Origin: a virus
DNA: 47,934 nucleotides
Virus record (IMG/VR): IMGVR_UViG_3300033153_006421
Coordinates: 1 to 47,934 of that record
Reading direction: 5' to 3' (one strand)
Shown here: one piece after another, positions 1 through 47,934 of the stretch
Numbering within the stretch: position 1 is the stretch's first letter
Layout of the letters: each line of letters begins with the position of its first letter
Position numbers and translations under genes: made by a program
The notes under the pieces: generated by a model
Databases searched by the model: none
What the model was told of the DNA's origin: nothing
What the model saw: only the letters and a program-made list of their open reading frames with translations

Positions 1-129
1 GCGGAGTTCGATCGCGTCATGGTGCCCGCCGCCGCGCCGGCCGCGCCGCCACAAGAGGGCAGTCCGTACAGCGAGTACGGCACGACGGAGAAGCGCCGTC
101 GCGAGCTGTTGGAGCAGGAGCAGGGGTAG
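1..129 (+). CDS. C-terminal end of a virion-region protein (partial)
   Basis: An open frame runs from the first base to a TAG at 127-129 and gives 42 residues. It is rich in Ala/Pro and then in charged residues, ending in a Glu/Arg/Gln-rich helix. The next gene starts 3 nt after the stop, so it belongs to the same late operon. The 5' part lies outside the window, so no function can be given. Its frame does not continue from the gene cut at the right edge. Confidence 0.6.
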   Translation, partial: AEFDRVMVPAAAPAAPPQEGSPYSEYGTTEKRRRELLEQEQG

Positions 130-132
130 ACC

Positions 133-3100
133 ATGGCCGAGAGCGCAGAAGAAAGGACCCGTGTTCAGGACCTCATGAGCCAGATCGACCTCCTCGGTCC
201 GGCGCCGGAGGTCCCCGCTGCTGCGCCCGTCCAGGCGCGGACGACCCCGCCTCCCCCCGTCTCCGCGCCGGACGCCCCGAAACCGACAGCGCCGGACAAG
301 GAGGAGAAGCCCTTCGCAGACGTCCTCTCGAAGAAGGCGAAGGCTGCCGTGTCGACGGTGGCGGCGGCCGTGTCTCCCCGGGACACGCCGATGGAGAAGC
401 TCCGCAAGGACAAGGAGGTCAAGGCCCGGCTGCGTTTTCAGCAGGAGACGGTCAAGTCCTACCAGCAGGTCGCGGCACAGCTCAAGAAGCACGGCGGCGA
501 CAAGGCGGTCTCCCTGACCAGGTCCCCGGACGGCAGCGCCGCGTTCGATGTCGGCGCGGCGATGCAGGAGATCACGACCAACTACCAGCAGAAGTACGCC
601 CAGGAGATGTACGACAAGGACTGGAACAGCCTCAAGCCCGACACGCCCGAGTTCAGGAAGGTGCAGGAGGCGGCTGCATCCAAGGCGCTGGAAGAGATGG
701 CGCGGGCGGCCTCCCTCGGCCGTGGCGCCGTGTTCATCGATACCGACCCCGACAGGACGAACCGCTGGGCCGCTGAGCACATCCCAATGTGGTTCCCTGG
801 CGCGAAGCTGGCGGTATCGACGCTCCTGCCGGAAGCGTCCGTGCGAACCACCGTCGCGGGCGTGGGCGCTGTCCGTCCCACTGCGGCGGGCTCGCTGTCC
901 GTGCCTGTCATCGGGCCTGCTGTGAAGGCGCGTTTCGACCCGTACTCCCCGCCCGCGTCGGAGCTGGAGACCGACAGCCCGTCCGGCTTTCTTCTCCGGG
1001 CCATCAACGCCCCCATCAACGTGTTGTTGTCGAGCACGAAGTCCGCGGCGCAGGGCAAGGCACCGCACCTCCTCGATCCCGAGGGCGATGTCGTCAAAGC
1101 CATCGAGGCGCAGACAGCGCTGCGCGAGGAGAAGGGCGGTTTCAAGGCTGTCCTGATGGACCCCGAAGCGCGTAAAGAGAGCCTCGCCATCGGCAACAAG
1201 CTCGTTTCTGATTTGTGGGAGAAGGGCGACTGGGACAAGGCTGCGCTGACGGCGATGAGCGACTTCTCCGGCGTCGGAGGAGGGGACGAAAACGATCTTC
1301 GCCTCGTAGAGAATCTGCGAGACGACAAGCTCGCGACCCAAGCGGCTATCGAACAGTCGGAAGCCGTAGCCCAGTACACAGGTGTGGACCCTCTGGTCCT
1401 CAAGATGATCTTCACGCCGATCGGTATCGTGGCCGACTTCGGCCTCGACTTCACCACTCTCGGTTTCGTCGCGGCGGGTACAGGGGCACGTCTGCTCGGG
1501 GCGACCGAGGACCTTGCGGCTATCCGCAAGGTGTCGGCGAGCGCGGCTGCTGGCGAGATACCCGACCTGCGCACAGCCTTGCGCTTGGCTGACGACGCCA
1601 AGCCGGGCGGCGCCGCGATGCTCGAGATGAACGTGGCTGTCAAGTCCCGCCTCCCGCAGAAGGTCGTGGCGCAGCTCGATATCCTCCAGGCCAAGGTGCT
1701 CAATGCCGGCCAGGATGCCGCGGCGGCGCAGGCCAAGGTGGCGGCTGCTGAGACCACAGCAGAGAAGGCGGCGGCGTCCTGGGAGGCCGCGGAGGTCGCC
1801 CGCCGGGCGGCCGCGGCGCGTCTCGAGTACGCCACAGCAGAGCTGGATGTGCGCAAGGCGCTGGCCGAGAACTGGAAGACGGGCAAGGCAGACGAGGCGC
1901 TGCGGGCCGCGGAGCACAACTTCAAGATCGCTGACGAATCCCGTATCCGCGCGGAGCGTCTCGCGAAAGAGCTGCAGGCCCACCGAGAGACACACAAGGC
2001 CACATACAAGGCGATCGACGAGGGCGCAGGGAAGGTGTCCGAGGCCCGGGTCACCTACACCGAGGCCAAGCAGACGCTCGCTGACGCCAAGGAAGCGCTC
2101 AAGGTTGAGCGCACTCGTCTCCGTGAGCTCGGCGTCTCCCTGGAGTACAGCAAGGTCTCTCCGGGCGGACTCACCGAGGGCGCTACCAGGGCGCGCGTCG
2201 CGCAGAAGGCTGAGTTGAAAGAGGGCATCGCCGGCCTCAAGAAGAAGGACCACCCGCTGCGAGCTGCTGTGACCGAGGCCAAGACGGCGACGCAGGGCAG
2301 CAAGGCCGCCCTCGATGACACCGTGTTCCGCTTGAAGCGCACGCTCAAGGAGTCGCCCGCGGTCATCTCCAAGGGCAAGAAGCTCCACCAGGGCATGGTG
2401 CGGAACGCCGTTGCCGCAGGAGAGCGCAAGAGCCTGGGCCACGCTTGGATGCTCGGTGTGAAGCCAGAGGCGGCGACGGGCGTGCAGACGCTCGACGAGG
2501 CTATGGATGCCGTGCGCCTGACCAGACAGCAACACCTTGACGACCTGTCCGCCGCTGTGGAAGCGAGGAGGGCGGCGAAGAAGGCGTACGGCAAGGCCGA
2601 GACAGCCACCGGCAAGTCCCGCTTGGCAGCGAAGAAGAGCGCGGACCGTGTGGCCGCAGAGATGGAGTCGGCAGCGAACGTCGGATACCGCGCGGACTTG
2701 GACAAGTGGAGGGCGTCGTCCTGGCGCGAGGTCTTCGGCGAGGTGGCCGAGGACATCGAGGTCGGCACGAAGGCGTTGGCTACGTTGCCGAAGAAGGCGA
2801 CCAAGCCTGGGGACCTGCTCGCCAAGAGCACAGCACAGACGCTCGACGAGGGCGCCCGTGTCGTCGATGCCACAGCCCTCAAGCGGCAGCTCCGCGAGCA
2901 GTTCACCCGAGAGGGTGTGCAGTGGGTCACGGAGCGCGGTGGCGAGGCGGGCGCCAAGCTCAAGGAGGTGCTCGACAAGGGCGGCCTCGTCCGGCTCACT
3001 GCCGATGATGTGTTCGACCTGCAGCAGCTCAGCGACCCCCTCCGCATAGGCGCAGAGGCCACACACCCGAAGGCGAAGGCGATCGCTACAGTGCGCGCCT

Positions 3101-5985
3101 TGGAACAGGTCGGGCGTGACCCCGCCATTCTCGAAGCTGTCGCCCGGTCCGTGAAGGGCGTCTCGGAGCAGGGGGCGCGGGTCAGTGCCGTGCGCTGGGT
3201 GAAGAGGAAGGTCACAGGTCTGCGCGCAGCGTTCGACCCCCTGGCCGCCCGCATTGGCGAGACCAGCGAGGAGCTGGCGGCTGTGGTGCGGTCCATGGAC
3301 CAGATGATGGGCACGGCCTCCGACGAGCTGGCTCACGTGCAGCGGTCTGCCGGCCACGGATTCGGGCTGCGTGGTGTGGCGTCTACGAAGACCAGGGAGC
3401 AGGCGCTGGAAGATGCGCGGCTCGCTGTGTTTCGGTACATCGACGACACCGAGCCGATGGACATTTTCGGCAGGAAGACGTTCTTCAACACCGGCAGTGA
3501 CTCGCTGTGGGCGCAGTTCCGGCGGCAGATTCTCTCTGACGACCGGGCCAAGGGCATGGTCGGTGAGAGCACCTTCCGAGGCATCGATGGGCTCACCGTG
3601 GAGGAGCGCGCGAGCAGCGCCGCCGAGTTCGCTATGGCGACCGGTGCAGAGTTCGCCAAGGGCGTGCCGCCTGGCGGCGAGAAGGCGGCGCTCAAGGCCG
3701 TCGAGGAGGTCGCGAAGAAGGCAGGGGTCAAGGCCAAGAAGGCGGTAGCCGAGAACAAGCTCCCGCCGTCGCTGCCGCTGACCGGGCTGTCGCGCATGTG
3801 GCTTCCCTCAGGGCAGCAGCTGGACCCGCGAAAGTCGCAGATGCTGCTGAACAGGACGTGGGCGCTGCTCAAGGATCCGGAGATCACCACCTATGAGGCG
3901 TTCGCGGAGCGACTGCGAGCGTTCACGGCCAGCGAGGCGGCCTTCGGCACGGCGGACGCCGCTGCCCGTGCCGTGCCGATGGGCGCCATGAACGTGGCCC
4001 ACGGGGTGGTACAGGGCAGGACCAACCAGCTGTTCTCCCGCGCCATCGGCGGGATGGTGACGCCGAAGGAGGCACAGCAGGCGAACATGCTCCTGCTGGG
4101 CGACCCGATGGGCGTGACGGACTGGCGGTCCGCTGTTGCCGTGCTCAACAGGATGGGCGCCCCGTTCACCCAGGACGCCGTCCGCCAGGGCGCGAGGGGC
4201 AAGCAGACGGCAGCCGTCTACCGGGAGCTGATCGTCGTCGGACAGGACGGCTCGGGCAAGGCGATGTTCTTGGAGCAGAACCTGGCCCGGGAGCTGGACA
4301 ACATCGCGGACAGGGTGGTCAAGGAGGCCAGCCGCCGCTACGCCAAGCCGCGGTCTTTCGACCAGCTGACGGCGGGGAACGCCATCGCGGCGCCGCTGTC
4401 CTTGTGGAAGCAGTCGGTGGTCACAGGGCTGGGCGTGCCCAACCCTCGGTTCTGGACGAACAACATCATGGGCGACTTCTCCCAGCTGTGGCTGGGCGAG
4501 GGGCTCGGCGTGGCCGGGCGCATGTCCGCGCAGAACCTGCTGACGAACCTGCCTTGGGCTCGCACGTACCTCGACGTGGTCGGCAAGGAGATGTCCGCGG
4601 TGTCTGGGGCGCACTCGCTGCCGAGCGCCGTGATGAGCCTCGTCTTTGACCCCCTCGGCGCGAAGGTGTGGAACGGGATGGACGGGGTGCTGACCACGAC
4701 GAAGGGGCACTCCCTCCCCTACAGTCGCGTGCGCGAGTGGATGGCCGAGGATGTTCTGGACACCTTCGTCAACGAGGAGTTCATGCGGGCGTCCTCGAAG
4801 ATCGCCCCCGACTGGATGACGAAAGCCAGCAACTGGCAGGCTGATATCAACAACTTCGGCAACTACGTGCAGCAGCGGCAGCGCGGCAACCTCTACATGG
4901 ACCTGCTGCGCCGCGGCTACTCCAGGTCGGAGGCGAGGGCTCGGACCCTCGACGCGCTGTATGACTGGAGCCACGGGCTGAGCGAGTGGGAGGCGCGCTA
5001 CCTCACCAAGGTCATGCCGTTCTACCGGTTCTGGAAGCTCGCCGGCAAGCAGGTCGGCCTGGCCGCCATCGAGCCGCTGACCAAGCCGACGGTGGCCATG
5101 GAGAGGTGGATGAAGGGAGAGGGCGGGCTCCTGCGCATCAAGCAGCAGCTCCTCGCCAAGGAGTACGGCACGGACTTCCTTCTCCGCCCAGAGTGGGAAG
5201 AGGGCATGTCCGAGGTGGAGCGGCAGAAGACCGAGATGGCCCGCTACCTCCGCCCCGAGTGGTACACCACCAGGATGGGGGCTGCTCTGGACCCCGTCAC
5301 GGACCAGCAGCGGGACTACTTCAAAAGGGCGAGGGGCAAAGACTACGACTACCTCTACTCGGCGGCCCCGCCGGCCACGGTGGTTGACATTGCTGATATG
5401 GGCATGTCCATGGCGTTCTTCCTGGCCGGCCTTGGCGACCTCGCAGCAGAGAAGGCGGGGCTCGACATGCCCGGCGGGATGACCCGGGCGCCCGACTGGG
5501 AATTGAATTTTTGGAAGCCGCTGTTCAACGTGAGCGGTCCCTTCGTCGAGGAGACCCTGGGCGCTGGTCTCGAGGCTGTCGGGGTGGACGTGGACGCCAG
5601 GCGCTACGGCGACACCACCAAGTTGTCCCGCGGTGAGGTAGCCGTGCTGTCCACGATGGGCGTCCCTGTGTTCCCAGACCCCGACCCGGACAAGCCCGGC
5701 GTGATGCGGGCGGCGACCGCCTCCGTGTTGATACTCCGCAACATGCCGCTCTTCCTGCAGGCGTCTCCCGTGCTCAACGCGGCGTACTTCGAGAATCCCG
5801 GCTGGGAGGAAGGCCCAGGCCAGGGGCTCGCTTGGGGCATCGGGCAGTGGACGAACGCGTGGAAGCGCACGCCCTACAGCAAGGACGAGGCGCTCACATA
5901 CCGCCAGTTCAAGATCGCCGAAGCCATCGAGCGCGCAAAGGTGGCATCAGAGCAGGATGTGCGCGAGGCGAAGACGCTCAAATAG
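133..5985 (+). CDS. giant virion protein, putative internal/ejection protein
   Basis: A 1950-residue protein. Residues about 1-80 are Pro/Ala-rich and disordered. Residues about 510-720 form a long Ala/Glu/Lys-rich coiled coil, and Lys/Glu-rich helices continue to about 1250. The last 550 residues are different: Trp- and Pro-rich, with segments such as NPRFWTNNIMGDFSQLW and MPFYRFWK. Very large helical proteins placed after the head genes of short-tailed phages are usually internal (ejection) proteins that enter the host envelope with the DNA. That role is inferred from size and position. No lysozyme, protease or polymerase motif was found. Starts at ATG with GGAGCAGGAGCAGGGG upstream. Alternatives are a large polyvalent virion protein or a tail protein. 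Confidence 0.75.
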   Translation: MAESAEERTRVQDLMSQIDLLGPAPEVPAAAPVQARTTPPPPVSAPDAPKPTAPDKEEKPFADVLSKKAKAAVSTVAAAVSPRDTPMEKLRKDKEVKARLRFQQETVKSYQQVAAQLKKHGGDKAVSLTRSPDGSAAFDVGAAMQEITTNYQQKYAQEMYDKDWNSLKPDTPEFRKVQEAAASKALEEMARAASLGRGAVFIDTDPDRTNRWAAEHIPMWFPGAKLAVSTLLPEASVRTTVAGVGAVRPTAAGSLSVPVIGPAVKARFDPYSPPASELETDSPSGFLLRAINAPINVLLSSTKSAAQGKAPHLLDPEGDVVKAIEAQTALREEKGGFKAVLMDPEARKESLAIGNKLVSDLWEKGDWDKAALTAMSDFSGVGGGDENDLRLVENLRDDKLATQAAIEQSEAVAQYTGVDPLVLKMIFTPIGIVADFGLDFTTLGFVAAGTGARLLGATEDLAAIRKVSASAAAGEIPDLRTALRLADDAKPGGAAMLEMNVAVKSRLPQKVVAQLDILQAKVLNAGQDAAAAQAKVAAAETTAEKAAASWEAAEVARRAAAARLEYATAELDVRKALAENWKTGKADEALRAAEHNFKIADESRIRAERLAKELQAHRETHKATYKAIDEGAGKVSEARVTYTEAKQTLADAKEALKVERTRLRELGVSLEYSKVSPGGLTEGATRARVAQKAELKEGIAGLKKKDHPLRAAVTEAKTATQGSKAALDDTVFRLKRTLKESPAVISKGKKLHQGMVRNAVAAGERKSLGHAWMLGVKPEAATGVQTLDEAMDAVRLTRQQHLDDLSAAVEARRAAKKAYGKAETATGKSRLAAKKSADRVAAEMESAANVGYRADLDKWRASSWREVFGEVAEDIEVGTKALATLPKKATKPGDLLAKSTAQTLDEGARVVDATALKRQLREQFTREGVQWVTERGGEAGAKLKEVLDKGGLVRLTADDVFDLQQLSDPLRIGAEATHPKAKAIATVRALEQVGRDPAILEAVARSVKGVSEQGARVSAVRWVKRKVTGLRAAFDPLAARIGETSEELAAVVRSMDQMMGTASDELAHVQRSAGHGFGLRGVASTKTREQALEDARLAVFRYIDDTEPMDIFGRKTFFNTGSDSLWAQFRRQILSDDRAKGMVGESTFRGIDGLTVEERASSAAEFAMATGAEFAKGVPPGGEKAALKAVEEVAKKAGVKAKKAVAENKLPPSLPLTGLSRMWLPSGQQLDPRKSQMLLNRTWALLKDPEITTYEAFAERLRAFTASEAAFGTADAAARAVPMGAMNVAHGVVQGRTNQLFSRAIGGMVTPKEAQQANMLLLGDPMGVTDWRSAVAVLNRMGAPFTQDAVRQGARGKQTAAVYRELIVVGQDGSGKAMFLEQNLARELDNIADRVVKEASRRYAKPRSFDQLTAGNAIAAPLSLWKQSVVTGLGVPNPRFWTNNIMGDFSQLWLGEGLGVAGRMSAQNLLTNLPWARTYLDVVGKEMSAVSGAHSLPSAVMSLVFDPLGAKVWNGMDGVLTTTKGHSLPYSRVREWMAEDVLDTFVNEEFMRASSKIAPDWMTKASNWQADINNFGNYVQQRQRGNLYMDLLRRGYSRSEARARTLDALYDWSHGLSEWEARYLTKVMPFYRFWKLAGKQVGLAAIEPLTKPTVAMERWMKGEGGLLRIKQQLLAKEYGTDFLLRPEWEEGMSEVERQKTEMARYLRPEWYTTRMGAALDPVTDQQRDYFKRARGKDYDYLYSAAPPATVVDIADMGMSMAFFLAGLGDLAAEKAGLDMPGGMTRAPDWELNFWKPLFNVSGPFVEETLGAGLEAVGVDVDARRYGDTTKLSRGEVAVLSTMGVPVFPDPDPDKPGVMRAATASVLILRNMPLFLQASPVLNAAYFENPGWEEGPGQGLAWGIGQWTNAWKRTPYSKDEALTYRQFKIAEAIERAKVASEQDVREAKTLK

Positions 5986-6004
5986 TGATAGGATAGTGGC
6001 ACTT

Positions 6005-6057
6005 GGGCCATATAGGCCCGAGACCAGCAACACTATGGTGAACCCGGGCAACCGGGT
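6005..6057 (+). promoter_or_regulatory. two RNA hairpins ahead of the decoration-protein gene
   Basis: In the 90-nt gap after the giant protein gene there are two perfect hairpins. The first, 6005-6019, pairs GGGCC with GGCCC around ATATA. The second, 6042-6057, pairs ACCCGG with CCGGGT around GCAA, a GNRA tetraloop. A GGAAGG ribosome-binding site follows at 6062. Neither has a U-run, so a classic terminator is unlikely. RNA processing, mRNA stabilisation or translational tuning of a highly made structural protein is plausible. Confidence 0.5.
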
Positions 6058-6075
6058 GAGTGGAAGGTAGGCACC

Positions 6076-7239
6076 ATGGGAATCAACCAGAAGTCGCTCT
6101 CTCCGGCCCGCGCGGTCGGCGAAGACACCACCGAAGACCTCGGACAGCAGAAGGTTTTCGAAGCCGGCGGGACCATCACCGCCAACGACATCATCGTCGT
6201 CAACGGCAAGTCCACGACGTCGGGCTTCGCCACCGTCGTGGCGGCCGACGCGGACTCCGCGCTGCTCGCCGTGGGCGATCTCTGGATTGCCCGGCATGGT
6301 GCCGTGGCAGGTCAGACCATCCGGTGCAGCCGCCAGGCCATCATCGGCGCCATCGACACCTCGGCCCTCGCCCAGGGCGATGCGCTGTACCTGTCGAGCA
6401 CTCCCGGCGCGTACTCGGGAACGGCTCCGACCAACTACCCCAAGCGCATGGGCACCGTGCTGTCGGTCAGCGCGACGAAGGGCGTGGTCACGCTGGCCCC
6501 GTCCAGCGACTTCGGCGATGCCGCGGCGTTCTCCGCGCTGCTCCTGCCGAGCGTGAAGTATCGGCATTTCTGTGATTTCGACCAGTGGCAGACCTGGGTG
6601 GAGGCGGAGACGCCTTACGTGCTCAACGCAGGCACTGATCCGCAGGCCGTCGACGCCATCATCGTCTCCGCCGAGCGCGGCATCGCGCGCATGGTGACGG
6701 GGGACGACGGCACCACGCCCACAATGGCAGTGAACGGGACGCAGATGACGTTCCACGTGCCCGTGCAGGCGGACTCCGGGGGCCTGCTCATCGAGGCCAG
6801 GGTGACCCTGTCGGCCATCACGAACATCCACGCCTTCTTCGGGCTCACGGACCTGACGACCCTCGAGGAGCCGTTCGCCATCTCCAGCAAGGACGTGGTC
6901 ACGGCGAACGCCGACGACGCCGTAGCCTTCGTGTTCGACACCGGGGCGGCCACCGACAAGTGGTTCGCCTGCGCGGTGGACAGCACGACCGTGGACACCG
7001 GCAGCGGCGCCACGAGCAAGGCGCCCGTGGCGGGTACGTACCAACGGCTCCAGATCGGCATCTCCGCCGACGGCGCCTCCGTCGTGTTCAAGATCGACGG
7101 TGCCACCATCGCGACTCTGACCGGGGACGCCGGGGTCACCCCGAACACGGACCTCTACATGACGATGGGCGGCTACTCCCTCGGTGCCGCCTCCCGCAAC
7201 ATCGACGTGGACTACGACTACCTCGTCCACGACCGCTGA
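6076..7239 (+). CDS. capsid-decoration-like protein with C-terminal lectin-like domain
   Basis: A 387-residue protein. Residues about 1-150 resemble the small beta domain of DUF2190-type phage proteins (alternating beta strands, with GVVTLAPSSDF near its end), which often decorate capsids. Residues about 155-387 form a separate beta-rich domain starting FCDFDQWQTW, with the pattern VVFKIDGATIATL and a final VDYDYLVHD, typical of concanavalin-A-like jelly rolls. The likely role is a surface-exposed virion protein that binds glycans. It could equally be a tail-side adhesin, since it lies far from the capsid gene. Good GGAAGG site before the ATG. Confidence 0.55.
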   Translation: MGINQKSLSPARAVGEDTTEDLGQQKVFEAGGTITANDIIVVNGKSTTSGFATVVAADADSALLAVGDLWIARHGAVAGQTIRCSRQAIIGAIDTSALAQGDALYLSSTPGAYSGTAPTNYPKRMGTVLSVSATKGVVTLAPSSDFGDAAAFSALLLPSVKYRHFCDFDQWQTWVEAETPYVLNAGTDPQAVDAIIVSAERGIARMVTGDDGTTPTMAVNGTQMTFHVPVQADSGGLLIEARVTLSAITNIHAFFGLTDLTTLEEPFAISSKDVVTANADDAVAFVFDTGAATDKWFACAVDSTTVDTGSGATSKAPVAGTYQRLQIGISADGASVVFKIDGATIATLTGDAGVTPNTDLYMTMGGYSLGAASRNIDVDYDYLVHDR

Positions 7240-8069
7240 TGCCCGACGCCACTCCTGAACGATGCCTCTGGAAGATGCCGAAGTCAGCAACGTCTTCGGC
7301 GTCCTGGAGGCTTGTTCAGGATCTGGGCTGGCAGCCCTGGGCGAAGGGCCACCTGCCCGCGTGGCGCATGTTCGACCCCGGGCCTGCCGGGGCGTGCACG
7401 GCGCGTGTCGGTGTGGCCCCGTGGGAGATCCCCTTCCACTTCGGACCCGTACGCTCGCCTTGGGCGTGGTACGCCTCTCTCTGGCAGCACACCCTGAGGC
7501 GCAAGCAGTTTCGCCCCAGCAGGGATGCCTACGCCACAGGGCCGGGCTTTCGCGGCTTCCTGCATGGCGTGACGCACATCGACCCCGAGCGCATTGCCGA
7601 TATCAACAAGAACAGGCTGATCGTCATCCTCGACCCCGAGCCGGGCTGCTCCCCTCCGGACGGGTCGGCGGGGTTGTGGACTTGGTGCGTGGACTACTTC
7701 TACCGCAAAGACGGCGAATGGCTGCTCGACGTCCTGTACCCTGTGGACCGCGCCCAGGAAGCGTGGTGCGAGGTCACGGGCGACAACAAGGCGCTGCCGC
7801 TGCGGAACACAGCAAAAGGACGGCTCGACCCGCTGGACCCCGTGACAGACAGCAGGGGCGAGTGCACGACCGACTACAGCTCCTGGTACGACGATGAGAT
7901 GGTCCGGTGGGTCTCTGGCGCTGATGCAGAGATGATCAACGTCTTCGATTTCTCGCCCTTCACCACGTCGCCGCAGGCGATCTACCCCCTACACGCACGG
8001 AGGGCCTCCCAATGGGCGCATCCTACAAGTCCCCCGCAGTCGAGCTCCACTTCACCGTCCCCTTCGTGA
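7239..8069 (+). CDS. virion-region protein of unknown function
   Basis: A 276-residue protein whose ATG shares one base with the preceding TGA (TGATG), which suggests translational coupling since no clear ribosome-binding site is visible. It is rich in Trp, Pro and Tyr, with many short aromatic patches (for example WTWCVDYFYRKDGEW) and no recognised domain. Its last 19 codons overlap the next gene by 58 nt, and that tail is Ser/Pro-rich, unlike the rest. Probably a tail or receptor-binding accessory component. Confidence 0.55.
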   Translation: MPDATPERCLWKMPKSATSSASWRLVQDLGWQPWAKGHLPAWRMFDPGPAGACTARVGVAPWEIPFHFGPVRSPWAWYASLWQHTLRRKQFRPSRDAYATGPGFRGFLHGVTHIDPERIADINKNRLIVILDPEPGCSPPDGSAGLWTWCVDYFYRKDGEWLLDVLYPVDRAQEAWCEVTGDNKALPLRNTAKGRLDPLDPVTDSRGECTTDYSSWYDDEMVRWVSGADAEMINVFDFSPFTTSPQAIYPLHARRASQWAHPTSPPQSSSTSPSPS

Positions 8070-8431
8070 CCGTCGGGGTCGCGGCAGAGGCGACTGTTGC
8101 CTTCGGCGCTGACCTCGCCGGCACCCTCTGGGAGCTCATCTACCACGGTTTCGAGGACGACGGCACGGGTACCGGGGCGACCTACCAGCCGGTGTGCAGC
8201 GAGGTGTCCGCGTCCTCCGGAGAGGACGCCAGGCTGAGCTACGCCGCCGCCATCGCGGTGGCTGTGATTACCAGGGACCAGCTCGACCCCGGCATCCCGT
8301 TCAAGCTGGACGGGGACGGCAACCTCTTCTACAGCCCGAACTACAACGCGGCTGCCGACAACACCGGCACCGCCATCCTGCGCTTCCGGGCAGTCGCCGG
8401 GGCCGGGATCGCGCTCGACGCGGTGACCTGA
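8012..8431 (+). CDS. small beta-rich virion protein
   Basis: A 139-residue Ala/Gly/Thr/Val-rich protein with alternating beta-strand patterns and no charged clusters, typical of phage structural subunits. A strong GGAGGG site stands before the ATG, which lies inside the end of the previous gene. The stop shares a base with the next ATG (TGATG). No family recognised; a tail or decoration protein is the best guess from context. Confidence 0.6.
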   Translation: MGASYKSPAVELHFTVPFVTVGVAAEATVAFGADLAGTLWELIYHGFEDDGTGTGATYQPVCSEVSASSGEDARLSYAAAIAVAVITRDQLDPGIPFKLDGDGNLFYSPNYNAAADNTGTAILRFRAVAGAGIALDAVT

Positions 8432-9135
8432 TGGCTGATGGCACCGAGATTCTGTGGCTGAAAACCACGTCGCTGGTGCCCCGCGGCGCCGTCGCTGCCC
8501 CGCTGGGCGGGCTGCGCACGTTCGACCCGTCGGATGCAGACGCGGTGCACGCTGGCCTCTACACCGCTGGCGGCGTCTCTTCTGATGTTGACGGTCTGTG
8601 GACGGTCACAGCGCTGAGTGACGGTGGAGTCGCGGACACCCTGAGCGACTTCTTGATCCACTGGTTCGAGATGGCCGAGGGCACGTGGGGCGCCCTCGCC
8701 GGGGCCATGTGCGCGATCCGCAACGTCGCGTTCAGCGCCACGGACCGGGTCACCGTCGGTATCTGCTGGGGCAACGGCACGGATCCGAGCCACGTGGACT
8801 TCAAGGGGCGGTACTACTTCTGGAGCATCGGCAACGGCGGCGCGCTCGCGACGACGTGGGGCACCTACGCCGAACGTGACAACGACGTGGAGACCCCGAC
8901 AGGGGCACCAAACACGGCTGGGGCCATCGCCGCAGCCGCGTACATGCAGACCGATTTCCAGGGCAAGGTCACGAACTGCACGGGCGGCACCAACGTGAGC
9001 CCGACGCTCAAGGTGCTGACGTCGGACACGCAGATCACAGGCGCTGACCCCGCCTATGTCGGGGTCATCATCGGGCGGTCTGTCGCCGCGGTTGGCGGAA
9101 CGGCGAGCGGAACGTTCAAGCCAGAGGCCACGTAG
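8431..9135 (+). CDS. beta-rich virion protein of unknown function
   Basis: A 234-residue protein. The frame is open further upstream, but the ATG at 8431 overlapping the preceding TGA is the natural start because codons before it lie in the previous gene. The sequence is a run of Gly/Thr/Ala/Asp-rich beta strands with aromatic patches (FLIHWFEMAEGTW, YYFWSIGNGG). It lacks coiled coils and membrane segments, in keeping with a tail-fibre or receptor-binding domain. No family recognised. Confidence 0.6.
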   Translation: MADGTEILWLKTTSLVPRGAVAAPLGGLRTFDPSDADAVHAGLYTAGGVSSDVDGLWTVTALSDGGVADTLSDFLIHWFEMAEGTWGALAGAMCAIRNVAFSATDRVTVGICWGNGTDPSHVDFKGRYYFWSIGNGGALATTWGTYAERDNDVETPTGAPNTAGAIAAAAYMQTDFQGKVTNCTGGTNVSPTLKVLTSDTQITGADPAYVGVIIGRSVAAVGGTASGTFKPEAT

Positions 9136-9144
9136 GGAGGCAGC

Positions 9145-11022
9145 ATGCCGGTATTTGCAGGCGTACGGAACGCGGTCCAGCACCTGGTGGAGCTGGTAAC
9201 GGGCGGCGCTCCTGTTAGTTCGGGCAACCCGCTCCCCGTCGGCCTGATAGCCGCAGTCTCTGACGGCAACACCACGACCACGCCTCTCGGCGCTGGCGTG
9301 AAGTTCCCTGGTGTGTGGACGCAGTCCCTGAGTCACGGCATCGTCAGCGTGGGTGCGTGCTCCGACCAGGACTCCGCGACAGACGGGCTCAAGATCGAGT
9401 GGTCGAGCGACGGCGTGAACACGTGCCAGGATGACGTATTCTCGATCCTCGGTGGGGCGATCGGCAGCGGCAAGACGTTCACCTTCTCGCCCCCGACCGA
9501 GTATTTTCGGGTCACCTACGAGAACGGAGCCACCCCGCAGACCCGGTTCAGCCTGCAGACGATCCTCCGTCCCGGGTTCAAGCCGTCATCGCACCGGATG
9601 CAAGACGACATCGTGGCAGAGGACGACGCCGAACTGGTCAAGGCCGTGTTGACCGCCCAGAAGCCCGACAAGACATACGCGAACATCGACGCGACCACGG
9701 GAGGCAACCTCAAGGTCAGCATCGAGGAGCAGAACGGCACAGCGGATCTCGCAACCGAGACCACACAGCAGGACGGGAGCCAGAAGGCCCAGGTGACGCC
9801 AACCCTCGGCACCCCGTTCGTCGACCCGTTTGGACTCCCCATCAACACGAGCCCCGAGAGTTTGTGGAACGCCACGATGCTAGCGGACACAAACTCGTAC
9901 CTGTGGCGCGACCACAGCGGCGACGGTGTGGGCGGGGCGGCAGCGAACACGTCCCGTGCATGGGACAGCGGTAAGGCCAGCGCCCTCCTGAAGATCGGCG
10001 ACGGTGGGTCCTCGCCCGACGGCACATTCGTGCTCGCATCCGGCCCCTACGTCCCGTACATCGCCGGGTTCGGGCAGGGCATAGACATCACGGGCACGTT
10101 CGACTCAGCAGCCGCCAACGTCGTGCAGGAGGCCGGCTACTACTCGGTCGACGCCGTCACTGGCCTGCCGTACACCGGCATCCTGATGCGCCTGGACAGC
10201 ACGGGGCTCTACCTGATCCTGATCAACCGGGGCGTGGTGGTCTCGAGCGTCGAACAGGCAGATTGGAACGGGTTCGCGACCGGGGCCACGTTCGATCCAA
10301 CGACGCGCTTCATCATCCACCCGGATCTGCAGTGGCTGGGCAACGGAGCTGTGCGCGTGATCGCCGACATGGGCTCGATGGTGAAGGGCATCCTCCATAC
10401 GTTCGACAACGTGCAGATCGGCGACTCGCCCTACACCGAGTCGGCCACGCTCCCGGTGACCTACTGCATCCGGGCAGATGGTGGAGCGGTGGGAACCGTA
10501 GCGGTCATGCGGCAGACGTGTGCGTCGGTGAAAACCTACGGCGTCCACGACATCCCGGGCGTCACATTCCCGATTGACGGCGGGTTCGCTGTCGGCGCGC
10601 TCGCTGCGATCGGAACCTCGCTCACACCGATCATGTCGGTCAGGAGCACCGACCCGTTCATTCCGCTGTTCCCCAGGGGGATTCAGCTTTTCGCCGTCGA
10701 CGAGCCCATCTACTGGCAGACCCGGGCCAGGGCCACGCTGACGGCGCCCGACTGGGCGGCAGCAATCGACCCGGCTGGGGCGCCGTTCGACCTGGACCTG
10801 GCTGCCACCGCAGCATCAGGTGGAAGGCCCATTGCCCACGGAATAGTCGCGGCGGGCGCGAAGTTCTCAGCCGGCGAGACTGGCGGGATCGACTTCGGCG
10901 GCAAGGAGTGGCTGTCGATGAGCCCTGACGGCACCTTCGACTGGGTGACCATCATGGCCCGCGTGCTCAACGGCGCGGGCACGAATGTAGCCGCGGCCCC
11001 CACATTCCGGGCGATCATGTGA
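9145..11022 (+). CDS. putative tail fibre / receptor-binding protein
   Basis: A 625-residue protein with a GGGAGG site before ATG. Residues about 1-150 are a compact beta domain. Residues about 160-235 are a linker of the kind seen in metagenomic phage tail proteins, with TGGNLKVSIEEQNG and ETTQQDG. Residues about 240-480 form a second beta domain resembling a jelly-roll carbohydrate-binding module (YYSVDAVTG, GILMRLDSTGLYLILINRG). A short beta-rich C-terminal domain follows. The last gene before lysis is a common place for host-recognition proteins. No enzymatic motif was seen. Confidence 0.5.
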   Translation: MPVFAGVRNAVQHLVELVTGGAPVSSGNPLPVGLIAAVSDGNTTTTPLGAGVKFPGVWTQSLSHGIVSVGACSDQDSATDGLKIEWSSDGVNTCQDDVFSILGGAIGSGKTFTFSPPTEYFRVTYENGATPQTRFSLQTILRPGFKPSSHRMQDDIVAEDDAELVKAVLTAQKPDKTYANIDATTGGNLKVSIEEQNGTADLATETTQQDGSQKAQVTPTLGTPFVDPFGLPINTSPESLWNATMLADTNSYLWRDHSGDGVGGAAANTSRAWDSGKASALLKIGDGGSSPDGTFVLASGPYVPYIAGFGQGIDITGTFDSAAANVVQEAGYYSVDAVTGLPYTGILMRLDSTGLYLILINRGVVVSSVEQADWNGFATGATFDPTTRFIIHPDLQWLGNGAVRVIADMGSMVKGILHTFDNVQIGDSPYTESATLPVTYCIRADGGAVGTVAVMRQTCASVKTYGVHDIPGVTFPIDGGFAVGALAAIGTSLTPIMSVRSTDPFIPLFPRGIQLFAVDEPIYWQTRARATLTAPDWAAAIDPAGAPFDLDLAATAASGGRPIAHGIVAAGAKFSAGETGGIDFGGKEWLSMSPDGTFDWVTIMARVLNGAGTNVAAAPTFRAIM

Positions 11023-11029
11023 CCGCCGC

Positions 11030-11254
11030 CTACGAGGGCGGACCCGGCATCTTTTCGAGGATGGCCAGCAGACGGCCGCTCATGACGCGGACCTCTGCGA
11101 TCAGCGCAACGAACACGCACGTTCCTGCCTCGTCGTCGTGCAGGGCGCACGAAGGAGCGCACGCGCAGTGCTCCCCTGGCGGCTGTGCTGGGTCCCAGGT
11201 CTTGCCGGAGATTCTGGCGAGAAAGCGAATCGGGCAGCACTTCCCGTCAGCCAT
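11030..11254 (-). CDS. small Cys-rich protein on the opposite strand
   Basis: A 74-residue protein with seven Cys: a CC pair at residues 6-7, then EHCACAPSCALHDDEAGTC in the middle, a likely metal-binding cluster. A near-ideal AGGAGG site lies 6 nt before the ATG. It sits on the minus strand between the plus-strand tail-fibre and endolysin genes and is divergent from the latter by 28 nt. A rival plus-strand frame (11019-11279) exists but has a poorer start and composition. Function unknown. Confidence 0.55.
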   Translation of the reverse strand: MADGKCCPIRFLARISGKTWDPAQPPGEHCACAPSCALHDDEAGTCVFVALIAEVRVMSGRLLAILEKMPGPPS

Positions 11255-11282
11255 ATCACACCTCCTATGTGGAGTATAGACG

Positions 11283-11714
11283 ATGCCATCCTTCTCCCGC
11301 CGCTCCCGCTCGAACCTCGCCGAGTGCCACTCCGACCTGCAGGTGCTGTTCGCCGAGGTCATCAAGACCCACGACTGCTCGGTCATCTGCGGCGAGCGCC
11401 CACGGGCAGAACAGGACACTTGCGTCGCCAAGGGCACCAGCAAGGCCAACTGGCCCAACAGCAAGCACAACGTGGACGGCGTGAAGCGCAAGACCTCGTG
11501 GGCGGCCGACGCCCCGCCCTACCCCATCGACTGGGATGACCGCGACCGCTTCGAAGACTTCGCAGCGTTCGTGCTCAAGACCGCGGTGCGCCTCCGAGCC
11601 GAAGGCAAGATGACCTACGAGGTTCGCAACGGCGGCGACTGGGATCGCGATGGCATCTTCGACGACTGGGACATGCCGCACTTCGAACTGGTCGGCGTTC
11701 CGGATGGGGAGTAG
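11283..11714 (+). CDS. endolysin, M15 family L,D/D-Ala-peptidase-like
   Basis: A 143-residue single-domain peptidoglycan peptidase of the VanY/T5-endolysin type. The N-terminal SRSNLAECHSDLQ is characteristic of the family. Expected zinc ligands are H62 (in SKHN), an Asp of the AADAPPYPIDWDD segment (about D76) and H133 (in DMPHFEL), with D130 as the catalytic acid. Residues 119-128 (DWDRDGIFDD) form an EF-hand-like loop, as in the calcium-regulated T5 enzyme. It has no signal peptide, so it should need the holin encoded next. The start has a GTGGAG site. Confidence 0.88.
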   Translation: MPSFSRRSRSNLAECHSDLQVLFAEVIKTHDCSVICGERPRAEQDTCVAKGTSKANWPNSKHNVDGVKRKTSWAADAPPYPIDWDDRDRFEDFAAFVLKTAVRLRAEGKMTYEVRNGGDWDRDGIFDDWDMPHFELVGVPDGE

Positions 11715-11717
11715 CCA

Positions 11718-11972
11718 ATGATCGGCTGGTCCCGAGATATGACCGTCGCCATCGTCGAGGCGCTCAAGGGCGCCCGGAAGTTGTTCGCGTTCCTGGCTGG
11801 GCTCGGGTTCCTGCTCGTGCTGGCCGTCATGGTCGCGAAGTCCTGGCTATCCGAAGACGCGCTCGGCATCCTCGTGGACGGTGGGGTCTACATGCTGATC
11901 GGCTATGGAGGCTCGAACGTCGGCGCCCGGCTGGCTGAGCGTCGGAGCGCGCCGAAGGGCGGTGCAGGATGA
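11718..11972 (+). CDS. holin-like membrane protein
   Basis: An 84-residue protein with two hydrophobic segments (about 20-43 and 51-68) and a basic C-terminus (ARLAERRSAPKG), directly after the endolysin gene with a GGGGAG site. Two membrane spans, small size and position fit a class II-type holin that permeabilises the inner membrane. No sequence family was recognised, so the assignment rests on topology and context. Confidence 0.6.
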   Translation: MIGWSRDMTVAIVEALKGARKLFAFLAGLGFLLVLAVMVAKSWLSEDALGILVDGGVYMLIGYGGSNVGARLAERRSAPKGGAG

Positions 11973-12046
11973 CACTCGCCGCTCAAGCACTGATGGCGGC
12001 AGGGCTGCTATTCATCTGCTATGGGCTGCTGTGCGGGCTACGGTGA
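11969..12046 (+). CDS. 25-residue membrane micro-protein in the lysis cassette
   Basis: The ATG overlaps the holin-like gene's TGA (ATGA), and the frame encodes MTLAAQALMAAGLLFICYGL followed by LCGLR, a single hydrophobic helix with a positive C-terminal end. It is too short for usual gene calling, but coupling, full hydrophobicity and position support translation. It could be an antiholin or pinholin-like regulator of lysis timing. Not proven. Confidence 0.4.
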   Translation: MTLAAQALMAAGLLFICYGLLCGLR

Positions 12047-12069
12047 GGTTCAACATGCTGGAGGGAAAG

Positions 12070-12519
12070 ATGGTCAGCCTCGGACTCGCAATCGGGATCG
12101 CCATCGGCGCTGCGGGACTCGGCGTTGGCGGTGGTGTGCTGCTCACGAACAGCGCCAACAAGGACGCCCAGGCCGCGGCGGATGCCGCCCACGGTGCAGC
12201 GCGGGCCGCTGAGGGGGCTGCGGACGCCGTCCGGGCTGCGGTGGCTCCGTTGGTCGCCCAGGCGGAGACGGACCAGCAGGTGACCGCCACGGACCGCGTG
12301 GCCTGGGTGTGCGACCCGGAGGAGGGGACGTACAGCGAAGACCTCTGCGCGGTCATGTTGGTGTGCTCGCTGGGGGTCGCGGATGGTGAGCAGGTCGCGA
12401 AGGTCTGCGACGAGCTCGTGAACCAGCACCTGTCAGGCAAGACCTGGGCACTGTGCGAAGCAGCACCAGACCAGCAGGCCAGGACCCGGTGCTACAGCCT
12501 CCACGAAAAGAGGAAGTGA
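12070..12519 (+). CDS. membrane-anchored Cys-containing protein of the lysis cassette
   Basis: A 149-residue protein. The start at 12070 is chosen for the GGAGGG site just before it and because it opens directly on an N-terminal Gly/Ala/Ile hydrophobic segment (residues 2-27). An Ala-rich helix follows (about 30-70), then a domain with five Cys (about 82-142) that could form periplasmic disulfides. Topology and place after the holin suggest an inner-membrane spanin-like or lysis accessory protein, with no sequence proof. Confidence 0.5.
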   Translation: MVSLGLAIGIAIGAAGLGVGGGVLLTNSANKDAQAAADAAHGAARAAEGAADAVRAAVAPLVAQAETDQQVTATDRVAWVCDPEEGTYSEDLCAVMLVCSLGVADGEQVAKVCDELVNQHLSGKTWALCEAAPDQQARTRCYSLHEKRK

Positions 12520-12522
12520 CCC

Positions 12523-13005
12523 GTGCGCCGCCGCCTGCACCCCGTCGTCACCCTCTTCATCGGCGGCATGCTGGTAGCCACTACGGCCGCCGCCCAGGAG
12601 CACGCCGCTGCTGACGAGGCGTGGGGTGCCGTCATCTACGTGCTCGGCGGCCTGGGGGCCGTCGCCGCGTTCATCATCGCCATCACCACAGCGTACAGCC
12701 GCGTCTCCAAGCCGTTCAACGCGGTCAAGGACAGGGTCACGGAGCACCACCAGATTCTGGTGAAGCCGGTGAAGGGCCAGGATGCGCTGGTGGACAGGGT
12801 AGACGCAGCAGAAACCGCGCTCAAACGCCTGGAAATGCTCCCCGAGTCCGTTGACGAGTTGCGCACCATGCTCCACAATGGGATCGAGAGGCGTGAGCAG
12901 GCCGAGCAACGCCGGGAGCGGTTGATGGAGCGAGTCGAGGGCCACCTGCAGCGCCTGGCTGAAGCGCCCACCGGACCAGTCCGGGGCCACCTCGATGAGC
13001 AATGA
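12523..13005 (+). CDS. spanin-like membrane protein with coiled coil
   Basis: A 160-residue protein with a GTG start preceded by AGAGGAAG. An N-terminal signal-like segment (residues 8-25, ending ATTAAAQ) is followed by a second hydrophobic span (about 33-57) and then a long charged coiled coil (about 60-150, rich in Glu/Arg/Leu). The layout resembles holin/i-spanin accessory proteins that bridge membranes during lysis. Its end overlaps the next gene by 11 nt. Confidence 0.5.
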   Translation: MRRRLHPVVTLFIGGMLVATTAAAQEHAAADEAWGAVIYVLGGLGAVAAFIIAITTAYSRVSKPFNAVKDRVTEHHQILVKPVKGQDALVDRVDAAETALKRLEMLPESVDELRTMLHNGIERREQAEQRRERLMERVEGHLQRLAEAPTGPVRGHLDEQ

Positions 13006-13390
13006 TGTCTCCGTCGTTGTCGCCCTCGAGCTGACCCAGGCATGGCTTGATGACGCCCGCTCCAGCGGGGAGCGCATCGACACCAGCGTCCGCGCGATGG
13101 CACCTCACCGGAGTCGCGATGCCTCAGCGGTCAAGCGCTCACTCCGCGACGGGCTGCTGAGGATCGGGCAGAAACTGAGCCATCGCGACGAGGACGGCTG
13201 GCTCATCTGCGAGCGCTACGTGGGTACGTCATGGGACGGCGAACTGCTGGCGTACGTAACGTACGTGCGCCGGGAGCCGGACCGGGAGATCGCCTACTAC
13301 CGGGGGCAGGTCGACGAGTTGCTGGGCCTGGGACGGGAGGTCCCGGAGTGGCTCACGGATCGGATTGAGTGGTTGAGGGCTCGGTCATAG
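12995..13390 (+). CDS. hypothetical protein at the end of the late operon
   Basis: A 131-residue soluble protein rich in Arg, Asp and Glu with a C-terminal Trp-containing helix. No family recognised. It overlaps the preceding gene by 11 nt. At its 3' end it overlaps the convergent methyltransferase gene by 38 nt, tail to tail. A small GGGAC/GTCCC hairpin near 13330-13345 is the only terminator candidate seen. Confidence 0.6.
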   Translation: MSNDVSVVVALELTQAWLDDARSSGERIDTSVRAMAPHRSRDASAVKRSLRDGLLRIGQKLSHRDEDGWLICERYVGTSWDGELLAYVTYVRREPDREIAYYRGQVDELLGLGREVPEWLTDRIEWLRARS

Positions 13391-14456
13391 CCGCCCGAAT
13401 GAACGTCGCTGCCACCTCTGCGTTGATCGCGTTGCCGTAGCCCTTCAGCCGCCCGACGCGATTACTTCTTGCACGACGAGCCATGCCTGAAAGCCAGGGC
13501 TCGCCTCGTCCCACTCCTCGGGCAATCCCATGAGCCAGCGGGGAAGTGCCGGGTTCAACTGGCCTTGCCCTCCCGTCTGCACAGGGGATCCATTCGCAGT
13601 CGCACCAGAAGCCAGGCTGACCACCTGTTCCTGCAACGGCCGGCCCTCGTTCTTGATCTGCCTGTCGAGCGTCTTGCTGTTCTGGTTCTTGCCCGACCCG
13701 TGACCGTCGCTCTTGGTCGGAGTCGCCCACCCCGCCATCCTCGAGGCGTCCACCAAAGTCACTCCCGCGTGGTGCTTGCTGTCCGGGTTGTGTCGTGTCG
13801 CCGTGGCGTTGGCGGCGTTGGCGGCGTCCTGTTTCGTTGGCGTGGGCCAACCCGCCAGAACTGACACTGCCGCCAAGTCCGGCCCGTGTTTCCGGGCACA
13901 TTCGATGATCGCCCCCTTCTCCGACCTGACACCTTTGGTTGCGAGCGCCTTGGTTGGTGTGGGCCACGAAGAACAGCCGCTGCCGGAGGTGCGGTGCGCC
14001 GACGCTACAAGCCGGCAGAGACGCCGCCCCGACGGCATATCCCACGCCTTCCAGGTCATTCGATACAAGGTCGAACCACGTCCGGCCAGCTCGGCTCGCA
14101 ACCTGCTCTCCAAAGATGACTGGAGGACGGCACTCGCGAATGAGCCGGAACCACTCGGGCCAGAGGTGGCGAGGATCCTCGAAGCCTCCACCACTACCGG
14201 CGGCAGAAAACGGCTGGCACGGACAGGAGCCGGTCCACACTTCTCGGTCATCGGGCCACCCAGCGAGCCTGAGCGCGTGGGACCAGACGCCGATCCCGGC
14301 GAAGAAGTGGGCTTGGGGGGCGTCAACAAGGTCTGCTGGCTGGACATCGGCGATGCTCCTTGGGTCGATACGGCCAGGCGTAATGTGGTCGGCGTCTACC
14401 AGGTTGTTGAGCCACTCGACGGCGAAGGGTTCGATCTCGTTGTAGTAGGCGCTCAC
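13353..14456 (-). CDS. DNA (cytosine-5) methyltransferase
   Basis: A 367-residue C5 methyltransferase. Motif I is FAGIG (about 52-56), motif IV PCQPFS with catalytic C80, motif VI a variant FGEQV (E117; ENV in most enzymes), motif VIII QRLFFVA (about 159-165), motif X GYGNAIN near the end. The region 170-310 is the Gly/Arg/Gln-rich target-recognition part. The GTG at 14456 is chosen because VSAYYNEIEPFAVEWL is the usual N-terminus of this phage subfamily and because it overlaps the preceding TGA (GTGA). No restriction partner is present, so it likely modifies phage DNA against host restriction. A second long frame overlaps it. Confidence 0.92.
   Translation of the reverse strand: MSAYYNEIEPFAVEWLNNLVDADHITPGRIDPRSIADVQPADLVDAPQAHFFAGIGVWSHALRLAGWPDDREVWTGSCPCQPFSAAGSGGGFEDPRHLWPEWFRLIRECRPPVIFGEQVASRAGRTWFDLVSNDLEGVGYAVGAASLPACSVGAPHLRQRLFFVAHTNQGARNQRCQVGEGGDHRMCPETRAGLGGSVSSGGLAHANETGRRQRRQRHGDTTQPGQQAPRGSDFGGRLEDGGVGDSDQERRSRVGQEPEQQDARQADQERGPAVAGTGGQPGFWCDCEWIPCADGRARPVEPGTSPLAHGIARGVGRGEPWLSGMARRARSNRVGRLKGYGNAINAEVAATFIRAAMTEPSTTQSDP
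13445..14347 (-). CDS. overlapping-frame ORF within the methyltransferase gene (WPTP-repeat family), translation unproven
   Basis: A 300-codon frame lies entirely inside the methyltransferase gene in another frame. It reads as a recurrent phage protein type: MSSQQTLLTPPKPTSSPGSA at the start, then LQSSLESRLRAELAGRGSTL, YRMTWKAWDMPSG, repeated WPTPTK/WATPTK units, and a terminal LNPALPRWLMGLPEEWDEA. Similar chains are commonly annotated in phages. They might be truly dual-coded, or only a shadow of the conserved methyltransferase frame. No clear ribosome-binding site precedes the ATG. Confidence 0.35.
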   Translation of the reverse strand: MSSQQTLLTPPKPTSSPGSASGPTRSGSLGGPMTEKCGPAPVRASRFLPPVVVEASRILATSGPSGSGSFASAVLQSSLESRLRAELAGRGSTLYRMTWKAWDMPSGRRLCRLVASAHRTSGSGCSSWPTPTKALATKGVRSEKGAIIECARKHGPDLAAVSVLAGWPTPTKQDAANAANATATRHNPDSKHHAGVTLVDASRMAGWATPTKSDGHGSGKNQNSKTLDRQIKNEGRPLQEQVVSLASGATANGSPVQTGGQGQLNPALPRWLMGLPEEWDEASPGFQAWLVVQEVIASGG

Positions 14457-14671
14457 TTTGCCTGCCCCACCAGCCGCTGCAACACCCCGACATCCACCTC
14501 CACAGTCGACACCCGCCGCCCACACCCGAGGCACTCCCGCTGCCGCCATATCCACCCGTCCGGGGCCAGGACGCTGCACAAGCCCCGGATCGCGCTGGGA
14601 ATCCATGCCGTGGACCTGTGGTCGCGGGTGTCCGTGACTCGGGTTTCGCCGTGGCACCGGTGGCAGGTCAC
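14453..14671 (-). CDS. NrdR-like zinc-ribbon protein
   Basis: A 72-residue protein beginning (GTG) TCHRCHGETRVTDTRDH and ending with RQRECLGCGRRVSTVEVDV. Two CxxC pairs and the REC..C.RR..T.E pattern match the N-terminal zinc ribbon of the NrdR repressor, but the ATP-cone domain is absent and about 20 residues are inserted. It is linked to both neighbours by 4-nt GTGA overlaps. A small DNA-binding regulator is the likely role; control of ribonucleotide reductase is not implied. Confidence 0.6.
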   Translation of the reverse strand: MTCHRCHGETRVTDTRDHRSTAWIPSAIRGLCSVLAPDGWIWRQRECLGCGRRVSTVEVDVGVLQRLVGQAK

Positions 14672-14862
14672 GGGATGTCCTGCTCGTGCAGCGGCTTCCA
14701 CTCGGCGGGCTCCGGCGGCATGTAGTGCGGGCACGGCTCCGGGCCGAGTTCCGGGCAGATGGTGTCCTGCCTGTCGCTCGCGGCCGGCTCCGTCCATCGG
14801 CGGCAGGTGTGGCGGTGGGGGCAGTCGGCCTGGGTACAGCGGGCGATGTCAGCGGGGAGCAT
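14668..14862 (-). CDS. small Cys/His-rich protein
   Basis: A 64-residue protein with a C..DCPHRHTC segment near the N-terminus and CPELGPEPCPHYMPP in the middle, suggesting one metal site. Start ATG at 14862. The stop overlaps the next GTG (GTGA). No function recognised; one of a run of small zinc-site proteins here. Confidence 0.55.
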   Translation of the reverse strand: MLPADIARCTQADCPHRHTCRRWTEPAASDRQDTICPELGPEPCPHYMPPEPAEWKPLHEQDIP

Positions 14863-15226
14863 TACAGTTCCAATCTCCGCGATGCTTGGCGACAAGTGCG
14901 CATGCGGCGGCAAGTGTCGACTTGAACACGGTCGCGTATGTCGTGGCGTCATCGGAGACGTGGACGATCTTGCACCGACTACCGGAGGGCAGGTCCTCTT
15001 TCACGACCTTCAGCGTGCCGTCGAGCGCATCGAGGCAGACGCCACCGGTGCCGGCGTGGTCCAGGTCCAGGAGCCACACCTCGGGTTCGTCGGGGTCGGC
15101 ATTCCAGCGGCACCCAATGTCCGTGAGCACCCAACTACCGTGCCACGTCGTGCACTTCTTCGGCTGCTCAGGGTGCCCCGGTAGATTGCTAACGGCTCTG
15201 GAGAGGTCCAATAGTTCAGCGTTCAT
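14849..15226 (-). CDS. hypothetical protein
   Basis: A 125-residue mixed alpha/beta protein with a beta-rich middle (EVWLLDLDHAGTGG, KVVKEDLPSGSRCKIVHV) and an Ala-rich C-terminal helix. It overlaps the downstream gene by 14 nt and the upstream gene by 11 nt, so it is firmly within the operon. No family recognised. Confidence 0.6.
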   Translation of the reverse strand: MNAELLDLSRAVSNLPGHPEQPKKCTTWHGSWVLTDIGCRWNADPDEPEVWLLDLDHAGTGGVCLDALDGTLKVVKEDLPSGSRCKIVHVSDDATTYATVFKSTLAAACALVAKHRGDWNCNAPR

Positions 15227-15794
15227 CGGTCTTGCCTCCGTGTTTGGCGAGGATCGTCTTCGATCGATCGTGGGGGCACGCCGGATCTGTGTCGAACCAT
15301 CCGTGCGCCTGACAGTATCCGTGATGATCGTAGGAGCATGCGTCGTCGTCCACGATGTCGGTCAGCACCGCCCGCAGTTCGGCGACCTCGGCAACCAGAG
15401 GCTTGATCTCCCGCGTCATCTTCCCGTCGTCACACCACCCACACCACGGGTTCCCGCCCATTGCCGAGGACAGGTCGTTGGTCTCGGAGCCGCCACAATA
15501 GGGGCAGTCAGGCAGAAGCGCCTTGTAGTCGTCTCGCTCGACCTCGGCCCCGTCCGCCCGGCCCCGCTGCTCGACGGCCTCGGCGTGCCAGTGCTCAACG
15601 CTGCGGGTGACGGTCGTGATCGTCTCATCGCGGTCGGCCAACATCTGCGCAGCGGCCATCCTTGCGTCCCGCTCGGGCAGCAGCGTGGGGCAGTTCCCGC
15701 TGTGCTTTACTCCGCAGTATGAGCAATCAAAGATAGCCTCTCGCAGCGCCCGCGCTCCCTTCCCGTCGATGATGCCGTCTGGTTTCGTGGTCAT
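15216..15794 (-). CDS. hypothetical protein with Cys-pair metal sites
   Basis: A 192-residue protein. An N-terminal CSYCGVKHSGNC site (about 24-35) is followed by a helical segment, a CPYCGG...CGWC pair (about 96-119) and a C-terminal Cys/His-rich stretch (CSYDHHGYCQAHGWF). Several zinc-ribbon-like knuckles in one small phage protein suggest nucleic-acid or protein binding. No known family is claimed. The start overlaps the upstream stop by 4 nt. Confidence 0.6.
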   Translation of the reverse strand: MTTKPDGIIDGKGARALREAIFDCSYCGVKHSGNCPTLLPERDARMAAAQMLADRDETITTVTRSVEHWHAEAVEQRGRADGAEVERDDYKALLPDCPYCGGSETNDLSSAMGGNPWCGWCDDGKMTREIKPLVAEVAELRAVLTDIVDDDACSYDHHGYCQAHGWFDTDPACPHDRSKTILAKHGGKTDER

Positions 15795-16198
15795 GGCCTC
15801 TCCAGAATCACACCCTCGCCAATCCCTAGCGACTCAGCCAGGGCGAGGATGTCGCGGGCTTCGGCTTCGGTGTAGGTGTCGCCGATGATGACGATTAGCG
15901 GTGCGGTAATGACATCGACGCCCTGTCGACTCATCTCGCCCAGGATCGCCGCCTGCAGCAGCCAGAGGCCGGGGAGTACTGGGGCGCCGTTGTGCCAGAT
16001 GGCGAGGGCGATGTCCTTGTAGTCGATATAGTCGGGCCACTGACCGCAACGGTCTGGCGCGAACCAGCGGAGAGAATCAAAGCGCCCGTTGATATCACCA
16101 GTGGCCGATCGCATCTTCGGACAGCGCGCGCCACAAGGTCCGCCGTCGAGCAGGCTGGCGTGCTGGGGGCTCGGGATGAGGAGAAGGGTCGTGGTCAT
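15791..16198 (-). CDS. hypothetical protein
   Basis: A 135-residue protein with Cys in its N-terminal third (CGARCPKM), a Trp/Tyr-rich middle and a C-terminal alpha/beta half containing APLIVIIGDTYTEAEARDIL. The last part looks like a small Rossmann-like unit, but no motif is firm. Coupled to both neighbours through ATGA junctions. Confidence 0.6.
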   Translation of the reverse strand: MTTTLLLIPSPQHASLLDGGPCGARCPKMRSATGDINGRFDSLRWFAPDRCGQWPDYIDYKDIALAIWHNGAPVLPGLWLLQAAILGEMSRQGVDVITAPLIVIIGDTYTEAEARDILALAESLGIGEGVILERP

Positions 16199-16359
16199 GG
16201 CTCACTCCTGTCCAAAGTCACAGCCAGCCCCAGCACCGCCACGACGACCGGCGACGTGACCACGAGCGCGGCCCCGATGCCGACGATGAGGGTGGCCTTG
16301 ACTGCGGCGGGGGCAATGGCGTGGGATGCTCGGGTGGCGAGGTTGCGGAGGCGGGTCAT
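16195..16359 (-). CDS. small membrane protein
   Basis: A 54-residue protein starting MTRLRNLATRASHAIAPAAV and then strongly hydrophobic for about 30 residues, enough for one long or two short spans. The ATG at 16359 is set by the ATGA overlap with the upstream stop. Function unknown; small membrane proteins in early phage operons often affect the host envelope or block superinfection. Confidence 0.6.
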   Translation of the reverse strand: MTRLRNLATRASHAIAPAAVKATLIVGIGAALVVTSPVVVAVLGLAVTLDRSEP

Positions 16360-16547
16360 TGCGGCATCGCTGCATCGAACCCACCGCCAAAACCCATGCA
16401 CAGGTACAGGATGTAGAACCACCCGAAGAACCCGTGCAGAAGGCACCACCACACAGAGTGGTTGATCGACCAGCTCAGGATGATGGCGATCACCGCGCCG
16501 AATCCGACACCGGCTGACCCACCGCTACTTTGCGTGTTCGTGCTCAT
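16356..16547 (-). CDS. small membrane protein, phage-wide family
   Basis: A 63-residue protein with a Ser/Gly-rich N-terminus and a hydrophobic stretch containing ILSWSINHSVWWCLLHGFFG, a pattern seen in small phage and bacterial membrane proteins of unknown role. A GGAGG site lies 8 nt before the ATG at 16547. Both ends overlap neighbours by 4 nt. Confidence 0.65.
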   Translation of the reverse strand: MSTNTQSSGGSAGVGFGAVIAIILSWSINHSVWWCLLHGFFGWFYILYLCMGFGGGFDAAMPQ

Positions 16548-16669
16548 CTCTCGATCCTCCTCTTCGCTCGAACCACCCCAGCCTCGACCGCGCACACCGC
16601 AGCCAGGCTCCATCCCCACGCGACCACGATCCCGTCCATTGCTCGGCGGGCGAAGGTGTGGAGGGTCAT
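16544..16669 (-). CDS. 41-residue membrane micro-protein
   Basis: It encodes MTLHTFARRAMDGIVVAWGW followed by a hydrophobic SLAAVCAVEAGVV and a basic end (RAKRRIER). Both its start (16669) and its stop (16544) make 4-nt ATGA overlaps with flanking genes, which strongly supports real translation despite its size. One membrane span with cytoplasmic basic tail. Function unknown. Confidence 0.55.
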   Translation of the reverse strand: MTLHTFARRAMDGIVVAWGWSLAAVCAVEAGVVRAKRRIER

Positions 16670-17517
16670 TTTGGCTCCTGCTGCGCGCGGTACCGGTCGG
16701 CGGCGGCGCGGTCTTGTTCCGTGAAATCATCCATGATGCCCGCAGTGTGCCCGCAGTGTGCTGCCTCTTCGCGCACGTCGTGAGCGAGTCGCCCATACGC
16801 ATCAATCAGCCCCTGCACCCCGGCCACCACATCGCTGTCGATCTCGTTGGCGACGAGGATGGCGTGGATAGCGTCGAGCTTGCGGGCTTTGTTTTCCACG
16901 TCTGCGAGGGCGGCAATGGCAGCGCGCCACACGTCCTCGGCCGGCGCTTCGGGTTCCGGGGCGGCGGGTGTCGACCACTCCACTTCGCGGTCGATGGCAT
17001 GGTGCGGCCCCGCGTGTCCGGAATACCCCTCACATGAATAGCTCGGGGCGGCACCGCGAACCGAGTTGCATATGGGCGGGGCCTGCTCCACGGGCGCGGG
17101 GGCGAGGTCGCCATGGTCCGGCTCGCAGTTGGTGCACTCGTAGGTGTGATCGCACGGGGCGCGGGTCGGTGGAATCCTCGCCGCCGGGTGCAGCCCGCCG
17201 TCTGCAGCGGGGGTGTGGCGGCGGTTCCAGGCTTCACGAGCAAGTCGCTGTGTTGTCCCGAGAGGACCAGACGCCCCGCACGATGAGCACCTACAGCGAT
17301 ACGCCATCCCTTCGGGTTGAACTGTGGCCGTACGGCCCCCGCAATGTGCGCACGGCAGCAACCCGTCCGCGTTCGGGGCGGGGGCGGCGAGGGCGGCATC
17401 CTTGATCGCCGCCTCCAGCGCGTCGCCCAGGAACACCCCGCCCCTGTCCGACCGGTTGTTCTCGATGGCGTAGCGCACCGAATCGAGGAGCTCGTGGGTG
17501 TCTTCCCTGGTCGCCAT
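16666..17517 (-). CDS. Lar-like zinc protein with extra C-terminal regions
   Basis: A 283-residue protein. Residues about 53-100 match the Lar restriction-alleviation domain: LPCAHCGG, then YRCRCSSCGASGP and AREAWNRR. Known Lar proteins of lambdoid phages help unmodified phage DNA escape type I restriction, but many Lar-domain proteins are untested. After it come a second Cys/His-rich part (CDHTYECTNCEPDHG, YSCEGYSGHAGPHH) and a helical tail. It starts at ATG 17517 after a GGGAG site, just downstream of a strong promoter, so it probably leads its transcript. Confidence 0.65.
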   Translation of the reverse strand: MATREDTHELLDSVRYAIENNRSDRGGVFLGDALEAAIKDAALAAPAPNADGLLPCAHCGGRTATVQPEGMAYRCRCSSCGASGPLGTTQRLAREAWNRRHTPAADGGLHPAARIPPTRAPCDHTYECTNCEPDHGDLAPAPVEQAPPICNSVRGAAPSYSCEGYSGHAGPHHAIDREVEWSTPAAPEPEAPAEDVWRAAIAALADVENKARKLDAIHAILVANEIDSDVVAGVQGLIDAYGRLAHDVREEAAHCGHTAGIMDDFTEQDRAAADRYRAQQEPK

Positions 17518-17538
17518 GGTATCTCCCTGTCTCTGTTG

Positions 17539-17567
17539 TATATACACGGGATACAGCACGTAGTCAA
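17539..17567 (-). promoter_or_regulatory. sigma70-like promoter for the 13.4-17.5 kb accessory block
   Basis: Read on the minus strand, TTGACT (17567-17562) and TATATA (17544-17539) are separated by exactly 17 nt. It lies in the 54-nt gap between the 17572 gene end and the Lar-like gene start, pointing into the latter. Match to consensus is 5 of 6 at both boxes. This should be a host-polymerase, early-type promoter. Confidence 0.7.
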
Positions 17568-17571
17568 GAGA

Positions 17572-17907
17572 CTATTCGAACCACGACACCCGCAGCCACG
17601 CGCCGTCCGGGTACGTCAGCTCGGGATAGTCGACTGACACATCAATCCCGCACCCTCCGCCCTGCCCGTAGATACTGGCTTGGCAGAGGTATCCGTCGAT
17701 CGTGAAGAACCGATCCCGCTCGGCGTCGCGGCACAGGGCCTGGTCGCCGTCGAGCCAATAGCACTGGCGCACCCGTGGCCTGGCGCCTACGGCGAGCGTG
17801 CCGATGTAGTCCTGGTTCAGCTGCACCGCAGCCAGCGCCAGGCCGGGCTCGAGGAGGCTCGCGGTGTCAGGAGCGGGGCCGGCGCAGGCCAGCATCAGTA
17901 GGATCAT
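17572..17907 (-). CDS. putative exported or lipoprotein-like small protein
   Basis: A 111-residue protein with a very short hydrophobic N-terminus (MILLMLACAGP) resembling a minimal lipobox around C8, but with no basic n-region, so export is uncertain. The rest is soluble, with three further Cys that could pair outside the cytoplasm. ATGA overlap with the upstream gene. Phage lipoproteins can mediate superinfection exclusion; nothing in the sequence proves it here. Confidence 0.5.
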   Translation of the reverse strand: MILLMLACAGPAPDTASLLEPGLALAAVQLNQDYIGTLAVGARPRVRQCYWLDGDQALCRDAERDRFFTIDGYLCQASIYGQGGGCGIDVSVDYPELTYPDGAWLRVSWFE

Positions 17908-18143
17908 GAGGTCTCCCTGTCGGGCACGTCACCAGAGACGATCGGGACGCCGAGGAGGTACGGGCGGCCCTCGCGATCGTAGAGCACGCCGTGGCCTGTC
18001 CACTCTCCGTACGCCTCGAGATCAACCAGCGCTTTTGCGTAGTCCCCGGGCGACAGGATCAGGGGTCCGCGGTCGCCGGGCGGCACAGCGATGAGCTCGT
18101 GGGCGATGGCTGCGTAGAGGCGGGGATACTTGAGGCGGAACAT
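17904..18143 (-). CDS. hypothetical protein
   Basis: A 79-residue protein beginning MFRLKYPRLYAAIAHELIAV. The ATG at 18143 is chosen for the GGGAGG site just upstream; an earlier in-frame ATG lies inside a hairpin. It ends with a beta-rich part (GHGVLYDREGRPYLLGVP). No family recognised. The stop is coupled to the next start. Confidence 0.6.
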   Translation of the reverse strand: MFRLKYPRLYAAIAHELIAVPPGDRGPLILSPGDYAKALVDLEAYGEWTGHGVLYDREGRPYLLGVPIVSGDVPDRETS

Positions 18144-18154
18144 CAGACCTCCCT

Positions 18155-18178
18155 GGCCGGGCACCCTCGCACCCGGCC
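18155..18178 (-). promoter_or_regulatory. GC-rich hairpin between two early genes
   Basis: GGCCGGG at 18155-18161 pairs with CCCGGCC at 18172-18178 around a 10-nt loop. It sits in the 45-nt gap after the Acb2-like gene and just before the ribosome-binding site of the next gene. No U-run follows, so it may tune mRNA stability or translation rather than end transcription. Confidence 0.5.
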
Positions 18179-18188
18179 GGTTGCTGGC

Positions 18189-18626
18189 CTACTTGCCTTC
18201 GAGCGCGATGGCGCTGCTCGCCTGCCACCGGGCCTTGAGCAACTCGTCGCCCGCCATGCCCAGAATGTGCTTGAGGTAGTCGACGTCGAAGATGTCGCCG
18301 CGCTCCTCGTTGGCGAGATGCCCGGCGATGACCTCGTTCATGGCGTTGCGGGCGAGCCGGATGCAGCGGACGGCTGCGCTGGTGTCCGCGCTACCGGGGC
18401 AGTTGTCGCACACGGCCCTGGCGAACTGCTTGCAGGCGTCGTTGACGCTCGCGTACGTCGCTGGCGTGACCTTCTCGATGTAGTGGCCGATGAGGTTCGC
18501 GTGGATGGTGGCGATCACGTCGCGCGCTTCGGTCTCGGCCTGACGGATCGCCAGATACTTCGGAGCCTGCTCAGCGGTCGGCGCGTGGTAGGTGAAGAGC
18601 GTGTCGAGGTCGGGAAGTGGGTTCAT
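18189..18626 (-). CDS. Acb2/Tad1-hairpin-like protein, putative cyclic-nucleotide sponge (anti-CBASS)
   Basis: A 145-residue protein. Residues 11-28 (FTYHAPTAEQAPKYLAIR) carry the signature of the Acb2 family (T4 Vs.4, Pseudomonas PaMx33 Acb2), and residues 68-95 (FARAVCDNCPGSADTSAAVR..) and 134-145 (WQASSAIALEGK) match its second helix and C-terminal end. Known Acb2 hexamers sequester cyclic di- and trinucleotides and so disarm CBASS immunity. Usual members are about 65-95 residues. Here two extra helical segments (about 30-66 and 102-132) are inserted. Starts at ATG 18626 after GAGGATCG. Family membership is judged from memory of the motif; ligand binding is inference. Confidence 0.72.
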   Translation of the reverse strand: MNPLPDLDTLFTYHAPTAEQAPKYLAIRQAETEARDVIATIHANLIGHYIEKVTPATYASVNDACKQFARAVCDNCPGSADTSAAVRCIRLARNAMNEVIAGHLANEERGDIFDVDYLKHILGMAGDELLKARWQASSAIALEGK

Positions 18627-18639
18627 GTCGATCCTCTGG

Positions 18640-18852
18640 TCATGCCGCTGTCGGCGGAAGTTGGTAGATGTGCCCGCCGGGCGCGAACGTGCGCTCGACG
18701 AGCCCGTCGGTGACCATCGTGTCGAGCACGGTGGCCGCTGCTCGCCGGTCGACGAGCTGGAACGTGTTGGCGACCTGGGCGCGGGTCAGGGGCTGGCGCC
18801 GCTTGAGCACCGCCCGGATCAGGTCGCGGTAGTCGCTGGCGTAGAGTCTCAT
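18640..18852 (-). CDS. small winged-helix DNA-binding protein
   Basis: A 70-residue protein: helix, then LTRAQVANTFQLVDRRAAAT (helix-turn-helix), LDTMVTDGLVER and a short wing GGHIYQL. This is the compact winged-helix layout of phage regulators. The ATG at 18852 follows AGGAG and overlaps the upstream stop by 4 nt. Likely a transcription regulator; target unknown. Confidence 0.6.
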   Translation of the reverse strand: MRLYASDYRDLIRAVLKRRQPLTRAQVANTFQLVDRRAAATVLDTMVTDGLVERTFAPGGHIYQLPPTAA

Positions 18853-19061
18853 CGGTACTCCTGGCGGGTCGCCACCCATCCGCTCTCGGTGTACGGGAGG
18901 CCCACCATGTCCGTGCTGACGTGGCTCTCGTACACCTGCGTCTCGTGGTAGGAGTCGAGCCACACGACGAGGCCGCTGTCGGTCATGCGCGTGGGCCACC
19001 ACGCGAAGCGCCGGACCTCGCGGGTGTCGCCTTCCTCTGGCGTCGTGACGGTCCACTTCAT
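18849..19061 (-). CDS. hypothetical protein
   Basis: A 70-residue beta-rich protein (MKWTVTTPEEGDTREVRRFA, WLDSYHETQVYESHV). The ATG at 19061 is set by the ATGA overlap with the upstream gene. No family recognised. Confidence 0.6.
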   Translation of the reverse strand: MKWTVTTPEEGDTREVRRFAWWPTRMTDSGLVVWLDSYHETQVYESHVSTDMVGLPYTESGWVATRQEYR

Positions 19062-19537
19062 CGGACCGCCTCCGCGATGCGCTGGTCGATGAGCGCGACG
19101 ATGCAATCGGCGGCGTCCGTGCCCACAACCCGGAGTAGCGGGGCCATCGGGTCGCGGCCCCGGGCCACCTCGCTGCAGTCGTCCACCTTCCGATCGCTAC
19201 TCATGGCCGGGGGCGTCTCGATGGCGGTCTGCCGATCGTGCTCCCACCGCGCCGCGTACCGGATGACCTCGGCGATGCAGGCCGCCTTGCTCGGCCAGCC
19301 GGCCATGCCGAAGTCGTTACCCCCGAGCGTGGCCTTCCAGAGCCCGCCGGGGTGCTGCACGAACGCCAGGGTCTCATCGAGCAGGCCCTTGGCTACCTGC
19401 ACGAAGGGCTCCAAGTCCCTGTTGACCAGTGCCTCGACACGCTCGAGGGTGGTCTCCCTCTTGCCTATGCCCGCCGCGTCGAGCAGGGCGTGCATCTTGC
19501 GCAGCTCTTGCTGCGCCTGCGCGAGGGGGCCGATCAT
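19058..19537 (-). CDS. hypothetical helical protein
   Basis: A 159-residue, largely helical protein with N-terminal QAQQELRKMHALLDAAGIGK and a terminal segment CIVALIDQRIAEAVR. Start 19537 from the 4-nt overlap with the upstream gene. No motif recognised. Between two likely DNA-binding proteins in the operon. Confidence 0.6.
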   Translation of the reverse strand: MIGPLAQAQQELRKMHALLDAAGIGKRETTLERVEALVNRDLEPFVQVAKGLLDETLAFVQHPGGLWKATLGGNDFGMAGWPSKAACIAEVIRYAARWEHDRQTAIETPPAMSSDRKVDDCSEVARGRDPMAPLLRVVGTDAADCIVALIDQRIAEAVR

Positions 19538-19710
19538 GGCTTCACCCCGAACTCGATCTCGAGCGCATCGACGCCGCGCTCCACCGCCATGCGCATCACC
19601 GCGGTGAGTGAGATGCGGTGGGACGGCAAGGCCGCGGTCACCGCGGGGACCAGGCGCTCCAAGCGGGCGCGCAGCTTGGGGGCCAAGCGGAGGGGGATCG
19701 GGTGGCTCAT
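19534..19710 (-). CDS. ribbon-helix-helix regulator
   Basis: A 58-residue protein: a beta strand IPLRLAPKLRARLERLV followed by two helices including ISLTAVMRMAVERGVDAL, the Arc/MetJ ribbon-helix-helix plan. Such dimers bind short palindromes. It is the best candidate in the window for the protein recognising the palindromes near 27.3, 32 and 35 kb, but this link is only a guess. The ATG at 19710 overlaps the resolvase stop and follows GGAG. Confidence 0.6.
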   Translation of the reverse strand: MSHPIPLRLAPKLRARLERLVPAVTAALPSHRISLTAVMRMAVERGVDALEIEFGVKP

Positions 19711-20195
19711 CGTTGTCGGCTCCATCGGACTGCTCCATGCTCTCTGAGGTAGTGGGCGCCGATGCCGATGGCATCCCACCCGTCGTGTGTGGTACGCGGG
19801 GCTACCCGCTGAAGCTCGTCTGTGGTGAGGATCTCTCTGAGGTAGTCGTGCTCGACGTCTTTGGGCCGGCTGCCCTTCCACTGGCTCGGCTTGTACCCGA
19901 CGCCAGGACAGGGGAGCATGCCCAGCACATAGCCTCCGACGCCCTGCAGCTGGAGCATGGCATCGAGCTTCGCCCCTGTGGTCCTGCGGTCGCGCTGCAT
20001 CTCCTCGATGACAGCCACGTCCACAGGGGCGAAGGGGTCCAGAGCCAGGCCGACCTGCCGCGCTGCGCGGTGCCAAGCCGGCGGGCCTGTGTCGGTACCG
20101 GGGCTGCGGACCGTGCAGGCATGGACCAGCGCGTCGTGGTGGAAAACGGCTAAACCGAGTTTGCGCAGGCCGGGGTCGATAGCGACGAGGATCAT
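19707..20195 (-). CDS. RuvC-like Holliday-junction resolvase
   Basis: A 162-residue RNase H-fold nuclease. MILVAIDPGLRKLGLAVF supplies D7, VAVIEEM supplies the Glu at about 64-65, and THDGWDAIGIGAH supplies D138 and D141: the four acidic residues of RuvC with the same order and spacing. QWKGSRPKD (about 105-113) fits the RuvC loop before the last motif. Likely resolves branched replicating phage DNA before packaging. Coupled on both sides by ATGA overlaps. Confidence 0.85.
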   Translation of the reverse strand: MILVAIDPGLRKLGLAVFHHDALVHACTVRSPGTDTGPPAWHRAARQVGLALDPFAPVDVAVIEEMQRDRRTTGAKLDAMLQLQGVGGYVLGMLPCPGVGYKPSQWKGSRPKDVEHDYLREILTTDELQRVAPRTTHDGWDAIGIGAHYLREHGAVRWSRQR

Positions 20196-20659
20196 GAGTC
20201 CTCCGGCAGCGGGGCTGTAATCAGTCCCGCCAGGGAAACCGCGTCCCCGATCACCACGTCGATAGTGACCACCGACCCTTTACGGAAGCGTAGGTCCCGT
20301 TGGTAGTCGTAGACACACTGCGTGGTCCAGCCCTCGCGTAAGTCTCCGGGGTACCCGGGGAGGGGATCCTCTCGGTACCCGTTGAGGTAGGGCGCCCTGT
20401 CTTCGTCTTCTGTGTGCTCGGAGAAGAGACGCAGCGAGCGCCCGCCGCAGACCTCCCGGCACCACACCGCTGCCAGCCCGACGCGCTGGTCTTGAGTGGC
20501 GAGCCAGATGCCGGCGAGGCGCTCGTAGGTGGTGGCGTCGTTCCACGGGTCCCACAGGTCGCTGTCCCCGTATACCTCTTCCCAGTCGCTGGGGTTCACC
20601 TTGTCCACGTGCAGCACGTGCTTGCCTGTGATGTCGACGAGTCGGTAGGTCAGTCCCAT
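20192..20659 (-). CDS. hypothetical protein
   Basis: A 155-residue protein rich in Asp, Glu, Trp and Tyr (WEEVYGDSDLWDPWND; GYREDPLPGYPGDLREGW). No domain recognised. The ATG at 20659 lies within the last codons of the upstream gene (10-nt overlap). Its place between polymerase and resolvase suggests a role tied to DNA metabolism, but nothing specific is visible. Confidence 0.6.
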   Translation of the reverse strand: MGLTYRLVDITGKHVLHVDKVNPSDWEEVYGDSDLWDPWNDATTYERLAGIWLATQDQRVGLAAVWCREVCGGRSLRLFSEHTEDEDRAPYLNGYREDPLPGYPGDLREGWTTQCVYDYQRDLRFRKGSVVTIDVVIGDAVSLAGLITAPLPEDS

Positions 20660-21117
20660 GTGCCACCGCCCTCGATGAAGCGCCGGCAAGCGTGACTGAG
20701 CACGAGTAGCTCGTCGCGTTCATCAGGCACCGAGGCGTCGATGAGCCGCTGCCAGCCGGGGCGGAGCATTGGGATGCCGTCGTCGGCGTCAGACCGCTCC
20801 ATCCATCCCGCAGCGAGTAGCCACTGACAGTCGGTCAGCCGCGTTGCCAGAAGCCCCTCAGCCAACCACTGCGGGGGGCAGCCAAGCGCTGATGCCAGTA
20901 GCCTCCAAGCCTCCCGGCGTGTCGGCCCGTGGTCCAGGTCAAGATGGATATCGCCGACCGCCTCGACGTTCGGCAGACCGCTGTCAAATACCCAGACAGC
21001 CTCGTGCGTCTCATCCTCCCAAGAGATCACCAGCACACGAATACCAGAGCGGGCGTGGATGGCCGTGGCTCCAAGCCAAGACGGTGGGAGGTACTGCGCG
21101 TTGTCTTGCCAGGTCAC
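20650..21117 (-). CDS. hypothetical protein
   Basis: A 155-residue protein starting at a GTG (TWQDNAQYLPPSWLGATAIH) that overlaps the previous stop (GTGA). Beta-rich N-terminal half, helical C-terminal half ending LLVLSHACRRFIEGGGTWD. No family recognised. The open frame extends 47 codons upstream, but that part overlaps the coiled-coil micro-gene and is unlikely to be translated. Confidence 0.6.
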   Translation of the reverse strand: MTWQDNAQYLPPSWLGATAIHARSGIRVLVISWEDETHEAVWVFDSGLPNVEAVGDIHLDLDHGPTRREAWRLLASALGCPPQWLAEGLLATRLTDCQWLLAAGWMERSDADDGIPMLRPGWQRLIDASVPDERDELLVLSHACRRFIEGGGTWD

Positions 21118-21281
21118 GAGACACCTCCCTCTTGGGCCTTTGCGGCTTCGAGTGCCGCGACGCGCTGCTCCAGATCGCCGAGAGACACTCGCAGTTTCTC
21201 TACTTCCTTCTCCCGCTCTTTCGCGATCTCTTCCTGCAGTCGACGTAGATCGCCCCACTGGACATCGTAGAAGTTGCTCAT
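21114..21281 (-). CDS. 55-residue coiled-coil protein
   Basis: It begins MSNFYDVQWGDLRRLQEEIA and continues as an uninterrupted Glu/Lys/Leu heptad helix to GDLEQRVAALEAAKAQ. Both ends make 4-nt overlaps with the polymerase gene and the next gene. Directly after the DNA polymerase, it could be a small partner or dimerisation peptide; untested. Confidence 0.6.
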   Translation of the reverse strand: MSNFYDVQWGDLRRLQEEIAKEREKEVEKLRVSLGDLEQRVAALEAAKAQEGGVS

Positions 21282-23182
21282 GTTGGCTCCCAGGGAATCA
21301 GCTCGCCGTCCACCGTGACCGGCTTGGCGCCCTTGTACCAGCGGCGCATCGCGTGCGCCTCCACGCGGATTTTCACGTTGGGCGTCTCGACGCGCATGGC
21401 GGCGACCATGGTGTCAGTCAGTGCCCCCGCGAACACTGTCACCATGTCCTCGGGTACCTCGGCAATGATCTCGTCATGCACGAAGAGGACAGGCCGACAG
21501 CCTTGCAGGTCGCCCACGTAGCAGCGGTCGGCCAGGGCGAAGAGCGCACGCTTCGCGCCATCAGCGGCGGGGCCTTGGAACAAATTATTACAGCCTGGCG
21601 TGTAGGTGCAGCCGCCCCGCTTGCGTCCGCTGCGTGGCAATTCAAGGGTGAACGGGTTGCCGAACGGGTCCAGGTCGTTGACCCAGGAGAAGTGCTCAGC
21701 CATCTCGGGCCAGCGCTCCATCCACAGGTTCTTGAGCATCCAACCCTTCTGCTCCCTGGCGAGCAGCGCCTCGGGGATGCGGACCCTGTACGATGCCCAG
21801 GCGAAGGCGGCGAAAGAGTCAGGCCCCATCCCGCCAGGCAGGCCGAAGTTGGCCGCCTTGGAGAGCTGCCGCATGTCGATGAGCTTTTTGTCCCCGTCGA
21901 GGTACCGCGCGTAGGCGTCGTCATAGTACAGATTGAGCAGCGTGGCGGCCATGTGGACATGCGGGTCGAGCCCGTCATTGATGGCCTCGGCCAAGTCGCT
22001 CTTCCCGAACCGGTCGATGCACGACTGGGCCAGGGTGCACAGCTCGACGAACGAGTAGTCAGCGCCGACGAACACGAAGCCCGGCCGGGGCACGAAGCAC
22101 TCCCGGAGCCCGCCGCGGCGGTGGAGGTTCTGCGTGTTCGGTCTGTACGCTGACGTGCGCCCCGTCTCCATGATCGTGTTGTAGCTGTGGTTGATCGCCT
22201 TCTCGGTACCCAACCGGAGGTAGTCCCCCCACGACGAGATGATCTTCTCGGCGCCCGACTCGTCAGCATACGCCATGAGGTCCTTGTCGCCCGACCCGAG
22301 CAGCGACTCCGCATCGGTCTTGACGCTGCCGCCGGGAGTGGTCGGGACCTCCTTTCCTCGGGCCTCGTAGCCCTCGGCGCAGCGCCGCTTGAACTCGGCC
22401 ATGTTGCGCCCGAGCGCATCGTGGCGGTCGGCGCCCCTGCCCTTGCGCGTCCACTTGAGCAGCCCGGCATCGAGCAGCTTCTTCTCGACGGCTGCTTGCT
22501 CCTCGCCCAAGCCGGTCAGGAACGGCTCGACCAGGTCGCCATCGGTACGCAGCCCCCAGCAGGACATGAGGTGCAGCGCCCACGCTGCCTGGGCCTGCTC
22601 GATCTCGTTGACGATGAGCCCGTCCGCGGTCAGATAGTCGAGCTTCGCGGCGTATTCCGTCTGGGCTACGAAGATCCGGCGGGTCGCTGTGGCGTCGCCG
22701 ATGGCGTAGATCAACGCCTCATCGGGCCAGGACGACAGGGGCACGCCGTCCAGCTCTGCGTAGCGGAGCCTCCACGTGTCTTCGCCCTTCGCCATGGACA
22801 CGCCGAAGTGCCGCTCGGACAGGGCCGACAGCGAATACTTCGGGCGGTTGTTGTGGACGTGATCATAGGTCAGCCGCCCCTCGGAGAGCATGAGCAGCTG
22901 GTCGCGCACCTTCGTGTCGCTGACACGCCCGGCCGTGTACGCGGTGAAGATGGCTGGGAGTAGGTGCGGCGCCGCCTCGGCCAGCACGGCCATATCAAAG
23001 GCGACGTTGTGGCCGACGAACCGCACCGAGGGGTCCGCCAGCCACCGCTTCATCTTCTTGATCGCCGCATCCGCCAGCTCGATGTCTGCCTTGTCGCCCG
23101 TGTCGTAGGTCAAGCAGACCATCTTGGGGGCCAACTGTCCCGGCTCAATCAGGTAGGTCTCAGTGTCGAATGCGACGATCAT
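21278..23182 (-). CDS. family A DNA polymerase with 3'-5' exonuclease
   Basis: A 634-residue replicative polymerase. The exonuclease is intact: D6/E8 (AFDTETY), N59 and D63 (GHNVAFD), Y159 and D163 (YAIGD). Polymerase motif A is D375YSFVE380, motif B R438QLSKAANFGLPGG451, motif C H569-D570-E571. The motif B Tyr (Taq Y671) is Gly450, while the dNTP-selecting Phe is kept (F446). No 5'-3' nuclease domain. The ATG at 23182 is chosen because the exonuclease motif begins at residue 2; codons upstream belong to the previous gene. Its ribosome-binding site is weak. Confidence 0.93.
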   Translation of the reverse strand: MIVAFDTETYLIEPGQLAPKMVCLTYDTGDKADIELADAAIKKMKRWLADPSVRFVGHNVAFDMAVLAEAAPHLLPAIFTAYTAGRVSDTKVRDQLLMLSEGRLTYDHVHNNRPKYSLSALSERHFGVSMAKGEDTWRLRYAELDGVPLSSWPDEALIYAIGDATATRRIFVAQTEYAAKLDYLTADGLIVNEIEQAQAAWALHLMSCWGLRTDGDLVEPFLTGLGEEQAAVEKKLLDAGLLKWTRKGRGADRHDALGRNMAEFKRRCAEGYEARGKEVPTTPGGSVKTDAESLLGSGDKDLMAYADESGAEKIISSWGDYLRLGTEKAINHSYNTIMETGRTSAYRPNTQNLHRRGGLRECFVPRPGFVFVGADYSFVELCTLAQSCIDRFGKSDLAEAINDGLDPHVHMAATLLNLYYDDAYARYLDGDKKLIDMRQLSKAANFGLPGGMGPDSFAAFAWASYRVRIPEALLAREQKGWMLKNLWMERWPEMAEHFSWVNDLDPFGNPFTLELPRSGRKRGGCTYTPGCNNLFQGPAADGAKRALFALADRCYVGDLQGCRPVLFVHDEIIAEVPEDMVTVFAGALTDTMVAAMRVETPNVKIRVEAHAMRRWYKGAKPVTVDGELIPWEPT

Positions 23183-23186
23183 AGGC

Positions 23187-23654
23187 TCAGTCCGCCGGGT
23201 AGAAGAAGTGCTTCGTGAAGGCGCCACCGTTCTTGTTGGTCGCGCCCTGCGTTTCGACCTTGACCTTGTGCCCGGCCAACAGCTTGCCGCCATCGTCCGG
23301 GATGGGCTGGTCGTCGGCGTCGACTCCGCAAGCCGCCGCGGCCATCTCGTCGGTGATCTCCGTCTCGGGCACACCAGCGAGGCCGGCGAGGCAGGCGCGG
23401 GTATCGGCCAGGCCGAAGCCCCAACCGTCATCGAGGTTCGCGTAGAAGGTCAGCGTCGTGCCGACCATGTCCTCGTGCGTGGAGGACGAATCGACCCGGC
23501 CTTCCATGACGAACGCCTTCTTGCCGATCTTGCCCGGCTTCTTGCTGATGATGAGCTTGCACGCCACACACTCGAGGGTGCCGCGGAACTCGGGTGGGAT
23601 GTACTTGCCGCCGCTGCCGCCCTCGGCGTTCTTGATGTTGTCGAAGATGCCCAT
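23187..23654 (-). CDS. putative single-stranded-DNA-binding protein
   Basis: A 155-residue protein starting MGIFDNIKNAEGG. It is beta-rich (CKLIISKKPGKIGKKAFVMEG, TLTFYANLDDGW) and ends in a short FFYPAD. Proteins of this shape next to phage polymerases (DUF669-type) are thought to bind single-stranded DNA with an OB fold. The acidic SSB tail is lacking, so the role is inferred from shape and from neighbours. AGGAG lies 10 nt before the ATG. Confidence 0.5.
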   Translation of the reverse strand: MGIFDNIKNAEGGSGGKYIPPEFRGTLECVACKLIISKKPGKIGKKAFVMEGRVDSSSTHEDMVGTTLTFYANLDDGWGFGLADTRACLAGLAGVPETEITDEMAAAACGVDADDQPIPDDGGKLLAGHKVKVETQGATNKNGGAFTKHFFYPAD

Positions 23655-23699
23655 GTTGTGTCGCTCCTGTTCTCTGTATGAAGTGCTGATGTATAAGGT

Positions 23700-25331
23700 T
23701 TAGTCTGTAATCCACGAGGCCGCAAGAACTTTCTGCGCTTGGCCTGTCGTCTTCTGCACGTACTCCGCATCGGCCTGGGCCTTTCGCACGTCGGCGCGCA
23801 CTGAGTCGTGCACGTCGAACCAGTAGACCAGGATCTCATCGGAGGTCTGCCCGAGCCTGTGTGTCCGGCCCAGCAGCTGCTCCATCGTCGCCCCGCTCGG
23901 GGGCATGGAGGTCAGCACGTTCACCGACCACGCCTGCAGGTTGCTGCCTGTCCCATGACTCCGCACCGAGACCGCGAGCTGCCCGTCGGCCCCCTCGGGC
24001 ACGGGCGTGCCGACGGGCACCGAGGGGACGATGTCAGCCATGCCTTGGTGCATCGCCGTGGACACAGACCACACCAGGGCGGCGGGGTGACGCTCCAGCA
24101 GCTCGAGCACTGCGACAGCGATGAAGGGGTCGAGCCACACCGTCTCTACGGGCGGGGGGTCCTTGTGGCTGTGCTCCTGCCACGCTGCCCTGGCCTCCTG
24201 CGACTCGGCGTTGCCGCCCCCGTCGTCTACCCACGCCGCTACCTGGGCGGGGGTGTCGAGGCCACGGCGCCCCTGGCGGATGACGGCACGGACGGCGCGG
24301 TTCCACGCGTTGCGCGTCTGCATCCAGGGCAGGTCGGGCTCGCCGGGCCACGCCCACTCGTAGTAAAAACCCTGGAGCAGCTGCCGGCGGACTTGCGCCA
24401 GCTGCGCGGCGTCGGTGATCTCCACGCCAGCGGGGGACAGCCACCTGGCCTCGAGGCGATCAACGGCCTGGGCCACGACACCGGGCAGCTCGAGGGGGAC
24501 GCGACGGAACTCGATGCTCGCATCGCACGACTGGGTCGTGGTCATCAGCACGCCGGGGCTGTCGCGGAGCAGCTCGAAGAGGGCCGCCCGGGGGTCGCCG
24601 CCTTGGGCGATGGGGGCGTAGAGGCACTCGTCGTAGTGGGTCGGCTCGCCGCCCACATCGACACAAGCCGCCCACGCCTGCAGGTCGAGGTACTCCAGCG
24701 GCACGGGGCTGTGCTCGCGGAGGGCCAGCTCGACCAGATGCGCATAGTCCTTCAGGCTCCTGCTCGTGTAGGTGCCGCTCATGCCGACGAAGCGGGTGTC
24801 GGGGTGGTCGCGGAAGTAGCGGATGACCCGGCGTGTCCGCCCGGCCGTGCGGTGCCGCAAGGAGTGGCACTCGTCAGCGATGACCAGGTCGGGGGCGAGG
24901 GCGTCGAGCATCTCTGGGCGGCTGCTGATCTCCTCGTAGGAGCGCACGACCAGGGCGGAGTGGACGCGAAAGTGCGTCCGGAACTTGGCTATCTCCGTGT
25001 GGGTCTGCTTGCGCAGCCGGGCCGGGACCAGCAGGAGGGGGCGGCTGGCCTGCATCACAGTGGCGGCGATGGCGCTGATCAAGAACTTGCCGTGACCAAC
25101 GCCGACGATGCCGACAAAGCCGCCGAGCTGGCGGCACCAAAAGAGCGACTCCGCCTGGACGTCACGCAATGTATAGGTCCGAGTGAGCGTGACCTCGGCC
25201 CGGAGCCGGTCGAGGTCACGCCGTGTCGGCCTCCCGGACTTGCGAGGGAGCCCGAGGATGCGGACGGTCTGCCCTACCGGCGCGGGAGGTGCCTGCGCCG
25301 CATCCGAGCGGAGTCGCTCAAGGAGGTTCAC
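23700..25331 (-). CDS. SNF2-like superfamily 2 helicase
   Basis: A 543-residue helicase. A Walker A variant GVGHGK82 replaces GxGKT. Motif II is DECH (153-156), motif III SGTYTSRS (185-192), motif VI GRTHRLGQ near residue 494, typical of SNF2-type and phage DNA helicases. A central insertion of about 150 residues separates the two RecA lobes. GTG start overlapping the nuclease stop (GTGA). Likely remodels replication or recombination intermediates. Confidence 0.85.
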   Translation of the reverse strand: MNLLERLRSDAAQAPPAPVGQTVRILGLPRKSGRPTRRDLDRLRAEVTLTRTYTLRDVQAESLFWCRQLGGFVGIVGVGHGKFLISAIAATVMQASRPLLLVPARLRKQTHTEIAKFRTHFRVHSALVVRSYEEISSRPEMLDALAPDLVIADECHSLRHRTAGRTRRVIRYFRDHPDTRFVGMSGTYTSRSLKDYAHLVELALREHSPVPLEYLDLQAWAACVDVGGEPTHYDECLYAPIAQGGDPRAALFELLRDSPGVLMTTTQSCDASIEFRRVPLELPGVVAQAVDRLEARWLSPAGVEITDAAQLAQVRRQLLQGFYYEWAWPGEPDLPWMQTRNAWNRAVRAVIRQGRRGLDTPAQVAAWVDDGGGNAESQEARAAWQEHSHKDPPPVETVWLDPFIAVAVLELLERHPAALVWSVSTAMHQGMADIVPSVPVGTPVPEGADGQLAVSVRSHGTGSNLQAWSVNVLTSMPPSGATMEQLLGRTHRLGQTSDEILVYWFDVHDSVRADVRKAQADAEYVQKTTGQAQKVLAASWITD

Positions 25332-27199
25332 CCCTTGACCACGACGGCAGCTACAGATGTGAGGTACTGCGAGCAGTACACCCAGTAGGGGTTGTTGGTG
25401 TTGGCGACGAGGACGCTACCGCGCATGCCCTCGACGCGGAGCAGCGCCGCGACTTCCTTGAGGCCGTTGTTGTAGTCGAGCAGCAGGGGGTCGACCACCT
25501 TGTTGGCCTTGGCAACCTTCACCACCAGGGGGGCGATGAGGTCTTCGAAGGTCACGGGGCCGCTGCGCGGCTTGACCGGGGCGCAGTCGATATACAAGAC
25601 GTTCGCTGTGCCGAAGAACGAGGACACGGGGGGCTCGTCCTCGTCGACGATGACGTTGACCTCCTCGACTGCAGCCTTGACCTTCTCGACGATGGTAGCG
25701 GCTGCCCCCTCCGTGGCCTTCTTCACCGCGGTGGCGAGCACGTTGGGCTCGGACTCACCAGCCGCCGGGCCTTCGGCGTCCGGGGTGCCGCGTGCGTTGA
25801 CGGAGAGCAACACGCCACCGCCCTTCACGTAGAGCAGGCGCCCGTCGCTGAGGATGCACACCTCCTCGATGTGGGCCTTGGAGAGCCGGGCCAGGTTGAG
25901 GACCTCGCGGCACGCCTTGCTCGACTTGCTTGGGCTGAGGTTCTCCACATCGCTGGACTGGCAGAGCGAGACGAGCGCGTCGGCGCACAGCTTGTACTCG
26001 GTGTCGGTGCGGCGGCTGGCCTGCTTGATCGGCTCTTCGACGCGCTCCGCGGGGGGCGCCGCCTGAGGCTCGTCGGCCGGGGGCGTGACCACGGGGTCGT
26101 CGACCGCGGGGGCCTCGGCTGCCGCTGCCTGCTTGGCCTTCAGCTGCTCGAGGAGCGTGCCGCCCTTCGGGGGGTTGATGCCCTCGGCGCGGGCGTGCTC
26201 GACTGGCTCCGCCGAGGGCGGCTCTTCGGCCGGCGGCTCGGGGGTCTCGGCGCCGTCGACATCCTCGGCTTCACGGAGCAGTGCGAGCAGCCCGGGGGCC
26301 TCGTCCTTCCACGTGTCCTTGGGGTAGTCGTCCACCAGGAGGCGGGCGATCTGGTCAGCCTCGTGAGCGGTGGCGGGAGGGTTCGCGCCGTGCTTGGTCA
26401 CGGCTTGCTTGGCGATGAGGAGTCGAAGGTCGGCCACGGTATCTCCGGTGGGAAGTCCAGCGAATGCGCTGGTTTTGGGTGATGCGGTCTTGCGCAGTGC
26501 CTGGCAGATGGGGGAAAACTGGCAGCCGCCGAAGGCACTGCACGCGGTCCAGTTGGGTTCTGTTTCCTCGATGCCAGTTGCCCGGCTGAGGCCGACCATC
26601 TCGAGGGCAGTCGGCTGAAAATAGTTTTCCCACTGCTTCTCGAGGTCGCTGCGATCGAGCACGACCGAGACCTTGCGGGCCTGCAATCGGCCCCGCGTCT
26701 GGGTCTGCAGATGTCGCACACGGCAGCGGTCGGACTCAGTGAAGCGACACGCGTACAGCGCGTAGGGCACCATCTGCACGTCAGTGCGGAGACTCTCTTC
26801 GGTGCTGCCCCACTTCATGATATCGGAGGAGGTCTTGTAATCATCGACGCTGGGAAGAATGAGCTTGCGACAATCGAACACGTCGATGTAGCCCATCATG
26901 GGCAGGGCGATGTCGGCAAGATCAATCCGGTGCTCGAGGGAGATGTTCCCCTCGATGTAGTCCCGCTTGAGATCCTCCACGTACGGTGTGAGCTTGTTGG
27001 CGATGGCGCTGTGGTTCGGGGTGATCTCGGGGAGGGGCATGCCGGCGACGTACGCCTCGAGCCAAGCGTGTACGTTCTTGCCGGTGGTCTGCGCGGCGCT
27101 GTCCGGCGGCCTGGGCTGGTTGGTACACTTGTCGATGTACCACTTGCGCCGGCACAGCGAGAAGGTCTTGAACTGGCTTGGCGATGAGTGGCGGGGCAC
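25328..27199 (-). CDS. PD-(D/E)XK (Cas4/RecB-like) nuclease fused to a C-terminal domain
   Basis: A 623-residue protein. Residues about 5-235 are the nuclease: SPSQFKTFSLCRRKWYID, H44, GYIDVFD (D106), VDDYKTSSD (D120, K122) and Q142. C16 with C220, C226 and C232 gives the four-Cys iron-sulfur cluster arrangement of Cas4/AddB. A Pro/Ala/Glu-rich linker (about 315-415) leads to an unrecognised C-terminal domain (about 430-623). The GTG at 27199 has a GGAGG site and starts right at the nuclease motif. Likely end-processing in recombination. Confidence 0.8.
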   Translation of the reverse strand: MPRHSSPSQFKTFSLCRRKWYIDKCTNQPRPPDSAAQTTGKNVHAWLEAYVAGMPLPEITPNHSAIANKLTPYVEDLKRDYIEGNISLEHRIDLADIALPMMGYIDVFDCRKLILPSVDDYKTSSDIMKWGSTEESLRTDVQMVPYALYACRFTESDRCRVRHLQTQTRGRLQARKVSVVLDRSDLEKQWENYFQPTALEMVGLSRATGIEETEPNWTACSAFGGCQFSPICQALRKTASPKTSAFAGLPTGDTVADLRLLIAKQAVTKHGANPPATAHEADQIARLLVDDYPKDTWKDEAPGLLALLREAEDVDGAETPEPPAEEPPSAEPVEHARAEGINPPKGGTLLEQLKAKQAAAAEAPAVDDPVVTPPADEPQAAPPAERVEEPIKQASRRTDTEYKLCADALVSLCQSSDVENLSPSKSSKACREVLNLARLSKAHIEEVCILSDGRLLYVKGGGVLLSVNARGTPDAEGPAAGESEPNVLATAVKKATEGAAATIVEKVKAAVEEVNVIVDEDEPPVSSFFGTANVLYIDCAPVKPRSGPVTFEDLIAPLVVKVAKANKVVDPLLLDYNNGLKEVAALLRVEGMRGSVLVANTNNPYWVYCSQYLTSVAAVVVKG

Positions 27200-27201
27200 G
27201 G

Positions 27202-27282
27202 CTACGCCTCCCCCTCGATGATGCGCATCGCCAGGGAGGGCACGCCGAAGGCGGCGAGCAGGAGGATTGCGCGGAGGTTCAT
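27202..27282 (-). CDS. 26-residue leader micro-protein heading the replication operon
   Basis: It encodes MNLRAILLLAAFGVPSLAMR plus IIEGEA, looking like a signal peptide or single membrane helix, with a strong AAGGAG site 7 nt before the ATG and the stop 2 nt before the nuclease GTG. It is the first frame after the 27.3-kb promoter. Either a membrane peptide or a translational leader that opens the nuclease start site. Confidence 0.5.
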   Translation of the reverse strand: MNLRAILLLAAFGVPSLAMRIIEGEA

Positions 27283-27304
27283 GGTGTTCTCCTTGTCTAC
27301 AGGT

Positions 27305-27350
27305 CTTATACTCTGGTAGCCTATCTGTAGTCAAGGGCCTATTTCAAATA
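27305..27350 (-). promoter_or_regulatory. promoter and operator of the 18-27 kb replication operon
   Basis: On the minus strand TTGACT (27334-27329) and TATAAG (27310-27305) are 18 nt apart. The spacer carries CAGATAGGC, and just upstream of the -35 is the palindrome TATTTCAAATA (27340-27350). Both belong to the motif family repeated near 32 and 35 kb, so this promoter is probably controlled by the factor binding there. Confidence 0.65.
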
Positions 27351-27352
27351 AG

Positions 27353-29365
27353 CTACGTGGTGCCTGGCCTCGGCTTGCGCCAGAGCCGCTCGCGCTTGCC
27401 GCCGATACTCTCCTGCCTCACCCGCTCGCAGCCCAAGCGCCGTAGTGCCTCGGACACCCCCGTGCTGTGGCGGCGGATGTCGCTGCGTGGTACCCGCAGC
27501 GCGCCGATGATGGCAGCGCTCAAGCCGAAGGTTGGCTGGGGGTAGTCGCGCAGCCACCGGAGCAGCATCGCGTCATTCGTATCCTCGGCGCGGAACTCGT
27601 CGTTGCTGATCTCGCGCTCGACATCCAGGGCGTCGTCAAGATGCCACGGCTCCTTGGCCTTGAAGCGGTGAGCCGCCTCAGCCCACAGCTGGTCACGGAG
27701 CGCCTCCACCCAGTCGGTATCGATCCGCTCCTCGTTGACCCGCACCGCCCAGAAACGACGGTCGCCGGTCGGGTCAGTCAGCGGGTACTCGTCGTTGGAC
27801 GAGCCTACCAGGATGCTGTGCCGGGGGTACTCCTCGACGGTGCGTCCGTAGGGCGGGCGGTAGGCATCGGTGCGCCGGGTGATAAAGGCTTTGGCCCGGT
27901 TGCGATCGGCGCGGGCGAAGCTGTTCATCTCGCCGACCTCGAACCCCCACGTGGTCGCGAGCTGCATCGCAGCGGCGACGGGGTTGGACAGGTCGAGCTC
28001 CTCGTCGAGGAACCAGCGGTCAGAGAAGAGCGCGCGGTACATGCTCGACTTGCGGGTGCCTTGCTTGCCGACGAGCAGCAGGACCGTGTCGACCTGGCAG
28101 CCCGGGGTCAGCGCGCGGGCCACGGCGGCGATGGCGGTCTTTGCGCCGTACGCCCTATGCAGCGGGGTGTCGGGAATGCCGGCGGCGCGTATCAGCCAGC
28201 CGTCCAGCCGGGGCTGGCGGTCCCACTCGAGGTCAGCGAGGTACTCCTGGACCTGGTTCGTGGGGTTCTCGTGGGCGACCATGGTTGTAGCCTCGGCCGC
28301 GTGTGTCGCGAAGGGCTCGAACCCGTAGGTGTCGTGTATGGCGATGCGCAGGGCCAGGAGGTCGTGGTCTTTGATGGGCTTCCCGCCGAGGGTGATCTGG
28401 CGCAGGAACTCATCGTACCGGAGCCTCCCGGCGTAGCGGCTGTCGCGGCGCAAGGCGCGCGTTGTGTTGGTCAGGTTCGTCTTGGGTGTGCCGCTCTGCG
28501 TGAGCGCGAAGGCCAGGGCGGGGTTGTCGGTCCAGCTGGTCTTGCAGGTGGAGCAGCTCACGAAGGCCCGGCCGTCGCTGCGCCGACCTATGAAGGCGCT
28601 GGGCGTGCCGTCGTCGTGGAAGGGACAGCAGATGCTGAGCTTGTCCTCGACGGTCTCCGCCAGCTCGGCCAGCGTGATGCCGTAGTCAGGCAGGTTGATC
28701 TCGGCGAAGTCGCAGAGCTTGCGCATCTGGATGCGGCTGGCCGCGTTGCGCATCGGTGCGGGGATGTCAATGCCCGCCGCCCACGCCTCGAGGGCCGTGC
28801 GATCTGTGCGGGTGTGGGTGCGTATGACCGTCTGGTAGCGGCTGCCGTGATGCGCGCCGCCCACCCGCATGCGGCGGGAGGGGTTGATCGCGGTGGCGTC
28901 GCCTTCGATAGCGTGGCACACCGCGGCCATCACGTTGCGCCACTGCGCCTCCTCGGCCATGGTCCAGGGGTTGGCCTGGAGCCGCCAGAAACAATGGATG
29001 GACCGGCCGGGGCTGGCGCCTTGGGGGCGGTCGTCGCCGGACAGGACCACCGCGGTGGGGGCCGGCATGCCGTGGGCGATGGCCCGGTCGAGGCGCTCGA
29101 GCTGCTCGGGGATGGTGCCGTGGTCGGCCTCGGCCCACACGGCGGGGAGGTCGAGCACGGCTTGGCGACCGATGCCCTTGCCGCTGGCTGGCATCTCTAC
29201 GTCAGGCCGGATGCGGGCGGGCGTCCAGTAGAGCCCGTCCTTTTGATGCCAGGTGCCTTCGGCGTCCCTGGTGCTGATAGTGCCGCACCAGTGTACGTCT
29301 TCGGGGTCACTGAGGAGACGATCAAACTGGGCAGAGGTGACCGCGCCGAACTGCATCATTGTCAT
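27353..29365 (-). CDS. primase-helicase (AEP-like N-terminus, VirE-type SF3-like ATPase)
   Basis: A 670-residue protein. Residues about 60-200 resemble a primase-polymerase (SIHCFWRL with H124; CHAIEGDATAINPSRRMRVGG). A zinc site follows (CCPFH 246-250; CSTC 271-274). The C-terminal helicase has Walker A G433KQGTRKSS (Arg where Gly is usual), Walker B WGFEVGEM (E476/E479), and GSSNDEYPLTDPTGDRRFW with sensor N524 and Arg finger R536/R537. It should prime and unwind the phage origin. ATG at 29365 follows AGGAG; the frame is open upstream without a site. Confidence 0.85.
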   Translation of the reverse strand: MTMMQFGAVTSAQFDRLLSDPEDVHWCGTISTRDAEGTWHQKDGLYWTPARIRPDVEMPASGKGIGRQAVLDLPAVWAEADHGTIPEQLERLDRAIAHGMPAPTAVVLSGDDRPQGASPGRSIHCFWRLQANPWTMAEEAQWRNVMAAVCHAIEGDATAINPSRRMRVGGAHHGSRYQTVIRTHTRTDRTALEAWAAGIDIPAPMRNAASRIQMRKLCDFAEINLPDYGITLAELAETVEDKLSICCPFHDDGTPSAFIGRRSDGRAFVSCSTCKTSWTDNPALAFALTQSGTPKTNLTNTTRALRRDSRYAGRLRYDEFLRQITLGGKPIKDHDLLALRIAIHDTYGFEPFATHAAEATTMVAHENPTNQVQEYLADLEWDRQPRLDGWLIRAAGIPDTPLHRAYGAKTAIAAVARALTPGCQVDTVLLLVGKQGTRKSSMYRALFSDRWFLDEELDLSNPVAAAMQLATTWGFEVGEMNSFARADRNRAKAFITRRTDAYRPPYGRTVEEYPRHSILVGSSNDEYPLTDPTGDRRFWAVRVNEERIDTDWVEALRDQLWAEAAHRFKAKEPWHLDDALDVEREISNDEFRAEDTNDAMLLRWLRDYPQPTFGLSAAIIGALRVPRSDIRRHSTGVSEALRRLGCERVRQESIGGKRERLWRKPRPGTT

Positions 29366-29397
29366 GTGGTGGCTCCTGGTGTGTGGCGAGGTGATGC

Positions 29398-29414
29398 CGG
29401 GGGAGCTACCCCCG
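29398..29414 (-). promoter_or_regulatory. GC hairpin upstream of the primase-helicase gene
   Basis: CGGGGG and CCCCCG pair around AGCTA at 29398-29414, in the 128-nt gap before the primase-helicase gene. No U-run is present. It may insulate or protect the downstream message. The same gap holds an 18-codon ATGA-coupled frame (29441-29497), too weak to call as a gene. Confidence 0.4.
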
Positions 29415-29493
29415 ACGCTCACCACATGAGCATAGACAGCCTACTCCCTGGGCGGGCCGGGAGCAACCTGCTGGGCATAGCGCCGGGCGGTCC

Positions 29494-29814
29494 TCATGGT
29501 ACGTCCTCGCAGTCAGGGCGTGCGTCAGGGGAGCAGGGGCAGCGCGCCCACGCCAGGTGCCCATCGGCGATCGGGGGCACCAGCTCGCAACGGGCCGCTA
29601 CGGGGTCTGTGCTGGCCCGGGGCTGCTCGGGGTGCTGGCGTGCGGCGAAGCCCCCGCCGAGGGAGCCCGCCTGTGGTGGCGGCGGCGGGGCGTGGGGGCG
29701 GAGGAGCAGCGCCTCGAGCCAGCGTACGGTGGGTTCGGTGTTGCCGAGGCGGGAAGACTTGGCGATGACGAGGGCGTTGCCGCACATGCGCTGGTCGTCG
29801 TCGGTCCACATCAT
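29494..29814 (-). CDS. hypothetical protein
   Basis: A 106-residue protein beginning MMWTDDDQRMCGNALVIAKS, with a Pro-rich middle and a C-terminal Cys group (CEL...CPCSPD...CEDVP). The ATG at 29814 overlaps the previous stop (ATGA). No family recognised. Confidence 0.55.
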   Translation of the reverse strand: MMWTDDDQRMCGNALVIAKSSRLGNTEPTVRWLEALLLRPHAPPPPPQAGSLGGGFAARQHPEQPRASTDPVAARCELVPPIADGHLAWARCPCSPDARPDCEDVP

Positions 29815-29996
29815 GTCCTCTCCCTCCCTTGTGTGATGCAACCGCAAGACCACCGCCAACCGCCGTAGCCCCGCCACACGCGGAACCATCCGACAGGCGG
29901 CTCGTACCCGTCATGCTCTTGATCGGTCCGCGGCCACACCCTGTACGTGCCGCATCCAAGGCAGCGCGAGGCCGGCCGTATCTTCCGCCACCTCAT
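29811..29996 (-). CDS. small Trp-rich zinc-ribbon-like protein
   Basis: A 61-residue protein with CLGCGTYRVWPRT and WSCGCITQG forming a probable four-Cys site, and nine Trp residues. Coupled to both neighbours by 4-nt overlaps. Function unknown. Confidence 0.6.
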   Translation of the reverse strand: MRWRKIRPASRCLGCGTYRVWPRTDQEHDGYEPPVGWFRVWRGYGGWRWSCGCITQGRERT

Positions 29997-30220
29997 CGGT
30001 GCACCGGGACGATCCGACGGTCGCTGTAGGCACCGCCGCCGAGGGTACGACAGGATGCTCGGTCGTTGTGAAGGCAGCGGGCGGCGCCGGAGAGCGTGCG
30101 GTGGGTGTGGCCGCAGTCGCCCCGGACAGGGCCGGCGCAGACGTAGGGCGGTGCGGTGTGGCGGAGGCGGTCGACGGTGTCAGCGACGACCATGTCGCGT
30201 GGCCTGGTGGTGGCGGTCAT
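29993..30220 (-). CDS. small Cys-containing protein
   Basis: A 75-residue protein with the core CGHTHRTLSGAARCLHND, a pattern recurring in small phage proteins, possibly one metal site. ATG at 30220 from the ATGA overlap with the upstream gene. Function unknown. Confidence 0.6.
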   Translation of the reverse strand: MTATTRPRDMVVADTVDRLRHTAPPYVCAGPVRGDCGHTHRTLSGAARCLHNDRASCRTLGGGAYSDRRIVPVHR

Positions 30221-30372
30221 CGGCTGGGCTCCTCGGCGGCGGCGGGCCACATGACAGGTGCGTCCTGGGCGTAGGTGACGATGGTGCTGGCGACCATGAT
30301 GCCGATCATCGCGGCCAGGCCGTACAGATAGATGGCGTGCTCGAGGCGGGCGGCGGGGTCGGGGCGGGTCAC
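30217..30372 (-). CDS. 51-residue membrane protein
   Basis: A GTG start (VTRPDPAARLEH), then one membrane span AIYLYGLAAMIGIMVASTIV and an acidic end. It overlaps its neighbours by 4 nt on both sides. The start lies inside a 32-bp direct repeat shared with the next junction. Function unknown. Confidence 0.55.
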   Translation of the reverse strand: MTRPDPAARLEHAIYLYGLAAMIGIMVASTIVTYAQDAPVMWPAAAEEPSR

Positions 30373-30389
30373 GAGGTCACCTCGATGAG
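30358..30389. repeat. 32-bp direct repeat, copy 1, at a stop/start junction
   Basis: Identical over 32 bp to 30747-30778; a 16-bp partial third copy is at 30812-30827. It encodes the end LIEVTS of one gene and the overlapping start VTRPD of the next, and contains the 13-bp dyad CGAGGTCACCTCG. Confidence 0.85.
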
Positions 30390-30761
30390 CACACGGGCGA
30401 GGTCAAGGCGGTCGGCGTCGTCTGCCGTGCCTTGTGCCCACATGCGGAGAAGGTAGGGGAGCTTGCCGGGCTTGCGGATGAGGTACCCCTTGTCGTCCCA
30501 GCCGGCGAGGCATGCGAAGCGCAGCGCGTACCCGAAGCCCTGCGGGTCGTCGAGGTCAACGCGGAGCATGTGCTCTGACACGAGCCCGTCTGAGCTGCCA
30601 TCGTGGACGCTCCACTCTCCCGCGCTTGCGTGGAGACAGACAGCCTTGAAGCTCCTGCCAGGATGGGTGTCGTGGACAACGATCACCACCACTCCGCGAG
30701 CAAGCGGAATCGCCGGCATGATGTCCAGCCAGGTTTCGGTTTCGGCGTCGGGGCGGGTCAC
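30369..30761 (-). CDS. hypothetical protein flanked by direct repeats
   Basis: A 130-residue mixed alpha/beta protein with GTG start (VTRPDAETETWLD) and end LIEVTS. Both its start and stop junctions lie in copies of the same 32-bp repeat, so it may have entered as a cassette. No family recognised. Confidence 0.6.
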   Translation of the reverse strand: MTRPDAETETWLDIMPAIPLARGVVVIVVHDTHPGRSFKAVCLHASAGEWSVHDGSSDGLVSEHMLRVDLDDPQGFGYALRFACLAGWDDKGYLIRKPGKLPYLLRMWAQGTADDADRLDLARVLIEVTS

Positions 30762-30778
30762 GAGGTCACCTCGATGAG
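30747..30778. repeat. 32-bp direct repeat, copy 2, at a stop/start junction
   Basis: Second identical copy, 389 nt from the first, at the junction between the 30758 and 30369 genes, again encoding LIEVTS / VTRPD. The two copies bracket one gene. Confidence 0.85.
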
Positions 30779-31348
30779 GGTCAGGTAGACGGTGGCCTGG
30801 CGGCGCATACCGTCGGGGCGGGTCACGTCCATCACGGCGCGCAGCGTGACGCCGTTGTGGGTGAGGAGGACCGGCGTGGCCTTGTGCTGGTGGGCATACA
30901 GCTGGCGCATGACGCGGGCTTGTCTCTTGATCAGGGTGAGGGGCTGTCGCTTGGCCTTGGCCTGGGCCGCGGCGAGCTTGGCGGGGTAGGCGGCTTGGGC
31001 AGCGAGCAGCCGGGCGAGGGCCTTGTCACGGGCGAGGGTAGCGCGGGTCAGGGTGGCTGTGTGTCTGTCGCGGGCCTTGTCGGTGGTGGCCCCGTCGATG
31101 CGGCCCAGGGCGTTGTTGATGCGCGTGGCGATCTTGTCGAGGGCCAGGGCGCGGGAGGCGTCGTCGTCGCGGCGAGCGAGGCGGACCTCATTGAGGGCCA
31201 CGTCCACCGCGTGCTCGCTGTCAAGGGTCAGCTGGGTGTAGCCGAAGCTCACCACGGTGTCGGGGGTCCAGCTGATTGCGCGGAGGGCTGCGACGAGGGC
31301 GCCGGCCGTGGTCCAGCCGGGCTCGAGGAGGGTGGTGGGGGTGCTCAT
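30758..31348 (-). CDS. hypothetical helical protein, first gene after the control region
   Basis: A 196-residue, mostly helical protein rich in Ala, Arg and Lys (LDKIATRINNALGRI; TATLTRATLARDKALARLLA). No catalytic motif. It follows the leader GGAGATCACC-ATG shared by other early genes and is the first gene transcribed leftward from the repeat region, so it should be expressed early. Possibly DNA-binding from its basic helices, but unproven. Confidence 0.6.
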   Translation of the reverse strand: MSTPTTLLEPGWTTAGALVAALRAISWTPDTVVSFGYTQLTLDSEHAVDVALNEVRLARRDDDASRALALDKIATRINNALGRIDGATTDKARDRHTATLTRATLARDKALARLLAAQAAYPAKLAAAQAKAKRQPLTLIKRQARVMRQLYAHQHKATPVLLTHNGVTLRAVMDVTRPDGMRRQATVYLTLIEVTS

Positions 31349-32450
31349 GGTGATCTCCGAGGGGTGAGGGGCTACTCACGTCGTCAGTGTATAGCGCTCG
31401 TATACAAGGGGCAAGTCTTTATTTCTGCCCATGGTCGCTTATTTCAGCCCAGGGTCAGCTAAATCGAAAGCGTCGTGGGCCAGAGGATCACAGAGATATA
31501 GTGATTGCTGCATATCAGCGATATCCCCCGGCGAACCCGGCATATCATCTCCGCCCATGGTCAGTGAGACGCCGTAATGCAGGTTGAACCTGGGTTTCTT
31601 CTTATATGCCTACTCATGGTCTTAAATACAAAAAGGTAGGTACAACCTGTCTTATTAACCATATACATGTACTACTCATGGTAATTACACTGACTTGTAG
31701 GGCTGTGGTAGTATCGCATACTGAGGGGTCAGACCCGAGGGGGTAGGGGAGGTAAAGTCGGTGTTCTGACCCTGGGCGGAGCCGACAAATAGGCTAATAG
31801 TATAGGTTGTTCCTGGCTTATTGCCTATCTGGACCATGAGTAGCAGATAGTGAGAAGGCAGGTTGAACCTGGCTTATCGCGTCTCATGGTCCCGCCCATG
31901 GTCGGCTGACCCTGGGCGCGGATAAGGGCTGTTTTGGGCGATAAGCCTGGTCGCACCTGACAAATGCGTCGATTTGCAGATAGCCTATCTGATCAGCAAA
32001 TAGCTTAAATCGGAGGGTGCGGTCGAGCAGATAGGCTATCTGGGTAGGGGCGCTGCTTATCTGCAGGGAGGCGAGGCGATAGGGGACCGGGCTGGTCGGG
32101 TATCAGGGAGCGGGCGGGAGGGGGCGAGATCAAATAGCAGAGGCGGGGGTGCAAATAGGCTGACCTCCCCGAGTTATGTTAACTATTGCCCTTGCGTGCA
32201 GTGGGAGCGGGGGTGGAAGTGGACAGAAACTGTCCGGAACCACCCGGTCGTCCTCCCCAAGCGTGTTCAGTGTTGCAATGTGCAACATCGCCGAGCCACA
32301 TGACAAATGTGTCGCCGTTGAATAGCAGCAGCTATACAAATAGAGCCGCCGCTTGGCGCCTCGAGATGAAAGCGCCGCCCAACGGTGGGACAAATAGCGG
32401 CGACAACGGAGGAGCCGCCCACTATTTGCCCACCGTTGGGCGGCTATCTC
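31349..32450. promoter_or_regulatory. 1.1-kb non-coding control region with short repeats (possible origin)
   Basis: No convincing gene. It holds seven copies of CATGGT(C) (31427-31903), two exact CAGGTTGAACCTG palindromes (31580, 31859) plus two degenerate copies (31637, 31803), all followed by CTTAT, three TGACCCTGGGC copies, two 15-bp palindromes CAGATAG-N-CTATCTG (31977-31991, 32028-32042), six CAAATAG and one CTATTTG (31786-32428), and dyads GGACAG/CTGTCC at 32221 and TGTTGCA/TGCAACA at 32271. It is locally AT-richer than the genes. This combination fits a replication origin with iterons or a multi-operator control region. Confidence 0.65.
32374..32444. repeat. 23-bp near-perfect inverted repeat
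   Basis: The arm 32374-32397 is the reverse complement of 32422-32444 apart from one extra base, with a 24-nt loop. Each arm carries GCCGCCCAACGGTGGG and a CAAATAG motif. It begins 6 nt after the stop of the 32451 gene. It could end that transcript or form a cruciform at an origin. Confidence 0.85.
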
Positions 32451-33140
32451 TCAGGCGGTGATCAGCCGGGGGCCGTTGTCCGTGTCGACGGGCCAGCCAT
32501 AGGCCGCGTGGACGATGGCACAGAGCGCCGCGAAGTGCTGCCCGGAGAAGCTGTACCCGCCACCATCGATCCCGGCCAGGCGGTGCTCACGATAGGTGGC
32601 TACGGTGAAGCCGGCTGCCTGCAGCTGTTCGTCGGTGATACGATCGTCGGGCATGTATGCCCAGTTGTTGGCCCAGGGGTAGCCGTGCGGCTCGAAGCGT
32701 TCGTGGTCGAGCTGTCGGGCCACGTCTTCGGCTTCGTGCTCTTCGGTCCAGTAGTCGGTCACGTCGTCAGGCATGACGCCGTCCGCCCAAGGGCTGTAGT
32801 TCTGAGCCTCTGCGAAGCGTTCGTCGGTATTGGTGTCGACGATGATGTAGCGCTGCGCTGCTTCCTCGCAGCGCACGGCGTTATCTTCGTCATCCTTGCA
32901 GCAGACGGTAGGCTCATCCCACTCGGTGCCGCACTCGACGCAGACCCACACACCGGGCGACGTGATCTTGAACCGCTGATCCGGCGTGACTTCCCACTCT
33001 TCGGGGTTGTCCGTGTTCAGGAGATCCATCGGCAGGCCCGGCATGTAGTCGGCCATGAAGCGCGAGACGAACCGTTCAAAGGTGCGATCGGCGAAATTGC
33101 AGGCGTCAGGAACGAGGTCAGTGAGCTTGACGGTGGACAT
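32451..33140 (-). CDS. hypothetical early protein with GIDGGGY motif
   Basis: A 229-residue acidic protein starting MSTVKLTDLVPDACNFADRT. It has a CVECGTEWDEPTVCC metal-site-like segment (about 77-91) and the C-terminal motif GIDGGGYSFSGQHFAALC. The ATG at 33140 follows the shared leader CGGAGATCACC; the longer upstream frame has no site and foreign composition. A related LDGGGYAF motif occurs in the 34.0-34.8 kb gene. Function unknown. Confidence 0.6.
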   Translation of the reverse strand: MSTVKLTDLVPDACNFADRTFERFVSRFMADYMPGLPMDLLNTDNPEEWEVTPDQRFKITSPGVWVCVECGTEWDEPTVCCKDDEDNAVRCEEAAQRYIIVDTNTDERFAEAQNYSPWADGVMPDDVTDYWTEEHEAEDVARQLDHERFEPHGYPWANNWAYMPDDRITDEQLQAAGFTVATYREHRLAGIDGGGYSFSGQHFAALCAIVHAAYGWPVDTDNGPRLITA

Positions 33141-33228
33141 GGTGATCTCCGCTGGGTTCGACGCAAGAGCGCGTCCTATAGCCACAATATCCGCTGATAG
33201 TGTAGCTATCGGCTGGGCTCTGGCGGTA

Positions 33229-33720
33229 TCAGACGGGCCAAGCAGGCGCCCTGCCCGGATCGCCCGCAAGTGGGGGTTCGTGGCACACGGGGCACCCCAA
33301 ACGGCTGAGGATCGGAGGCTGGGCTGCGCCCCAGTAGGATCCGAACCAATCACATGGGCGATCCGAGTCGTCGACGTGTTCCGTATCGTCGCTACCGCTG
33401 CCCCAATACGCGAGCCAACCCGTAGCGGCGCGGATGATCTGGTCTGCCAGATCCCCACGGCCTGCTGCCCACTCGTCGACGTCGTCTCTTCCGCCGCTGA
33501 AAGCGTCGACGATCAGCGGGTCGGGGGTGAAGTCGAGATGGACGGCGCCGGGCTCGAGAAGCTCAGCCACGGTCACGGTTGCCCGTTGGATGTGCGGCGA
33601 GAAGGATCCGTTTTCGTCGGGCTCGCTCGCTTCGCCCCACTGTGCGATCATGACCTCGTCACCGCTGAGGTAGACGGACAGTCCGTGATCGGGGCCATGC
33701 GCATTGATGAGACAGGTCAT
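33229..33720 (-). CDS. hypothetical early protein
   Basis: A 163-residue acidic protein with a beta-rich N-terminus (MTCLINAHGPDHGLSVYLSG) and C-terminal CPVCHEPPL. ATGA overlap with the upstream gene. No family recognised. The 88-nt gap after it carries the dyad GATAG-TGTAG-CTATC (33196-33210). Confidence 0.6.
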   Translation of the reverse strand: MTCLINAHGPDHGLSVYLSGDEVMIAQWGEASEPDENGSFSPHIQRATVTVAELLEPGAVHLDFTPDPLIVDAFSGGRDDVDEWAAGRGDLADQIIRAATGWLAYWGSGSDDTEHVDDSDRPCDWFGSYWGAAQPPILSRLGCPVCHEPPLAGDPGRAPAWPV

Positions 33721-33929
33721 GACGACACCTCGCCCGTCTCCAGGACCGCAAGGCGCGCGATCAGGTAGCGCTCCTGGGCTTCCATGGTGCGACGGTAGGA
33801 CGCGCGGGAGCGGGTAGGGACCAACGACACAGGGGGCCAGATATCGGCGATGAAACCGGCGATCTCTTCGCGCGTTGACGTCAGGTTTTCGCGCACGCTG
33901 TCGGCGCTATTGAGATTGAGCATGCCCAT
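33717..33929 (-). CDS. small helical early protein
   Basis: A 70-residue protein, largely helical (SADSVRENLTSTREEIAGF; TMEAQERYLIARLAVLE). The start at 33929 follows the shared CGGAGATCACC leader. Coupled to the next gene by ATGA. Function unknown. Confidence 0.6.
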   Translation of the reverse strand: MGMLNLNSADSVRENLTSTREEIAGFIADIWPPVSLVPTRSRASYRRTMEAQERYLIARLAVLETGEVSS

Positions 33930-33971
33930 AGGTGATCTCCGTTGGTTTTGGCGCAGTGGCGCACCGTGCAG

Positions 33972-33991
33972 GCCCGGTCCCTTGACCGGGC
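33972..33991 (-). terminator. strong hairpin between two early genes
   Basis: GCCCGGTC (33972-33979) pairs with GACCGGGC (33984-33991) around CCTT, an 8-bp perfect stem placed just after the 34.0-kb gene. It may end or attenuate that transcript, although no U-run follows on the minus strand. Confidence 0.45.
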
Positions 33992-34006
33992 ATGCCCGTT
34001 GGGCCG

Positions 34007-34799
34007 CTACTCTTCGAGCCGATCCGCCAGTGCGTCCACTGCTGTGTTGAACGGTCCGATCGGGTCGCTGTCAGGCAGGCAGCCGGGGAAACACGACCAC
34101 CAATACCACCCGTCCATCTCCTTGGCGGTCAGTCCGGCCACTTCCGCGATATAAGCCCAGATCGATCCGTCCGTGTCGATCCACTCCTGCAGCTCCCTCT
34201 CGCCCATGTGGAATACCTCGCACCCGTTCGGCACGAGCGGCTCCGCGAGACATTCCGGGCACATGTCCACGGTTTCGGTCGCCATGATGAGGGCGACACG
34301 CTTGAAGCATGCGTCGCACTCGGGGCCGAGCGCGTACACCGCCCAGCTGCCCCGCCGGATCGCTCACGTTGCCAGTGAAGCGCCAGCCCTGAGGTTCGTC
34401 ACCATCGGCCACGCCGTAACAGTCGCACTCGTGATCGGACCCGTAGATGGTCCCTTGCGCTACGAGGATGCGCACGTCACCTTCCGAGTCGACGTAGTGG
34501 TCGGGCCAGTCGGTGCTGTGGCTTTCGATGTCCAGGTAGAGCACCGGGCAATCCCAGTCCCGCGCACCGTCCGGGTAGCCAAGGAAGTAATCCCAGTCGG
34601 GATCGTCCCATGCAACCAGCCCGTTCGTGTAGCCCAGCGCCTTGGCCACGGGGTCGATCGTCCAGTTGGTACCGTTCGGGTCCTGAGTGAGTGCGTCGCG
34701 TGTCTGCTCGAATGCGTACCCACCACCATCCAAGCCGTAGCCGATGGACGCGCGAGCGGCCGAGTAGGAATCGTATGTGTCTATGAGTGACTGTTTCAT
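34007..34799 (-). pseudogene. early gene split by a one-base frameshift
   Basis: The frame from 34799 encodes a natural-looking protein (MKQSLIDTYDSYSAARASIG, GLDGGGYAFEQ, DHECDCYGVADGDEPQGWRF) up to NVSDPAG near 34350. The natural-looking continuation then lies in the frame ending at 34007 (SWAVYALGPECDACFKR, MCPECLAEPLVPNGCEV, WYWWSCFPGCLPD). Removing one base from the CCCC run at 34350-34353 joins them as a 263-residue protein (DPAGSWAVY). The cause could be a real mutation, a sequencing error or a programmed shift. It carries the DGGGY motif of the 32451 gene and two CxxC pairs. Shared leader GGCTCCG-type start. Confidence 0.65.
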
Positions 34800-35224
34800 G
34801 GTGGGCTCCGTTGTTTGGTATACATACCTTATCCGGGCCTTCTCTTATCCGCCACCCCCTATTTGCAAATAAGGGCCTTCTCTTTTCGCCTATCTGTAGA
34901 TAGTGACCCTTCTCCCGCCGCGCAGCTGGGGCCTTATCCGTGGCTTACCCTCTCAAGGGGCTGGGCTGGCGCGGGTGTGGGGCCTCTCCCGGGGGCCAGG
35001 TGGGGTCCTCGAGTAGCGGGGCGGCGTGGGGCATCCCGCCTTTGACCCCCACCCTTTCCCCCTTCCTACGTGCCCCCGAGGTTTTCACCAAATTTCGCCC
35101 CTCACTATTTACAAATAGCCCACCCCCGCTAAGCCCCCGCTACACGGCCACCATAGCCCTATCCCCCTCACTATTTACAAATAGCAAGCCCCCGCTAAAT
35201 AGCAAGCCCCCCCAGCGGTCCGGC
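34800..35224. promoter_or_regulatory. 425-nt non-coding region with operator-like palindromes
   Basis: No gene seen. It contains TATTTGCAAATA (34860-34871), CTATCTGTAGATAG (34890-34903) and two CTATTTACAAATAG palindromes (35105-35118, 35171-35184) inside a direct repeat starting CCCCTCA, plus three TTATCCG words at 34829-34938. The palindromes share the CAAATAG half-site of the 31.4-32.4 kb region. It holds the promoter for the 34799 gene and the 3' side of the exonuclease gene. Confidence 0.65.
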
Positions 35225-35758
35225 CTATCCCCAGAGCCCGTTAATCCCGCGCTTGCGCAAGGCCACGAGCAAACGACCAGCGAGCAGCGCGTCGGGTAGC
35301 GCCCGGTGGACTACCCCCGAGTGGATGCCGTGGTGTCGCGCCGCTTCGCCAAGGTTCGGCGTCTTCTTGCGTCCGCGCTTATCCAGAGGCAGCGCGCCTT
35401 GCGCTCGCATCGCCCCGTGGGCAGCCCGTCGCAAGCATGGGCTCTCTGCCCACGGCACATCATCGGGCAGGAAAGACGCGTCGAACGATTGCCCGTACGC
35501 GTACACCCCCGCCGGCTCGGGGGACATATCCAGCCAATCTCTCCAAGCTCCCAGCACCGCCCACGGCTCGGGCGCGCTCTGCAGCATCTCCACCTCGATG
35601 CCGTGCGGCCCCTTCCCGACCGCGTCCCCACGTACCAGCGAGGAGAACACGGCGACGACATCGCCTGTCTCGGAGATCATCACGCCCCCGAGCTCGATTA
35701 TCGCCGCCCCTGCCTGTCCGGGGAATCCGGAGGTCTCGATATCGACTACAACTACCAT
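35225..35758 (-). CDS. DnaQ-like 3'-5' exonuclease
   Basis: A 177-residue exonuclease. ExoI is VVVDIETSG (D6, E8), ExoII AYGQSFDASF with its Asp in place, ExoIII VHRALPDALLAG (H and D), so it is of the DEDDh type. It may proofread, degrade host DNA or process RNA primers; the replicative polymerase already has its own exonuclease. The ATG is 6 nt from a TATAAC -10 box and lacks a usable ribosome-binding site, so the transcript may be leaderless. Confidence 0.85.
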   Translation of the reverse strand: MVVVVDIETSGFPGQAGAAIIELGGVMISETGDVVAVFSSLVRGDAVGKGPHGIEVEMLQSAPEPWAVLGAWRDWLDMSPEPAGVYAYGQSFDASFLPDDVPWAESPCLRRAAHGAMRAQGALPLDKRGRKKTPNLGEAARHHGIHSGVVHRALPDALLAGRLLVALRKRGINGLWG

Positions 35759-35763
35759 CGTCC

Positions 35764-35772
35764 TGTTATACT
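35764..35772. promoter_or_regulatory. bidirectional -10 element between early and packaging genes
   Basis: TGTTATACT (35764-35772) is an extended -10 on the plus strand; its complement offers TATAAC (35770-35765) on the minus strand. The plus-strand GTG (35779) and minus-strand ATG (35758) each lie 6 nt past their box, about where transcription should begin. The gap between the genes is only 20 nt. Confidence 0.5.
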
Positions 35773-35778
35773 ACACGG

Positions 35779-36654
35779 GTGCCCGACCTCGACTATTTCG
35801 CCCCGCTCTTCGCCGCTGCCATGCCAGGCCGGTACCGGCGCGGGGTCACAGACAAGGCCCTTTCGCGTATCTACGGGTGGGGGCCGATACCGAAGTGCTC
35901 CTCGCAGTCCTCAATCACGCTGCGTATGCTCGCCGCGAACCCTGATATCGCCGAGTACCTCGACGACGTCGCTACTGCTCGCCGCCATCCGCCACGGGCG
36001 CCAAGCGGCAGGCTCGACCTGCCCCAGGTGTATCGCCGCCCCCGCATGTGGGGACCGCTGACCATCAAGGCGTTCGGCTTGGACGATCCCCCCTCCCCCG
36101 CTGCTGTGGCGGCCATCTACGAGACGAGACCCCCCGACTACCGCCGTATCTCGCTGCCGCACCTCGCGAACTTCGATGTGTTCCGCCTGTTCCTACGCGG
36201 CGTGCCCTCCGCCGTCTTCGAGCGTCACCTCCGCCTATCTCCTGAGCAGGTAGACACCGAAGTGTCCAAGGCCATCACGACCATCATCGAGACCAGGCCG
36301 TTATTTCGCCTCTGGGCTTTGGATGTGGACCTCTACTGTTTCCCCGCGAGTGTGGGCAAGAACACAGGCGACAAGTACGTCATCCCCGCCACAGGGAACT
36401 GGGGGTCGTGGACCAGCGTAGCCAGGGGCATGGCGTGGTACCTTCTCGGCATCGAGCAGCTGCACGCCGCTGTCGAGCAGCAGAGCTACGCCCCCATCAA
36501 GAGCATCGCCGCCCGGGGCGCCCTCGAGACCTTCAAGGCGCACCCCTCGATAGACGCCATGTTCACCGCCGGGGAGCCCATCCTCGCCCGCAACACCAGG
36601 AACAAGATCCTCGATCACAGGAACTTGACCCGCATCCGCTGGATGGATGAATGA
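35779..36654 (+). CDS. hypothetical protein at the head of the packaging operon
   Basis: A 291-residue protein. The GTG at 35779 is the first codon after the promoter; upstream codons of the same frame overlap the exonuclease on the other strand. The N-terminus (GVTDKALSRIYGWGPIPKCS) could hold a helix-turn-helix; the rest is helical with no motif. First gene before TerL, so a role in packaging or as small terminase is possible. ATGA overlap with the next gene. Confidence 0.6.
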   Translation: MPDLDYFAPLFAAAMPGRYRRGVTDKALSRIYGWGPIPKCSSQSSITLRMLAANPDIAEYLDDVATARRHPPRAPSGRLDLPQVYRRPRMWGPLTIKAFGLDDPPSPAAVAAIYETRPPDYRRISLPHLANFDVFRLFLRGVPSAVFERHLRLSPEQVDTEVSKAITTIIETRPLFRLWALDVDLYCFPASVGKNTGDKYVIPATGNWGSWTSVARGMAWYLLGIEQLHAAVEQQSYAPIKSIAARGALETFKAHPSIDAMFTAGEPILARNTRNKILDHRNLTRIRWMDE

Positions 36655-37079
36655 GCCGCCCGCCCGCCGTCATCGAGCCTGAGATCATCACGACCGACAT
36701 CGACGATGAGCTGGTCCAGCTGCTCGAGTCCGAGGACTGCACCCCCGAGGGGTTTGTCCGGCTCCACAAGAAGCTCGCCGCCTGGGTGCTGCTCGGCCAC
36801 ATCCCGGCCGGCAGGGCGAAGACGGTGCTGGCGATCTTCGAGGGGGCGCTGCCTCACGTGCTGATCATCGACAAGAGGACCAGCGGGAACAACGGCGCGA
36901 GCGCGCTGCAGGCGCTCATGGCTGCTGATGTGCCCCAGGAGCGGCAGATTTCCACGGACAAGCTGCCCGACATCGCCGCGGACAGAAATGTGCGGTCGCC
37001 GCTCCTCCGCCGCGCCCCCGCCTTTGTCTACGATGCTGACGCTTTCGATGCCGACGAGCCAGAGCCCTCTGATGGGTGA
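36651..37079 (+). CDS. possible small terminase subunit
   Basis: A 142-residue protein directly upstream of TerL with overlapping ends. Acidic termini, and a central segment with FVRLHKKLAAWVLLGHIPAG followed by AKTVLAIFEGAL. No clear helix-turn-helix, so the call rests on position. The C-terminus is Asp/Glu/Pro-rich. Confidence 0.35.
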   Translation: MSRPPAVIEPEIITTDIDDELVQLLESEDCTPEGFVRLHKKLAAWVLLGHIPAGRAKTVLAIFEGALPHVLIIDKRTSGNNGASALQALMAADVPQERQISTDKLPDIAADRNVRSPLLRRAPAFVYDADAFDADEPEPSDG

Positions 37080-38802
37080 GCTGCTCAGCCGCCTGCGGGA
37101 TCCTCGCGTCGCGCTGCCGACCTGCGGGTACGTCCGGGACCAGGCCACCGAGGACTTCGTCCAGTACGACCCCTACGCCATCACCGACACGTTCCAAGCT
37201 GACATTCTGGAGTATTACGCCAACCCCCCAAGGGACGAGAACGGCAGGACCAGGTGGGCGTACATGATCGGCTACCGCCAGGCCGGCAAGAGCACCGCGG
37301 CGGAGTTCGCGGCGTACTGCCTGACGGCCTACACGCCGGGGCTCGACCATATCTGCCTGGCGGACACCGACGATCGGGCCAAGTACCTCCACTCCAGGGT
37401 GCACGAGCTGGACCAGCGCTGGCCCGAGGAGATCAAGGCCCCGCGCAGTAACACCAGGGAGAAGTGGCAGCTCACCTTCGATGGGCTCGTCGGTGGGACG
37501 ATGCGCACCCTGTCCATGGCGAAGGGCTCCGTCGGCATCGGCCAATCTCCCGGCTCTGCTCACTGGTCTGAAATCCCGTTTTGTCCGGATCAGGCTGCAC
37601 AATGGTCGGGTATGCTCCCGTCACTCCGGAATCGTGCGGACGTGCGGGTGTTGCTCGAGACGACCTGCAACCCCGACGACTCCCAAGGCTTCGCCCAGGA
37701 GCTCTACCTGTCCGGCCTGCGGGGAGACGGGCGGCTGTTCTCGCTGTTCTACCCTTTCTGGGACGGCAAGCTCAACTCGCGCCCCTGGCCGAAGAACAGC
37801 GCCCTCGACACGGAGGAGCAGCGCCTGCTCGACAAGTACGGGCCGCAGGGCCTGCGCCTCGAGCATCTCGCCTTCCGCCGGGAGTGCATGGCCGACGATG
37901 TGCGCATCCGGCTCAACCCCGACGAGTTCGGAATCTGGTATCCCTTCGATGACGTGACCTGCTGGGCCAGGACCTCTGGGGGCATCTTCTCCAGCCTGCT
38001 GGATCGCCACGCCGAGGCCGAGCTGGTCGCGTGGAAGCCCACCGCCCAGTTCTACCCCGGGGACTCCGGCCACGCGGAGCCCGACCCCGACGCTGTTTAC
38101 GCGCTGGCCGTGGACCCTTGTGGCTACGCAGCTCGAGACCACGGCGCCGCGCAGCTGGTCGAGGTATGGGACGACGTCTGGTACCAGGTGGGCGTGTTCT
38201 CTGGCGGGCGCCGGGAGTCCGTGGACCCCGAGGTCCTGGCCCGCTGGGTGTTCGACACAGGCATGCGCTACAACAAGGCGCTGGTGGTGGTCGAGAGCAC
38301 GGGCGTGGGGCAGGGCGTGCTGACGCTGCTGCGGGCGTGGGGCTACCCTAACCTGTACTACGAGAGCAAGGGCAACCCCGGCATCGCGGCGACGACCAAG
38401 AGCAACGGGCTGTCTCTCACAGCTCTGCGCACGGCTCTCAAGGATCTGCTGGTGTTGCGGGACGCGGACACCGTCGGGCAGCTCCAGACCTACCGCAACG
38501 ACAAGAACGTCCAGGACGGGGTGCAGGCGGAACAGCTCCGCGGCGAGGTGGGGCGAAGGCGCCGAGAACGCCACCACTGGGACAAGGTCTCCGCGCTCCA
38601 ATGGGTCTGCTGGGCGGCCAAGCGGCTGCCGGCCCGCCTGCGGACCATCACCACAAACCCCCGCGATATCACGACAAACCCGTGGGAAAAGCCCGAGGGG
38701 GGTGATATCGTCGTAGATATCGAGTGGGCCAAGGGCAAGTGGGAAGAGCACAAGCGGGCCAGGCGGAAGGGCGGTAGGGGCTGGAAGCGCACAAGGAGAT
38801 AG
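37072..38802 (+). CDS. terL: terminase large subunit
   Basis: A 576-residue packaging motor. Walker A GYRQAGKST (67-75), Walker B-type acid in AHWSEIPF (E167), coupling motif ETTCN (196-200). The C-terminal RNase H-like nuclease has D348 (LAVDPC), E408 (VVVEST) and D504 (HHWDK). It cuts and pumps DNA through the portal encoded next. The ATG at 37072 overlaps the preceding gene by 8 nt; an ATG at 37033 is possible. The last 60 residues are Arg/Lys-rich. Confidence 0.9.
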   Translation: MGELLSRLRDPRVALPTCGYVRDQATEDFVQYDPYAITDTFQADILEYYANPPRDENGRTRWAYMIGYRQAGKSTAAEFAAYCLTAYTPGLDHICLADTDDRAKYLHSRVHELDQRWPEEIKAPRSNTREKWQLTFDGLVGGTMRTLSMAKGSVGIGQSPGSAHWSEIPFCPDQAAQWSGMLPSLRNRADVRVLLETTCNPDDSQGFAQELYLSGLRGDGRLFSLFYPFWDGKLNSRPWPKNSALDTEEQRLLDKYGPQGLRLEHLAFRRECMADDVRIRLNPDEFGIWYPFDDVTCWARTSGGIFSSLLDRHAEAELVAWKPTAQFYPGDSGHAEPDPDAVYALAVDPCGYAARDHGAAQLVEVWDDVWYQVGVFSGGRRESVDPEVLARWVFDTGMRYNKALVVVESTGVGQGVLTLLRAWGYPNLYYESKGNPGIAATTKSNGLSLTALRTALKDLLVLRDADTVGQLQTYRNDKNVQDGVQAEQLRGEVGRRRRERHHWDKVSALQWVCWAAKRLPARLRTITTNPRDITTNPWEKPEGGDIVVDIEWAKGKWEEHKRARRKGGRGWKRTRR

Positions 38803-38805
38803 GGC

Positions 38806-40605
38806 ATGTTCACAGACGCGAATCGCAAGGCCATCATCGGCGCCCACGTCGAACGGGCGAAGGTCGAGCACCTCGACTGGGACCGCTACCGCAGCTTCTA
38901 CACCTGCTCCCAGTGGGGGGACACGAACCCCGAGGGTGACGAGGTTTTCCTGGAAGGCGGTGCGCTCTTCGGCTTCGTGGACACCATGGTGGCGACCATC
39001 TGCCCACCGAACCCACAGGTCACGGTGGACTCGCGGCGGGAGGACGAGGACACGAGGATGGCGGCGCGCTACCGCGAGGCGCTCATCAACCAGTCGTTCG
39101 ACCGCGGGCGCATTCACGAGACGTGCTGGGAGATCGCGACGGACGCGAGCGTCTACCCCCGCGGGGTGGTCAAGGTGGTCTGGGACAAGGCGACCCGCCG
39201 TCCGAGCTACCTTCGGGTCGACCCCAGGCTTTTCTACTTCGATCAGACAGCCAGGCGCTGGGACTACATCCGCTACGCCATCGAGGCCACCCCGCTGACG
39301 ATGGCGGAGTTCCAAGCGAGGGTGAAGGCATCTCGCGGGAAGCACAAGAAGAAGAAGCTCTACGATCCCGACGTGGCGAAGAGGGCGCAGGGGTCGAACT
39401 ATCCGGAGTGGCTCCTCGACAAGCGAAAGCCGAACGAGGCGAACCAGAAGCTCCTCTCCGTGTTCAAGTGGGTCATCGTCTACGAGTTCTTCGACTTCAC
39501 GAACAACCGCATCTACCACATGCTCGAGGGCGTCGACGAGCCGCTCTTCGAGGGAGAGCTGCCGTACGTATTCGTGCCGAACCCCTTCCGGATCCTGACC
39601 TTCAACAGCAACATGGAGGACCTCGGCGGGATGGGCGACGCCCAGATCATCGAGGAGCCGCTCGGCCGCGCCAACGAGATGGACACCCTGGAGATCCGCT
39701 TCGCCCAGACGTCCATCCCCCACCCGGTCGTCGACGAGAATCAGATCGAGGACATCGAGAAGGCGATGGCCGACTACAGCAATCGCAACTCGCCGGGGGA
39801 CGTGTGGCGGTTGAAGTTGCGCCAGGACGCCCGGGTGAATGACGCGGTGGGCTGGACGCAAACAGCGGCCATGAGCCCGAACTGGAAGAGCATCCGGGAG
39901 CGCATCTCGGAGGACACGCTGTTTCGCCTGGGCATGCCCCAGTACCAGCGGGGCGTGGCGGGCACGAGCCGGGTGGCGACTGACCTGTCGCTCATCAACC
40001 AGGCGCTACAGACGCGCCAGGGGCGCCGCGGGCGCAAGCTCGACGACGTCATCCAGTTCATGGCGGAGTCGACGGTCGGACTCTACGAGGAGTTCCTGTC
40101 CACGGACACGACCCTGCCTGTCAGGATTGGGCGAAAGGAGTTCCTCAAGGTGGCGCGCGAACACCTCCTGGTCCGCGACCCCGAGAAGGCCGAGCAAGTC
40201 CTCAAAGATGGTGGGATGGTCGAGCCCCCGCTGGACGTGGACTACAAGGTCATTCCCTACAGTCCGGCCCTGAACAACAAGTCGGCCCAGCTCGGCCGGC
40301 TTACGCAATTCTTGGAGTTCCTGGTCCAGTCCCCTGATGTCGATGTGCGGAAGCTCTCGCTCAAGCTGCTGGACCTGCTCGACATGGAAGACATCGAGAT
40401 GGACGCGGCCACGAAGCAGCAGGCCACCCAGGCCCAAGCTGCCCAGGCGATGGCGATGCAGGGCCAGGGCACGCCCCCCAGCAACGACACGGTCGAGGGA
40501 GGGGCGCTGGCCGGCGACGCGACCGAGCAGGCACCGACGGGCGCCATGGGCGCCATGGAGGGCGGCGCAGGCCACCCGTTCCCCCAACCAGCGAACATGG
40601 GATGA
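38806..40605 (+). CDS. portal protein
   Basis: A 599-residue head-tail connector typical of podoviruses. It follows TerL by 3 nt with an AGGAGATAGGGC leader. N-terminal helical region, wing and stem segments (FGFVDTMVATICPPNPQVTV; FAQTSIPHPVVDENQIEDIE) and a Gln/Ala/Met-rich C-terminal tail. Twelve copies should form the channel through which DNA enters. Confidence 0.85.
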   Translation: MFTDANRKAIIGAHVERAKVEHLDWDRYRSFYTCSQWGDTNPEGDEVFLEGGALFGFVDTMVATICPPNPQVTVDSRREDEDTRMAARYREALINQSFDRGRIHETCWEIATDASVYPRGVVKVVWDKATRRPSYLRVDPRLFYFDQTARRWDYIRYAIEATPLTMAEFQARVKASRGKHKKKKLYDPDVAKRAQGSNYPEWLLDKRKPNEANQKLLSVFKWVIVYEFFDFTNNRIYHMLEGVDEPLFEGELPYVFVPNPFRILTFNSNMEDLGGMGDAQIIEEPLGRANEMDTLEIRFAQTSIPHPVVDENQIEDIEKAMADYSNRNSPGDVWRLKLRQDARVNDAVGWTQTAAMSPNWKSIRERISEDTLFRLGMPQYQRGVAGTSRVATDLSLINQALQTRQGRRGRKLDDVIQFMAESTVGLYEEFLSTDTTLPVRIGRKEFLKVAREHLLVRDPEKAEQVLKDGGMVEPPLDVDYKVIPYSPALNNKSAQLGRLTQFLEFLVQSPDVDVRKLSLKLLDLLDMEDIEMDAATKQQATQAQAAQAMAMQGQGTPPSNDTVEGGALAGDATEQAPTGAMGAMEGGAGHPFPQPANMG

Positions 40606-40609
40606 TGTG

Positions 40610-41080
40610 ATGCCCAAGCAATCCAGAGACGACACCTACAAGTCCTACGCCAAAATGGCGATGCCGTCAGCGGCGAAGGGACCGACAGACCACGACAAGG
40701 AGATGGCGCAGACGCAGACGGGCTACCTCCGCACCGGCATCTCCGAGGAGAAAGGGAGGCAGACGCAAGTGGTCCCGATGAGCCGGAAGCACAGCGAGAT
40801 GCTCGCCCGCCTGCGCGCTGACCCAGCATACGACGACGAATTTTCCAAGACGTGGAAATCGCTCCTGGAGAGCCGGGAGGGAGAGGCGCCGGGAACGGAG
40901 GACACGTTCGATGCCATGGAGAGGCGGCGAACAGCAACGTGGTCGACCGAGACAGGCGGCGAGATGACCGAGGACGACATCCGCAGCCTGGCGCGGGCCG
41001 AGGCGCGGTCGGCGCTGTTTGCGGAGAAGCGGCGCCAGTGGAAGAAGGCGAACCGTCCCGCCGAGGCGGGGGAGGAGTAG
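40610..41080 (+). CDS. hypothetical head-region protein
   Basis: A 156-residue charged, helical protein (MPKQSRDDTYKSYAKMAMPS; ARAEARSALFAEKRRQWKKA). The start at 40610 is the first ATG after the portal stop; the long upstream frame overlaps the portal gene and is a shadow. No family recognised; between portal and scaffold genes it may act in head assembly. Confidence 0.6.
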   Translation: MPKQSRDDTYKSYAKMAMPSAAKGPTDHDKEMAQTQTGYLRTGISEEKGRQTQVVPMSRKHSEMLARLRADPAYDDEFSKTWKSLLESREGEAPGTEDTFDAMERRRTATWSTETGGEMTEDDIRSLARAEARSALFAEKRRQWKKANRPAEAGEE

Positions 41081-41509
41081 ATGCCGCTCTACGATCTCTA
41101 CTGTGACAACTGCGGCACGCTGGATGATGTGCTCTGCTCCCACGAGGAGAGCACGACCTGCCCCGAGTGCGGTGATGTCGCCGAGCGGTTGCCGTCCATC
41201 CAGCATGCCCAGGGCATCATCTGGTCGAATCAGGAGTCCTCGTCGATGTTGGGACGCACGTTCGAGACGAACCAGCAGAAGCGCGACTACCTCGCCTCGA
41301 ATCCCCGCATCGTCGAGTTCACCAAGGGCGACGCTACCGATCGGCGCATCGGAGATAAGATCAAGAACCGGGAGCACACGGTCGCCCGGGGACACGGCCA
41401 CAGCTCTCCACAGGAATGGAAGCAGCACATGGCTCTCATGAAAGAAGATCCCCAGAGCCGGCCGGCAGCCGCCAAACAGAAGCGCAAGGCGTTCGACTTG
41501 CCCGGCTAA
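41081..41509 (+). CDS. FmdB-type zinc-ribbon protein
   Basis: A 142-residue protein. MPLYDLYCDNCGTLDDVLCS and TTCPECGDVAERLP form the FmdB-like zinc ribbon (two CxxC pairs) common in phage head clusters. The rest is charged and helical. GGAGGAG lies directly upstream. Role in the virion or in regulation is not established for this family. Confidence 0.75.
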   Translation: MPLYDLYCDNCGTLDDVLCSHEESTTCPECGDVAERLPSIQHAQGIIWSNQESSSMLGRTFETNQQKRDYLASNPRIVEFTKGDATDRRIGDKIKNREHTVARGHGHSSPQEWKQHMALMKEDPQSRPAAAKQKRKAFDLPG

Positions 41510-41525
41510 ATAGCGCTTCGCTATT
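41509..41525 (+). terminator. hairpin after the FmdB-type gene
   Basis: AATAGCG and CGCTATT form a perfect 7-bp stem around CTT, starting at the stop codon and followed by CCATTT. It lies in the 78-nt gap before the scaffold pair. It could be a weak terminator or processing site, separating portal expression from the abundant scaffold and capsid messages. Confidence 0.45.
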
Positions 41526-41587
41526 CCATTTACAGAGCAAATACGCTACATTGACCCAGAACACCCACTTCCAGCAGGACACTCACC

Positions 41588-41908
41588 ATGGACTATGACA
41601 CCATGTCCACAGAAGAGCTGGAAGTCGCACTCGAAGAGAGGCTCAACACCATGATGGCTCCAGAAGACAAGAAGGGACTCGCCGAGTACATCCAGATGGC
41701 GATCGACGACGGCAAGTCCGGCGAGGACATCGCCCAGATGCTTCGCGATGAAGGCTACGTCGTCGAGCCCGAAGCCGAGCCAGGCCCCGCCGAGGAGCCC
41801 ACCGAAGACGAAGAGCCCGAGGACAAGGGTGACTACGCAGGCATGTCCAAGGACGATGCCTACAGCAAGACCGCCGAGCGCCTGATGGGCGGTGGAAAGA
41901 ATGCCTGA
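41588..41908 (+). CDS. small acidic protein with scaffold-like C-terminal tail
   Basis: A 106-residue protein. Helical N-terminus (MDYDTMSTEELEVALEERLN), acidic Pro/Glu linker (about 62-84), then a C-terminal helix GMSKDDAYSKTAERLMGG. That tail matches the last residues of the next protein (DMSREDAYKSVASRLVK). It may be a second scaffold subunit or a modulator that binds the same capsid-protein surface. Overlaps the scaffold gene by 8 nt. Confidence 0.6.
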   Translation: MDYDTMSTEELEVALEERLNTMMAPEDKKGLAEYIQMAIDDGKSGEDIAQMLRDEGYVVEPEAEPGPAEEPTEDEEPEDKGDYAGMSKDDAYSKTAERLMGGGKNA

Positions 41909-42794
41909 TGAAGTGACCAGCCCGGCGCCCGCCGTTGAAACCGGATCATCCTCCCCGGAGGGTGGCACCCCGGCCGATACCAGCGAAGTCGTGGAGTCGC
42001 ACGAGACGCCAACAACCGCACAGGAGGAGGCCAGCACAAGCCCCGACACTCCCGCGTCGTGGAGTCACACAGACTGGGACGAGACCTTCGACACCCTCCC
42101 GGACAATGTCCGGAGCGTCGTCGAGCAGCGCGCTACCGAGAAAGAGAAGAACCTGGAGGCCGGGTACACGCCCAAGCTCCAAGCCCTCTCCGAGGATCGC
42201 AAGACCTTCGACACGGAACGCGAAGCGTGGGCGGCGAAAGAAGCCGACTACGCCCTGCTCAAGGCGTTGATGGATGGTGACGAGGATCCCCGGGTCGCGA
42301 CTCTCACGCAGGACAGGGACGAGTGGAAGACGAAAGCTGAGACAGGAGAGGCGACCTGGAAGGCCAAGTACGAGGAGTCCGAATCCGCGTACAAGGCCCT
42401 GCAGGACAAGCAGGACCGCACAGCTGTCGAGCAGTTCAAGGCGAAACATCCTGACCTGGTCAAGGACACCAAGTCCGACCAGTACAAGCGCTGGGGCGAC
42501 TACGTCGACCAGGGCTGGAGCATGGACAACGCCGCCGAGCTGGTCACGCTGACGCCCGAAGCCGCTGCAAAGGCTCACGCCTATGCGGTCGAGGGCGTGC
42601 CCCAAGGCAAGGCCCTGCACTTCGCCAAGCTCGAGACCAGCGCCCCGTCAGCCCCTCGCACACCTCGTCCTGCCGCAGGGATCACGTCGGGAGCGGGTGG
42701 TGGTTCAAGAACTGCCGGTCGTCCGATCAACAACCTCAAGGACATGAGCAGGGAAGACGCCTACAAATCCGTGGCCTCGCGCCTGGTGAAGTAG
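41901..42794 (+). CDS. scaffolding protein
   Basis: A 297-residue acidic protein before the capsid gene: disordered Ser/Thr/Pro/Glu N-terminus (1-55), long coiled coil (about 75-185), and a basic C-terminal region (PRTPRPAAG) ending in a helix with two Lys/Arg-flanked turns, as in scaffold tails that bind coat protein. The ATG at 41901 overlaps the preceding stop. Confidence 0.75.
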   Translation: MPDEVTSPAPAVETGSSSPEGGTPADTSEVVESHETPTTAQEEASTSPDTPASWSHTDWDETFDTLPDNVRSVVEQRATEKEKNLEAGYTPKLQALSEDRKTFDTEREAWAAKEADYALLKALMDGDEDPRVATLTQDRDEWKTKAETGEATWKAKYEESESAYKALQDKQDRTAVEQFKAKHPDLVKDTKSDQYKRWGDYVDQGWSMDNAAELVTLTPEAAAKAHAYAVEGVPQGKALHFAKLETSAPSAPRTPRPAAGITSGAGGGSRTAGRPINNLKDMSREDAYKSVASRLVK

Positions 42795-42816
42795 CCCCTG
42801 CCGCAAGGACATCGAC

Positions 42817-43896
42817 ATGCCCGTTCGCAATGACATCCTCCTCACCGCAACCGAGGACCTCCTCCCCGACGTCCTGCAGGACCTCTTCATCGACGGCCAC
42901 CCGGCGATGGAACGGATCTGGAACGACCTTGACACCCGCCAGTCCGGCGGCGAATACGCCGCCTTCGACGTGGTGACCGACGGTCCCGGCGATGCCACCC
43001 AGATCACCGGTGGCACCGAAGCCTATACCTACGGCATCCGGAACATCGTCGAGCAGGGCCGGGTCTACATCCCGGAAATCGTGTACGCCTACGCGGTGCT
43101 CGGCAAGGATCTGCGCCGCAACAAGGGGCCGAACGCCCTGGTCAAGCTGGTCAAGAAGTACCCCGAGAAGGCCCTGCTGCACCTCAAGCAAGAGGTCGCT
43201 CGCCAGTTCATCACCGGCACGGCGAACATCAACGGCCTGGGCGGCGTCACCACAGTCAACGGGGACAGCACGTTCAGCCCCGACGGGACCGCGCTCAACG
43301 GCGTTTTCGACTTCACGACCCAGGCTCTGCAGGCCGACACGGTCTTCAACCTGCCCAAGGAAGGGGCGGCTGCCGGCGTCACCGGTTGGTACAACCAGTA
43401 CGGCACCGTCGCGAGCTTCGCCACGAACGGCAAGCGCGTGATGCGCGACGTCTACAACCAGTGCAAGATCCGCGGTGGCGCCTACGGCAACCCGGACATC
43501 GGCCTGTGCGACTCGGCGTCGTTCAACAACTACTACGACTCCCTGGATGACCAGGTCCGCTACGCCATCAAGACCAAGGGCGAGGAGGGCTCGGACGCGG
43601 TCGAAGGGCTGATGTTCCACCAGCTCCAGCTCTGGGTGGAGTCCGTCATCGACGACGAGCTCGCCGGGCAGTTCGCCGGCCACAGCGGCATCATGCAGTT
43701 CTTCAACACCGCGACCTGGCACATGCTGACGCTCGGCGAGGACGACAACGAGGAGACCAAGGGGCTCTTCTCGGTCCGCACCGTCGGCCAGCTCCAGGGT
43801 CGGGATGCCTTCGGCCACGAGCTCGTGCTCGCGATGCAGCCCTACTGCGACTTCCTCAAGGCCAACGGTCTCATCGAGGGCACGGCCACTCCGTAG
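42817..43896 (+). CDS. major capsid protein (HK97 fold)
   Basis: A 359-residue protein directly after the scaffold gene. An N-arm (MPVRNDILLTATEDLLPDVL) is followed by an E-loop-like segment (GDATQITGGTEAYTYGIRNI) and P/A-domain features. AAGGAC precedes the ATG. Its own hairpin (CCCC/GGGG, 43898-43911) follows the stop. No delta-domain or protease is visible, so maturation likely relies on scaffold release. Confidence 0.8.
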   Translation: MPVRNDILLTATEDLLPDVLQDLFIDGHPAMERIWNDLDTRQSGGEYAAFDVVTDGPGDATQITGGTEAYTYGIRNIVEQGRVYIPEIVYAYAVLGKDLRRNKGPNALVKLVKKYPEKALLHLKQEVARQFITGTANINGLGGVTTVNGDSTFSPDGTALNGVFDFTTQALQADTVFNLPKEGAAAGVTGWYNQYGTVASFATNGKRVMRDVYNQCKIRGGAYGNPDIGLCDSASFNNYYDSLDDQVRYAIKTKGEEGSDAVEGLMFHQLQLWVESVIDDELAGQFAGHSGIMQFFNTATWHMLTLGEDDNEETKGLFSVRTVGQLQGRDAFGHELVLAMQPYCDFLKANGLIEGTATP

Positions 43897-43965
43897 CCCC
43901 TGTAGCGGGGCCTCGAGAACGGGGCTCCGCAACCTCTACTCCCTACTTCTTCGAGGAACGAAACC

Positions 43966-44484
43966 ATGCACGCAGCCGATGTCATCATCGACGTCACGGC
44001 GGTCGACGCCGTCGCCATGTACCCCCTGGGGCAGCTCTACTCCGCCCCCGCTCGCAGTATCTCCAACGGCGCCTACGAGGTGCCTGCCGCCGACACCGGC
44101 CCCCGCACGTGGCGGTACGTCGAGCTGGTCTCCGGGACTTCCTTCGCGATCGGCGATGTCGTCACCCGGGCGGACGGCTCCCCGACGTACGAGGACTGTG
44201 CCCTCGCCCCGGTCGACTCCCCGACGATTCGCACCGTCGGTGTCCTGCAGCACGCCGCGGACGCCTCCGTGGCTGCCGTCTTCTCCTGGGTCCTCAAGGA
44301 GGGCGTCGGCGAGGTCCTGGCGGACACGGGCGGCTACACCGCGGACACGGCTCTCGTGGTCGGTGACGCCGTGGCCGGCCGCGCGGACGATGTCGCAGCG
44401 GTGACCGACCACGCCTTCGCCTTCGCGACCGAGGCGGCAGCCGCCACGGCGCTCGGCACCTGCATGATCAACTGCCCCGGATAG
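43966..44484 (+). CDS. putative head decoration protein
   Basis: A 172-residue Ala/Val/Thr-rich beta protein after the capsid gene, with repeated turns (SFAIGDVVTRADGSP; TALVVGDAVAGRADDVA) like small decoration or stabilisation proteins. GAGGAACG upstream. No firm family. Confidence 0.55.
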   Translation: MHAADVIIDVTAVDAVAMYPLGQLYSAPARSISNGAYEVPAADTGPRTWRYVELVSGTSFAIGDVVTRADGSPTYEDCALAPVDSPTIRTVGVLQHAADASVAAVFSWVLKEGVGEVLADTGGYTADTALVVGDAVAGRADDVAAVTDHAFAFATEAAAATALGTCMINCPG

Positions 44485-44487
44485 GTC

Positions 44488-45927
44488 ATGAACCTCGGCG
44501 ATGTTCGTCAGCGTGTTCTGGAGCAGGTCGACTGGCAGCCAACCCAGTCGCCTGACTTCGTCGCGCTGGCGAACCGCTTGATCAACCGGGCGTACCAAAC
44601 GCTCGGGCGTGAGGCTCCGTACCTCTTCTGGGAGGAGCGTTTCACGATCTACACGCAGCCGGACGTGAGCTCGGTAGCGGGGGTCCTGACGGACAGGCTC
44701 GCCGTGCTCGGGACGGACAGGCTCGTGTTGCATCGTCCGACGGCCCCGGTCGGAGGCTCGACCTGGGACCTCAACGGAACCTGGGACGGGCGCATGATCG
44801 AGGTGACAGCCCCCAGCGGGCTCACCCTCCGTCGCCGCATCCGCGAGGTGTGGGTGGACATCGCCTCAGGTACGGAGCGCCTTTCCATCGACGAGGCATG
44901 GCCGAACCTGACCGACACGGACATGACGTACCGGATCTTCACCCCCGAGTACCATCTCCCTGGGCACGTCATCGAGCTGCGCGCTGCCAATCTGTATATC
45001 GACACGAACTTCCGTCTCGAGGTCGTCAACCGCGTAGACATGGAGCATTTCCAGCTGCTCGATTATCGCGGGAGGTACGTCGCCCGCCCGGAGACGCTCT
45101 ACAGGGGCTTTCCCTTCTCCATCCCGGCTCCGAACTACACCCCGGCCGTCGAGCTGGACAACAAGGCCGTGTGGGTCGCTGGAGACCCGGCGGGGCTGTT
45201 CGACTACCGCTTCACCTACTGCTGGGGGCGGCTGGACGCGAACGCGCGGGATCGCTACGGGCGGTTGAAGCCGCGGTGGGAGAGCCCGCCGTCGCCCATC
45301 TCGGCCAAGATCGCTGCCACCGACGGCAACCCTGTGATCGTCGGCACGCTGCCGGATATCGACTACATCCAGCACTTCGGCCCCGCGACCTCGGCTCGGG
45401 ACAGCCGCTCCGGCTACTACATCCGGGTCTACGCCCGGCGCTACACGCAGGAGACGGGCTCGTCCCCGAACTTGGAGACCCCGGAGGTGTTCTACCTCCT
45501 CACAGAAGAGCCGGCCGACGCGGGGTTCTTCACCCATGACGGGTCGCAGACGCTCGACTACACGCAGCGCTGCTTGGACAACAACAGCTACCAGTCCGTC
45601 GCGCTCTACCCGTGCCCAGACCAGCGATATGAGGTGGACTGCAGGGTGCTCCGGGCGCCCCTCCCCTTGGTCAATGACTCCGACGCCCCGCTGCTACACG
45701 CCGACTGCGCGGATGCGCTGATCTACGGGACGCTGCGGCTGCTCCATCGCCACAACGGCAACGACGCCAACGCGCTGGACGCGAAGGCGGAATACGACAC
45801 CGTGCTCCGGGACATGCAGAAGAAGTACGGAATGATCAGCTACTACCAGGCCCGCCAGAACACAGCGCGCGTACGGCGAAGCCGCAGCGCCCGCGTGTCG
45901 AAGGTCGGGCAGCTCACGGAGCTTTGA
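44488..45927 (+). CDS. head-tail adaptor (T7 gp11 / P22 gp4-like)
   Basis: A 479-residue protein. MNLGDVRQRVLEQVDWQPTQ and ANRLINRAYQTLGREAPYL at the N-terminus, and a C-terminal helical part (CADALIYGTLRLLHRHNGND..., EYDTVLRDMQKKYG), match podovirus adaptor proteins that dock under the portal. An inserted beta-rich middle (about 200-390) enlarges it compared with the roughly 200-residue usual size. Confidence 0.65.
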   Translation: MNLGDVRQRVLEQVDWQPTQSPDFVALANRLINRAYQTLGREAPYLFWEERFTIYTQPDVSSVAGVLTDRLAVLGTDRLVLHRPTAPVGGSTWDLNGTWDGRMIEVTAPSGLTLRRRIREVWVDIASGTERLSIDEAWPNLTDTDMTYRIFTPEYHLPGHVIELRAANLYIDTNFRLEVVNRVDMEHFQLLDYRGRYVARPETLYRGFPFSIPAPNYTPAVELDNKAVWVAGDPAGLFDYRFTYCWGRLDANARDRYGRLKPRWESPPSPISAKIAATDGNPVIVGTLPDIDYIQHFGPATSARDSRSGYYIRVYARRYTQETGSSPNLETPEVFYLLTEEPADAGFFTHDGSQTLDYTQRCLDNNSYQSVALYPCPDQRYEVDCRVLRAPLPLVNDSDAPLLHADCADALIYGTLRLLHRHNGNDANALDAKAEYDTVLRDMQKKYGMISYYQARQNTARVRRSRSARVSKVGQLTEL

Positions 45928-46400
45928 TGAAACGGAAAGAAAAGCAGCTCGACGCCATCGATCACAACGTCTTGCTCTACGAGAGGGAGGTCGACGGCGA
46001 GACGCAGTTCATGACCGTCACCGCGGGCGTCCATGACAAAAAGTCAGGGAACTGGCAGGTGTGGGTGCAGGATCCCGTGTCGGGAATCGGTCGGCAGACG
46101 CGTAAGCAGAACGAGATGGGCGCGTGGAAGCCCATCCGCATCGTGCGCTGGGACGACATCCCCGAGATGGTGCAGAACGAGGTGCTCCCGCGCCTCAAGA
46201 TCGGGCCGAAGCTCGACGCCATGCGCGAAGAGATCGCCGAGCTGCGCTCGAAGGTCGAGGACCTGACCACGCTGGTGACCGGCCTGCTCGAGGGGGATGC
46301 CCAAGCACCCCCCACCAAGGCGGGTTTCCCCTGCGGCGAGTGCGATTTCGTGGCGGCCTCGAAGGCCGGACTGACGGCGCACGGGCGGAAGCACAAGTAG
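45927..46400 (+). CDS. virion-region protein ending in a C2H2 zinc finger
   Basis: A 157-residue protein: beta-rich N-terminus, helical middle with a coiled coil (LDAMREEIAELRSKVEDLTT), then FPCGECDFVAASKAGLTAHG. C136, C139, H152 and H156 form C-x2-C-x12-H-x3-H with Leu149 three before the first His, the classical C2H2 plan. Such fingers are rare in phages but known in small phage proteins. The ATG overlaps the adaptor stop (TGATG) after GGAG. DNA binding during head completion is a possible role. Confidence 0.65.
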   Translation: MKRKEKQLDAIDHNVLLYEREVDGETQFMTVTAGVHDKKSGNWQVWVQDPVSGIGRQTRKQNEMGAWKPIRIVRWDDIPEMVQNEVLPRLKIGPKLDAMREEIAELRSKVEDLTTLVTGLLEGDAQAPPTKAGFPCGECDFVAASKAGLTAHGRKHK

Positions 46401-46412
46401 AGGTGAGGTACC

Positions 46413-47934
46413 GTGGCCCAGCAGCAAAACAGAATGCGCACCGAGATTCTGCCCTTGAGGGCGGAATCGGGTCGTCTCCTGTCCCCTTCGACGCTGGCCG
46501 CCGAGCTTCGCAACTTCGAGTGGACCGCTGACGACACGCTGCGCTCCATCCGGGGGCCTGCCCCCTGGCGCCCGGCGTACTCGGAGCAGGACCCGCTTCC
46601 GACCTACGGCAAGCCGCACGGCGTGTTCCACGCCCGGCTGATGAAAGGGAAGCGCGAGGTCCTGCTCATCCACCACGGCACCGTCGTGTCCGTGTTCCAG
46701 GGCTGGACAAGGTCCTGGTCCACGCTGATCGGCCCGGTTGGTTCCGGGGCGCAAGTCGAGGTCGACCTCCAGAACGATGACGCTGCCCGCTATCCGACGC
46801 AGTTTGAACAGGTGCCAGGCGGGGTCGTCATCATCCCTCAGGGCGTGGACCGCGCCTACTTCTACGACGGAGAGGCGTGCCTGCCTCTGGGGTACTCCCG
46901 CGCGCCGGGCTCCCCGTACGCCTACGGTCCGGAGCAGGGCGGGGCCATCATCGGCACGAATCTGGGGAACGACGTCGGCTTCACGTTCTCCGGCACAGAG
47001 CTCCACCCTGACTTCGGCGATGGCCGGCTCGGGACCGTCGGCTCTGAGGTCAACGAAGACGGTGGCTCTGACTTCGTCCTGCGGCCAGGGAGCTACGCTT
47101 ACGCGTACAGGTGGATCGATCGATGGGGCAACCTGTCGCCGCTGTCCGGGCGCTCCAACTCCATCCAGTGGCGCAAGCAGCGGAGCAGGGCGCTCAACCC
47201 TCGGTACGCCGAGTCGCGGATGAAGTTCGCCAGCGTGATGAGCATCGAGCCGGGTCCGGAGGGGACGATCGGTCGCGAGGTGGCCCGGACTCGAGACACG
47301 GTCAACTCTGGCACCAACGCGCTGTTCGCGATGCCGAACAGCCTCGGGTCTGCGGTGTCGGGCGCCTATGCCACGATCCCGGACAACCAGACCACGATGC
47401 TCCCGGACAACACCGCCGACGCGTGGCTGACGCGGGTTGTTGCCGGTGCCGATCCGATGCCGCAAGTACGCTGGGGGAAGCTGGCATTCCAGAGGATGTG
47501 GTACAACCCGACGAGCGAGCCTGGCAAGCTCATCTACACGATGAGGGGCCGCTGGGGAACCCCCGTCGAGGACGGGTTTCTCATCCCAGATCCGAACGGG
47601 CTGGAGCTGACGGGAGCGTGGGCAGTTAGCGCCGGGATGCTCGTGTTCACAACACTGAGCACCTTTCTCGTCACCGTCAACGACGACGGCCAGGGGTTTC
47701 GGTCCGCCACCCTACACCCGTACGCCGGGTGCGTCGCCCCGTCCAGCCTCGCGAACCTCCCGGACGGTTCTGTCATCTGGCTGGGGAAGGGGGGCTTCTA
47801 CCGCTACGACGGTACCGCCATCACCTTGATCAGCGAGCCGATCCGCCCGCTCACCGAGACGATCAACTGGGGCAGGGCACTGCAGGCCGCCGCAGCGGTG
47901 GACATCCGCACACGCACTTATCGGTGCTGGCTCC
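46413..47934 (+). CDS. virion structural protein, right edge partial
   Basis: GTG start at 46413 after GAGGTGAG; open for 507 codons to the window end. Beta-rich with repeated Gly/Asp turns (YFYDGEACLPLGY; WLGKGGFYRYDG), resembling beta-propeller-like tail tubular/nozzle proteins (T7 gp12-type) expected after the adaptor. The C-terminus is missing. No coiled coil or enzyme motif seen. Confidence 0.6.
   Translation, partial: MAQQQNRMRTEILPLRAESGRLLSPSTLAAELRNFEWTADDTLRSIRGPAPWRPAYSEQDPLPTYGKPHGVFHARLMKGKREVLLIHHGTVVSVFQGWTRSWSTLIGPVGSGAQVEVDLQNDDAARYPTQFEQVPGGVVIIPQGVDRAYFYDGEACLPLGYSRAPGSPYAYGPEQGGAIIGTNLGNDVGFTFSGTELHPDFGDGRLGTVGSEVNEDGGSDFVLRPGSYAYAYRWIDRWGNLSPLSGRSNSIQWRKQRSRALNPRYAESRMKFASVMSIEPGPEGTIGREVARTRDTVNSGTNALFAMPNSLGSAVSGAYATIPDNQTTMLPDNTADAWLTRVVAGADPMPQVRWGKLAFQRMWYNPTSEPGKLIYTMRGRWGTPVEDGFLIPDPNGLELTGAWAVSAGMLVFTTLSTFLVTVNDDGQGFRSATLHPYAGCVAPSSLANLPDGSVIWLGKGGFYRYDGTAITLISEPIRPLTETINWGRALQAAAAVDIRTRTYRCWL

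Follow-up and report, generated by a model that had tools for sequence, protein, structure and literature searches.

The methyltransferase locus and its nested frame

The window (the whole stretch of DNA analysed, 47,934 nucleotides of IMG/VR record IMGVR_UViG_3300033153_006421) is a tailed phage genome, with PHROG matches that include the first three features below; its ORF 133-5985 (1950 aa) is without a PHROG match. On the minus strand lies a C5-cytosine methyltransferase gene, here called f1, which holds within it a second open reading frame, f2.

21278-23431 (-): DNA polymerase (phrog_17), by PHROG match
38806-40605 (+): portal / head-tail connector, by PHROG match
9145-11022 (+): virion structural protein, by PHROG match
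13353..14456 (-): f1, C5-cytosine methyltransferase, putative catalytic polypeptide (PF00145, phrog_363 and M.HhaI matches)
13445..14347 (-): f2, nested ORF in the +1 frame, 300 aa, proposed specificity (beta) subunit (phrog_1008; purifying selection)
14348..14456 (-): N-terminal part of f1 only, internal control (f2-frame dNN/dNS 1.07)
13353..13444 (-): C-terminal part of f1 only, internal control (f2-frame dNN/dNS 1.07)
14356..14361 (-): internal Shine-Dalgarno AAGGAG, 8 nt 5' of the f2 ATG (read from the sequence; site conserved in relatives)
14217..14219 (-): f1 catalytic Cys80 codon (PCQ, motif IV), invariant in the alignment of relatives and aligned with PCQ of M.HhaI
13428..13439 (-): f1 motif X core YGNA, 3' of the f2 stop (invariant alignment columns)

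The full f1 ORF spans 13353..14657 and comprises 434 aa counted from the first GTG. We picked the GTG at 14456 by alignment, as it agrees with the start in relatives, which gives a protein of 367 aa. This protein matches PF00145 (E 6e-18, 65.8 bits against a Pfam gathering cut-off of 22) and phrog_363 (E 4e-75), and aligns to M.HhaI over residues 70-168 (71-173 in M.HhaI), spanning motifs IV-VIII. Motifs I, IV (PCQ), VI (EQV, motif VI-like), VIII and X are present, with numbers that we take to follow the standard C5 scheme and the M.HhaI alignment. Motif IX is not recognisable in the f1 polypeptide; where the in-frame relative from Rothia phage Spartoi has LNPEFSEWMMGLPKGW, f1 reads RPVEPG..PLAHG. 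The 3' end of f1 is convergent with a plus-strand ORF (12995-13390), with an overlap of 38 bases (13353-13390), and no terminator-like site was found at the junction itself.

The f2 frame starts with ATG, lies entirely within f1 and is offset from it by one base, such that the third base of each f2 codon is the first base of an f1 codon. Its product matches phrog_1008 (E 1.5e-34, f2 residues 9-282) and a second PHROG, phrog_31772; no Pfam family above cut-off and no NCBIfam family was found, and the f2 profile gave 0 matches to PDB sequences up to E 1. An earlier note on this DNA, made from the letters alone, had described a 300-codon frame inside a cytosine methyltransferase gene. The ORF listing contains both frames as described, and all protein strings that were quoted occur in f2. 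The pairing of WPTPT units with VAHTN/LAHAN/VGDSD in the methyltransferase frame is likewise present, with the third unit in f2 reading WATPTK.

Coding and selection in the two frames

The f2 frame is kept open across relatives. We assembled f1-selected sets from the best 80 of 587 and the best 80 of 347 candidates, ranked by their similarity to an alignment made up entirely of f2 carriers; these sets therefore cannot give the frequency of f2 among all C5 methyltransferases. Among the 124 f1-selected genes, the +1 frame is stop-free in 118 (48 of 52 viral and 70 of 72 genomic genes) over roughly 210-345 codons, while the +2 frame contains 3-20 stops in every one (124/124). Four of the six exceptions are the usual f2 terminator, two codons 5' of the f1 YGNA; the frame is broken inside f2 only in L156 and L231, leaving 122 of 124 genes without an internal stop. 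When synonymous f1 codons were permuted, 367 stops were expected in the f2 frame of these genes and 6 were seen. A larger set of 202 genes (222 distinct f1 from 250 loci, of which 20 without both motifs were dropped; 78 + 52 + 72) contained 21 stops against 566 expected when permuted within each gene, and only 4 of the 21 are inside f2, the rest being at its usual end. As a control, 301 neighbouring ORFs gave 2647 stops, with 2664 expected. Taken alone, the window has one stop, the terminator of f2 itself, where 2.48 are expected, and the difference is not significant (permutation p 0.17).

In the window, the locus has a GC content of ~0.66. The earlier note had asked whether the frame stays open in low-GC homologues and had named frequent stops among close relatives as the outcome that would speak against it; the frame is open at a locus GC of 0.41-0.50, and stops are rare, as counted above. 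In a relative from a Salmonella Seunavirus (L253), f2 is open at GC 0.44. Among the low-GC f1-selected relatives (L092-L250), the overlap between f1 motifs I and X is GC-richer than its surroundings (0.53 versus 0.41 in L214), as expected if two frames restrict codon choice.

To estimate frame-specific rates we applied a script of our own, modelled on OLGenie but distinct from it, to 75 independent pairs of 70-97% identity. Outside the overlap, the f2-frame dNN/dNS is 1.07 (0.90-1.30) on one side and 1.07 (0.89-1.29) on the other, i.e., neutral. In the four regions within the overlap it falls to 0.58, 0.52, 0.48 and 0.23 (0.18-0.29 for the last), indicating purifying selection that is strongest in the motif-IX region. 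The f1 dNN/dSN values in the same four regions are 0.15, 0.30, 0.64 and 0.46. Both frames are therefore purified inside the overlap and the second is neutral outside it, the pattern by which overlapping genes are recognised; the constraint on f2 that the note had proposed to look for is confined to the overlap. In its module region f1 is under mild selection (0.64), and this part of the protein may do more than merely pass through.

Differences per site tell the same story. In the part 5' of the f2 start, the values at f1 positions 1/2/3 are 0.08/0.07/0.34. The overlap with motifs I-VIII gives 0.09/0.06/0.23 and 0.12/0.08/0.17, the module region 0.32/0.21/0.27 and the motif-IX-like region 0.14/0.06/0.09; in the part 3' of the f2 end they are 0.15/0.15/0.33. 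Only in the module and motif-IX regions does the wobble base of f2 change fastest, thus exactly where f2 dominates. When the window is set against all other loci the trend recurs, fainter because the window is distant: differences at position 3 amount to 0.54 in the part 5' of f2 and to 0.32 in the motif-IX region. We also considered the repeats as an element acting at the DNA level only, which is ruled out by the f2 wobble base being specifically the fastest site.

The start of f2 is conserved as well. Its ATG lies 109 nt into f1, and an open ATG occurs at the identical position in 136 of 213 relatives. GGAG followed by 8 nt and ATG is found at this site in 126 of the 204 relatives with the local f1 motif. 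In the same 204 relatives, AGG makes up 36% of the Arg codons within the Shine-Dalgarno, compared with 7% elsewhere in f1 (p 2e-31); for the Asp codon from which the ATG is formed, GAT is used in 163 and GAC in 32, compared with 37% GAT elsewhere (p 6e-39).

Because stops are few across relatives, the overlap is constrained between neutral flanks and the internal start is conserved, we conclude that f2 is a gene and not a shadow frame. The earlier note had left two readings side by side, a genuine pair of overlapping genes of unknown function or a mere shadow frame that databases list as a family; stops, frame-specific rates and start signal uphold the former and reject the latter. Its remark that the two frames constrain each other is borne out by the stop permutation, the per-site differences and the frame-specific rates.

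Relatives, modules and gene layouts

A tblastn search with f2 matched 184 of 50,697 phage records at E 1e-5. With the f2 of a relative as query, 227 phage records were matched at E 0.01, including epsilon15, N15, K1 coliphages and BASEL phages. At least 589 stretches in IMG/VR encode a relative, and relatives of f1 in GTDB genomes include planctomycete, Leptospiraceae, epsilonproteobacterial, acidobacterial and also proteobacterial contigs. Most of the records listed carry one annotated gene at the locus; K1ind2 has both as nested CDS. A 'Mte8-like protein' is named for K1 phages (PMC5582158), and the word 'overlap' is absent from that paper. A full-text search of the open-access literature found no description of this overlap, though a paper outside it could exist. 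The Citrobacter version of the gene is matched in 68 of 5426 complete E. coli genomes, and a prophage copy in E. coli NZ_CP041110 (L353, 1933222-1934391) is annotated as two partial cytosine methyltransferase pseudogenes.

Several copies depart from the usual arrangement. In Pseudomonas phage LPPA33 (L257, OR188720, 1471-2117), f2 is intact and annotated, and f1 is without its N-terminal part; the upstream ORF 645-1511 stops directly 5' of FAGIG, so that either f2 is retained without a whole f1 or a recent deletion is possible. This is the nearest approach to a stand-alone f2, of which no clear case was found. Escherichia phage CarlMeissner (L252, MZ501054, 1368-2222) has a whole f1, with PCCQ as motif IV, and its f2 frame runs into a stop shortly after the match begins. 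Gene 58 of phage N15 (L255, 2435-3277) has an early stop in f2, after which the frame is open again with a later ATG, and N15 may make a shortened f2. The copy in Dunaliella viridis virus SI2 (L254, HQ332136, 1413-1817) has lost f1 motifs I-VIII and retains the last f2 module and the motif-IX-like part; it is probably a remnant.

f2 contains repeated units followed by a conserved segment, and a further part is set apart by structure prediction:

13991..14140 (-): f2 residues 70-119, predicted helix and beta-hairpin, the part of f2 predicted best, over f1 motifs VI-VIII (AlphaFold2 block means pLDDT 80-92 over about residues 71-120)
13850..13966 (-): f2 putative target-recognition module 1 (WPTPTK, residues 128-166), of a module family common to in-frame methyltransferases
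13730..13849 (-): f2 putative target-recognition module 2 (WPTPTK, residues 167-206), 55% over 33 aa to the +1-frame module of L271, E 8e-5
13607..13729 (-): f2 putative target-recognition module 3 (WATPTK, residues 207-247), same repeat family
13508..13558 (-): f2 motif-IX-like segment LNPALPRWLMGLPEEWD (residues 264-280), invariant core, aligned to LNPEFSEWMMGLPKGW of Spartoi

In module 3, W207, T209 and P210 are nearly invariant. The methyltransferase of Spartoi is encoded in a single frame; between its motifs VIII and X lie one PTP module and the segment LNPEFSEWMMGLPKGW. The f2 profile matches this segment significantly, at 19.8 bits, and its position in the DNA relative to motif X is as in f2; the same profile found no motif-IX-like segment in f1 proteins. 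In a profile of Spartoi relatives the segment is collinear with motif IX of M.HhaI, RKLHPRECARVMGYPDSY, with an insignificant score (-3.3 bits).

We classed the Spartoi relatives by layout (91 loci minus 14 duplicates, 3 without a hit and 4 'other', i.e., 70). Everything is in frame in class A (11 loci). Class B (29) has motifs I-VIII in one frame, followed by stops, with modules, IX and X in +1. Class C (30) has the modules in +1 and everything else in frame 0, which stays open. The window family is termed class D. A tree of the catalytic half, with 68 of the 70 classed rows, requires at least 13 switches among layouts A-C, a clear example of protein domains that change reading frame in evolution. 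An internal start is seen in 23 of 30 class C loci, usually GTG with AGGAG and at a different site, and a Shine-Dalgarno-led start just 3' of motif VI in 9 of 29 class B loci. In three split genes (L339, L340, L348) a further PTP-like unit of the VSDTFTGNLKSTQQKEGSLHSVTL type lies 3' of motif X at the very end of the +1 ORF, as though modules were not confined to the target-recognition position.

The target-recognition regions of classes A and B matched 21 and 56 of 209 f2 proteins by blastp, at best with E 7e-9 and 61-68% identity over 31-41 residues; the same search gave 0/202 matches to f1, 0/209 to reversed f2 and 0/209 to shuffled f2. In the reverse search, f2 proteins matched frame 0 in 6 of 11 class A loci and the +1 frame in 18 of 29 class B and 16 of 30 class C loci, with another frame matched once only; the window's own f2 matched four class C +1 arrays (E 2e-5 to 4e-3). 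The modules of f2 thus share ancestry with in-frame target-recognition regions of other phage C5 methyltransferases. In known enzymes of this kind, target-recognition domains lie between motifs VIII and IX. The AlphaFold model of a class A protein (L286, pLDDT 84.6) has its module in this place, and its match to M.HhaI spans the entire chain (Z 23.5, 256 residues, 3.1 A). The AlphaFold2 model of f2 itself is poor overall (pLDDT 61, pTM 0.30) and confident only in the helix and hairpin (residues about 70-120) and the C-terminal helices. Its best PDB matches, with a Foldseek E of 0.94 and a VIA-align Z of 2.8 (56 residues), carry no weight, and four BFVD matches had E<=0.001, one of them named methyltransferase, one uncharacterised and two without names.

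The units are exchanged between close relatives. Across the 183 of 209 f2 proteins taken into the analysis, there are 1-6 PTP-like units per protein. In 418 pairs the catalytic DNA is at least 85% identical, and in 233 of these the module part is less than 50% identical; identical modules recur in new combinations. Such exchange of tandem units between close relatives is how a multi-TRD array is recognised. In the window family, f1 reaches its motif X only by way of the cassettes, and both frames must stay open. The location of motif X would also explain why both frames are open in some layouts and not in others; in class B, X is in the second frame and f1 stops.

A proposed two-subunit methyltransferase

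We consider it likely, on the evidence of sequence comparison, that f1 and f2 form a two-subunit C5-cytosine methyltransferase with the layout of M.EcoHK31I, in which f2 is a specificity subunit built of exchangeable cassettes. In this model f1 would be made as the catalytic polypeptide (motifs I-VIII and X), and ribosomes starting at the internal Shine-Dalgarno and ATG would produce f2 in infected cells. The f2 protein would bring the target-recognition modules, one per WPTPT-like unit and so three here, together with the motif-IX-like segment absent from f1. It would bind f1 to give an active enzyme and set its specificity. Exchange of modules as cassettes would change the recognised sequence, each swap rewriting both proteins. 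Orphan methyltransferases of phages protect phage DNA from host restriction, and this is the likely benefit here as well. With less assurance, we lean towards a widespread class of phage methyltransferases whose specificity subunit is a nested cassette array, retargeted by two-frame cassette swaps, with modules that move between layouts.

Four other explanations were weighed. One takes f2 for a shadow, a GC-rich frame left open through f1 conservation and the rarity of stops, with its family an annotation artefact. The window by itself, with its GC content and a stop count compatible with chance, would agree with it; we give it next to no probability given 6 stops against 367 expected in the 124 f1-selected genes with control ORFs at expectation, the open frame at locus GC 0.41-0.50, dNN/dNS below 0.6 inside and ~1.07 outside, an f2 wobble base that is fastest in two regions and a conserved internal start signal. 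It is very improbable, too, that f1 works alone with a degenerate target-recognition region and that f2 is the decaying relic of a frame once used: constraint on f2 peaks in the motif-IX region (0.23), the start signal is maintained and 122 of 124 f1-selected genes are without a stop inside f2, although CarlMeissner has kept f1 with a broken f2 frame, and f1 retains motif X and mild constraint through its module region (0.64).

The other two accept f2 as coding. A programmed +1 frameshift near motif VIII could fuse the catalytic part of f1 to the f2 modules, with no separate f2 protein; in the 29 split genes, where motifs I-VIII are followed by stops and the rest is in +1, such a shift would yield a whole enzyme, and only 9 of them have a Shine-Dalgarno-led start just after motif VI. 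In the window family, however, motif X is in f1 and the shift would need undoing, and a fusion needs neither the selection on f2 5' of motif VIII (0.58, 0.52) nor the conserved start 109 nt into f1; moreover, the end points of frame 0 differ in sequence among the 13 split genes viewed. We regard a frameshift as improbable, and think no better of the proposal that f2 is a real protein but no methyltransferase subunit, for instance a regulator, an antirestriction protein or a host-takeover factor carried by the gene. That f2 is without a known family outside PHROGs, that ~120 residues 5' of the modules have no known function and that LPPA33 retains f2 with an f1 lacking its N-terminal part all accord with such a role, yet the modules and motif-IX-like segment correspond to the in-frame target-recognition part of other C5 methyltransferases, the very part missing from f1.

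A specificity-subunit role would turn a recurrent database family of unclear standing into a defined part, the putative specificity subunit of a phage methyltransferase. If true, what is annotated as a phage methyltransferase is in hundreds of cases half of an enzyme, any target site predicted on the basis of f1 by itself would be wrong, and the arrays would provide a naturally occurring collection of DNA-recognition modules that can be exchanged. In bacteria and phages, few long overlaps between genes come with two independent internal controls, here a neutral flank at either end. This would be among the largest families of long same-strand overlapping genes known in them, labelled ordinary methyltransferases until now.

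Two-polypeptide C5 methyltransferases are already known. M.EcoHK31I, which recognises YGGCCR, is one; Lee and co-workers reportedly found in 1995 that the gene for its smaller polypeptide lies within that for the larger one, in a different frame, and that both polypeptides are needed. M.AquI (CYCGRG) is another. In one account, the larger M.EcoHK31I polypeptide has motifs I-VIII and X, with the predicted TRD placed in this subunit, and the smaller has motif IX, while in M.AquI motifs I-VIII and the later motifs are divided between the two polypeptides (PMC3404938). By that account, f1 resembles the larger M.EcoHK31I polypeptide in having motifs I-VIII and X without IX, and f2 is nested in another frame of the larger gene, as is reported for M.EcoHK31I. 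The likeness is one of motif layout: f2 comprises 300 aa with an array of exchangeable units, its modules sit in the nested protein and not in the larger subunit as that account has the TRD, and its motif-IX-like segment is linked to Spartoi, whose own alignment to motif IX of M.HhaI is weak. By the same account, the M.AquI layout recurs in the 29 split genes of class B, whereas the window keeps motif X in the catalytic polypeptide and its second gene is nested.

Spartoi gp40 and the other class A proteins have the xPTPxxxD modules and the LNPxFSxWMMGLPxGW segment as in f2, but all in one frame, and the +1 frame of Spartoi is full of stops. The multispecific methyltransferases of Bacillus phages SPR and phi3T and others have several exchangeable target-recognition units in one variable region, a likeness to f2 in architecture; they are single-frame, single-polypeptide enzymes. 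The label 'DNA methyltransferase' on phrog_1008 and phrog_31772, both matched by f2, hides that this family is the nested frame and that the catalytic protein is phrog_363. What is new with respect to the known two-polypeptide enzymes is the proposed f2 subunit with its module array, the frame-switching layouts and the wide occurrence.

Follow-up and report, generated by a model that had tools for sequence, protein, structure and literature searches.

Sponges of the Acb2 type rank with the smallest immune-signal blockers known. Acb2 blocks CBASS by binding cyclic di- and trinucleotides and keeping them sequestered. Its protomer consists of a short N-terminal helix followed by one hairpin of two long antiparallel helices, and the protomers form a compact homohexamer with three dinucleotide pockets. 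The ligand sites are formed where identical hairpins meet, and the N-terminal and C-terminal ends of the protein build the cyclic-dinucleotide pocket; in PaMx33 Acb2 the residues that contact the ligand are presumably Tyr11 and Lys26. Tad1 carries an N-terminal antiparallel beta-sheet before its hairpin (PMC12043709).

The window analysed here is a stretch of 47,934 nucleotides, positions 1 to 47,934 of the IMG/VR record IMGVR_UViG_3300033153_006421. It represents an uncultured virus genome with a family A DNA polymerase, a PD-(D/E)XK nuclease, a VapE-like protein and a C5 cytosine methylase, and its terminase shows only remote similarity to known terminases (22% to that of a Roseobacter phage). 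The gene under study lies within a series of minus-strand genes, and the following features define it and its surroundings:

18189..18626, minus strand: putative long-form sponge gene, 145 aa, stop codon included in the coordinates (ORF, PF24729 match at the cut-off, 12 full-length homologues)
18632..18637, minus strand: AGAGGA 5 nt upstream of the start codon, probably the ribosome-binding site of the gene (read from the sequence)
16666-17559, minus strand: ORF with a Lar-type restriction-alleviation domain at residues 67-114 (PF14354, E 4.8e-7, above the cut-off)

The ATG of the ORF is at position 18626 in the ORF list of the window. The sequence-only reading had placed the motif FTYHAPTAEQ...KYLAIR at the N-terminus of the product and ASSAIALEGK at its C-terminus, and both were found in the 145-aa protein. 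Long chance ORFs are frequent on both strands of the window, and one might suppose that in this GC-rich genome the ORF arose by chance or by misassembly. This supposition, to which we assign practically no probability, is refuted by the occurrence of full-length homologues with 33–47% amino-acid identity in independent contigs. The Lar-domain gene is situated two genes past the sponge gene on the same strand; this agrees with a counter-defence neighbourhood without proving one. Elsewhere in the window, the C5 cytosine methylase gene (13353-14657, minus strand; PF00145, E 6e-18) is overlapped over about 900 nt by an ORF with an ATG start in another frame (13445-14347, minus strand). The end of this ORF, LNPALPRWLMGLPEEWD, looks protein-like, and the overlap could represent dual coding, a frameshift or chance. 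An ORF of 162 aa at 19707-20195 (minus strand), which starts with MILVAIDPGLRKLGLAVF, is RuvC-like by eye and had no Pfam match.

The comparison with Pfam gave PF24729 (Acb2_Tad1_hairpin) as the single credible family for the window protein, with 27.0 bits and E 5.3e-6. This score reaches the cut-off of 27 only exactly and is the sum of two partial stretches, residues 12-41 (profile 1-30) and 55-99 (profile 10-48), whose profile ranges overlap; T4 Vs.4 and PaMx33 Acb2, which are sponges known from experiments, scored 66-71 bits. PF24729 also matched all 13 long forms described below with E-values of 0.01 or better, and one of them, L146, reached 31.4 bits. The 145-aa window protein is thus a member of the Acb2/Tad1 hairpin family, the assignment made by the sequence-only reading, and the profile search proposed there as a check returned the family. 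BLAST and phmmer detected no recognisable overall identity of the window protein to Acb2 (PaMx33/PaP2, T4 Vs.4), and neither PADLOC nor NCBIfam gave a model for it. Matches to PF17894 (Cas9_Topo; 15.3 bits vs a cut-off of 25) and to 5i7n (E 0.31) were rejected as chance.

As a reference we built a profile of the ordinary family from 98 distinct members of about 72 aa; at 145 aa the window protein is indeed about twice the usual length, as had been claimed. These members were drawn from further loci and from matches to a degenerate DNA pattern for TYHxPxxxQxxxYxxI, a motif of the window protein. The pattern matched 119 stretches of viral DNA, compared with 8 chance matches for an out-of-frame version used as a control, and among the matches listed nearly all are PF24729-type proteins of 60-90 aa. 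The residues T, Y, H, P, Q, Y and I are fixed in the 98 members by the pattern selection; Arg18 (96/98) and Asn53 (97/98) are not fixed by it. The hairpin loop of PaMx33-type Acb2 (L010-L014, L087) is strongly length-variable, giving proteins of about 74-117 aa with conserved ends. Two observations concern individual ordinary members. Genes for putative sponges of the TYHPP type in Paenibacillus and Brevibacillus phages (KT151955, KT361654, MG727698, NC_048693) are labelled '(putative) phosphomannomutase', which is probably a misannotation. In the 302-aa proteins L165 (693-1598, plus strand) and L147, an ordinary Acb2-type hairpin at residues 2-65 is fused to a part of about 230 residues with similarity to major head protein families of PHROG (E 1e-7), which apparently comprises two repeats.

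When the window protein alone was used as a query, neither a set of 50,697 phage records nor a first scan of IMG/VR gave a close relative. L146, a protein of 140 aa with the same layout and about 47-49% identity (47% by tblastn, 49% in the alignment), came from the TYHxP-pattern search, and the others were obtained with patterns of its further conserved blocks and by two alignment-based scans. Altogether the long-form layout was present in 12 further distinct proteins of 125-147 aa that are 33-47% identical, and the layout is therefore more than a chance occurrence. The long forms constitute an unrecognised subfamily of at least 13 sequences, namely the window protein, L146, L226, L224, L222, L235, L259, L260, L263, L265 and L267 from viral contigs and L269 and L270 from a proteobacterial MAG. 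They have three conserved blocks, FTYHxPT...Y.AIR.AE, P..AD..AA.RC(I/V)RLARNAxNEA and KARWQA.SAIA..GK, with two length-variable linkers between them. A protein search with three long forms among the 50,697 phage records gave none of the long type, and among 379 genomes belonging to a single phylum only the MAG already known was recovered. The literature searched contained no description of a long Acb2-type form, which is apparently undescribed as far as these searches reach. The long-form sponges L269 (826-1233) and L270 (5986-6399) differ from each other and lie on separate contigs of the same proteobacterial MAG of 9.3 Mb; they perhaps come from two phages or prophages.

Alignment with the 98-member profile gave three strong blocks in the window protein: residues 11-28 correspond to profile positions 1-18, residues 63-92 to 19-48, and residues 133-144 to 49-60. 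Residues 29-62 and 93-132 are therefore the extra material. The sequence-only reading had put two extra helical segments at about residues 30-66 and 102-132; these positions are close to ours. The form is shared by a subfamily of at least 13 members, and the segments look like further copies of the hairpin helices H1 and H2 rather than arbitrary helices. The parts of the protein are as follows:

18492..18596, minus strand: outer H1 with the N-terminal motif FTYHxPT..Y.AIR.AE, residues 11-45 (profile 1-32, strong over 1-18 and weak over 19-32; helix 21-45)
18465..18491, minus strand: linker 1, residues 46-54, length-variable among the long forms (alignment; helix break in the model)
18315..18464, minus strand: inner hairpin H1'-loop-H2', residues 55-104 (profile 11-59, 32.7 bits; hhalign 12-58, E 6.5e-13; helices 56-75 and 80-109)
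18285..18314, minus strand: linker 2, residues 105-114, length-variable among the long forms (alignment; in the model partly helical, at the end of H2')
18192..18284, minus strand: outer H2 with the C-terminus KARWQASSAIALEGK, residues 115-145 (hhalign 110-145 = profile 40-61, z about 9; best register 49-60; helix 115-141)

The inner hairpin is an almost complete ordinary hairpin that lacks the TYHxP motif, and R133 and W134 of the outer H2 are invariant in the long forms. AlphaFold2 models were obtained for the window protein (six long forms in the input; pLDDT 88.7, pTM 0.84) and for L260, the long form of 125 aa in which the linkers are shortest (13 sequences in the input; pLDDT 96.4, pTM 0.89). 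The predicted helices comprise residues 7-11, 21-45, 56-75, 80-109 and 115-141 in the former and 4-10, 21-42, 48-65, 70-91 and 95-121 in the latter. Both models are all-helical, in line with the helical type of fold expected by the sequence-only reading, and both show a short N-terminal helix followed by four long helices rather than one hairpin. PDB fold searches with the models returned only generic four-helix bundles (e.g. the FAT domain) and no Acb2 chains. In a structural search the sole significant match was A0A6J5S3V7 (E 8.8e-6, 28% identity, TM 0.62/0.70), an uncharacterised protein of 128 aa from an uncultured Caudovirales phage that carries no annotation; judged from the structural match, it is probably another long form. 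Influenza hemagglutinin HA2 also matched the profile of the long forms (E 0.02 and above); these matches were discarded as helix look-alikes.

The origin of the extra segments was addressed by profile-profile alignment of single segments with column-shuffled controls. Residues 21-48 and 52-77 aligned to H1, residues 78-106 and 110-145 aligned to H2, and each of these four segments failed against the other helix of the profile. The two H2 copies matched each other best of 87 registers. Moreover, R93 and R133, which are invariant in the long forms, both fall at profile position 49, where Arg occurs in 0/98 ordinary members. Since the segments match in a helix-specific manner and an invariant Arg that is absent from the 98 ordinary members is found in both H2 copies, we favour a nested duplication, giving the helix order H1-H1'-H2'-H2, and consider it about twice as probable as unrelated inserts. 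The inner part would then have arisen by duplication, for which the H1 evidence is weak: the two H1 copies ranked 2 of 80 against each other and 12 of 102 when the motif was left out, and outer H1 beyond the motif is not convincingly like inner H1. The second-copy blocks are individually weak (ranks 2-4 of about 135 registers), and in the nested arrangement each block would have remained conserved chiefly in a single copy. A plain tandem duplication would give H1-H2-H1-H2 and place H2-like sequence between the outer and the inner H1; none is present there, and this arrangement was rejected. The alternative, which corresponds to the sequence-only reading, is an ordinary Acb2 hairpin interrupted at the same height by two helical inserts unrelated to it. 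It draws on the observation that the strong blocks, profile positions 1-18, 19-48 and 49-60, together make exactly one hairpin, and that outer H1 is only weakly H1-like beyond residue 28; the length variation in the PaMx33 group indicates that extensions of the hairpin loop are tolerated in ordinary Acb2. Such a protein would still be a four-helix sponge, without a second hairpin copy, and the inserts would alter its assembly or cover the pocket. However, the two inserts would need to have acquired H1-like and H2-like character in the right order by chance, and both H2 stretches would have to share the substitution to Arg at one and the same profile position. We consider this alternative unlikely, although still a serious contender to the nested duplication.

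The ligand end of the long form was compared with that of the known sponges. Tyr13 is present in 13/13 long forms and Arg28 in 11/13, and their spacing of 15 residues equals that of Tyr11/Lys26 in PaMx33 Acb2 and of Tyr8/Lys23 in T4 Vs.4. Tyr13, Arg28 and the AIA..GK end are kept once per chain. Conservation and helix angles place the conserved polar residues R87, R90, R93, N94, N97 and E98 of inner H2 on one face. We propose that the long form serves phages as an Acb2-type counter-defence protein in which one hairpin lies inside another (H1-H1'-H2'-H2), and that each chain would fold as a four-helix bundle equivalent to two hairpins, i.e. a pseudo-dimer. The outer copy would retain the C-terminus and the N-terminal TYHxP...Y..IR motif, which correspond to the pocket-forming regions of Acb2, and the inner copy would supply the middle of the hairpin and the new polar face. 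The chains probably assemble via their outer ends, and they would hold the host cyclic nucleotide alarm signal, so that effectors of the CBASS type would not be activated; the inside of the bundle might form a second site or a rebuilt interface. A nucleotide sponge of pseudo-dimeric chains is the most likely function. The analysis shows that the protein belongs to the family, how it is laid out, that 13 proteins conserve this form and that its helices are predicted with confidence; we infer the assembly, the ligand, the sequestration and the target system of the long form, and we regard the explanation as a whole as probable, with modest confidence.

The sequence-only reading had also suggested that the additions could create a second ligand pocket, alter the number of chains in the oligomer or extend the range to other signals such as Thoeris products. 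The R87-R90-R93-N94-N97-E98 face, helped by R133 and W134, may make the inner hairpin a second, new ligand site, a suggestion that we put forward tentatively and think rather doubtful. If it were true, each chain would combine an Acb2-type pocket at the outer ends with a different nucleotide pocket in the bundle, and more host signals would be covered than by Acb2. Nothing points specifically to Thoeris signals, since neither the AlphaFold model of the window protein nor that of L260 contains a beta-strand, unlike Tad1 with its N-terminal sheet.

The genomic positions of the sponge genes bear on whether the long form could have lost nucleotide sequestration. When the other genes of the window were compared with the remaining long-form loci, counterparts were either absent or merely remote, so that the long-form gene seems to travel between unrelated phages. 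A transferable counter-defence gene is expected to sit among unrelated genes, and the contexts of the long-form contigs fit this expectation. In Gordonia phages Schomber and Hanem and in L266 (4121-6001), ordinary or long sponge genes adjoin or overlap the end of the portal gene. The direct succession of portal and long-form gene in L266, the fusion of an ordinary sponge to a major-head-protein-like part in L165 and the many positions near the inner hairpin that differ from the ordinary family could be taken to mean that the protein is a member of the fold family with another role, for example a structural or regulatory one in the virion-assembly region. We judge this improbable, since Tyr13 and Arg28 at the ligand end are kept, the neighbours vary by contig, unlike those of a virion part, and portal genes also adjoin ordinary sponges. 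Because a portal gene precedes the long form in L266 and other genes do so elsewhere, position does not define its function.

Acb2 (PaMx33/PaP2, PDB 8H2J; T4 Vs.4, PDB 7UQ2) and the long form are alike in belonging to PF24729 with its helical hairpin, in having an N-terminal Tyr and a basic residue 15 residues apart, and in ending with a C-terminus of the ...A.A(I/V)A type. They differ in that Acb2 has 88-93 aa and one hairpin per chain, whereas the long form of the window has 145 aa and four helices. The closest relatives of the long form are the ordinary TYHPP-type members of PF24729 (PHROG 1454), which have the identical FTYHxPxxxQ..Y..IR motif and AIAxxGK end; the D37/R43/R46 subgroup, about 41 of the 98 ordinary members, is nearest. 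These proteins of 60-90 aa form a single hairpin and have Val at profile position 49 and no inner polar face, whereas the long form has Arg at that position. With Tad1 the long form shares the PF24729 hairpin by Pfam's definition, but its models lack the N-terminal beta-sheet of Tad1. The long forms add 13 uncultured sequences that are visible to profile searches only near the threshold. If real, a chain of two hairpins, one with the ligand motif and the other changed, would allow the way in which sponges acquire specificity to be tested directly.

Follow-up and report, generated by a model that had tools for sequence, protein, structure and literature searches.

In phage P4, a short motif is present at two separated cis regions, ori and crr, with the alpha primase-helicase as initiator, and iteron Rep systems have single half-sites in the array and palindromes near the promoters. 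For both SaPI Rep and SCCmec Cch2, the short iterons bound by the protein lie downstream of the gene that encodes it; the Cch2 repeat is AAGTG, and the SaPI origins directly follow rep (PMC7581432). The iterons bound by PLE RepA include inverted repeats (PMC7145576), and the SPP1 origins oriL and oriR, about 13 kb apart, each contain repeats and an AT-rich unwinding element (PMC6316719). The stoperators of mycobacteriophage L5 are asymmetric, 13 bp long and aligned with the direction of transcription (PMC9283540).

The stretch of DNA analyzed here (the window) is a whole IMG/VR viral record of 47934 bases with 66% GC. Judging from its repeats and neighboring genes, the main noncoding gap of the window appears to be a variant within the known iteron origins of the SaPI and P4 kind. 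As with SaPI Rep and SCCmec Cch2, very short repeats are found in noncoding DNA near a primase-helicase gene. Unlike in those systems, the array lies 2 kb upstream of the helicase gene (1984 nt, with small genes between), three repeat families are present, and one of them, CTAT[C/T]TG (family A), recurs at control regions roughly 4.5 kb leftward and 2.5 kb rightward of the array. A short motif at separated cis regions, together with a putative primase-helicase initiator, is shared with P4 ori/crr, although the motif itself differs. The SPP1 origins, which work with gp38, are a more distant parallel in that the helicase of the window is VapE-type and not DnaB-type. The repetition of a single site family at multiple intergenic positions resembles L5, but L5-type stoperators were discarded as an identity for these sites, which are clustered, occur in both orientations and are often palindromic.

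Genome layout and the main noncoding gap

Early genes point leftward and occupy roughly 35.7 to 13.4 kb; rightward late genes extend from 35.8 kb to the end of the record and from its start to about 13.4 kb. The longest gap in the window, according to the gene calls, falls within the early block (Table 1).

Table 1. Coordinates of the genes, promoter and repeat features in the window.
Feature	Position	Strand	Basis or detail
Winged-helix-like protein, 70 aa, alternative candidate binder	18640-18852	-	MarR_2/winged-helix, E 0.005, below cut-off
Ribbon-helix-helix-like small protein, 62 aa, candidate family A binder	19534-19725	-	By eye
PolA-type polymerase	21278-23431		Early leftward block
Helicase	23700-25331		Early leftward block
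PD-(D/E)XK exonuclease	25328-27334		Early leftward block
Leftward promoter TTGACT-18-TATAAG, sigma70-like	27305-27352	-	Sigma70-like score ranks second in the window and first within 27-36 kb
VapE-type primase-helicase, putative initiator helicase	27353-29425	-	Pfam PF05272, E 4.9e-69; PDB 7pds, E 1.7e-21
Noncoding gap, 1102 bp, probable replication origin/early control region	31349-32450	.	Gene calls
Family B array, 10 copies of [C/T]CA[T/G]GGT[C/A]	31429-31915	.	GCCCATGGTC / CTACTCATGGTC / GCCCAGGGTCA
Family C, AGGTTGAACCT-type palindromes, 4-5 copies	31581, 31638, 31804, 31860; degenerate copy 31949		Span 31581-31958
AT-richest 100 bp of the genome, DUE-like	31594-31693	.	33% GC against a mean of 66%
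Family A array, 13 CTAT[C/T]TG half-sites in both orientations, including everted pairs	31786-32428	.	Motif counts
Second family A region	34791-35224	.	Palindromes 34859-34872 (CTATTTGCAAATAA), 34890-34903 (CTATCTGTAGATAG), 35105-35118 and 35171-35184 (both CTATTTACAAATAG)
CTTATCCG in the second family A region	34828, 34844, 34933
35-bp direct repeats	35098-35132 / 35164-35198

At least three repeat families were found in this gap, of which an earlier note on this DNA had reported family A and missed families B and C. Family B reaches 9.1 copies per kb in the gap compared with 0.26 per kb elsewhere, with copies on both sides of the AT-rich core and also inside it. The repetitiveness of the gap as a whole was reflected in 47 duplicate 10-mer pairs, compared with a shuffle mean of 1.8 and a maximum of 10, and in a z of 17.6 for repeated 8-mers. 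The core is framed by families B and C, the family A array starting 93 bp rightward, and the next-lowest separate GC window in the record stands at 45%. No DnaA boxes (T[TG][AG]TNCACA) were present in the window, and comparison of the gap DNA with phage records revealed no similarity. The gap is probably a replication origin combined with an early control region.

The CTATCT forms located by the earlier note at 31977 and 32028 are present and turned out to be everted pairs, CAGATAG-C/G-CTATCTG, at 31977-31991 and 32028-32042. Since these nested palindromes (31977-32042) fold strongly (z -5.6), and a 30-bp hairpin at 32373-32445 (z -7.6) includes a CAAATAG copy, the repeats might act as RNA hairpins, in a structured noncoding RNA or as transcription-termination elements. 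We regard this explanation as highly improbable: no Rfam family was matched, most family A sites lie outside the hairpins, the sites occur in both orientations, and the palindromes at 34.8-35.2 kb fold at only about z -2.

Distribution of the CTAT[C/T]TG motif

The excess of CAAATAG proposed from inspection was confirmed by a scan of the whole window on both strands, which found 11 copies compared with 0.66 in shuffles, and none of 100 shuffles reached 11. Seven of these copies lie where they had been placed, at 31786, 31997, 32131, 32152, 32337 and 32391 on the plus strand and 32422 on the minus strand, and three more are in the second family A region. In the main gap, 0.13 copies of CAAATAG were expected, and none of 2000 dinucleotide shuffles reached seven. 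The two forms described as related, CTATTT and CTATCT, exist as sequences but are not separate; they belong to a single motif, CTAT[C/T]TG, with 21 copies. The gap holds 13 of these compared with 0.30 expected, a number that was likewise reached by none of 2000 dinucleotide shuffles. Gaps are less GC-rich than genes, so that chance or the low-GC composition of intergenic DNA might have been thought to generate such an excess; shuffling was done on the gap sequence itself, thus allowing for its lower GC, and the result refutes this explanation, which retains a negligible probability. An expectation-maximization (EM) motif search at width 8 also ranked the family A motif first, and at greater widths G/C and A/T runs dominated.

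The earlier note had named equal density in coding DNA as a result that would refute its idea; in this record the idea survives that check, since 18 of the 21 copies fall in about 5.2 kb of noncoding sequence and 3 in genes. As the earlier note had claimed, one motif recurs at three separate control regions; all three are noncoding and precede leftward early genes. The arrangement differs by region: at 34.86-35.18 kb the sites are mostly palindromic, and at 31786-32428 most of them stand singly and point either way. Same-face (10.5-bp) phasing of the sites was not significant (p = 0.10). At 27.3 kb, immediately past the 3' end of the VapE gene, a copy of the motif was found beside the -35 box as described (TATTTCAAATA at 27340-27350, within a near-palindrome, CTATTTCAAATAAG, at 27339-27352 just upstream), and CTATCTG occupies 27321-27327 in the promoter spacer. 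The sites therefore overlap the promoter there; promoters in the two other regions are weak or unclear. In the second region, the three palindromes that had been reported are in place (at 34859, 35105 and 35171), and the site at 34890, which had been read only as the related form, is itself a palindrome; all four have a 2-bp center, that at 34859 with one mismatch. Among viral contigs, the exact palindrome CACTATTTACAAATAG gave 42 scattered matches and the everted site CAGATAGSCTATCTG gave 39, in both cases without comparable arrays, and consequently the motif is not common to any identifiable phage set.

The presence of one site family at three noncoding regions, together with its overlap with the 27.3-kb promoter, supports a shared DNA-binding protein, which makes the regulon proposed in the earlier note plausible. 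The simplest form of that idea, in which a phage repressor or activator (a ribbon-helix-helix, winged-helix or other small protein) acts at three early promoter regions and there is no origin, is in our assessment a serious possibility that nonetheless falls on the unlikely side. The sites in the promoter spacer and against the -35 box, the palindromes at 34.86-35.18 kb and the leftward genes that follow all three regions speak for it, but families B and C and the lowest-GC DNA of the genome also lie within the array region. Considering these features and the closeness to the VapE-type primase-helicase gene, the main cluster does not look like an operator only, and an origin plus control region is the more likely assignment.

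Repeat arrays beside primase-helicase genes in relatives

Relatives were gathered by polymerase alignment, which provided 80 viral loci and 3 bacterial-assembly contigs. Polymerase identity to most of them was 30-42% (the best was 44%, over a part), and hence the layout, not individual sites, was compared across relatives. Searches among viral contigs with the primase-helicase or with the 32451 protein found no close relatives. Layouts were compared over 36 loci that had both an identified primase-helicase and sufficient flanking sequence; in these, noncoding gaps of 250 bp or more were counted, and a repeat z above 7 defined a strong array.

Strong-array gaps lay within 2 kb of the primase-helicase gene in 13 of 14 cases, compared with 26 of the remaining 82 gaps (Fisher p = 2e-5), a contrast obtained with a home-made gene caller and gap statistic and with thresholds chosen during the work, in which some gaps reach the locus end and the scores of L107 and L073 stem from tandem or long repeats. 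Nine of the arrays near the helicase gene were upstream and four downstream, and array-bearing relatives mostly have the array directly adjacent to it; more than half of the relatives have no strong array. The helicases involved span VapE, DUF5906, AAA_25 and DUF3987. The repeat words are mostly private to each locus (TGATCCA, TGAGACA, AGTGAGTA, GGGTGCAC, TTAAAGAA, TTCCCGCC, ACTTTCGCC, CCGGATCA and AAGGTGTA), and their copies are mostly beside the helicase gene (6/6, 7/7, 9/9 and 8/9). The helicases of L050 and L081 share 80% identity, the words of these two loci are related (AAGTGATCC and AGTGATC), and both arrays lie directly downstream of a VapE-type gene. Furthermore, in 9 of 14 cases, window included, the array gap contained the 100 bp with the highest AT content in the locus, compared with 0.34 expected, and in L050, L052, L065 and L066 the repeats flank this core on both sides. 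The repeat signals of L054 and L078 were set aside as coding repeats, apparently pentapeptide-like in L054. Two of the three bacterial-assembly contigs were binned as Labilithrix.

Since the arrays track the helicase gene whatever its family or orientation, an origin fits better than an operator. An XRE regulator gene, however, is placed between array and helicase in L065 (HTH_3) and, by sequence, in L052, L069 and L064, which leaves room for a regulatory role; this adjacency favors the operator-only explanation, and the arrays of L074 and L081, located 3' of the helicase gene with no XRE gene among the neighboring gene calls, argue against it.

A possible origin coupled to early transcription

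The explanation that we prefer, to which we give about an even chance of being right, combines an origin-like element, formed by families B and C and the AT-rich core, with a trans-acting CTAT[C/T]TG protein that would act at all three regions. A single DNA-binding protein encoded by the phage would recognize CTAT[C/T]TG as its half-site. At 27.3 kb, this protein, seated on the spacer and -35 sites, would prevent or modulate expression of the exonuclease-helicase-PolA operon at the level of transcription, and at 34.86-35.18 kb it would bind the operator-like palindromes that precede leftward early genes. The mixed-orientation array at 31.79-32.43 kb adjoins the AT-rich core, which families B and C frame; here an initiator (probably the VapE-type primase-helicase, or a partner) would bind repeats around this core, which would melt and allow the helicase to be loaded. 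The family A protein might in this way couple origin firing to early transcription. Against this composite explanation, the array of the window is not directly beside the primase-helicase gene, and family A occurs in three regions, whereas the relatives have confined arrays. Families B and C match that confined pattern better than family A does.

Family A could instead represent the origin iterons themselves, bound by the VapE-type primase-helicase, in which case the palindromic sites near 27.3 kb and at 34.9-35.2 kb would serve as operators for autoregulation or as a second replication element acting in cis, on the model of iteron Rep systems or P4 ori/crr. Half-sites in the array and palindromes at promoters correspond to the arrangement of iteron Rep proteins, the array is near the primase-helicase gene as in relatives, and the 27.3-kb sites directly follow VapE, like the L050 and L081 arrays and the SaPI origins. 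We nevertheless find this assignment rather doubtful, as the AT-rich core is surrounded by families B and C and not by A, and the repeats of relatives are confined to one place.

More speculatively, and with a probability that we consider low without being slight, the origin of this uncultured phage lineage may be modular: the place of the array by the primase-helicase would be kept, and the repeat word and the helicase family would be repeatedly swapped, giving each phage a private origin code. In the window, a code word would further have spread to early promoters, with one protein linking replication and transcription. If the preferred explanation is right, the repeats mark likely origin and early control sites in a phage lineage without an identified isolate, and the relatives offer natural helicase/repeat pairs with different words for studying how initiator helicases gain or change DNA specificity. 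It would also become possible to test for a single protein that links early transcription with the firing of the origin.

Either the primase-helicase or a small regulator could be the protein that binds family A, and neither of the two small candidates could be linked to the site. The pairing of short half-sites in inverted orientation is a feature in common with Arc/Mnt operators, and the window includes a ribbon-helix-helix-like candidate gene. A structure model of its protein, made without an alignment, had a modest pLDDT of 76 and no PDB fold match. When the longer open reading frame at 19534-20076 was used, this gene gave a weak PHROG match to an Arc-like repressor (E 0.0074).

Promoters and motif sites

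The strongest sigma70-like promoter in the window (TTGACT-17-TATATA) has TTGACTAC in common with the leftward promoter at 27.3 kb, which precedes the exonuclease-helicase-PolA operon, and carries no CTAT[C/T]TG (family A) site. Downstream of the 27.3-kb promoter and before the exonuclease gene, there is a leader ORF of 26 codons with its own Shine-Dalgarno sequence. In the 1.1-kb noncoding gap, the 32451-33140 gene is directly followed, past its stop codon, by a very stable hairpin of about 30 bp (RNA z of -7.6) whose stem includes CAAATAG in base-paired form; this hairpin may be a terminator without a T-run. Among the late genes, CAAATAGTGATAGGATAGTGG occurs at the end of the gene encoding 1950 aa, bordering the gap that separates two late genes, and is possibly a family A site standing on its own.

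Other coding features and relatives

The Acb2/Tad1 hairpin domain match scored 27.0 bits, exactly at the Pfam cut-off, and its protein is possibly a sponge against CBASS or Thoeris signaling. Translation from 34799 gives an acidic protein whose acidic character is lost near 34350, and a second frame carries on its reading; this apparent frameshift reflects either a mistake in the assembly or a gene that has been disrupted.

Coordinates of the features described
Feature	Position	Strand
CAAATAGTGATAGGATAGTGG	5979-6010	
Sigma70-like promoter	17539-17567	-
Acb2/Tad1-domain protein	18189-18626	-
Leader ORF	27202-27282	-
Hairpin	32373-32445	
Acidic-protein gene	34007-34799	-
Second frame	34007-34339	-
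GCTGGCG repeats (in L102)	10409-11129	

Among the loci related through their DNA polymerase, L102 has GCTGGCG packed densely into 0.7 kb, in about 40 copies, with no identified primase-helicase nearby. The contigs of two others, L126 and L127, were binned as Labilithrix (Myxococcota), a possible host group for part of the phage lineage.

Follow-up and report, generated by a model that had tools for sequence, protein, structure and literature searches.

Does the phage start its replication in a noncoding gap of about 1.1 kb (31349–32450) that is crowded with short repeats? The window, the whole 47,934-nucleotide stretch of IMG/VR record IMGVR_UViG_3300033153_006421, carries this gap between the leftward genes 32451–33458 and 30758–31348, with a leftward replication operon lying downstream. 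The original prediction, made from the letters alone, described a cluster of interleaved repeat families at 31427–32042 and suggested an iteron origin or a complex control region with binding sites for more than one protein. The repeats were found at the predicted places, but the cluster extends to about 32430 through copies of CARATAG. The claim that no gene accounts for the repeats holds insofar as there is no convincing gene in the gap, while small ORFs are possible, for example 32130–32393 (87 aa). An Rfam scan gave no match at the gathering score.

Repeats in the noncoding gap

Nine of the ten exact copies of the 9-bp motif CYCAKGGTC in the record, counted in both orientations, are located within the gap (Table 1). 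The prediction had listed CATGGT(C) and TGACCCTGGGC as separate repeat families; all copies are present, with seven of CATGGT (six CATGGTC and one CATGGTA, at 31677) and three of TGACCCTGGGC (31767 and 31907 on the plus strand, 31447 on the minus strand), but both represent the single motif CYCAKGGTC on two strands. The two CAGATAG-N-CTATCTG palindromes were also recovered, 51 bp apart, and 13 of the 21 copies of CARATAG in the record fall in the gap (whole-record shuffles: mean 3.36, largest 8). When repeated 8-mers were counted, 31401–32200 came out above all other 800-bp segments of the record (98, median 29). With one mismatch allowed, the best 9-mer has nine copies in the gap versus a maximum of six in 60 shuffles; its raw count of nine is barely above that of GC-rich coding segments (maximum 8, mean 6), and as coding segments reach eight, raw motif counts alone were discarded as proof. 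When scored on both sides of the AT-rich core, the iteron motif of the window has nine copies versus a maximum of five in shuffles, with opposed orientation across the core.

Table 1. Coordinates of the repeats and other features in and near the noncoding gap.
Feature	Position	Strand	Basis or remark
Noncoding gap with proposed origin	31349–32450		ORF and GC3 gene calls; repeat maximum of the record
AT-rich core, likely melting element	31599–31700		least stable 100 bp of the record; z 6.4
Iteron CYCAKGGTC copy 1	31428–31436	+	motif match
Iteron copy 2	31448–31456	+	motif match
Iteron copy 3	31554–31562	+	motif match
Iteron copy 4	31613–31621	+	final exact copy left of core centre
Degenerate iteron CTCATGGTA	31675–31683	+	sequence
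Iteron copy 5	31768–31776	-	first right of core, opposite orientation
Iteron copy 6	31832–31840	-	motif match
Iteron copy 7	31883–31891	+	motif match
Iteron copy 8	31895–31903	+	motif match
Iteron copy 9	31908–31916	-	motif match
Left arm, large imperfect inverted repeat	31565–31660	+	73% identity, E 3e-7
Right arm, large imperfect inverted repeat	31792–31886	-	73% identity, E 3e-7
Palindrome P copy 1	31573–31599		core CAGGTTGAACCTG 31580–31592
Degenerate palindrome TAGGTACAACCTG	31637–31649		repeat search
Degenerate palindrome TAGGTTGTTCCTG	31803–31815		repeat search
Palindrome P copy 2	31852–31878		core CAGGTTGAACCTG 31859–31871, outer arm CTTATC
CAGATAGCCTATCTG palindrome	31977–31991		repeat search
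CAGATAGGCTATCTG palindrome	32028–32042		repeat search
VapE-like SF3 primase-helicase, proposed initiator	27353–29425	-	PF05272, E 4.6e-69

At the right end of the gap, just past the stop of gene 32451–33458, there is a perfect 16-bp inverted repeat (32374–32444) with CAAATAG/CTATTTG immediately inside the arms; it may form a terminator hairpin, one that lacks a T run.

An AT-rich core among the repeats

The least stable 60-, 100- and 150-bp segments of the record are all located within 31575–31725, among the repeats, and the 100 bp with the lowest GC content (34%, from 31591/31601, versus about 66% record-wide) overlaps this core. Cumulative GC skew, which had been put forward as a check of the prediction, gave no support for an origin: it peaks at about 34 kb, within the run of leftward genes and not at the repeats, the skew of the window keeps its sign across the core (+0.135 to the left, +0.055 to the right), and the relatives have no consistent change either. 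No DnaA box (TTATCCACA, at most one mismatch) was found in the gap, which does not fit a DnaA-dependent origin. A second noncoding repeat gap (34800–35224) contains CTATTTRCAAATAG-type palindromes, CTATCTGTAGATAG, and copies of CTTATCC and CARATAG, and the third least stable 100-bp segment of the record begins within it, at 34814.

Identification of relatives

Exact-pattern searches of viral contigs with single proteins (VapE, terminase and major capsid) confirmed no relative, and no DNA similarity was found among named phages. A first set of relatives based on the DNA polymerase (80 loci) was too distant and was excluded from the counts; repeat-rich gaps are present in some of these loci (G012, G005) and absent in others. 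One noncoding gap of G005 (L093:18723–19211) holds a nested palindrome of about 490 bp, with 87-nt outer arms and 46-nt central arms around a common centre. A search of 2.9 million viral contigs with the palindrome pattern CAGGTTGAACCTGNCTTAT (18 fixed bases) gave matches in only four, all of which encode relatives of the terminase (34%) and portal (32–35%, partial in two) of the window, and one of which also encodes a relative of its capsid protein. Two of these contigs are identical over 5,266 bp, and all four were treated as one phage, hereafter R.

A terminase alignment including R yielded 58 terminase loci, of which 14 were dropped (11 with less than 1.4 kb upstream of the terminase, two R duplicates, and L166 with a weak 22% match). 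The remaining 44 loci and the window, 45 in total, were merged into 36 groups at 90% DNA identity of the terminase genes, and the 31 groups with at least 3.5 kb upstream of the terminase, including the window, were used. By gene content G056 comes closest to the window, with identities over the aligned parts of 75% for the major head protein, 54% for the portal, 47% for the polymerase and 36% for VapE. As the core of R carries TATAGGGA, a T7-like RNA polymerase was sought; a PF00940 search matched none of seven records, but it carries no weight, as the control genomes were likewise unmatched. Several relatives have matches to a DNA methyltransferase-like gene (13445–14347) and a RuvC-like resolvase gene (19707–20195) of the window, which also encodes a protein (18189–18626) matching the Acb2/Tad1 hairpin domain at the cut-off (E 5.3e-6), a possible counter-defence protein.

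The layout is shared by relatives

In 26 of the 31 loci the least stable 100 bp are found no more than 9 kb upstream of the terminase gene, repeats in the surrounding 700 bp exceed all 50 shuffles in 26/31, and both properties are combined in 25/31, compared with 13 of the 90 next-best AT minima of these loci passing the repeat test. The distance from the core to the terminase match is 4335–4579 bp in ten loci and 5280 bp in the window. A scripted search for a 9-bp motif on both sides of the core (at least two copies above any of 12 shuffles) was positive at 19 of 34 sites, three of which (L167, L179 and L106) were hand-picked, and the nearest motif copies are opposed in orientation across the core at 17 of these 19 sites, which are not independent because several loci are close kin. 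The original prediction had named conservation in related phages among its tests, and as the layout was found to recur in relatives by both measures, the origin idea is not refuted.

The iteron motif itself varies by group, with AGGTTACA in eight loci, TTTCTACCG in two, and CTTGACAGC, TTTGTAGTT, AGCCACAAA, ACTACGCTA, AGGTCGGTC and others in single loci. The core selected automatically in G056 (L147:8819) is on the terminase side; its iteron array is elsewhere, where a 107-bp AT core has CTGCCAAGCAC on one flank and GTGCTTGGCAG on the other. In locus L146 (3062–3442), three blocks of directly repeated GAGGTCGGTA, with a period of exactly 10 bp, surround an AT core.

The SF3 helicase and the iterons

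The proposed initiator is a VapE-like SF3 primase-helicase (Table 1), which shares its operon with a phage-encoded family-A polymerase and second helicase, both located downstream. Confident structure prediction of the proposed initiator is limited to residues 283–669, the N-terminal residues 1–282 being modelled too poorly for a comparison of the primase fold. The model matches staphylococcal PriRep1 with dsDNA (7pds; Z 32.8, rmsd 6.6, 385 residues aligned), with weaker matches to NrS-1 and the SaPI5 primase-helicase (7ola; Z 13–15), and residues 577–662 of the model look like a winged helix by the order of helices and strands.

SF3 domains were found as PF19263 in 22 and PF05272 in seven of the 31 records. 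The distance between core and SF3 gene was measurable in 20 loci, as 4 of 24 had the SF3 gene outside the examined stretch, and in 13 of the 20 the gene starts 495–725 bp past the core and points away from it. The SF3 gene is 2.2 kb from the core in L146 and in the window, with five small ORFs in between in the latter, and the VapE gene of G056 starts 295 bp from its core. The start is at the contig edge in L138 and L110, the frame is broken by a stop in L130, and the spacing does not fit in L149 and L160.

Next we compared iteron similarity with protein identity for the 16 sites with a core and an SF3 gene within 2.3 kb, leaving out L130. The correlation was 0.83 with SF3 identity, 0.87 with identity of the C-terminal 160 residues and 0.82 with terminase identity. 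With the terminase removed, the SF3 protein as a whole kept a partial correlation of 0.36 and its C-terminal 160 residues one of 0.55 (both p ~0.0005), and with SF3 removed the terminase kept 0.22 (p 0.054), these partial Mantel tests on 16 related sites being approximate only. The partial correlations thus point to the C-terminal, winged-helix-like part of the helicase as the candidate reader of the iterons. Taken together, the layout in relatives, the adjacency of the SF3 gene and the covariation of the iterons with its C-terminus support the predicted iteron origin or complex control region.

The palindrome is a separately conserved element

The CAGGTTGAACCTG palindromes were predicted as two perfect and two degenerate copies each followed by CTTAT. 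The perfect copies are at 31580 and 31859 and the degenerate ones at 31637 and 31803, and CTTAT is present after all four, with a spacing of 1 nt in three and 8 nt in one. The perfect copies are located one per arm of an imperfect inverted repeat of about 96 bp. The full form, palindrome P, is about 27 bp long, reads approximately GATAAGCCAGGTTNAACCTGGCTTATC and is kept in distant relatives; the CTTAT of the prediction is therefore its outer arm. There are two copies each in the window, R, G056 and L150, and one in L129, and a profile of these copies searched over 2.81 Mb of loci gave extra matches only in L111 (E 8.6e-4), L121 (0.05, shared with the overlapping L173) and L156 (0.1), each time in a gap located upstream of the terminase gene. 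The two arms of the window and the two copies of R can be aligned over about 50 bp, with CTACYCATGRTC following the palindrome in three of the four. In R the palindromes are part of a 187-bp element present in two copies (70% identical, E 5e-20; L106:1052–1233 and L109:12418–12599), one upstream of the SF3 gene and the other upstream of the packaging operon.

G056 carries its palindromes about 12 kb away from the iteron array, on the terminase side. At both palindrome sites of R the iteron count stays within that of shuffles (5 versus a shuffle maximum of 6), so that R supports the palindrome and not the iterons. Palindrome P is thus a separate conserved element, which the window happens to join with iterons, and the suggestion that more than one protein binds the region therefore also fits.

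Comparison with known origins

Lambdoid origins combine palindromic repeats with AT-rich DNA, and in this the window resembles them; they are located inside the O gene, however, and the O initiator is not a helicase. PICIs are satellites which rely on a helper phage for their virion. The window is a tailed phage with a probable PICI-like origin and not a PICI, because family scans identified its own terminase, portal and major head protein; the family-A polymerase is a further difference. The likeness to the pri-rep-ori regions of PICIs and SaPIs is in the initiator, a primase-helicase whose fold matches PriRep1 and, more weakly, that of SaPI5. SaPI origins are placed immediately downstream of rep, and the C-terminal domain of SaPI Rep reads the iterons (PMC7581432), whereas the core of the window is upstream of the initiator gene and has a second conserved palindrome merged into it. 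At the putative origin of SCCmec Cch2, a D5-family helicase binds direct repeats in the noncoding region adjoining its gene, a similar arrangement, but with three 5-nt iterons, and inverted arrays about an AT core are not described in the passages on it (PMC7581432). The best reading of the sequence is that the window has an origin of the PICI/SaPI pri-rep-ori kind, of the iteron type, merged with a second palindromic element. Phage satellites provide earlier examples of such a start site.

Proposed origin and alternatives

The gap is probably the iteron-type replication origin of the phage, with the VapE-like protein as initiator and the palindrome as a second element; this is the most likely reading, well supported and short of proof. 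The SF3 primase-helicase would use its C-terminal domain to bind the CYCAKGGTC iterons, which form groups of opposite orientation flanking the AT-rich core. It would then melt the core, load there and initiate replication, together with the phage's own family-A polymerase and second helicase. The paired palindromes overlap the core and are probably a site for another regulator. The repeats, the AT core, the layout in relatives, the link to SF3 genes and the covariation of iteron and helicase are observed; from them we infer that proteins bind, that the core melts, that the gap acts as an origin, and what the palindrome does. Since in relatives the palindrome is also found upstream of the packaging operon, a single phage protein acting on both sites could couple the start of replication to expression of the packaging genes, a composite switch that we consider speculative and rather doubtful.

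It is unlikely that the gap only controls transcription of the leftward early operon, with AT-rich promoters and arrays of regulator operators and no origin. Such a role would suit a gap directly upstream of leftward genes, the operator-like appearance of the two 187-bp elements of R (in equal orientation, upstream of two operons) and the recurrence of CARATAG in the second gap, but it does not account for iterons which invert across a single AT core at 17/19 sites and follow the C-terminus of the SF3 helicase more than the terminase, and the gap has just one weak σ70-like promoter (shuffles: mean 0.5, SD 1.0). Operator and origin functions may overlap in the gap.

That the true origin is elsewhere, for example at 34800–35224, is quite improbable; the studied gap would then be an accessory cis element, as crr is in satellite P4. 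The second gap is AT-rich and repeat-rich (56 versus a shuffle maximum of 28 at 34814) and shares CARATAG, and R has two copies of its palindrome element, but the strongest AT core of the record and the inverted iteron array are in the studied gap, and by the gene calls no other sizeable noncoding gap lies between it and the helicase gene. A role in packaging (pac) or in partition (centromere) is very improbable: many relatives have the cluster 2–9 kb upstream of the terminase gene, but in 13 relatives an SF3 helicase gene lies between the two, and the scanned proteins of the window gave no match to a ParA or ParB family.

With the origin as the preferred reading, a lineage of uncultivated tailed phages gains a concrete candidate origin, which links replication starts in phages with those in phage satellites. 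A short palindrome alone retrieved true relatives where exact protein patterns retrieved none, and the approximately eight iteron sequences, all located upstream of SF3 helicase genes, can be compared to work out how this helicase family reads its origin.
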